A DNA stretch of 25,044 nt from Chloroflexota bacterium (GTDB lineage: Bacteria; Chloroflexota; Anaerolineae; Ardenticatenales; Ardenticatenaceae). This document shows positions 1-25,044 of this stretch, one piece after another. Positions within the stretch are counted from its first letter, which is position 1. Each line of letters begins with the position of its first letter. The notes under the pieces were generated by a model. It searched no databases, was not told the DNA's origin, and saw nothing but the letters and a program-made list of their open reading frames with translations. The stretch covers positions 1 to 25,044 of the forward strand of contig DOUV01000237.1 of assembly GCA_003520455.1 (NCBI GenBank), given 5' to 3'. The translations under genes and the position numbers were made by a program.

Positions 1-84
1 TTCCGCAACATCACCTTGACGATCCTTCACCTGCCGCACCAGATCCTCTATCATCTGACGTCGCTCTCGACTCTCCAACAACTC
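1..84 (-). other. possible N-terminal part of a divergent gene, cut by window edge
   Basis: Read on the minus strand, 84 to 1 is open and encodes a highly charged Glu/Arg/Gln-rich stretch that looks like natural coiled-coil protein. It would start at TTG (81-79 or 78-76) or at an internal ATG further in. An in-frame stop lies just upstream, so only an N-terminus could be here. There is no clear ribosome-binding site and no recognisable family. The plus strand of the same stretch is simply pyrimidine-rich. If the gene is real, it is transcribed away from the transport operon and 85-176 would hold both promoters. Confidence 0.2.
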
Positions 85-176
85 ATCCTGACCTTGCTCG
101 GCCTCGATTCATCTGTCTATTCTCGCCTCTCTCGCGTTTCTCTTATTCCGCCCTGATTTTGAGCGAACCGTGAGTT

Positions 177-1865
177 ATGAACAAAAGTAGATCAATTTTG
201 GTCTTGCTCCTGTTCCTGTGCTTTATTCTAATCCTGGGAGCATGCGGACAGGCCGCCACACCGGAAGTGCGCGTCGAGAAGCAAGTCGTCAAAGAAACGG
301 TCGTCGTCACGGAGAAGGAGACCGTGAAGGAAACGGTCGTCGTGAAGGAAGAGGTGGTAAGAGAAGTCACCCCGACCCCGACAAAGCCGGAGGTCGCGCG
401 CATTGAGCGACTCGACGTCGGCCAGCTCGGCAACCCGGTCGATATAACCTGCTGGGGCTGGACATCTGTGGACGAGCTTGACATCGCCCAGCACTTCGCG
501 GAGCCACTCTTCCGGTTTAACCGGGACGGAAACGTCGAGGGTATCGTGGCTGAAAGTTGGGAGATGAAAGATCCTACCGAGTGGATCCTTCATATCCGCA
601 AGGGCATGCAGTTCCACGACCCTGAGTTCGGCGAGCTGACGGCGGAAGACGTCGTAGCCAGCCTGAAGGCGTGCTTCGACCCAGAAAAACTCGCCGTCAA
701 GAAGCAGCCTGGGGTCGTCGCGCAGATGGAGCTAGAGATCGTGGACGACTACACCGTCCGTGTGAAGCTTCCCGAGCCTGGGACGGCCGGTCTTCCGAAT
801 AACTGGACCTATACGATGATCACCGCCAAGGGGTACCTGGAGCAGGTGGGTGAGGATTGGGGCCGGCGCCCCATGGGTACCGGGCCTTATAGGTTCGTGG
901 AATGGGTGCCTAACGTTCGTATTGTCGGAGAGCGCTTTGAGAACTACTGGGGCAAGGATCCGGGCGTCGAGCGCATCACGTGGCGCGTGATTCCCGATGC
1001 TTTCACCCGCAAGAGCGAATTCCTCGCCGGTGGCCTTGACATCCTTCCCTTTATGGTAGCGGACTGGGTACCCGAGGTAGAGGCCAATCCGAATACCCGG
1101 GTGGAGCCTATCCTCAGTGCGCGGTATATCATGGTCATCCTGCCCGCAAAGGAGCCACCTTTCAACGACAAGCGCGTACGCCAGGCCCTCAACTACGCGG
1201 TGAACAAGCAAGAGATCGTAGACACGCTCTTCGCCGGTATTGGCGCAGTGCCTCCGACAGGCGTTGTCAATCCGGTCATTCCTGAGGGCGATCCCGAACG
1301 GGAGATCTATCCCTACGATCCAGATAAGGCCAAGGAGTTGCTGGACGAGGCTCGAGCCGACGGTGTCCAGATCGGCACGATAACGCTTTACGCCCCCAAC
1401 GATCGTTACGTCCTCGACAAGGAGATGGGCGAGGCGATAGCAGGCTACTGGCGCGCCATTGGCCTGGACGTCGAGTATATACCCCAAAGCCGCACGGTTC
1501 TCTTCCCGAAGAGTCAGGGCCTTGAGATGAAGGACCCACACATGATTGGCTTTGGCAATACCCAAATGCGAGCCGATTATCCCTTCAATTTGTGGCTCCA
1601 AACGCGGGAAGACCCGCCCAGCCGTGGCTCGGCGTATGCCGCTGGACCTCCTGAGTGGGACGAGATGATCAGCGAGCTTGCCTCGTTGCCCAGCGGTGCT
1701 CCCGAGACCATCGAGTTGGCCCGCAAACTTGACGAACTGTGGATCGACTACGCTCCGTGGGTCTGGGTGATCAACTATGTGGATCTCTATGGGGTGAGCA
1801 ACGACGTGGATTGGAAACCGTACCCACACGAAGCGCGCTTTTTCACGGACGTTAGGCCACGGTAG
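177..1865 (+). CDS. ABC transporter substrate-binding lipoprotein, peptide/opine family (SBP_bac_5)
   Basis: This is an extracytoplasmic solute-binding protein that delivers its ligand to the permeases encoded next to it. Residues 1-22 are a lipoprotein signal peptide with lipobox LGAC, so Cys23 should be lipidated. Residues about 28-70 form a Val/Lys/Glu-rich linker ending in TPTPTKP, a style common in Chloroflexota lipoproteins. The rest is a family 5 (DppA/OppA) fold, with family-typical segments such as AESWEMKDPTEW, GTGPYRFVEW and DKRVRQALNYAVNK. The length of 562 residues is normal. No good Shine-Dalgarno sequence precedes ATG 177, but the signal peptide begins right after it, which supports this start. 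The ligand cannot be read from sequence. Family 5 proteins bind peptides, opines, nickel or sugars. Confidence 0.93.
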   Translation: MNKSRSILVLLLFLCFILILGACGQAATPEVRVEKQVVKETVVVTEKETVKETVVVKEEVVREVTPTPTKPEVARIERLDVGQLGNPVDITCWGWTSVDELDIAQHFAEPLFRFNRDGNVEGIVAESWEMKDPTEWILHIRKGMQFHDPEFGELTAEDVVASLKACFDPEKLAVKKQPGVVAQMELEIVDDYTVRVKLPEPGTAGLPNNWTYTMITAKGYLEQVGEDWGRRPMGTGPYRFVEWVPNVRIVGERFENYWGKDPGVERITWRVIPDAFTRKSEFLAGGLDILPFMVADWVPEVEANPNTRVEPILSARYIMVILPAKEPPFNDKRVRQALNYAVNKQEIVDTLFAGIGAVPPTGVVNPVIPEGDPEREIYPYDPDKAKELLDEARADGVQIGTITLYAPNDRYVLDKEMGEAIAGYWRAIGLDVEYIPQSRTVLFPKSQGLEMKDPHMIGFGNTQMRADYPFNLWLQTREDPPSRGSAYAAGPPEWDEMISELASLPSGAPETIELARKLDELWIDYAPWVWVINYVDLYGVSNDVDWKPYPHEARFFTDVRPR

Positions 1866-1933
1866 TAAGCGCACCTTCGAGGGTTAATTTTCAACACCTT
1901 ACAAGGAAACTTCTCAGAAAGCAGGGGCAGAGG

Positions 1934-1968
1934 GGATCTTGCGCGCGGCGGAGTCGCGCGCAAGATCC
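1934..1968 (+). terminator. perfect 13-bp hairpin between binding-protein and permease genes
   Basis: The arms GGATCTTGCGCGC (1934-1946) and GCGCGCAAGATCC (1956-1968) are perfect complements around a 9-nt loop. No U-run follows, so full termination is unlikely. In many ABC operons a stem-loop after the binding-protein gene stabilises the upstream mRNA or partly stops transcription, so that the binding protein is made in excess. That role is inferred here from position. Confidence 0.55.
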
Positions 1969-2078
1969 TCTTACCCTCGGATTATTGAGAATGTACCTTA
2001 CGACGATTTCATCGCTCGCGGGGCGTCATGGCGACCGATATGTAAGCACAGTCTAGCCCACCGGCAAGGCACTCTCAT

Positions 2079-2993
2079 ATGTTCCGTTTCATCATTCAAC
2101 GCGCGCTTCAGGCGGTTGTTACCGTCATAGCAGCCAGTATTGTGGTATTTTTATTTGTCCATGCGTCCGGGGATCCGGCTGCCCTCCTTGTTCCCGAGGA
2201 AGCCAGCGTCAAAGACATCGCTCGGGTTCGGACTGAGCTGGGACTGGATCGCCCATTGTACGTTCAGTATTTTCTCTTCATGCGGGATTTCTGGCGTGGT
2301 GAGAACATAAAGTCCTTCCGCTATTACGAGCCGCTTCTGCCCCTCATTCTGAGTTCACTGCGATGGACCATGGTCCTGGCCGGGAGCGCCCTTTTGATTT
2401 CGTTAATACTGGCAGTTCCACTGGGCACTATCGCCGCTCTGACACAAGACTCAGCTATCGATGTTGCCATCCGCGTGATCGCGGTCTTTGGTCAGTCTAT
2501 GCCCAGCTTCTGGGTCGCTATGCTCCTTATGTTGTTTATTGCTGTGAAGCTCCAACTCCTTCCGGTCTCTGGCCTTGGGGTGAAGAACGCGATTCTTCCT
2601 ATCACAACCCTCGCCTTTTTTCAGGTAGCTGTGCTGATGCGCCTTCTCCGTTCCGAGATGCTGGAAGTCCTCCACCAGGACTACGTCCGCACAGCACGAG
2701 CCAAAGGACTGCGGGAGCGCACCGTGCTGTCACGCCACGTCTTCAAGAATGCAGCCCTTCCGGTCCTCACGATGGCCGGGCTTCAGTTCAGCAACCTCGT
2801 GCTCGGAGCTGTGGTCGTGGAGCCCATCTTTGCCTGGCCGGGACTCGGTTACCTCATGGTCAACTCTGTCTTCGCCCGTGATTATCCGGTAGTAGTGGGA
2901 GGGACGATCGTTGCCGCCGTCGTTGTCACGACTGCAAATCTGGCTGTGGATGTCCTGTATGGAGCGTTGGACCCGCGTATCCGTGTCGGTTGA
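2079..2993 (+). CDS. ABC transporter permease, DppB/OppB type
   Basis: This inner-membrane permease subunit belongs to the dipeptide/oligopeptide/nickel importer class. It has 304 residues, usual for the family. A first membrane segment spans about residues 9-28 and a periplasmic loop of about 65 residues follows. Several more membrane helices come from residue 92 onward. The cytoplasmic EAA loop that contacts the ATPase is visible as DYVRTARAKGL (201-211), followed by RHVFKNAALPVL. The family motif FAWPGLG lies at 251-257 and the C-terminus ends in LDPRIRVG, also typical. A weak AAGG lies 9 nt before the ATG. The gene follows the binding-protein gene after 213 bp and is 13 bp from the next permease. 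Confidence 0.93.
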   Translation: MFRFIIQRALQAVVTVIAASIVVFLFVHASGDPAALLVPEEASVKDIARVRTELGLDRPLYVQYFLFMRDFWRGENIKSFRYYEPLLPLILSSLRWTMVLAGSALLISLILAVPLGTIAALTQDSAIDVAIRVIAVFGQSMPSFWVAMLLMLFIAVKLQLLPVSGLGVKNAILPITTLAFFQVAVLMRLLRSEMLEVLHQDYVRTARAKGLRERTVLSRHVFKNAALPVLTMAGLQFSNLVLGAVVVEPIFAWPGLGYLMVNSVFARDYPVVVGGTIVAAVVVTTANLAVDVLYGALDPRIRVG

Positions 2994-3006
2994 GACGAGG
3001 AAATGT

Positions 3007-3927
3007 ATGGCCACTTGGGAGAAAGAATCAGCACAGGTAGGGGCACAACCGAGGTGGCTGCCGCGCTTGAGGCTACGAATTCCACGCCGGGGATTGATGA
3101 GCACTATCACCCTGGTGTTTTCGATAACGATTGTCCTGTTGTTCACCTTCTTCGCCATCTGGCCCCAGTCTGTGGCGCCCTACGACCCAACCGTGAACAA
3201 TCTGAGCCTTCGTCATAAGCCGCCTGGCTTTGTGGATACTCAGGGTAGGCTACACATTTTGGGAACCGACCATCTCGGTCGCGATGTGTGGAGTCGCGTC
3301 GTCTGGGGTGCCCGGGCGTCCATGACGGTCGCATATATGGGCCTGCTCCTCGGCGGCGCCGTCGGACTGTCCCTTGGGCTGTTGGCGGGCTATCGCGGTG
3401 GCTGGCTCGACGCCGTCGCGATGCGGGTAGTGGATGCCTATTTGAGTCTTCCATACATCCTCATCGCCATCGTGTGGGCCACGCTGATCGGTACAGATGT
3501 ACGCAACTTGATCATCATTGTGGCGGTACGCGGCTGGGTTGAATTTGCCCGGGTCGCCCGCGGCCAGGCACTCTCGATCCGAGAAAGAGATTATATCACC
3601 GCGGTCCGGGCAATCGGTGCTAATGATTTGAGAATAGTATTCCACCATGTCCTGCCGAACACCCTCGCGCCGGTCCTCGTGGTCGCGGGTTTCCAATTGG
3701 GGCGGCTTGTCTTGTTAGAGGGCACCCTCTCCTTCCTGACCATCGGTATACGCCCGCCGACACCTGCTTGGGGTAGTATGCTCAACGATGCCCGGAACTA
3801 CATGAACCAGGCCTGGTGGACAGTCCTGTTTCCAGGTCTAGCCATCTCACTTATCGTCATGGCGGCGAATTTCATGGGGGATAGTTTGCGAGACTACCTG
3901 GATCCCACCTTACGTCGTCAGGTCTAG
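3007..3927 (+). CDS. ABC transporter permease, DppC/OppC type
   Basis: This is the second membrane subunit of the importer. ATG 3007 is chosen because GAGGAAA lies at 2998-3003, just before it. Earlier in-frame starts fall inside the DppB gene. The product has 306 residues. Positively charged residues precede a first helix at about 34-52, as in OppC N-terminal domains. The conserved GTDHLGRDVWSR lies at 86-97 and the EAA loop DYITAVRAIGANDL at 195-208. The segment PPTPAWGSML (250-259) and the terminal LDPTLRRQV are also family marks. No ATP-binding subunit (DppD/DppF) follows. The next gene is an enzyme, so the ATPases must be encoded elsewhere or shared with another importer. Confidence 0.93.
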   Translation: MATWEKESAQVGAQPRWLPRLRLRIPRRGLMSTITLVFSITIVLLFTFFAIWPQSVAPYDPTVNNLSLRHKPPGFVDTQGRLHILGTDHLGRDVWSRVVWGARASMTVAYMGLLLGGAVGLSLGLLAGYRGGWLDAVAMRVVDAYLSLPYILIAIVWATLIGTDVRNLIIIVAVRGWVEFARVARGQALSIRERDYITAVRAIGANDLRIVFHHVLPNTLAPVLVVAGFQLGRLVLLEGTLSFLTIGIRPPTPAWGSMLNDARNYMNQAWWTVLFPGLAISLIVMAANFMGDSLRDYLDPTLRRQV

Positions 3928-3958
3928 TTGGCAATCCGGCCGAAGGAGAAATCAAAAA

Positions 3959-5068
3959 ATGAAAATCGCCAGGGTTGAGGCCATCACAATTCATATCCCG
4001 CTTTCAAAACCGGTCTGGGTAGGAAAGCGGGAACTGAGCTATCGTGATCACACGTTGGTCAAAATCTATACAGATGAAGGCATCGTCGGTTGGGGTGACA
4101 CGTACGGATACGGAGCGGCGAAAGTTATCTCTCAGATCGTGAGAGAGATTCTGCAACCCTTCTTGCAAGATCAGGATCCCCTTGACAATGAGCGACTCTG
4201 GGAGTCGATGTTTTATGGAACGCAAACCTTCGGCCGCAAGGGTGCCGTGGTTCGAGCGATAAGTGCGGTTGATATCGCGTTATGGGATATCAAGGGCAAA
4301 TGTGCCGGTCTGCCCATCTATAAACTTCTCGGAGCGTATCGCGAAAAGGTGCCCGTTTACATCAGCGGGGGGTATTACAGGCGTGGTGAGGGTCTCAAAG
4401 AGCTGCAGGCAGAGATGGAGATGTGGGCGGCCCGCGGATTTAAAGGCGTCAAGATGCGCGTGGGGATGCTCTCCATCAAGGATGATATGGAGAGGGTCCG
4501 GATCGCTCGTAAGGCTCTCGGCGATGATGCGCACCTGATGCTCGACGCCGAGTATTTGTGGGAGGATGCCAATACAGCCATACGGGCAATACAGCACTTT
4601 GAGGAGTTCAATCCCTATTGGATCGAGGGTCCCGCGCCCTTGAATAAGCTCCGGACCCACGCTCAAATTCGCGCTGCCGTGAGCACGCCTATCGCCACCG
4701 GCGGTCAGGAATATACACGCTGGGGCTTCTTCGAGTGGATCAGAGAGGAGGCCATCGACATTATTCAGGCTGATGCCATCGTGGTCGGAGGAATCACCGA
4801 ATGGGTGAAAGTAGCTCACATCGCCGACGTCTTTGACCTGAAGATCTCGCCTCACGCCAACTGGAACATCCACTCCCATCTCGTCGCGGCGACCCCTAAT
4901 GCCCTCTTCGTCGAATACTTCGATCCGTCCAGCGAAATCAAGGTTCTTGATAAGGTGGTAAAGAATCCGGTCGTACCCGTCGATGGGTATGTCTCCCCGC
5001 CCACCAAACCGGGTTACGGCATCGCCTACGACGAAGAAAAGATCAAGCAATACCGGGTCGATTCGTAG
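3959..5068 (+). CDS. enolase-superfamily protein, mandelate racemase subgroup (probable acid-sugar dehydratase)
   Basis: This 369-residue protein has the capping domain (about 1-115) and barrel of the mandelate racemase/muconate lactonizing enzyme family. Mg2+ ligands appear as Asp196 (LMLDAE), Glu223 (WIEGP) and Glu251 (GGQE). The general-base dyad of the mandelate racemase subgroup is present as Asp272 (QADAIVVGG) and His299 (SPHA), with Glu319 (FVEYFD) behind it. On the opposite face the usual Lys-x-Lys reads Lys165-Met-Arg167. Members of this subgroup mostly dehydrate acid sugars to 2-keto-3-deoxy acids or racemize 2-hydroxy acids. AAGGAG (3943-3948) sits 10 nt before ATG, and the gene is 31 bp after dppC-like. 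Neighbouring FAH, SDR and aldolase genes fit a dehydratase role. The specific substrate is unknown. Confidence 0.9.
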   Translation: MKIARVEAITIHIPLSKPVWVGKRELSYRDHTLVKIYTDEGIVGWGDTYGYGAAKVISQIVREILQPFLQDQDPLDNERLWESMFYGTQTFGRKGAVVRAISAVDIALWDIKGKCAGLPIYKLLGAYREKVPVYISGGYYRRGEGLKELQAEMEMWAARGFKGVKMRVGMLSIKDDMERVRIARKALGDDAHLMLDAEYLWEDANTAIRAIQHFEEFNPYWIEGPAPLNKLRTHAQIRAAVSTPIATGGQEYTRWGFFEWIREEAIDIIQADAIVVGGITEWVKVAHIADVFDLKISPHANWNIHSHLVAATPNALFVEYFDPSSEIKVLDKVVKNPVVPVDGYVSPPTKPGYGIAYDEEKIKQYRVDS

Positions 5069-5229
5069 GGAGGCGTGTGGATCCTTCCTCATCTCTGCCT
5101 GCATACCCACTCGTCACGTATGACCGCTTGGGTGGCACCGGGCTGCGCCACCCATCTGGTGAGCGTGGCCAGACCCCGAATCGGTGAACCTTCGTTTCGT
5201 AGTGGTCCAACTGGAAGGGGAGAATCCGG

Positions 5230-6639
5230 ATGAGTGCAACACGTGTACTCGCCCAATATGCGGCCGATACAACGTACGATGACCTTCCTGAGAAGGTCGT
5301 CGTCCAGGCCAAAGAGGTGATACGTGATTCCCTGGGTTGCCTCATCGGTGGTGCGGCACTCCCTGCTGGTCGGCGGATACGTGATTCGATCACGCCGATG
5401 GCGGCTGATGGCCGCGCAACGGTGGCCGGAGAAGAGCGGCGGGTGGTACCCGCCTGGGCGAGTTATATCAATGCTCAGCTAACCAATCTGTTGGATTTCG
5501 ATGACACGCTCGAAACAAACGCCCTGGGACATCCGGGTGCCACAATTATCCCCCCGGCCCTGGCTTTGGCCGAGCAGAGAGGTTCGTCTGGAAAGGCGTT
5601 CTTAACCGCCGTCGTTGTCGGCTACGACGTGTATTCCCGCATCGCCACGGCCGCGAAGCCGACCCTCGAGCGCAGCAAGCAGGTGCGCGGCTTAGCCACC
5701 TGGCAGATTTTTGGCGCCGTCGCCGCGGCTGTCCACGTCCTTGGTCTGGATCCGGAGGCCGCGGCCCGAGCGTTTGGCCTGGCGGCCTTGCATGCTCCCG
5801 TGCCGTTCGTTGGCAAGATTTACGAGGAGCGGCCCATGTGGGCGCTCAAGAATAACTTCGGTTGGTCGGCGATGGGGGGTGTTCTCGGTGCCCTCTTTGC
5901 GGCTGAGGGGCTTGACGCCAACCACGATATCCTGGAGGGTGAAACCGGGTTCTGGGTAATGGCCGGCTCAGACCGCTATGATTCCTCCCTTCTCACCGCG
6001 GGACTGGGGAGTACCTACAGCATCCTGAACACTTCCTTCAAACCATATCCCACTTGCCGCTATACCCATAGTGCTCTCGATGCCGTGAATAGCCTCATCC
6101 AATCACGCGATCTCCGCGCCAGTGAGGTTCGCAGCGTGCGGATCCGTTCTTCCTCCAAGATTCAATCCTTCGCCGATTATCGCCCCCAAAGCTTCATCGA
6201 CGCCGAGTTTAGTCTTCCCTACCTGGTCGCCATGCTCTTGCTCAGAGAGCCACCAGGCTATCGCTGGGTGACGGCAGAGAGGTGGCGAGATCCGGTAGTC
6301 CTGGCGCTGGCAGATCGAGTACACCTGGACGTCGACCCTGAGGTCGAAATCGATCTGGCGCAAGGATTCCTGCGTGTGAGAGTTGCTGTGGAATTGGAGA
6401 ATAACCGGGTTGAGGAGGCAGAGGCAACCCACGCACGCGGCCATCCTCACAAGCCCCTGTCGGTCGCTGAGCTCCGGCTAAAGTTCTTGGACCTGGCCCA
6501 ACCGGTGATCGGATCGACGGCCGCGCGGCAGTTCAGCTCGTTGATCGATGGGTTGGAAGACGTTCAGGATATCGCCGAGCTGACAGCCGACTTGGCCAAC
6601 GTGGCGCTCACGAACGGATCGAGGGAGGATACTGGCTGA
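5230..6639 (+). CDS. MmgE/PrpD family protein
   Basis: The 469-residue product matches the MmgE/PrpD fold in length and motifs: DFDDT at 89-93, HPGA at 101-104, a Gly-rich ALAE...GYDVYSRIA region near 112-138, and FKPYPTCRYTHSALDA in the middle. The family contains 2-methylcitrate dehydratase, cis-aconitate decarboxylase and iminodisuccinate epimerase, so dehydration, decarboxylation or epimerization of a polycarboxylate is possible. AAGGGGAG (5215-5222) precedes ATG by 7 nt. There is no propionate-pathway gene (PrpB or PrpC) nearby, which argues against a methylcitrate role. With an amine dehydrogenase downstream, an iminodisuccinate-like amino-dicarboxylate substrate is an attractive but unproven option. 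Confidence 0.9.
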   Translation: MSATRVLAQYAADTTYDDLPEKVVVQAKEVIRDSLGCLIGGAALPAGRRIRDSITPMAADGRATVAGEERRVVPAWASYINAQLTNLLDFDDTLETNALGHPGATIIPPALALAEQRGSSGKAFLTAVVVGYDVYSRIATAAKPTLERSKQVRGLATWQIFGAVAAAVHVLGLDPEAAARAFGLAALHAPVPFVGKIYEERPMWALKNNFGWSAMGGVLGALFAAEGLDANHDILEGETGFWVMAGSDRYDSSLLTAGLGSTYSILNTSFKPYPTCRYTHSALDAVNSLIQSRDLRASEVRSVRIRSSSKIQSFADYRPQSFIDAEFSLPYLVAMLLLREPPGYRWVTAERWRDPVVLALADRVHLDVDPEVEIDLAQGFLRVRVAVELENNRVEEAEATHARGHPHKPLSVAELRLKFLDLAQPVIGSTAARQFSSLIDGLEDVQDIAELTADLANVALTNGSREDTG

Positions 6640-6740
6640 CACCACTTGCGGCCGCCGTACGCCACCCTGGTGCTCAAGCCAACTCCAACGCTCTCGAGCA
6701 TCTCGTGTCCTGGATCATCTCTGACGCCGCGGATACAATG

Positions 6741-6756
6741 TGTGAGAGTTCTCACA
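6741..6756. promoter_or_regulatory. short palindrome abutting the FAH-family gene's ribosome-binding site
   Basis: TGTGAG and CTCACA flank a 4-nt spacer and touch the Shine-Dalgarno sequence (AGGAG 6756-6760) of the gene at 6770. A TACAAT-like -10 hexamer lies just upstream, without a clear -35. It could be an operator or a small translational hairpin. Evidence is limited to the symmetry and position. Confidence 0.25.
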
Positions 6757-6769
6757 GGAGTAGACAGCG

Positions 6770-7618
6770 ATGCGACTGGCGTCCGTGCGAACCGATCAGG
6801 GTGAAACCGCTGCAGTGCTTACAACCGAGGGCGTGATTCCGATAGAACGGCTGAACGCCGCCTGGAACACTCACCTGCCGACTACACTCCTTGATCTGAT
6901 CAGCGGCGACCTGGCTTCAATCGCAGCAGCTCGGCTGGCGGCGCACAAGCTGCCGGCAACGCTTGCGTTCGTTCAGGTCTCCTTCGGCCCGCCGTATCGA
7001 CGGCCGGGTAAGATCTGGGGCATCGGGCTCAACTACCGCGAACACGCTCGCGATCTGAACGAGCACGTTCCCTCGCAGCCGGCCAGCTTCATGAAACCGG
7101 CCACGGCAATCATAGGGCCTGGCGATCCCATTTATCTACCTGCCCAATCGCAGCGGGTGACGGCAGAGGCGGAACTGGCTGTTATTATCGGCCGCCGTTG
7201 CCGCCGGGTGAAGTCGGAAGAAGCCGGTGACGTCATCTTCGGTTACACCTGCGTGATCGATATGACGGCTGAAGACATCCTACGCCAGAACCCCCGCTAT
7301 TTAACCCGGGCAAAGAGTTTCGACACGTTCTTCAGCTTTGGACCAGCCATCCTGACGCCTGATGAGATTCCAGACGTGCGCAGTCTCACGGTGCGCACTA
7401 TTGTCAATGGGGCGGCCCGCGCTGAGAACAGTGTATCCAATATGACCTTTGATCCCTTCGAGTTGGTTTCGTTTCACTCTCAGGGGATGACGCTGGAGCC
7501 GGGTGATATCATTTCGACGGGCACGCCAGGAGCATGGCCGATTCAGCCGGGAGACCTGGTCCGTTGTGAGGTTTCGGGGTTTCCTGCTTTAGAGAATCCG
7601 GTTCGAGCCGGGGGATAG
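6770..7618 (+). CDS. fumarylacetoacetate hydrolase (FAH) family protein
   Basis: This 282-residue enzyme has the C-terminal FAH domain from about residue 80 and a short N-terminal extension. Family marks are GKIWGIGLNYREHA (80-93), FMKPATAIIGPGDPI (107-121), the metal ligands Glu133 and Glu135 (AEAELAVIIG), Asp164, the catalytic-loop segment AKSFDTF (181-187), and GDIISTGTPGA (245-255). Members hydrolyse or decarboxylate acylpyruvates and 2,4-diketo acids. One branch is the 2,4-diketo-3-deoxy-sugar-acid hydrolase of the non-phosphorylative diketo pathway. With an enolase-superfamily dehydratase and an SDR in the same cluster, that role is plausible. AGGAG (6756-6760) lies 9 nt before ATG. A ureidoglycolate-lyase-like or decarboxylase role cannot be excluded. 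Confidence 0.93.
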   Translation: MRLASVRTDQGETAAVLTTEGVIPIERLNAAWNTHLPTTLLDLISGDLASIAAARLAAHKLPATLAFVQVSFGPPYRRPGKIWGIGLNYREHARDLNEHVPSQPASFMKPATAIIGPGDPIYLPAQSQRVTAEAELAVIIGRRCRRVKSEEAGDVIFGYTCVIDMTAEDILRQNPRYLTRAKSFDTFFSFGPAILTPDEIPDVRSLTVRTIVNGAARAENSVSNMTFDPFELVSFHSQGMTLEPGDIISTGTPGAWPIQPGDLVRCEVSGFPALENPVRAGG

Positions 7619-7678
7619 GCTCTTCTCATCAGGCCGGGACGACGAACTGGAACCCATGGGAATGAAGAGGTGAGCAGC

Positions 7679-8860
7679 ATGCGTACCCTGTTTCGAGGTG
7701 CGAGGATCATCGACGGCTTGGGTGGGATGATCGAGCGAGGCAAGGTGCTGGTCGAGGACCGCCACATCGTCTACGCCGGTCCGGAGGGTGGTAACCGTGA
7801 GAGGGCCGACAGGGTTTACGAATTGGACGGCCGAACGCTCCTGCCCGGAATCATTGATACACACGCCCACTTCGCCGGAGGAGACTACGACCCGGCGCAC
7901 GAGGACGACTCGCTCGCCATGGCCGTCCTTCGTACCGTGCCCACGGTGAAGAGGGTACTTTTGGCCGGAATTACCACCGTGCGCACAGCCGGTTCACGCG
8001 ATCATATCGACCTCGATATTCGCGATGCCATCCGCCAGGGCGTTATCGTTGGCCCCCGTGTCATCGCGAGTGGCCGGGGCATCACCATGACGGGTGGCCA
8101 TCTTCATGAGATCGCCGTCGAGGTCGATGGCGTCGACGAGGTGCGCCGGGAGGTGCGGTCGCAAATCAAGCGCGGTGTGGATAGCATCAAGATTTTGGCC
8201 TTATCGGGCGGCGTCTCTACCGCCAACCAAGATGTGCAAGCCGAGCAGTTCACCCTGGAAGAAGTGTTGGCGGCTGTCTATGAAGCCCACAAGGCCGGCA
8301 AGACGGTTCTGGGTCACGCCATTGGCCAACAGGGAATCATGAACGGCATTCAGGCGGGAATCGATTCGATTGACCACGGCATCTTTCTCACTGAAGAAGC
8401 CTGCGGCCTGATGAAGCAGAAGCGCATCTTCTACGTTCCGACGTTCGGGCCATTCTACTACTACACCGAACGGCGTCTGGCGGAACCCTGGCGTATCGAG
8501 CGGGCAGAGGCCATCAAGGAGCGCCATATCCAAAGCTTTGTGTTGGCCCTCGAGAAGGGTCTCACCCTCGCTATGGGCTCCGATTGTGGCTTTGCCTCCC
8601 GCTTCCCCAACGGAGAAAACGCGCTCGAGATCGAACTGATGGTGCGCCATGGCATGGAGCCGATGGATGCCATCGTCGCCACCACCGGGAACGCCGCCCG
8701 CCTGCTGCGGCTGGACACGCTGCTGGGCTCCGTTACGGTCGGCAAGTTAGCCGACCTGATTGTCGTCAACACCAATCCGATCGACGACCCGGGTGCGCTG
8801 CGGCACCAGGTCGCCCTGGTCATGAAAGACGGCACAGTCTATCTAGATCGTATCCACTAA
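7679..8860 (+). CDS. metal-dependent amidohydrolase (imidazolonepropionase/prolidase-like)
   Basis: This amidohydrolase-superfamily enzyme has 393 residues when started at ATG 7679. An in-frame GTG at 7670 overlaps the GAAGAGG ribosome-binding site and is less likely. Visible ligands are His62-x-His64 (DTHAHF), Lys171 as probable carboxylated bridging lysine (DSIKILALSGG), His213 (LGHAIG), His233 (IDHGIF) and Asp302 (GSDCG). The N-terminal strand-rich segment and the C-terminal GKLADLIVV are the standard composite beta-sandwich. The set of ligands matches the Xaa-Pro dipeptidase/metal-dependent hydrolase A branch, whose members cut dipeptides or cyclic amides. It lies 60 bp after the FAH-family gene. 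It should act on a C-N amide bond in the imported compound. Confidence 0.92.
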   Translation: MRTLFRGARIIDGLGGMIERGKVLVEDRHIVYAGPEGGNRERADRVYELDGRTLLPGIIDTHAHFAGGDYDPAHEDDSLAMAVLRTVPTVKRVLLAGITTVRTAGSRDHIDLDIRDAIRQGVIVGPRVIASGRGITMTGGHLHEIAVEVDGVDEVRREVRSQIKRGVDSIKILALSGGVSTANQDVQAEQFTLEEVLAAVYEAHKAGKTVLGHAIGQQGIMNGIQAGIDSIDHGIFLTEEACGLMKQKRIFYVPTFGPFYYYTERRLAEPWRIERAEAIKERHIQSFVLALEKGLTLAMGSDCGFASRFPNGENALEIELMVRHGMEPMDAIVATTGNAARLLRLDTLLGSVTVGKLADLIVVNTNPIDDPGALRHQVALVMKDGTVYLDRIH

Positions 8861-9020
8861 TGGACGCCAGGATGGGACCGAGAGATGTAGCAACCCGGCC
8901 CCCGTGCCTGCTCGCTCCAAGGCTTGAATGGCCGGCTCCTCGCCGGTCGGATCAGCTGCTGCTTTGGAAGCCAGTTTCTGGCACCAATCTTCAATCGCAG
9001 ATCGCAAGGAGGATTCAGCT

Positions 9021-10379
9021 GTGTTAATTATCAGAGAGGGTACAGTCATCCCGGGTGATGGCACGACGGTACAACATGGCGCTACCGTCTACATCGAGGG
9101 GGATCGAATCATAGATGTCACAGAGGGGGGCCCTGGTCAGACCGGTCAGGGTGATACCGTCATCGATGCCAGGGGCTGTGTGGTTGTACCCGGAATGGTG
9201 AATGCGCACGCTCACGCAGTGGCCTTCGGGCCTCTCTTTGCCACGGCCACCACTCCCCTGCCGCGAGAGCAAGTGCTCAAGAATCTGGACCGTCACTTAC
9301 GGTTCGGCACGACCTCGGTGGTAAATCTGGATGGATTCGCGCTGCCGCAAGAGGTGGACGACGCGAACCGAGCCCACCCTGTGAACGTCTTCCTGGCGAC
9401 GTCGCATATGCCGGTCAACAGGGAGGTTGCCGAGGTGTTCGATGCCAAGGGATTGACCCCTGAACACCGGGCGATGACGGCCGAGAAAGCGGTGGCGGCT
9501 GGCGCCGCCCTCGTTGGGGAAATCGGCGGTGGCCATACCCTCGGTGGCGGTGGACAGGATTACATGTATATCCCCATGGCCGTGAAAGAAGCAACGGGCG
9601 TTGAGTTGATTCCAAGACAGGCGCGCCAGTTGAAGGAAGCAGTGCTGAGCCGCCACATCCGCGAGGATGCCTACCGGCGAGAGAATGTGCAAGCCGCCCT
9701 TGACGATCTGGGCTTGACGGGCAAATTGAGCCCCGAGGACGCACGCGACCTGGTACGCAATTCGGTCCTCCCGACCTTCCAGAAAGCATTGGATGGTTTT
9801 GTTGAGGCCGCAGACTATGCTGAACGCTTTGGTCTCCCGACACTGGTCCACAACTCGGCGCCTTCATCCGATGCTACCCACGCTCTTGGCGAGCGGTTGG
9901 GGCCGCTGCTCATTGCCGGCCACACCAATCACTCCACCTACACCCCTGAGGAGGCGATACAATCCGGGCGCACACTGCAGCGCCACGGCGCTATCGTCGA
10001 GATATGCATCCTGGACATCTTCGGGGCGAAACGGCTCGAGTCCAGTCCAGAACACATCTACGGCCTTCTGCAGGGAGACCTGGTGGACACCATCGGCACC
10101 GACTACGCCGGCGGCTACTGGGATAGCATTCTTCTCGGCATTCAAAACATGGTGGCGGACGGCATCGTCGACATGGCCAAAGCCATCTCGATGGCCACTC
10201 GCAACGTGGCGCGCGCCGTCTCGCGTGTCGGCGAGCGTGGCGAGTTGGTTCCAGGCAAGATCGCAGACATCGTCATCACACCGGAGAACGAGGTGTCGAA
10301 CGTCCGTACAGTCATCATTGGCGGACGCCTGGCGTACCAGAATGGCAACACGCTCTTTGGGGAAACAGCTCAGCGTTGA
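9021..10379 (+). CDS. second amidohydrolase, divergent from its neighbour
   Basis: GTG 9021 is chosen because a full AAGGAGG (9006-9012) lies 8 nt before it. The longer reading frame begins in non-conserved sequence. The product has 452 residues. Ligands visible are His63-x-His65 (NAHAHA), His277 (LVHNSA), His301 (AGHTN) and Asp361 (GTDYAGG), with the C-terminal signature GKIADIVI near 412. The expected bridging lysine is not seen. Glu167 in a glycine-rich loop (VGEIGGGHTLGGGGQD) is at about the right place, and a bridging glutamate is known in enamidase-type members. An insertion of about 100 residues separates Glu167 from His277. The two adjacent amidohydrolases are not simple duplicates, so they probably act on different bonds or intermediates. 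Confidence 0.88.
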   Translation: MLIIREGTVIPGDGTTVQHGATVYIEGDRIIDVTEGGPGQTGQGDTVIDARGCVVVPGMVNAHAHAVAFGPLFATATTPLPREQVLKNLDRHLRFGTTSVVNLDGFALPQEVDDANRAHPVNVFLATSHMPVNREVAEVFDAKGLTPEHRAMTAEKAVAAGAALVGEIGGGHTLGGGGQDYMYIPMAVKEATGVELIPRQARQLKEAVLSRHIREDAYRRENVQAALDDLGLTGKLSPEDARDLVRNSVLPTFQKALDGFVEAADYAERFGLPTLVHNSAPSSDATHALGERLGPLLIAGHTNHSTYTPEEAIQSGRTLQRHGAIVEICILDIFGAKRLESSPEHIYGLLQGDLVDTIGTDYAGGYWDSILLGIQNMVADGIVDMAKAISMATRNVARAVSRVGERGELVPGKIADIVITPENEVSNVRTVIIGGRLAYQNGNTLFGETAQR

Positions 10380-10417
10380 ATTACGCTGTTCCAACGTGAG
10401 TGAAGGAGAAAATTGGT

Positions 10418-10732
10418 ATGCGTATCAGCAGTGCGAAGCTTCATCCCCCGGTGCAACGCGGAAAACAGATCGAGATCCTGGTGGATGGCGAGCCGGTTAC
10501 GGTCTACGAGGGTGAGACCGTTGCCGCTGCGCTCCTTGCTGCCTCTCGTTTCATTTTCCGGTATACAGACAAATATGGCAGCCCGCGCGGCCTCTACTGC
10601 GGGATTGGCCTTTGTCACGAGTGCCGGATGGTCATCAATGACGTTCCGAATGTGCGCGCGTGTATGACGCTCGTGGAGTCAGGCATGCAGGTCCAAACCC
10701 AGACCAACAGCAACGACTGGAGGCAAGCCTGA
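10418..10732 (+). CDS. [2Fe-2S] ferredoxin-type subunit of a flavin amine dehydrogenase (HcnA/LhpF-like)
   Basis: This 104-residue protein is the small iron-sulfur subunit of a three-part dehydrogenase. The cysteine pattern CGIGLCHEC followed by NVRAC gives the four ligands of a plant-type [2Fe-2S] cluster, and the upstream segment EILVDGEPVTVYEGETVAAA is the beta-grasp start. ATG 10418 follows AAGGAG (10403-10408) by 9 nt. A GTG at 10400 overlaps that site and was not used. The stop codon overlaps the next start by one base, so the subunits are translationally coupled. The HcnA, LhpF and SoxA-alpha relatives share this length. Confidence 0.93.
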   Translation: MRISSAKLHPPVQRGKQIEILVDGEPVTVYEGETVAAALLAASRFIFRYTDKYGSPRGLYCGIGLCHECRMVINDVPNVRACMTLVESGMQVQTQTNSNDWRQA

Positions 10733-12147
10733 TGCAAGAGACAGACGTTGCGATCGTTGGCGCGGGTCCTGCCGGCCTCGCGGCGGCTCGAGAGGCGTCG
10801 CAGGCAGGCGCGAAGGTCGTCCTCATCGACCAGTATCTGCGCCCGGGCGGGCAATATTTCAGGCAGCTCCCTCCCGGCTTCACGGGCAACAGCCGCCCCG
10901 ATTGGGGAGAGGATGAGGAGAAGGGCAGCCTGTTACTTCAAGGGACCACTTCGGAAAGAATCGAGTTACTCACCGACACAGTGGCCTTCTCGATTTATGG
11001 GGATAAAACCCTGGCGCTGGCCCGGCAGAATCATTTCTTCCAACTGCGGGCTCAGAAGCTGATTTTGGCGACCGGCGCCTACGAGCGGCCGGTGCCTTTC
11101 CCCGGTTGGACGCTTCCAGGTGTGTTGAGCGCGGGCGCGATGCAGACGCTGGTCAAGATCCAACGGGTGCTGCCGGGGCGGCGTATTGTGGTTGCCGGCG
11201 CAGGGCCGCTGCTCTATGTCGTGGCCGCAATGCTGGTCGACGCCGGGGCCGACGTGGGAGCCGTGGTCGACGCAGCCAGGTTGCGCCGCGGCTGGCGGCA
11301 GATCCCGCGGCTGTGGCGCCACTGGCAGCCCCTGCTCCAAGGAATGGAATATCTGAAGCAGCTGCGAGATGCTGGCGTCCCGGTGCTCACCGGACATACG
11401 ATTCTTCGGGCCGAAGGCGAGGAGAAGGTGCAACGAGCCGTCATCGTCGAAGTCGACAATGAGTGGCGGCCGGTGCCCGGCACAGAGCGAAGCTACGACC
11501 TCGATGCGCTGTGTGTCAGTTTCGGGTTTCTCCCCTCGACAGAGCTGGCTCGTCTGGCGGGGTGTAATGTTGTCTACCGGCCTGACCTGGGTGGGTTCGT
11601 GCCAGAGCATAACCAGGAAATGGAAACCAGCCTCGCAGGTGTCTTTGTCGCGGGGGAAGTCGCCGGCATTGGCGGGGCCGGCATCGCCATGGTACAAGGT
11701 CGGATCGCGGGCATCGTCGCGGCGCGACAGCTCGGCCACATCAACGCCGACGCAGCGGAAAAACAGCTTGCCTCGGCGCGCAAGGAATTGGCCGGGCTGG
11801 AGACATTCCGTGAGGCTATGAACGAGATGGTTGGGCTGCGCCCGGCCGTCTGGGAGCTGATGCAAGACGATACCATCGTTTGCCGCTGCCAGGAGGTAAC
11901 CAAAGCGGAGCTCCGGGACGCCGCGCGCGCGAGCACGCTCAGCGCCCGTGAGGTCAAGCTCCGCACCTGGGCCGGTATGGGGCCGTGCCAGGGGCGGTTT
12001 TGCGGGGATGTCATCCTCCGCATCATGGCTGAGGAAAAAGGGGTGGCGATCGATCAAATTCCAGCACCACGGGTCCGGCCTCCGGTCCATACGGTGCCCC
12101 TGGCAGCACTGGCGCAAGAGCTAGAGGAATCGGATGAAGGAGAATGA
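10732..12147 (+). CDS. FAD/NAD(P)-dependent oxidoreductase subunit with C-terminal [2Fe-2S] motif (HcnB/LhpE-like)
   Basis: This is the large pyridine-disulfide-reductase-like subunit, 471 residues long. The N-terminal FAD Rossmann motif is VGAGPAGLAAA (9-19), with RPGGQYF at 37-43. A second dinucleotide motif AGAGPLLYVVA lies at 155-165 and the FAD-contacting VFVAGEVAGIGG at 304-315. Four C-terminal cysteines, Cys384 and Cys386 (CRC) and Cys419 and Cys424 (CQGRFC), form a BFD-like [2Fe-2S] site. GGAGG (10719-10723) precedes ATG, which overlaps the upstream stop as TGATG. Homologous subunits occur in hydrogen cyanide synthase, octopine/nopaline oxidase and cis-4-hydroxy-D-proline dehydrogenase. 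In those systems the complex oxidises a secondary amine or glycine. Confidence 0.93.
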   Translation: MQETDVAIVGAGPAGLAAAREASQAGAKVVLIDQYLRPGGQYFRQLPPGFTGNSRPDWGEDEEKGSLLLQGTTSERIELLTDTVAFSIYGDKTLALARQNHFFQLRAQKLILATGAYERPVPFPGWTLPGVLSAGAMQTLVKIQRVLPGRRIVVAGAGPLLYVVAAMLVDAGADVGAVVDAARLRRGWRQIPRLWRHWQPLLQGMEYLKQLRDAGVPVLTGHTILRAEGEEKVQRAVIVEVDNEWRPVPGTERSYDLDALCVSFGFLPSTELARLAGCNVVYRPDLGGFVPEHNQEMETSLAGVFVAGEVAGIGGAGIAMVQGRIAGIVAARQLGHINADAAEKQLASARKELAGLETFREAMNEMVGLRPAVWELMQDDTIVCRCQEVTKAELRDAARASTLSAREVKLRTWAGMGPCQGRFCGDVILRIMAEEKGVAIDQIPAPRVRPPVHTVPLAALAQELEESDEGE

Positions 12148-12150
12148 GCG

Positions 12151-13284
12151 GTGAACACGATCCATGAAACCGAGGTGGTGGTAGTCGGAGCTGGCGCCGT
12201 GGGCTGCTCCATCGCCTATCACTTGGCCACGCGCGGCAAGGCCGTGACCCTGGTCGACAAAGAGGGCCCCGGCGCCGGCACCAGCACGGCCAATTTCGGC
12301 CTGGTCTGGGTCAGTGTCAAGGAGCCCTATCCTTACATGGAGCTCTCCCTCGCCAGCAGCCAGCTATGGCCCAAATTGGTCGCGGAACTGGGCGAAGACG
12401 TCGAACTGCGCCAGGGGGGCGGGCTCAAGCTCTGCCTGACCGAAGCCGACTACCAGAAACACGCCGCCATCGTCGAGCGCCAGCGGCACAGCCCGCTCTT
12501 CGAGGGGCGCATGATTTCGGCACAGGAAGCGCGCGAGCTGCAGCCCGGGGTCTCGGAAGCGATTGCCGGGGCCCTCTGGAGCCCGCATGACGGCGATTGC
12601 GACCCGGTCAAGTGGACCTATGCCCTGGCCCGCGGCTGCCAGCGAGTGGGGGTCACGTTCATGGCGCAGACCGAAGTCACGGGCTTCGACCTGGACGAGG
12701 AGAGTCGCCAGGTGACCGGGGTCTTCACCAACCGGGGGCGCCTCGCCACCCAGTGCGCGGTCAACGCCGCGGGGCCGTGGGCGGCGCAGGTGGCTGAGAT
12801 GGTGGGAGTCACCCTCGGGCTCTTCCCTCAGCGGGGGCAGATCCTGATTACCGAGCCCGGCCCCATCGTCTGTCCCCGGCCCATGTCAACCGTGCGCCAG
12901 AACGCGCGCGGCCAATTCTATATGGGGACGACAGCCGAAGACGTGGGCTTTGATTGGTCGACGACCGCAGCGGGCGCCAGGAAGATCGCCGCGAATGCGG
13001 TCAAGTTGGTGCCTGCCACGGCGCAGTTGTCGGTGCTCCGGCAGTTTGCCGGCTTGCGCCCGATGCCGCGGGACGGCCTGCCGTTTCTGGGCCCGGTGCC
13101 GCACGTCCCGGGCTATTACATCGCTGTGGGCCACAGCGGGATCACGCTCTCACCCATTCACGGCAAGATCATCAGCGATCTGATCGTCGACGGCCAGACG
13201 GACGTGCCGCTCGACCTGTACAACCCCTTGCGCTATGACCCGCACGGTACCACCGAACCGGGACCAGAGCGTACCGCACATTAG
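12151..13284 (+). CDS. DAO-family FAD oxidoreductase, catalytic subunit (HcnC/LhpB/sarcosine oxidase beta-like)
   Basis: This 377-residue DAO-fold subunit begins at GTG 12151, 3 nt after the previous stop, with AAGGAG at 12137-12142. The FAD motif VGAGAVGCSIAYHLA starts at residue 12, with an acidic ribose ligand at about Asp36. The covalent/si-face motif region GPGAGTSTANFG (39-50) follows, and the C-terminal FAD-contacting GLRPMPRDGLPFLGPV and VGHSGITLSP are present. These members remove electrons from N-substituted amino acids, giving an imine that hydrolyses to an amine and an oxo acid. As third member of a coupled trio it should be the subunit that binds the amine substrate. The substrate is not predictable; candidates are opines, N-methyl amino acids, hydroxyproline or an iminodicarboxylate. 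Confidence 0.93.
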   Translation: MNTIHETEVVVVGAGAVGCSIAYHLATRGKAVTLVDKEGPGAGTSTANFGLVWVSVKEPYPYMELSLASSQLWPKLVAELGEDVELRQGGGLKLCLTEADYQKHAAIVERQRHSPLFEGRMISAQEARELQPGVSEAIAGALWSPHDGDCDPVKWTYALARGCQRVGVTFMAQTEVTGFDLDEESRQVTGVFTNRGRLATQCAVNAAGPWAAQVAEMVGVTLGLFPQRGQILITEPGPIVCPRPMSTVRQNARGQFYMGTTAEDVGFDWSTTAAGARKIAANAVKLVPATAQLSVLRQFAGLRPMPRDGLPFLGPVPHVPGYYIAVGHSGITLSPIHGKIISDLIVDGQTDVPLDLYNPLRYDPHGTTEPGPERTAH

Positions 13285-13335
13285 GTGTCCGTTCCAGTGA
13301 GTCGGCGATCCCGCCCTGCGCGCTCCGGCCTGCGT

Positions 13336-13380
13336 CTCATTGACGGTGTGAGCCTCCACTGCAATGAGGAGGTTCACACC
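13336..13380 (+). promoter_or_regulatory. 13-bp hairpin with a competing 7-bp pairing, between DAO and SDR genes
   Basis: GGTGTGAGCCTCC (13345-13357) pairs with GGAGGTTCACACC (13368-13380) through 13 pairs including one G-U, with a 10-nt loop. An alternative stem pairs CTCATTG (13336-13342) with CAATGAG (13362-13368), using the loop and the first base of the 3' arm. The two stems cannot both form fully. No U-run follows. It could be an mRNA-stability element or a conformational switch. Confidence 0.4.
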
Positions 13381-13483
13381 ATTCCCTCGCCATCAAGGAT
13401 ACTTCCTGCCAGCCTCCCAATTGCGTTGGAATGCGCAGCTGGCTCGCATCTTGATCCATGTACTCGATCGGAAAGGCAACCCT

Positions 13484-14278
13484 ATGGACTTGGACCTGTT
13501 TGACGTACACGGCAGGGTGGCCATTGTTACCGGGGGGAATCGCGGTATTGGCCTGGAATTCGCCCGCGGTCTGGGTGCGGCCGGCGCCCGCGTGGTCATC
13601 GCCAACCGGGATAGCAACTCTGGCGAGGCGGCAGCGCAACGGCTACGAGGCCAGGGAATGGAAGTCGCCTTTGTCCACTGCGATCTCTCTGATGGAAAGT
13701 CCATATCAAACATGGTGGATAAAGTCGTGGCACGGCACGGGACCGTCGACATACTCGTGAATAATGGCGCTACTCGCGTGACCGCGCTGGCGCTCGACCA
13801 TGGTGAAGCAGAGTGGGACTATCTGATGAAGGTCAACGTGGGTGGTGTCTTCCTTGCTGCCCAGGCCGTGGCGCGGCTGATGGTTGCTCAGAAGAAGGGC
13901 GGCAGCATCATCAACATCTCCTCCGTCGTGGCCAACCGCGGGAACTTTAACCGCACCTCTTATATCACCAGCAAGGGAGCCGTCAACTCCCTCACCATCG
14001 CTCTCGCGATGGAGTGGGCGCCCTATGGGATTCGCGTGAACGGTCTTGCCCCAGGATCAGTCGAGACACCCGAAAGCTCAGCGCGGATACGCCAGAATGA
14101 GGAACTCTTCCAGGCGACGGTCGATCACATCCCCATGGGCCGCCTTTCCGTGCCCGCCGACCTCGTGGGCGCTGTGATCTTCCTGGCATCCGACGCCTCT
14201 GCATACATGACCGGGCATACGATGGTGGTGGATGGCGGATGGTCGCTTGCAGCTCGACCTATGTCGCTGTACCGTTGA
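13484..14278 (+). CDS. short-chain dehydrogenase/reductase (SDR)
   Basis: This classical SDR has 264 residues when started at ATG 13484, with GAAAGG at 13471-13476. The longer frame runs back over the hairpin region and is rejected. The cofactor motif TGGNRGIG is at 16-23, DLSD at 67-70, NNGA at 93-96, catalytic Ser146/147 and Tyr160-xxx-Lys164 (SYITSK), and the PG motif at 190-191. The C-terminus TGHTMVVDGGW is typical of the FabG/gluconate-5-dehydrogenase-like group. It would oxidise or reduce a hydroxy-acid or keto-acid intermediate with NAD(P). Oxidation of a 2-keto-3-deoxy acid before FAH-family cleavage is one fitting role. Confidence 0.94.
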   Translation: MDLDLFDVHGRVAIVTGGNRGIGLEFARGLGAAGARVVIANRDSNSGEAAAQRLRGQGMEVAFVHCDLSDGKSISNMVDKVVARHGTVDILVNNGATRVTALALDHGEAEWDYLMKVNVGGVFLAAQAVARLMVAQKKGGSIINISSVVANRGNFNRTSYITSKGAVNSLTIALAMEWAPYGIRVNGLAPGSVETPESSARIRQNEELFQATVDHIPMGRLSVPADLVGAVIFLASDASAYMTGHTMVVDGGWSLAARPMSLYR

Positions 14279-14338
14279 ACAAGCAAGCGCACAGGAATCC
14301 GGTGGGAAAGCGCGCGGTCCTGGAGAGAAAATCCGGCT

Positions 14339-14548
14339 ATGACACTATCTCCTCTCCTTACGGACTCGTCGGGGCGTATTTGTCAAGAAGATGTGCCCTT
14401 CCGCACGCGCATGTTGGAGATTGCCGCCAGCCTTCCGGACGTGATCCCGTTGGGCCGATCCACAACATCCACGCCTTCACTCAAGAGTGCAGTCCTTCCC
14501 CGGTTCATTCACGCCGAGAAATCACCTCATTATAGGAGATTCAACTAA
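14339..14548 (+). pseudogene. possible remnant of an aminotransferase 5' end, or a small ORF
   Basis: A 69-codon frame starts at ATG 14339 with GGAGAG at 14322-14327. Residues 23-40 (RTRMLEIAASLPDVIPLG) resemble the N-terminal entry segment of class I/II PLP aminotransferases, which normally continues as GRGDPD followed by a Thr-Pro. Here the expected Gly-Asp-Pro-Asp is lost after GR. A nearby alternative frame reads DP just past that point, suggesting a frameshift followed by deletion of the rest. The similarity is judged by eye over about 18 residues. It could equally be a chance short ORF in the 275-bp gap. Confidence 0.3.
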
Positions 14549-14553
14549 GAAAC

Positions 14554-15345
14554 ATGCGATCAAACAAGCTGAAGCAGGCGCTGAAAGAAGGCGGTACGGT
14601 TATCTGTGTTGGGCCGGGTGTCCCTTCACCCGAGCTCGTCGAGTTCTTGGGTCATCTCGGCTTTGACTGTATCTTCATCGACGCTGAGCATGGCGTGATC
14701 GGTGTGGAGCGGGCTCAAGAAATGGTGCGCGCGGCCGATGCGGTGGGAATTGGCAGCCTCACCCGCGTCCCGAAAAACGATCCCGCTGTCATCTTGGGCT
14801 ATCTGGAAACCGGAACCGGAGGGATCCTGGTTCCGCACGTGAATACCGCTGATGAGGTCAGGCAGATCATGCAGGCGGTCAAATACAGTCCATTGGGGAT
14901 TCGCGGTGCGCACTCGGGAACCCGAGCAGCCAACTACGGGGTGACCCAAAGTGGCGCCGAATACTTCGACCAGGCGAACCGGGAAACCATGGTCGCGGCG
15001 ATGATTGAAGAAGTAGCTGCCCTCGAAAACCTGAACGAAATCCTGCAGGTCCCCGGGCTCGATTTGTGCCTCATCGGACCTGGCGACCTTGCGATGTCGA
15101 TGGGGTATCCAGGCCAGCCAGATCACCCCGAAGTGCAGGCTCAGGTCGACCTCGCGGTGCACAAGATCTGCGCGGCAGGTGTGGCCGCCGGCACTGTGGC
15201 CGCAGACGGTGAGGGAGTTCGCCGGCTGTTTGAGCGCGGGTTCCAGCTTGCTCTCGTCAGTGCCTTGAGGCTGTTAGTGGTCGGCGCGCGGCAATTGCTG
15301 GCGCAGGCACGAACTGAGAAGTCAGTTACCCCCGGCTCGCCCTGA
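14554..15345 (+). CDS. HpcH/HpaI family class II aldolase
   Basis: This 263-residue aldolase has the spacing of the pyruvate-type HpaI family: Asp43 and His46 (FIDAEHG), Arg71 (TRVP), Glu152 (IEEVAALEN) and Asp178 (IGPGDLAMSMG). These correspond to the HpaI metal ligands and catalytic base, and the barrel segment GTGGILVPHVNTADE with KYSPLGIRG is also diagnostic. Such enzymes split 4-hydroxy-2-keto acids, or 2-keto-3-deoxy sugar acids, into pyruvate and an aldehyde. AGGAG (14534-14538) lies 15 nt before ATG, longer than ideal. Placed in the same cluster as an enolase-superfamily dehydratase, it would cleave the 2-keto-3-deoxy product. Confidence 0.93.
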   Translation: MRSNKLKQALKEGGTVICVGPGVPSPELVEFLGHLGFDCIFIDAEHGVIGVERAQEMVRAADAVGIGSLTRVPKNDPAVILGYLETGTGGILVPHVNTADEVRQIMQAVKYSPLGIRGAHSGTRAANYGVTQSGAEYFDQANRETMVAAMIEEVAALENLNEILQVPGLDLCLIGPGDLAMSMGYPGQPDHPEVQAQVDLAVHKICAAGVAAGTVAADGEGVRRLFERGFQLALVSALRLLVVGARQLLAQARTEKSVTPGSP

Positions 15346-15354
15346 GGGGCGTAC

Positions 15355-15376
15355 GCGGCGGACGTTTCCCCGCCGC
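15355..15376. repeat. 7-bp GC hairpin after the aldolase gene
   Basis: GCGGCGG (15355-15361) and CCGCCGC (15370-15376) face each other over 8 nt. It follows the aldolase stop by 9 bases and lacks a U-run, so it is at best a weak 3'-end structure. Confidence 0.3.
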
Positions 15377-15547
15377 AACCGCCAACACTCAGTTATTAAA
15401 GGAACCGTTTCTCCGCAAGCGGAGTGTCTTACCAAATATTATACGCCAAGGGCGCGACATCCCCTGCGGGGGACACCCAAACGAAGCGGTCTTGTAAGGG
15501 GACACCCCGTAGGGTGGAGACAACGCTTTGGCCATTGTTTTGGCGTC

Positions 15548-15595
15548 GCGCTCCAATTCCGCTCCCGGCTCAAGCCGGGAGCGGAATTGGAGCGC
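15548..15595 (+). terminator. perfect 22-bp hairpin upstream of the M20 gene
   Basis: Two 22-nt arms (15548-15569 and 15574-15595) are exact complements around the loop TCAA, with TTTCT after the 3' arm. It could stop transcription coming from the aldolase gene, or be an inserted palindromic repeat. The AAGGAG for the M20 gene lies only 13 bp downstream. Upstream at 15462-15520 are further small GGGGACACCC-type repeats, so the 278-bp gap is repeat-rich and contains no gene. Confidence 0.6.
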
Positions 15596-15623
15596 TTTCT
15601 GTGAGAAGAAGGAGAAAAGCGCG

Positions 15624-16988
15624 ATGGATAGAATCTTGGAACGGCTGCTGGGCATGGCGGAAGAAGCAACTGGGGAGCTGGTCGAGCTCCATCAGGCGCT
15701 GGTACGTATCCCGACGGTGAACACGGGTGCACGCGACAGCGGAAACGAGATCGAGGCGTGCCGCCTGCTGGAGGAGCGCTTTCAGACAGAAGGCATCTCT
15801 ACTCTCACCCTGGAGTCAGCCCCCTCTCGCGGCAACCTGCTGGCCTCCATCGGTGATCAGCCCAAGCCGCGCCTTCTTCTGATGTCTCACCTCGATGTCG
15901 TTCCGGTGGAAGATGAGAGTCGCTGGAAGCTGCCTCCCTTCAGCGGCACAGTGGTGGATGGAAAAGTCTACGGTCGTGGCAGCGATGATGCCAAATCGCT
16001 CGCCTCCACCGGTGCTATGACCCTGATCCTGCTGAAACGAGCGGGCATCTCACTCCGCGGGGAACTTCGTTTCCTGGCCGCGGCGGATGAAGAGGCCGGT
16101 GGACGCTATGGTATCGGTTGGTTGGCGCAAGCCCACCCCGACCAGATCCGCGCTAGTTGGGCCATCAACGAGGGAGGAGGTATGCCTCTCAAGAGGCCCG
16201 AGGGATTGGCCTATTTCATTTCGATCGGTGAGAAGGGACGGATGGAAGCGCGTTTTACCCTCCGTGGGCGGAGTGCCCATGGCGCCCGACCATGGTTGGC
16301 CGACAACGCCCTCTACAAGCTCGCGCGACTCCTCCAGCGTATTGAGAGCTACCGGCCCGAGATCGACGTGAGCCTACCGACCTTCCACTATTTCCACCAC
16401 TTCGGTATTGCCGAGAAGCCCATCTCGGCGAACCTGGACCGGCTCCTCGCGGGATTAGGCCAGCAGAACAGTTCTCTCGCGACGACGTTGACCGCCCTCT
16501 CCCGTATGTCCATTGCCCCAACCATGGCCTCAGCAGGCATCAAATCGAACAGCATCCCCGCCTCGGCTGAACTCATCGCTGACGTGCGCACGCTTCCCCA
16601 CCAGGATGAAGCCTATGTCCGTCATGAGTTGGAGAAGATCACCGCAGGGCTAGCGGGTGTCGATCTCGAGCTCGATGTGACAGCCATTGCGAATGCTTCC
16701 TCCTTCGAGAGCCCCTTCGTCGCCCAGGTGCAACGAGCGACAAAGCTGGCATTGGATCGGGGAGAAATCGAGTTGATTCCCAGCCTGACGGTCGGATTCA
16801 CCGACTCGCGTTGCGTCCGGCCGCTGGGGACGGAGGTCTACGGATTTGCACCGCTCGTCCCTGAGACGGATATGATCCGGTCAGGGGTTCACGGCGTGGA
16901 TGAGACTATGGAGATTGAGAATCTGGTCCTGCGGACGAAGATGCAAGTCGCGCTGGCCTACCTGACCCTGGGCGGTCCTCAAGGCTGA
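15624..16988 (+). CDS. M20 family metallopeptidase / N-acyl amino acid deacylase (ArgE/DapE/CPG2-like)
   Basis: ATG 15624 follows AAGGAG (15609-15614) by 9 nt. The longer open frame would translate the palindrome and is rejected. The 454-residue product has the M20 di-zinc set: His89-x-Asp91 (SHLDV), Asp121 (GRGSDDAK), Glu156/Glu157 (DEEAGG), and His423 (SGVHGVDE). The lid/dimerization domain lies at about 200-320, with RGRSAHGARPW. ArgE, DapE and carboxypeptidase G-type relatives hydrolyse N-acyl amino acids, dipeptides or glutamate conjugates. This fits a cluster that imports a peptide-like or amide-linked compound. The exact substrate is open. Confidence 0.93.
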   Translation: MDRILERLLGMAEEATGELVELHQALVRIPTVNTGARDSGNEIEACRLLEERFQTEGISTLTLESAPSRGNLLASIGDQPKPRLLLMSHLDVVPVEDESRWKLPPFSGTVVDGKVYGRGSDDAKSLASTGAMTLILLKRAGISLRGELRFLAAADEEAGGRYGIGWLAQAHPDQIRASWAINEGGGMPLKRPEGLAYFISIGEKGRMEARFTLRGRSAHGARPWLADNALYKLARLLQRIESYRPEIDVSLPTFHYFHHFGIAEKPISANLDRLLAGLGQQNSSLATTLTALSRMSIAPTMASAGIKSNSIPASAELIADVRTLPHQDEAYVRHELEKITAGLAGVDLELDVTAIANASSFESPFVAQVQRATKLALDRGEIELIPSLTVGFTDSRCVRPLGTEVYGFAPLVPETDMIRSGVHGVDETMEIENLVLRTKMQVALAYLTLGGPQG

Positions 16989-17064
16989 TTTCCTCGCGCG
17001 GCCCGGACTCGGTGCCGGTCAGACAGTTGTCCAATCTCAACACCCCCTGGTGGAAAGGGTTCGT

Positions 17065-17859
17065 ATGAACAAGAAAATTCACTGGCATCTGATGAGCTGG
17101 CAGGAGATTCGGGCGGCTCGTGAGAGCAATCCTGTCATTCTCATTCCGGCAGGAACGGTCGAAACGCAAGGTCCCTACACCTACGTCGGTGTGGAGTGTG
17201 TTGCTCCGCAAAGGCTGGCCGAAGAGGTCGCGCGAGGAACCAATGCACTCGTCGTCCCGACCATCCCCTTCGGCTATTCGGCGCTCTTTCAGGACTTCCC
17301 CGGCACCATCAGCCTACGGCCGGAGGTTGCGAGCGCGATCTACGAGGATGTAGCCCGTTCGATCTTGCGACACGGCTTCGATCATCTCTTATTTCTGATG
17401 ATGCACGTGCCGAATCAACCATTGATAGAACATGTAGCCAACAAGATACGCGACGAACTCGGCGTGCTGATTGCCTGGATCAATCCCGGCCGCCTGGCAC
17501 CTGCTGTCATGAAGGAAGTCTCACCCAACTATGCCGCCGCACGTGGTCACGGTGCCGATCCAGGTCTGTCGCTGGCCAGGTATCTCGAGCCGGATATGCT
17601 TGATCTCTCTCAAGTTGTTCCAAATCAGGCCCGGCAGGAGTTTCAGAACTTTCCAGTTGTTGATGGGATGACGCCAACTTTCAAGAACTTCCCTGTGAAC
17701 ATGGCGCTCCGCCTCCAGGATGTATCGCCGGAAAGTGGAGGGTGGGGCGACCCAACGTATGCCAGTGCGGATCAGGGGAAAGAGATATTTTCCCAGATGG
17801 TTGCACATGTTGCGGCGTTGGTGCAGGAGTTTGCAAACATGCAGACCCGCATCGGATGA
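17065..17859 (+). CDS. creatininase-family protein with altered metal-site motifs
   Basis: ATG 17065 is preferred over an in-frame GTG at 17050, because AAAGGG (17054-17059) lies just before it. The 264-residue protein has the creatininase fold signature: IPAGTVE early, then FGYSALFQDFPGTISL (69-84), as in the amidohydrolase-like creatininase/MftE family. The first metal motif, normally E-x-H-G-P-H with a later Asp, reads Glu33-Thr-Gln35-Gly-Pro-Tyr with Glu44. His36 and Asp45 of creatininase are thus replaced by Gln and Glu. The second, normally N-G-H, is MMHVPNQ with His114 kept. A third motif RGHGAD lies at 160-165. It may hydrolyse a lactam or bind a different metal, or be inactive. Confidence 0.85.
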   Translation: MNKKIHWHLMSWQEIRAARESNPVILIPAGTVETQGPYTYVGVECVAPQRLAEEVARGTNALVVPTIPFGYSALFQDFPGTISLRPEVASAIYEDVARSILRHGFDHLLFLMMHVPNQPLIEHVANKIRDELGVLIAWINPGRLAPAVMKEVSPNYAAARGHGADPGLSLARYLEPDMLDLSQVVPNQARQEFQNFPVVDGMTPTFKNFPVNMALRLQDVSPESGGWGDPTYASADQGKEIFSQMVAHVAALVQEFANMQTRIG

Positions 17860-17998
17860 TCATAACAAGAGCCAGCAAACAGCAGGGCATAGCTGCTGCT
17901 GCTCCGGCGGACCGGCAGGCGGGATATCCGCGGAGAGCGTCAACACCGAGGCAACGCGGTGGACAACCCGGCACTCCTGGTGGTCATCGACAGCGCAA

Positions 17999-18811
17999 TC
18001 AACGCCAGCGCGTGAGGATCTGCTCCCGGTTGAAGATGGAGATCCCAAGCCCCAACACCACCAGGTCGAGCAGCAGCAGCGCCAGCGCACCGATCAGGAC
18101 GAAGGGGATGCCCAACAGGAAGAAGCCCGCCGACTGCGCGATCATCACCGCCACCAGCGGCAGCACCAGGACGCCGCCCACCTGCTGGGCGCTGCGGGGG
18201 TCGTTGACCCGCGAGCTGATCACGACGCCCAGCCCCAGGGCGAAGACCGCCGCCAGCGGGGTAATCAACAGGATCGTCGCCCACGCGGGGGCATCGAAAA
18301 TGTAGGCGGTCACGGTGGGCCCGCTCAGAAGGCGCGTGAGGAGGGCAAAGAGACCAAATGCGGCCCAGGTGGCAATCACCGAGGGCCCGGCGGCGGCCAG
18401 GCTCTTGCCCAGCAGCAGTTCCGTCGTCGTGATGGGAGTGGCCAGCAGGGCCTCCAGGCTGCGCGAGGTCTTCTCACCGATGATGCTGTAGGTCGCGATG
18501 CTCATCGCTCCCATGACAGGCAAGATCAGGAAGAGGATCAGAAATTGCCGCAGCATGAACACCTGGAACTGCTGAACCGGTTGGAGATTGCCGAACCCGG
18601 GAAAGGCCTCGGTCAACAAACTGAGCATCTTTCCCATATCGGGATCGTTTAACGCCTGAGAACCGGCAAACAGTGGTAGGCCGAATGCCAGCCCTAACGG
18701 CATCACCATGAATATGAGTAGCAGCAAGAGGAAGGTAAGGACAATCGTCCGGTTCTTGATCGTCTCTTGCCACTCTTTGGCGATGATCGTCCGGATTCGG
18801 ATCGAGTCCAT
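17999..18811 (-). CDS. ABC-2 type transporter permease (NatB-like)
   Basis: This 270-residue inner-membrane protein is the permease half of an ABC exporter. It has a short cytoplasmic N-terminus (KEWQETIKNRT), a first helix at about 22-46, an extracytoplasmic loop, and five further hydrophobic segments from about residue 90 to the end. IIGEKTSRSLEALLATP (about 110-126) is the conserved cytoplasmic segment of the NatB/ABC-2 family. GGAGGAGGG (18821-18829) precedes ATG. The start overlaps the ATPase stop by one base (TGATG). The substrate is unknown. It converges with the creatininase-family gene across 139 bp that shows no clear terminator. Confidence 0.9.
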   Translation of the reverse strand: MDSIRIRTIIAKEWQETIKNRTIVLTFLLLLLIFMVMPLGLAFGLPLFAGSQALNDPDMGKMLSLLTEAFPGFGNLQPVQQFQVFMLRQFLILFLILPVMGAMSIATYSIIGEKTSRSLEALLATPITTTELLLGKSLAAAGPSVIATWAAFGLFALLTRLLSGPTVTAYIFDAPAWATILLITPLAAVFALGLGVVISSRVNDPRSAQQVGGVLVLPLVAVMIAQSAGFFLLGIPFVLIGALALLLLDLVVLGLGISIFNREQILTRWR

Positions 18812-19746
18812 CAGCCCGCGCCCTCCTCCGGGTTCTCGCTAACCAGTTGCAGGTAGACATCCTCCAGGCTGGCGCGTTCCTCGACCACCGTGCGAATCTG
18901 GGCGCCGGCCTGGACGAGGGCTGTCACCAGGGCGGGATTCTCGCGATCCGGATCGCCCAGATCGACCACCAGGCTGCCGTCGCGCAGGGTGGCCTGGCGC
19001 ACAAAAGGTAGCCGCGCGGCCACTTCGACAAGGGCTGGCTGGGTCTGAGCCAGCGCCACGACGGTGCGGCGACCGAAGAGCCGGTGGCGGAGGGCATCCG
19101 GGGTGTCCACAGCAACCAGGTGCGTCTTGAGGACGCCAATGCGATCCGCCAGTCGCTCGGCCTCGTCCAGGTTGTGCGTGGTGAGAAAGATAGTGCGGCC
19201 GCTCGCCTTCAACTGCTCCAGGAACTCGCGGACGGTCCGGGCCGCGGCGGGATCGAGGCCGCTCGTGGGCTCGTCCAGGAAGATCAGCTCGGGCTCGTGG
19301 AGCAGGGCACGGGCAATGGCAACCTTCTGCTTCATCCCTTTTGAGAAGCCGCCGGTTGGCTCGTCGCGCCGGTCCCAAAGGTCGAGGAGTTTCAAGTACT
19401 TTTCGACCTGAGCCGCCGGGTTTGCGACCCCGTAGAGCCGGGCGAAGATGATCAGGTTCTGCCAGGCGGTGAGCGCCTCGTACAGGCCGGGCGATTCGGT
19501 CAGCAGGCCGACGCGGGCGCGGATCGAATCACACTCAGCCGCGAGATCACGGCCAACAACGGTCGCGTGGCCGCCGGTGGGAGCGATCAGGCAGGCCAGC
19601 ATGCGCACCGTGGTGGTCTTCCCGGCACCGTTGGGACCGAGGAGCGCGAAGACTTCGCCGCCGGCGACCTGCAGCGTGAGGTCATCGACCGCCAACTGAC
19701 CGTCGAAGCGTCGGGTCAGGTGATGGGTCTCAATCACGTTGGACAT
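18811..19746 (-). CDS. ABC transporter ATP-binding protein (NatA/CcmA type)
   Basis: This is the ATPase of the exporter, 311 residues from ATG 19746; an in-frame GTG at 19752 is two codons earlier. The Walker A motif GPNGAGKTT is at 37-45, the signature loop is FSKGM (134-138) instead of LSGGQ, a known variant in this group, Walker B LIFLDEP lies at 154-160, and the H-loop His191 is in TTHNLDEAERLAD. The C-terminal extension of about 90 residues, ending in LEDVYLQLVSENPEE, is typical of drug/antibiotic and Na+ exporters. It is translationally coupled to the permease. Upstream Shine-Dalgarno is weak. Confidence 0.95.
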   Translation of the reverse strand: MSNVIETHHLTRRFDGQLAVDDLTLQVAGGEVFALLGPNGAGKTTTVRMLACLIAPTGGHATVVGRDLAAECDSIRARVGLLTESPGLYEALTAWQNLIIFARLYGVANPAAQVEKYLKLLDLWDRRDEPTGGFSKGMKQKVAIARALLHEPELIFLDEPTSGLDPAAARTVREFLEQLKASGRTIFLTTHNLDEAERLADRIGVLKTHLVAVDTPDALRHRLFGRRTVVALAQTQPALVEVAARLPFVRQATLRDGSLVVDLGDPDRENPALVTALVQAGAQIRTVVEERASLEDVYLQLVSENPEEGAG

Positions 19747-19900
19747 AGACACTCGCGAAGAGGACGCCGGTCAGCTTGTGACCGGCGTGAAGCAAGATCG
19801 ACGCGGACATTGGAACGGAGGACCACATCGTGTCGCAAGCTCTGCTCGCGATCACGCGGGCGCCTTTGGTTCCCAGCCAACCCGCGATGTGCCGGGGGCC

Positions 19901-20152
19901 TCACGCTTCCTTCTTCTCTGTCGGCGGCGGCGGGTCTGGCGGCGGCGGGCTGTTCGGTGCTTGCAAATAGGGCTTGACAGCCAACAGGCCCACAGCGATG
20001 CCGCCGAGCACAGCGACGAGGAGGCCCCGCGCCGGTTGCGAGCCGATCAACGCGATGGCGATGAGCGAGACGTACACCCAGAGCAAGAGCACCAGGCAGC
20101 CGTTCGGCAGGCGCCACTGACGGCGAGGGGGCGAAGGCTGAGGATCGGTCAT
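19901..20152 (-). CDS. small two-helix membrane protein with proline-rich tail
   Basis: This 83-residue hypothetical protein has predicted helices at about 17-37 and 42-60 and a cytoplasmic Pro-rich tail (SPPPPDPPPP) ending in TEKKEA. GGGAGA (20161-20166) lies 8 nt before ATG. It is 154 bp upstream of the exporter ATPase on the same strand, so co-transcription is possible but not shown. No family recognised. Confidence 0.6.
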   Translation of the reverse strand: MTDPQPSPPRRQWRLPNGCLVLLLWVYVSLIAIALIGSQPARGLLVAVLGGIAVGLLAVKPYLQAPNSPPPPDPPPPTEKKEA

Positions 20153-20360
20153 TGCGAGGCTCTCCCACCAACCGGGACTCGAGAGAAAAGATTCAAGATG
20201 ACGAGTCCGTGCATCGGCTGCTCAACCGGTTGACTCGTGTAACGTGGAGCGCGAAACGTGATGGCGTGAAAAGCGGAGTGATTTCGCATTGCAGGCGTCC
20301 GGTACTCACTGTTTGATGTCGACGCTCTTATTGAAATACTGTAGCACCCGGCCGCCCGCA

Positions 20361-20729
20361 TCAGCGCCTGCGCCCGCGGCCGATCGGGAGGAGCGCCAGC
20401 GCGAGCAGTGCGACCAAGACCACAAGGGCCAGCCGGGGCGAGATGTTGTCGGGTTGGAGCTGTTCAAGATCCAGCGTCAGGGCCAGGTTGGTCCCTGTCA
20501 GCGCGGCGAAGCCGGCAAGTGTCGCCAGGATCAACAAGCCCAGAAATGCCAGATAAGCGAGAAAGCTGAAGATATCCGACAGGACACGCTGGAGGGAGTT
20601 GCCCTTCCGCAACCGCCGTACGTTGGGCCAGATCAACAACCGCAGCAGGATTAGCAGGACCAGATAGAGTAATCCGGCGCCGCAGAGCGGCCGGAGCGGT
20701 TCCAGTCCACTGAAGGGCGGGTTGCTCAA
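20361..20729 (-). CDS. small membrane protein, three predicted helices, TTG start
   Basis: The 122-residue product has hydrophobic segments at about 16-36, 52-77 and 99-116, with a basic loop (RRLRKGN) after the first. The only good start is TTG (20729-20727), which is supported by GAGGAGG (20743-20737) seven bases before it. The TTG overlaps the stop of the acyl-CoA synthetase remnant (TTGA), which implies translational coupling to the former synthetase gene. The family is unknown to me. It is separated from the 83-residue protein by 208 bp in which I see no gene. Confidence 0.7.
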   Translation of the reverse strand: MSNPPFSGLEPLRPLCGAGLLYLVLLILLRLLIWPNVRRLRKGNSLQRVLSDIFSFLAYLAFLGLLILATLAGFAALTGTNLALTLDLEQLQPDNISPRLALVVLVALLALALLPIGRGRRR

Positions 20730-21019
20730 CGAGGCGCCTCCTCGGACAGGATGCGCCGAAGCTGCTCGTGGAGCATACGACGCAGCAATTGACCACTCCT
20801 ATCGCACGGCAAAGCGTTGGCGAAACTGGCTGCCGCCGGAATCTTGTCGCTCGCCAGCCGCCCGCGCAGGCCATCGAGCACGGCCGTCGCCAGCCGATCG
20901 TCTGAGGCGGTGCGGGCGGCCGGCACCAGAATGGCGTGGATCGCCTGTCCCCGGAAATCATCGGGCATGCCGATGACGGCGGCGTCGCCGACGGCGGATG
21001 GCGGGAGTATACTGGACGG
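20726..21019 (-). pseudogene. C-terminal remnant of an acyl-CoA synthetase (AMP-binding_C)
   Basis: The frame encodes the last approximately 95 residues of an ANL-superfamily synthetase. It contains VGDAAVIGMPDDFRGQ, then AILVPA, a KIP segment, and ANALPCDRSGQLLRRMLHE near the end. The order matches the C-terminal lid domain. The N-terminal adenylation domain (about 400 residues) is missing: an in-frame TAG lies at 21022-21020 and nothing similar is seen beyond. The catalytic lysine expected in the SGK motif is Gln here. A start at ATG 20968 would give an 80-residue peptide, but it would have no catalytic centre. Most likely it is a decayed 3' end kept because the downstream TTG gene is coupled to it. 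Confidence 0.75.
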
Positions 21020-21021
21020 CT

Positions 21022-21169
21022 AGAGAACGGTCAATCATGCTGACAACAAGCGCCCGGATCATGCAACAAGGGGCAGAGTAGTTTCTCAGATTTGCGCGGG
21101 ACGCCCGCGCAGTCGCTATCAACGGCGTCCCGGGAAGCGCCGTCGCCCTCGAATTTTCAGCCGCCTTGC
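21022..21169. other. gene-free stretch between the synthetase remnant and the RNA operon promoter
   Basis: No gene is seen here. The only structure is a perfect 8-bp hairpin, TGCGCGGG (21093-21100) and CCCGCGCA (21104-21111) over 3 nt. It has no U-run on the plus strand and only a short one on the minus strand. Confidence 0.5.
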
Positions 21170-21198
21170 TTGACAGCTTCCAGGGGCTGTGGTAAGAT
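21170..21198 (+). promoter_or_regulatory. sigma-70-type promoter of the stable-RNA operon
   Basis: A perfect -35 TTGACA (21170-21175), a 17-bp spacer, and a -10 TAAGAT (21193-21198, one mismatch to TATAAT plus a shift) occur in the right order. Transcription would begin near 21205. It faces the leader ORF and the tRNA array and is the only good promoter seen before them. Confidence 0.75.
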
Positions 21199-21229
21199 AC
21201 CGTTCGCTTTACGAAGGAGCAGCTTGTCG

Positions 21230-21346
21230 ATGATCTCTTGGCGCCCTGTCAAACCGCGCACCCCTACCCAAGGTAGGGGCGTTGGTGCGTGCCAGGGACA
21301 TCATCCTGTCATAGCACCTCAAGCGGCGCTTTCGAGGGGCTCTTAG
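21230..21346 (+). CDS. 38-codon leader ORF with strong ribosome-binding site
   Basis: AAGGAG (21214-21219) lies 10 nt before ATG 21230, and the frame ends at TAG 21344-21346. The product is basic, starts MISWRPVKPRTPT and matches no family I know. The ORF coincides with an RNA segment that can fold into a long hairpin. It may be a leader peptide, or the sequence may be a non-coding RNA whose Shine-Dalgarno-like site is accidental. Confidence 0.35.
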   Translation: MISWRPVKPRTPTQGRGVGACQGHHPVIAPQAALSRGS

Positions 21347-21371
21347 AAGTCATCAGCGGCCTGACCCCTCG

Positions 21372-21406
21372 AGGCGCGAGCAAATTCCTCTCGCGCCTTT
21401 TTGTTT
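21372..21406 (+). terminator. intrinsic terminator 5 nt before tRNA-Lys
   Basis: AGGCGCGAG (21372-21380) and CTCGCGCCT (21390-21398) form a perfect 9-bp stem with a 9-nt loop, followed by TTTTTGTTT. It lies between the promoter and the first tRNA, so the tRNA array must be reached by read-through unless another promoter is hidden. Confidence 0.8.
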
Positions 21407-21411
21407 GGCGT

Positions 21412-21483
21412 GAGCCGCTAGCTCAATGGTAGAGCATCTGACTTTTAATCAGAGGGTTCGGGGTTCGAGTCCCCGGCGGCTCA
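21412..21483 (+). tRNA. tRNA-Lys (anticodon TTT)
   Basis: GAGCCGC/GCGGCTC acceptor, D arm GCTC/GAGC, anticodon stem TCTGA/TCAGA with loop CTTTTAA, and T arm CGGGG/CCCCG with TTCGAGT. CCA is not encoded. Confidence 0.97.
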
Positions 21484-21501
21484 TTTGAAGACAACTCTTT
21501 T

Positions 21502-21583
21502 GCGGACGTGGCGGAATCGGTAGACGCGCCGTCTTGAGGGGGCGGTGGGGCAACCCGTGAGAGTTCGAGTCTCTCCGTCCGCA
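21502..21583 (+). tRNA. tRNA-Leu (anticodon GAG)
   Basis: GCGGACG/CGTCCGC acceptor, anticodon stem CCGTC/GGCGG with loop TTGAGGG, and a class II long variable arm GGG-CAA-CCC that marks Leu. It ends about 6 nt before the RNase P RNA. Confidence 0.96.
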
Positions 21584-21587
21584 TCTG

Positions 21588-22010
21588 CACACAGGCCAGG
21601 GAGCCGCCGCTGCAGGATACGCAGAGGAACTTCCCGACTCTCCGCCCCGGGCAACCGGGAAGGCTACCCCACGAAACCGTAAGTGGGGCCACCCGCCGGC
21701 AACGGCCGGGTGAGGCAAGACGGCAACAGAGAGCAAACCCGCCCGGCTACGGCCGGGTGAGGGGTGAAAGGGTGGGGTAAGAGCCCACCAGCGTCGTCAG
21801 CGATGGCGGCGGCTAGGCGACTGCGCTGGCTGAGGGAGAGCAAGGCGAGTGGGGCGGGCCTACCTTGGGTTCGCTCTCGTCGCAGCGGAACCCGTGAGGG
21901 TGGATCACACCCACCAGGCGAGGGACCGCCTCCGCGGCAACGCGGAGAGATAGATGGCGGCGCGGCTCGTCAACGAGCCGACAGAATCGGGGGTACACCA
22001 GCCTGTGGCT
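21588..22010 (+). ncRNA. rnpB: RNase P RNA (type A-like)
   Basis: The conserved blocks appear in order: GAGGAACTTCCCGACTC near 21624, GAAACCGTAAG near 21672, AGAGCAAACCCGCCCGG, then GGTGAAAGGGTGGGGTAAGAG followed by CCCACCAGC (about 21761-21792), and near the end ACAGAATCGGGGGTAC (21981-21996). CACAGGC (21590-21596) pairs with GCCTGTG (22001-22007) to form helix P1. The length of about 420 nt is normal. The RNA is the catalytic component that cuts 5' leaders from tRNA precursors. It lies within the tRNA array with no separate promoter or terminator seen. Confidence 0.93.
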
Positions 22011-22036
22011 TGCCCTTTGAGGAGAAGGGTAATCGT

Positions 22037-22107
22037 TGCGGGGTCGTCTAATGGCAGGACAGCTGACTCTGGATCAGCCGGTCTAGGTTCGAGTCCTAGC
22101 CCCGCAG
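22037..22107 (+). tRNA. tRNA-Gln (anticodon CTG)
   Basis: TGCGGGG/CCCCGCA acceptor with the T1-A72 pair typical of tRNA-Gln, and anticodon stem GCTGA/TCAGC with loop CTCTGGA. It begins about 27 nt after the rnpB 3' end. CCA is not encoded. Confidence 0.96.
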
Positions 22108-22149
22108 CCTCTGGAGTAGGCGTTGTCGTAATGACTGCATCTACTCCAC

Positions 22150-22224
22150 GGGCCCGTAGCTCAACGGAAGAGCATCGCCTTTGCAAGGCGGAGGTTGCAG
22201 GTTCGAGTCCTGTCGGGTCCACCA
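22150..22224 (+). tRNA. tRNA-Ala (anticodon TGC), CCA encoded
   Basis: GGGCCCG/CGGGTCC acceptor contains the G3-U70 identity pair of tRNA-Ala. The anticodon loop is TTTGCAA. The gene ends ACCA. Confidence 0.97.
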
Positions 22225-22228
22225 TCGG

Positions 22229-22301
22229 TCCGGGGTAGCTCAATTGGCGGAGCAAGCGGCTGTTAACCGCAAGGTTGTGGGTTCGAGTCCCACCCCCGGA
22301 G
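22229..22301 (+). tRNA. tRNA-Asn (anticodon GTT)
   Basis: TCCGGGG/CCCCGGA acceptor, anticodon loop CTGTTAA, T arm GTGGG/CCCAC. Only 4 nt after the Ala gene. Confidence 0.97.
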
Positions 22302-22359
22302 CCTCGAAGGCGTGCTGGTTGAATCTTTCACCCGGAACTCCGTTTGCAGGACTGCACCG

Positions 22360-22436
22360 GGGCGATTAGCTCAGTTGGTCAGAGCGCTTCCCTTACAAGG
22401 AAGAGGCCGTTGGTTCGAGTCCAACATCGCCCACCA
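22360..22436 (+). tRNA. tRNA-Val (anticodon TAC), CCA encoded
   Basis: GGGCGAT/ATCGCCC acceptor, anticodon stem CTTCC/GGAAG with loop CTTACAA, T arm GTTGG/CCAAC, ends ACCA. Confidence 0.97.
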
Positions 22437-22450
22437 TCGCGCGGGCCAGC

Positions 22451-22523
22451 GGGCCCTTAGCTCAGCGGTTAGAGCGACCGGCTCATAACCGGTTGGTCGC
22501 TGGTTCGAATCCAGCAGGGCCCA
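22451..22523 (+). tRNA. tRNA-CAT, probably tRNA-Ile2 (lysidine type), otherwise elongator Met
   Basis: GGGCCCT/AGGGCCC acceptor, anticodon stem ACCGG/CCGGT, loop CTCATAA. The paired first base rules out initiator tRNA. C4-G69 and C5-G68, together with the TTAGCTCAG start and GGTCGCTGG T arm, resemble tRNA-Ile2. TilS would convert C34 to lysidine. Elongator Met remains possible. Confidence 0.9.
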
Positions 22524-22526
22524 TAC

Positions 22527-22584
22527 GAGTGCCGAGGACCGAGTGCCAGGCCGGTTGGCGTCCAGGACTCAGGGACCGGCACTG
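22527..22584. repeat. period-7 repeat spacer between tRNA-CAT and tRNA-His
   Basis: Three in-phase heptamers GAGTGCC, GAGGACC, GAGTGCC (22527-22547) are followed by imperfect complements including GGGACC and GGCACTG (to 22584). The spacer can fold as an imperfect stem. Confidence 0.5.
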
Positions 22585-22603
22585 GAACTCAAGCTAACTT
22601 CGT

Positions 22604-22676
22604 GGCGACCATAGCTCAATGGCGGAGCGCCTGATTGTGGATCAGGAGGTTGTGGGTTCGAGCCCCACTGGTCGCC
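22604..22676 (+). tRNA. tRNA-His (anticodon GTG)
   Basis: The extra G at -1 (22604) faces C73, the identity mark of tRNA-His. Acceptor GCGACCA/TGGTCGC, anticodon loop TTGTGGA. Confidence 0.97.
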
Positions 22677-22685
22677 CTCCCAATC

Positions 22686-22776
22686 GGTTGCAGGTTGAAG
22701 GTTGGGCAGTGCAAGGCATTGCTGGGGCATTGCACCGGCTCCGGCATCGCTAACCTTCAACCTGGAACCTGCAACC
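22686..22776. repeat. period-7 palindromic spacer between tRNA-His and tRNA-Pro
   Basis: Heptamers GGTTGCA, GGTTGAA, GGTTGGG (22686-22706) oppose AACCTTC, AACCTGG, AACCTGC, AACC (22752-22776). Inside, GTGCAA and TTGCAC also pair. The right arm has one extra heptamer. Confidence 0.7.
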
Positions 22777-22782
22777 AAGAAA

Positions 22783-22856
22783 CGGGGCGTGGCGCAGTTC
22801 GGTAGCGCGCTTGCATGGGGTGCAAGAGGTCGCTGGTTCAAATCCAGTCGCCCCGA
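22783..22856 (+). tRNA. tRNA-Pro (anticodon GGG)
   Basis: CGGGGCG/CGCCCCG acceptor, anticodon stem CTTGC/GCAAG with loop ATGGGGT, T arm GCTGG/CCAGT. Confidence 0.96.
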
Positions 22857-22860
22857 CTCC

Positions 22861-22931
22861 GCGGGTATGGTGTAGTGGTAGCACATCAGCCTTCCAAGCT
22901 GTTGGCACGGGTTCGAATCCCGTTACCCGCT
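22861..22931 (+). tRNA. tRNA-Gly (anticodon TCC)
   Basis: GCGGGTA/TACCCGC acceptor with T discriminator, anticodon loop CTTCCAA. The outermost anticodon-stem pair is a T-T mismatch. Last gene of the array. Confidence 0.95.
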
Positions 22932-23013
22932 CTCGCGAGCCTGCCCACAGGCCTGTGATCGTTGTTCGTACCGAACAACAATTTCTCAACTATCCGCTCA
23001 GCTTCAGATGAAG

Positions 23014-23043
23014 CAGCCCGGCCACCTGCCGGGCTGTTTTGTT
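23014..23043 (+). terminator. intrinsic terminator of the tRNA/rnpB operon
   Basis: CAGCCCGGC (23014-23022) and GCCGGGCTG (23028-23036) form a perfect 9-bp stem over CACCT, followed by TTTTGTT. It lies 83 nt after tRNA-Gly and 9 nt before the IS66 target site. Confidence 0.9.
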
Positions 23044-23059
23044 ATGCAATAGCTTCGCC

Positions 23060-24615
23060 GTAACCGTTCAGGGGGTCGAGAGGAGAGAGGGAGCCGGTTG
23101 AGCAGCCCAATGAGCGTGAACGGCGTCAGAGAGAAAGGGCAGGAGCGGGCGCTGCTGTTGGCGACAGGTGGCGGCGACCGTCAGGATGCGCTCGGCAAAG
23201 CGCAAGCCGGACTCGCTGTTGGAGCCGAAGGAGCCTGTGCGCCAGAGGACGGCGGGGCGCAAGGCGCGCTCAGCGGCATTGTTGGTCGGCTCAAGCCCCT
23301 CAACGGAGAGGAACGTCCAGAGGGCCGGCTCAAGCTTGAGCAGGTCGGTGCAGAGGGCGTGGGCCTTGGTCCAGGCCGGCAGGGCGAGTCCTTCGCGCAG
23401 CAAGCGGGCGAAGGTCTCACGCTGGGACTGCATCAGGCGCTGGAGGGTGGGGCGATCAAGCTCGCCCTGTTTGAAGCGGTGCCAAAGGCTGAAGAGCTGC
23501 GCCACGACCTCAAGCGCCTGGATGCCCCAGGCAGCGCTAGCGCTGGACGTTTGCTTAATCGCCAGCAGGTCCCGTTTGAGATGCGCCCAACAGAGTTGGC
23601 GGCGCGTGACCGGCAGAGTGCGATAGGCGCTGAAGCGATCCGACCCGATGGAGCCGGCGTAGTCGGCGCCCAGCAGGCTCTGCAAGACGATGGCCCCGCG
23701 TGTGCGGGCCAGCACGAAGACGCTGAAGAGCGCGGTCACAGCGACCCCCAGCCAGCGTTTCTCGCCGGCCGGCTTCCAACTGGTTTCATCACCGTTGGCA
23801 CACGCCCTCTGCTCGACCGCCGCCAAGGCTTCGGCAGACGGTCGTTCAAGGGCCGCGCTGACCTGCTCACAGGCGCCCACCACCCCGCCAACGCTCAATG
23901 GGACCCCAAAGCCGGCCTCAAGCCGGCTGGCCACCTCACGCTGGCTCAAACGGTAGCGCCCGTTGAGCAGCGCCACCAGCGCCGTCAGCCGCGCGCCAAG
24001 CACGCCGGGTGCGACCTCGAGTGGCCGTTCAGCACGCACCACCCGCTCACACCCTGGACAGCGCACCGCTTCGTAGCGGTGCGCCACCACCAGCGGCGCG
24101 ACCTCGGGCAAGTCCCACACTGGCTGGCGCCGCGCCTCACGGCCTGGGGCTGCCGCAGGCGGCAGCGCCGCCTGGCAGTCAGGACAGTGCGCCGGCCAGT
24201 GGACATGAATCGCGTCCACTTCGCTCTCTGCCACAAGCGCCCGTCGCTGCCCTTCATGCCCCGGCTGCGCCCCGCGCTTGCGCCCGCTCTTGTCGCGTTT
24301 CGGCCGCGGTGGGGCCGAGGGTGGGTCCGACGACGGCGGACGCGATGAATTCTGCGAGTTCTTGTTCACTTGCGCCTGCAGCCGCTCGATCTGCTCTTGC
24401 TGGCTCGCCACTTGCGCCTGGAAGCTTGCCACCTGGGCGCGCAGACTCACCACCTGCTGTTCCAGGGCCCAGATATATGCCTGGGCTTCGGGCGGCAGTT
24501 GGTCGCGCACATGGCTTGCCAGGGGTGGCAGCTCCGGCAACTCGCTCATGCGTGATAGTCTACCCGCTTTTCAACCCTTGTCTACCGCTCCCTTCACGGG
24601 GGCCTGAACGGTTAC
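23060..24615 (-). mobile_element. IS66-family insertion sequence, solo-transposase type
   Basis: The element is 1556 bp. Its ends are GTAACCGTTCAGG (23060-23072) and the complement CCTGAACGGTTAC (24603-24615), 13 perfect bases starting GTAA as usual for IS66. It is flanked by an 8-bp duplication, the family's usual size. Only the TnpC-like gene is present. tnpA and tnpB, found in standard IS66 elements, are absent, which is the ISBst12-like arrangement. Confidence 0.93.
23068..24549 (-). CDS. IS66-family transposase (TnpC-like)
   Basis: This DDE transposase has 493 residues. The N-terminal segment 25-62 is a Gln/Leu-rich coiled coil, followed by NSQNSSRPPSSDPP (64-77), which is a family hallmark. 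Two CxxC pairs (HCPDC 121-125, RCPGC 163-167) form a zinc-binding domain. Catalytic residues are Asp254 (NGDETSW), Asp304 (GSDRFSAY) and Glu427 (PTNNAAERALRP), with CWAHLKRDL at 320-328. The frame is intact, so the element may be active. The stop lies 8 bp inside the left terminal repeat. No strong Shine-Dalgarno precedes ATG 24549. Confidence 0.95.
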   Translation of the reverse strand: MSELPELPPLASHVRDQLPPEAQAYIWALEQQVVSLRAQVASFQAQVASQQEQIERLQAQVNKNSQNSSRPPSSDPPSAPPRPKRDKSGRKRGAQPGHEGQRRALVAESEVDAIHVHWPAHCPDCQAALPPAAAPGREARRQPVWDLPEVAPLVVAHRYEAVRCPGCERVVRAERPLEVAPGVLGARLTALVALLNGRYRLSQREVASRLEAGFGVPLSVGGVVGACEQVSAALERPSAEALAAVEQRACANGDETSWKPAGEKRWLGVAVTALFSVFVLARTRGAIVLQSLLGADYAGSIGSDRFSAYRTLPVTRRQLCWAHLKRDLLAIKQTSSASAAWGIQALEVVAQLFSLWHRFKQGELDRPTLQRLMQSQRETFARLLREGLALPAWTKAHALCTDLLKLEPALWTFLSVEGLEPTNNAAERALRPAVLWRTGSFGSNSESGLRFAERILTVAATCRQQQRPLLPFLSDAVHAHWAAQPAPSLLSTP

Positions 24616-24623
24616 GCTTCGCC

Positions 24624-24803
24624 AATCAAAGGGCATTCATACTGCCGAGTTGAGCGATCCTGGCGAAGATTTGCTCAATTCAAATAGGCTCAGGCATTGG
24701 CGGAAGCAATTTTTCATGTTTCGGTCACATAGTTACGGGCCCGAAAACGGGCTTTCAGGTCGTTGACACTGAAGGTCGGGCAACTCGGTCGGAAGTGACG
24801 GAT
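24624..24803. other. gene-free stretch after the IS element
   Basis: No gene is seen. A small hairpin GCCCG-AAAA-CGGGC near 24741-24754 followed by TTT could be a weak terminator. No gene reads into it. Confidence 0.4.
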
Positions 24804-24883
24804 GAGGGGATCTGGATCGCGAAGGGCACGAAAGAGCGCGAAAGACACGAAAAACGGCGGTTCATGTTCGTGCCTTTCGCGTC
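24804..24883. repeat. 80-bp repeat, copy 1
   Basis: It begins GAGGGGATCTGGATCGCGAAG and contains purine-rich GCGAAAGACACGAAAAACG followed by its near-complement TTCGTGCCTTTCGCGTC, so each unit can fold on itself. The second copy starts 162 bp later. No protein coding is evident. Confidence 0.85.
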
Positions 24884-24965
24884 CTTTCGTGCCGTTCGTG
24901 CTTCAGGGGCCTTCACATCGTCGTTTATGGTCGCTTCGATCGGGGTGCCCAACTGACCGGGCGAC

Positions 24966-25044
24966 GAGGGGATCTGGATCGCGAAGAACACGGAAGAGCG
25001 CGAAAGACACGAAAAACGGCGGTTATTTTCGTGCCTTTCGCGTC
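24966..25044. repeat. 80-bp repeat, copy 2 (cut by window edge)
   Basis: This stretch is nearly identical to 24804-24883 over 79 bp: it differs at a few bases around 24987-24993 and in the loop, where it is one base shorter. Copy 1 goes on as CTTTCGTGCCGTTCG, so copy 2 probably continues past the window. Confidence 0.85.

Follow-up and report, generated by a model that had tools for sequence, protein, structure and literature searches.

A Chloroflexota-type RNase P RNA with a rewritten helix P4, encoded within a run of tRNA genes

RNase P RNA genes (rnpB) that lie among the tRNA genes whose transcripts they help to process raise the question of whether the RNA is a functional one, and of whether it is made and released as part of a tRNA precursor. 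We addressed this question in a Chloroflexota contig. The window, by which we mean the whole stretch of 25,044 nucleotides that was analysed, carries ten tRNA genes, all on the forward strand at 21411-22932 (ARAGORN, with Rfam for part of them), of which tRNA-Lys and tRNA-Leu precede rnpB and eight follow it (table 1). We regard it as highly probable, on comparison of sequences, that 21590-22007 encodes a Chloroflexota-type RNase P RNA in which three base pairs of helix P4 are rewritten, and that it is part of a ten-tRNA precursor.

The RNase P RNA gene and its surroundings in the window

The gene is delimited by the two strands of a perfect seven-pair helix P1, CACAGGC at 21590-21596 with GCCUGUG at 22001-22007. 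The gap between P1 and tRNA-Leu is 4 nt and that between P1 and tRNA-Gln 29 nt, close to the 6 and 27 nt given in the original prediction. At the Rfam gathering thresholds (cut-off 100 bits) RF00010 gives no match anywhere in the window, while at a lax threshold it aligns solely to the specificity domain (S-domain), with 72.5 bits against the cut-off of 100 and an E value of 6.5e-22; the part not recognised by Rfam is the C-domain. The covariance search that had been put forward as a means to reject the gene is thus formally divided in its outcome. Since 30 variant relatives exceed the RF00010 cut-off, the sub-threshold score of the window reflects a limit of the model. One relative (L059) matches the whole model (positions 1-367, 127.1 bits), most helices covary over 92 sequences (RNAalifold, in the columns present in the window), and the fold of 21585-22036 beats those of 100 shuffles (z -4.7). 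Thus, the gene is rnpB, and the RNase P RNA predicted between tRNA-Leu and tRNA-Gln is real. Helices P1, P2, P3 and P5 are present in the window RNA (P2 by eye), as are the S-domain modules GGGUGAAA/GUAAGAG, and the extra hairpin downstream of P2 is presumably P19-like.

Table 1. Features of the tRNA-rnpB region in window coordinates
Feature	Position	Strand	Basis or remark
Promoter-like site	21034-21006	-	Consensus scan
Promoter-like site TTGACA-17-TAAGAT	21170-21198	+	Consensus match only; the lone + strand one upstream of the tRNA run
Terminator-like hairpin and U-tract just before tRNA-Lys	21371-21407	+	Outside the consensus scan (loop too long)
tRNA-Lys(ttt)	21411-21484	+	ARAGORN, Rfam
tRNA-Leu(gag)	21501-21585	+	ARAGORN; Rfam 21502-21583
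rnpB, P1 to P1	21590-22007	+	RF00010, fold, covariation; true transcript ends may differ
P2 5' strand GCCGCC, partner 21956-21961	21603-21608	+	By eye
P3 hairpin CUGC...GCAG	21610-21624	+	Fold and covariation
P4 5' strand AAC-U-[U69]-CCCGA, rewritten, bulged U at 21632	21629-21637	+	Pattern and covariation
Specificity domain, ordinary, RF00010 positions 111-207	21723-21818	+	RF00010
P15-like stem with conserved bulge (U)GG 21850-21852	21844-21881	+	Covariation
Extra hairpin between P2 3' strand and J2/4	21963-21980	+	By eye; paired in fold
P4 3' strand UCGGGGGU, rewritten in register with 5' strand	21987-21994	+	Covariation
rnpB trailer / tRNA-Gln leader, 29 nt, small hairpin, at most 4 T per 8 nt	22008-22036	+	Fold
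tRNA-Gln(ctg)	22037-22109	+	ARAGORN; Rfam 22037-22107
tRNA-Ala(tgc), Asn(gtt), Val(tac), Met(cat), His(gtg), Pro(ggg), Gly(tcc)	22150-22932	+	ARAGORN
Terminator-like hairpin and T-run, end of proposed transcript	23019-23036	+	1 found vs 1.7 in shuffles, weak alone

A consensus scan of 20700-23100 gave two promoter-like sites, one per strand, against 0.2 in shuffles, and no promoter-like or terminator-like site between tRNA-Leu and tRNA-Gln, in agreement with the prediction that rnpB lies in the tRNA run without a promoter or terminator of its own. The run thus has the properties of a tRNA-punctuated polycistron, namely a common strand, short gaps and the lack of internal promoter-like or terminator-like sites. 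Its promoter is uncertain because a terminator-like hairpin, possibly an attenuator or the end of a small RNA, separates the forward promoter-like site from tRNA-Lys.

Several further observations concern the surroundings of the run. The leader from the promoter-like site to tRNA-Lys (21205-21410) is structured (z -4.27), ends in the terminator-like hairpin and holds a short reading frame preceded by AAGGAG (21230-21346; by eye). It could serve the attenuation of the tRNA-rnpB transcript or be a separate small RNA; Rfam returned three matches on 21050-21415, all far below their cut-offs. Right after the run follows an IS66-family transposase (23068-24549), and a stretch from about 24810 is repeated near 24970, at the edge of the window (24810-25044; by eye). 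At 177-17859 the window carries catabolic and transport genes, including a peptide-type ABC transporter, a mandelate racemase-like protein, MmgE/PrpD, amidohydrolases, an M20 peptidase and a creatininase.

Helix P4 and the putative CCA-binding strand

The original prediction was right on the arrangement of the genes and overlooked the core of the RNA. As judged from the aligned sequences, P4, the active-site and most conserved helix, is rewritten with matched strands in one bacterial group. In the reference numbering of E. coli rnpB, A67-U becomes C67-G, G68-C becomes U/C68-G/A and G72-C becomes C72-G. The window P4 reads AACUUCCCGA / UCGGGGGU, and the bacterial P4 sequence AAGUCCG is absent there. 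Both strands were read in 92 sequences, the window and 91 from genomes of the class draw described below, and all 92 are variant with full pairing: pairs 67 and 72 are C-G in every one, and pair 68 is U-G in 54, U-A in 28 and C-G in 10, but never C-A. The canonical rows (n = 40; 39 of the class draw plus G002) have A67, G68 and G72 in 40/40 each, with U opposite 67 in 40/40 and C opposite 72 in 39/40. The bulged U69 and the flanks GAGGAA and ACAGAA are at least 95% conserved in both groups, P4 between its two ends with the bulged U forms in 92/92, and RNAalifold over the 92 rows draws the rewritten P4 unprompted.

The pairing was evaluated on a 69-row alignment (47/92 variants and 22/40 canonical rows). 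Every one of its 552 P4 cells is paired, and a change on both sides is seen at five of the eight pairs. None of 500 shuffles attains either the percentage paired or the 90 cells changed on both sides, and P4 registers slid along the same alignment pair at 22-52%. Two other measures were not above shuffles, namely the number of pairs with a both-side change (reached by 276/500) and of extra pair types (473/500). A few loci display other P4 states: L127 (G185) has an A74-C mismatch, L214 (G071) adds a change of pair 73 to A-U on top of the variant P4, and L329 (G366) carries CGUCCG with the matching 3' G, a one-pair intermediate in which pair 67 alone is C-G.

A second region departs from the canonical RNA. 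The first six pairs of the P15-like stem are formed in 92/92 sequences, and its bulge has two fixed G (21851 and 21852 in the window; 92/92) preceded by U in 75/92. The motif GGUAGG, counted anywhere in the sequence, is found in 32/40 canonical rows vs 19/92 variants. The (U)GG bulge of the P15 stem perhaps replaces the canonical L15 GGUAGG strand, the GGU of which pairs with tRNA CCA; the CCA-binding strand may have moved in the variants.

Compared with class A (RF00010), the variant RNAs share the S-domain, the P1-P5 plan, J3/4 GAGGAA, J2/4 ACAGAA, the bulged U69 and the G opposite C70/C71, but differ in P4 pairs 67, 68 and 72, in the apparent replacement of L15 GGUAGG by the P15 (U)GG bulge, in extra hairpins and in mostly scoring under the Rfam cut-off. 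The all-domain consensus leaves positions 67 and 68 open since eukaryotes vary there, so that the surprise at these positions is one for Bacteria. We take E. coli A67 and G68 to be the counterparts, aligned by the bulged U, of A50 and G51 in the RNase P RNA of Thermotoga maritima, and the phosphates of A50 and G51 are described as binding metals. Two metal-site base pairs and a third would thus be swapped in a whole lineage, culturable and harmless bacteria included, and the rewritten P4 offers a natural test of whether bacterial catalysis depends on the bases or just on the backbone and the bulged U.

Variant RNase P RNAs in Anaerolineae and other Chloroflexota

With the M20 peptidase of the window (15528-16988) as query, 21 loci were retrieved from named genomes, 17 of them carrying labels of Chloroflexota groups. 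A bin labelled deltaproteobacterium heads the list, followed by RI_153, an unlabelled bacterium, and metagenome bins make up the majority of the named relatives. Three of these genomes were searched for RNase P RNA. Those of RI_153 (G001) and of a bin labelled Anaerolineae (G003) score 89.7 and 92 bits, share the odd P4 and adjoin tRNAs, while G002, also labelled Anaerolineae, has a canonical RNase P RNA (281.2 bits). The class draw consists of 249 genomes from the class of G001, which we call Anaerolineae because the draw includes G003, so labelled. In an rnpB tree that includes 24 of the 28 outside-class loci (four lacking the P4 3' strand were dropped), the window groups with L109-L114 with support 100, which together with the M20 peptidase matches places it among the variants.

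RF00010 matches 215 of the 249 class genomes at E 1e-6, with 148 over the cut-off and 67 with matches solely under it; standard models, and likewise P4-based searches, thus overlook rnpB in many genomes. Among the matches listed (at least 100 bits) the scores are bimodal, none falling between 131.3 and 194.4 bits. The rewritten 5' strand, GAGGAAC[UC]UCCCGACU, is carried by 30/30 rows at 100.0-131.3 bits, and GAGGAAAGUCCG by ten of the eleven lowest canonical rows fetched. The pattern GAGGAACNTCCCGACT occurs in 97/249 class genomes and its reversed control in 2. Two of these matches are judged to be chance (G225 and G170, the latter solely by its canonical score and an odd base), and two further genomes, G094 and G071, differ by one more base in P4 or its 5' flank, which leaves the number of variant class genomes at about 97. 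The set read on both strands comprises 91 of the 95 pattern genomes and leaves out L127 (mismatch), L099 (contig edge), G073 and G188. Neither type was seen in 32/249 class genomes; G027 and G164 hold canonical pieces at contig edges.

In the wider phylum, GAGGAACNTCCCGACT was found in 41/400 genomes and the reversed control in 5. Four of the 41 were known from the class, 20 were newly confirmed on both strands, five are judged to be chance matches (G225, G443, G479, G535 and G436) and 12 make up the remainder. The rpoB sequences from 19 of the 20 outside-class variants group with two Herpetosiphon-like genomes in a single clade (support 100) that is separate from the class. Four Herpetosiphon-like genomes carry AGAGGCAACUUCCCGA with CCAGAAUCGGGGGUA, that is, the same rewritten pairs with changed flanks. 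At 30 loci from other phylum genomes the P4 5' strand is AGUCCG in 24, AGUCCA in five and CGUCCG in one; the five AGUCCA loci have G72 changed to A and retain A67 and G68. A scan of viral contigs for the P4 pattern gave 0 matches.

On a reduced rpoB set of 49 taxa the variant label requires five changes within the class, two of them forced by well-supported branches, yet a single variant clade is not rejected on the same set (AU p 0.161). Thus, we claim neither single descent nor transfer. As a separate observation, rpoB shows a split PF00562 in nearly all class genomes and in G260, and an undivided one in most of the other genomes tested (loci L267-L308), pointing to a lineage insertion.

Departures from the type A RNA have been described before. 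Some Chloroflexi, members of the same phylum, have an RNase P RNA of type C that likewise departs from type A (PMC4919922). Bcheck is reported to give only partial predictions for two Roseiflexus and for Chloroflexus aggregans (PMC2996960), which fits the present findings. Some RNase P RNAs of the CPR are likewise detected only below the Rfam thresholds, and the UGG motif is absent in 23/35; their oddities differ from ours in being missing or extended helices, rewritten P4 pairs going unmentioned in the parts consulted (PMC8172020). A search of titles and abstract beginnings, with few subscription papers covered, returned no description of altered P4 pairs in Chloroflexota, nor of a bacterial rnpB located within a tRNA operon.

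tRNA linkage, proposed maturation and protein partners

The position of rnpB beside its substrates is common among the variants. A same-strand tRNA lies within 300 nt of the P4-to-P4 core in 82/91 variant loci (the window left out), downstream only in 55, upstream only in 10 and on both sides in 17. The remaining nine comprise four with a tmRNA directly downstream, two at contig edges and three that stand alone although more than 2 kb was covered to either side (L086, L164 and L167), so that 86/91 loci have a tRNA or tmRNA on the same strand at a distance of up to about 300 nt. At canonical rnpB a tRNA or tmRNA was found in the stretch read at 0/41 loci, a non-random set made up of the 30 best-scoring, G002 and ten of the lowest-scoring, with several contigs ending near the gene. 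The survey of rnpB neighbours in relatives thus upholds the suggestion that the arrangement is clade-specific. At least six neighbourhoods occur: Leu-Ala-Gly-Phe-Gln-His, Arg-rnpB-Met-Trp, Lys-rnpB-Ala-Val, Lys-rnpB, large arrays and tmRNA. Four loci (L058, L061, L062 and L063) show rnpB, then tmRNA, then two tRNA-Met, all RNase P substrates; L136 and L137 have rnpB in very long arrays, where 18 and 19 tRNAs follow it within the sequence covered. At L075 a 6S RNA (RF00013, 65.9 bits; 2102-2279) lies upstream of tRNA-Lys and rnpB, the sole case among nine loci scanned.

With P1 taken at each locus from an automatic best-stem search, which may be wrong for single loci, the median gap from P1 is 29 nt to the downstream tRNA (4-247, n = 73) and 17 nt to the upstream tRNA (4-61, n = 28), the window being counted in both. 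Where an upstream tRNA is present, a sigma-70-like site occurs in the 120 nt before rnpB in 0/28 loci, these 120 nt being largely tRNA gene, and promoter-like sites are absent between that tRNA and rnpB; in 25/28 of these loci (window counted) the 300 nt ahead of the first tRNA contain a promoter-like site. Terminator hairpins precede the first tRNA in 9/28 tRNA-first loci (window included) vs 0/63 rnpB-first loci.

These data bear on how the RNA would mature. The pairing of P4, its flanks GAGGAA and ACAGAA and the metal-binding bulged U69 are retained despite the rewritten pairs, and the RNA would act as an ordinary RNase P with RnpA. In a scheme that follows from known tRNA processing, rnpB would be transcribed within the ten-tRNA precursor, its 5' side would be freed by 3' processing of tRNA-Leu and its 3' side by RNase P, in trans or in cis, cutting the 5' end of tRNA-Gln (22036/22037), and an exonuclease would trim the 29-nt trailer. 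Release of rnpB from the tRNA precursor is likely, which would provide, in bacteria, a natural example of an RNase P RNA that RNase P itself probably frees from among its own tRNA substrates. The transcript may also cleave itself, and the supply of RNase P may be coupled to that of tRNA through feedback. As a precedent for RNase P RNA among tRNAs, the yeast mitochondrial RPM1 is listed as 'fMet, RPM1, Pro' under one promoter (PMC3797045). The likeness lies in the joint transcription unit of RNase P RNA and tRNAs; the case differs in being organellar and of unrelated origin, and in that RPM1 is described as further fragmented (PMC3797045).

The strongest competing explanation, to which we would give close to an even chance, is that rnpB lies among tRNAs simply through descent and because tRNA runs make convenient transcription units, the setting serving neither coupling nor self-release. 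In its favour, the two traits come apart outside the class: a tRNA lies near the variant P4 in only 1/20 outside-class loci and in 0/4 of the Herpetosiphon type, that is, the altered P4 has no tRNA neighbour in 19/20 and 4/4, and a canonical P4 does have one in 2/27 measurable loci of the 30 from other phylum genomes (L326 and L338). Furthermore, rnpB comes first in 63/91 variant loci (the window among them) that have 150 nt or more of upstream sequence, and a sigma-70-like site lies within 120 nt before it in 52/64 of the loci without an upstream tRNA. Nevertheless, the six or more neighbourhoods all put rnpB beside a same-strand RNase P substrate, a regularity not to be expected from descent alone if rnpB has changed its place. 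The linkage and the P4 change are tied within the class and separable outside it, and an altered P4 was for this reason rejected as the cause of the linkage. In a more far-reaching scenario, which we advance tentatively and hold to be possible rather than probable, two Chloroflexota classes would have a separate RNase P RNA type in which P4 and the CCA-binding loop were rewritten together and the use of metal ions and substrate changed, and one branch, inside tRNA operons, would make the first cut itself, so that its maturation needs its own activity.

Whether the variant is the RNase P of the cell can be judged from the rest of the genome. The protein subunit gene rnpA is present in 59/60 variant and 20/20 canonical genomes tested, a set apart from the window's own genome, and HARP exceeds its cut-off in 1/60 and 0/20, respectively; seven further weak HARP matches (five variant, two canonical) span just a short end of the profile. 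No RF00010 match above 131.3 bits exists in any confirmed variant genome of the 249-genome class draw. The variant RNA is very probably a working RNase P catalyst, because rnpA is kept, HARP is rare and high-scoring RF00010 matches are lacking in variant genomes. A decaying or specialised paralogue in a cell that uses another RNase P would agree with the weak Rfam score and the changed conserved bases, but is very improbable given these gene counts, the covariation of most helices, and the fact that among the P4-pattern genomes only the chance matches G170 and G225 exceed 131.3 bits. That the P4 pattern is an artefact of alignment or assembly, as the many metagenome bins among the named relatives might suggest, is barely credible, since it also occurs in single-contig genomes and both strands change together in 92/92.

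The same counts dispose of two candidate causes of relaxed constraint on the RNA, a protein-only RNase P and the loss of rnpA. A co-change of RnpA with P4 was also considered. When 24 variant and 6 canonical RnpA proteins are compared at the sites where each group is uniform to 75% or more, a single difference appears, immediately behind the RNR motif, with R in 18/24 variant vs L in 6/6 canonical proteins. This site is too weak to use. G073 and G098 gave no RF00010 match at E 1e-6, G098 yielding a weak match later. The one HARP-like protein-only RNase P over the cut-off (158.7 bits) is encoded in the variant genome of L198 (G054), alongside the variant RNA.
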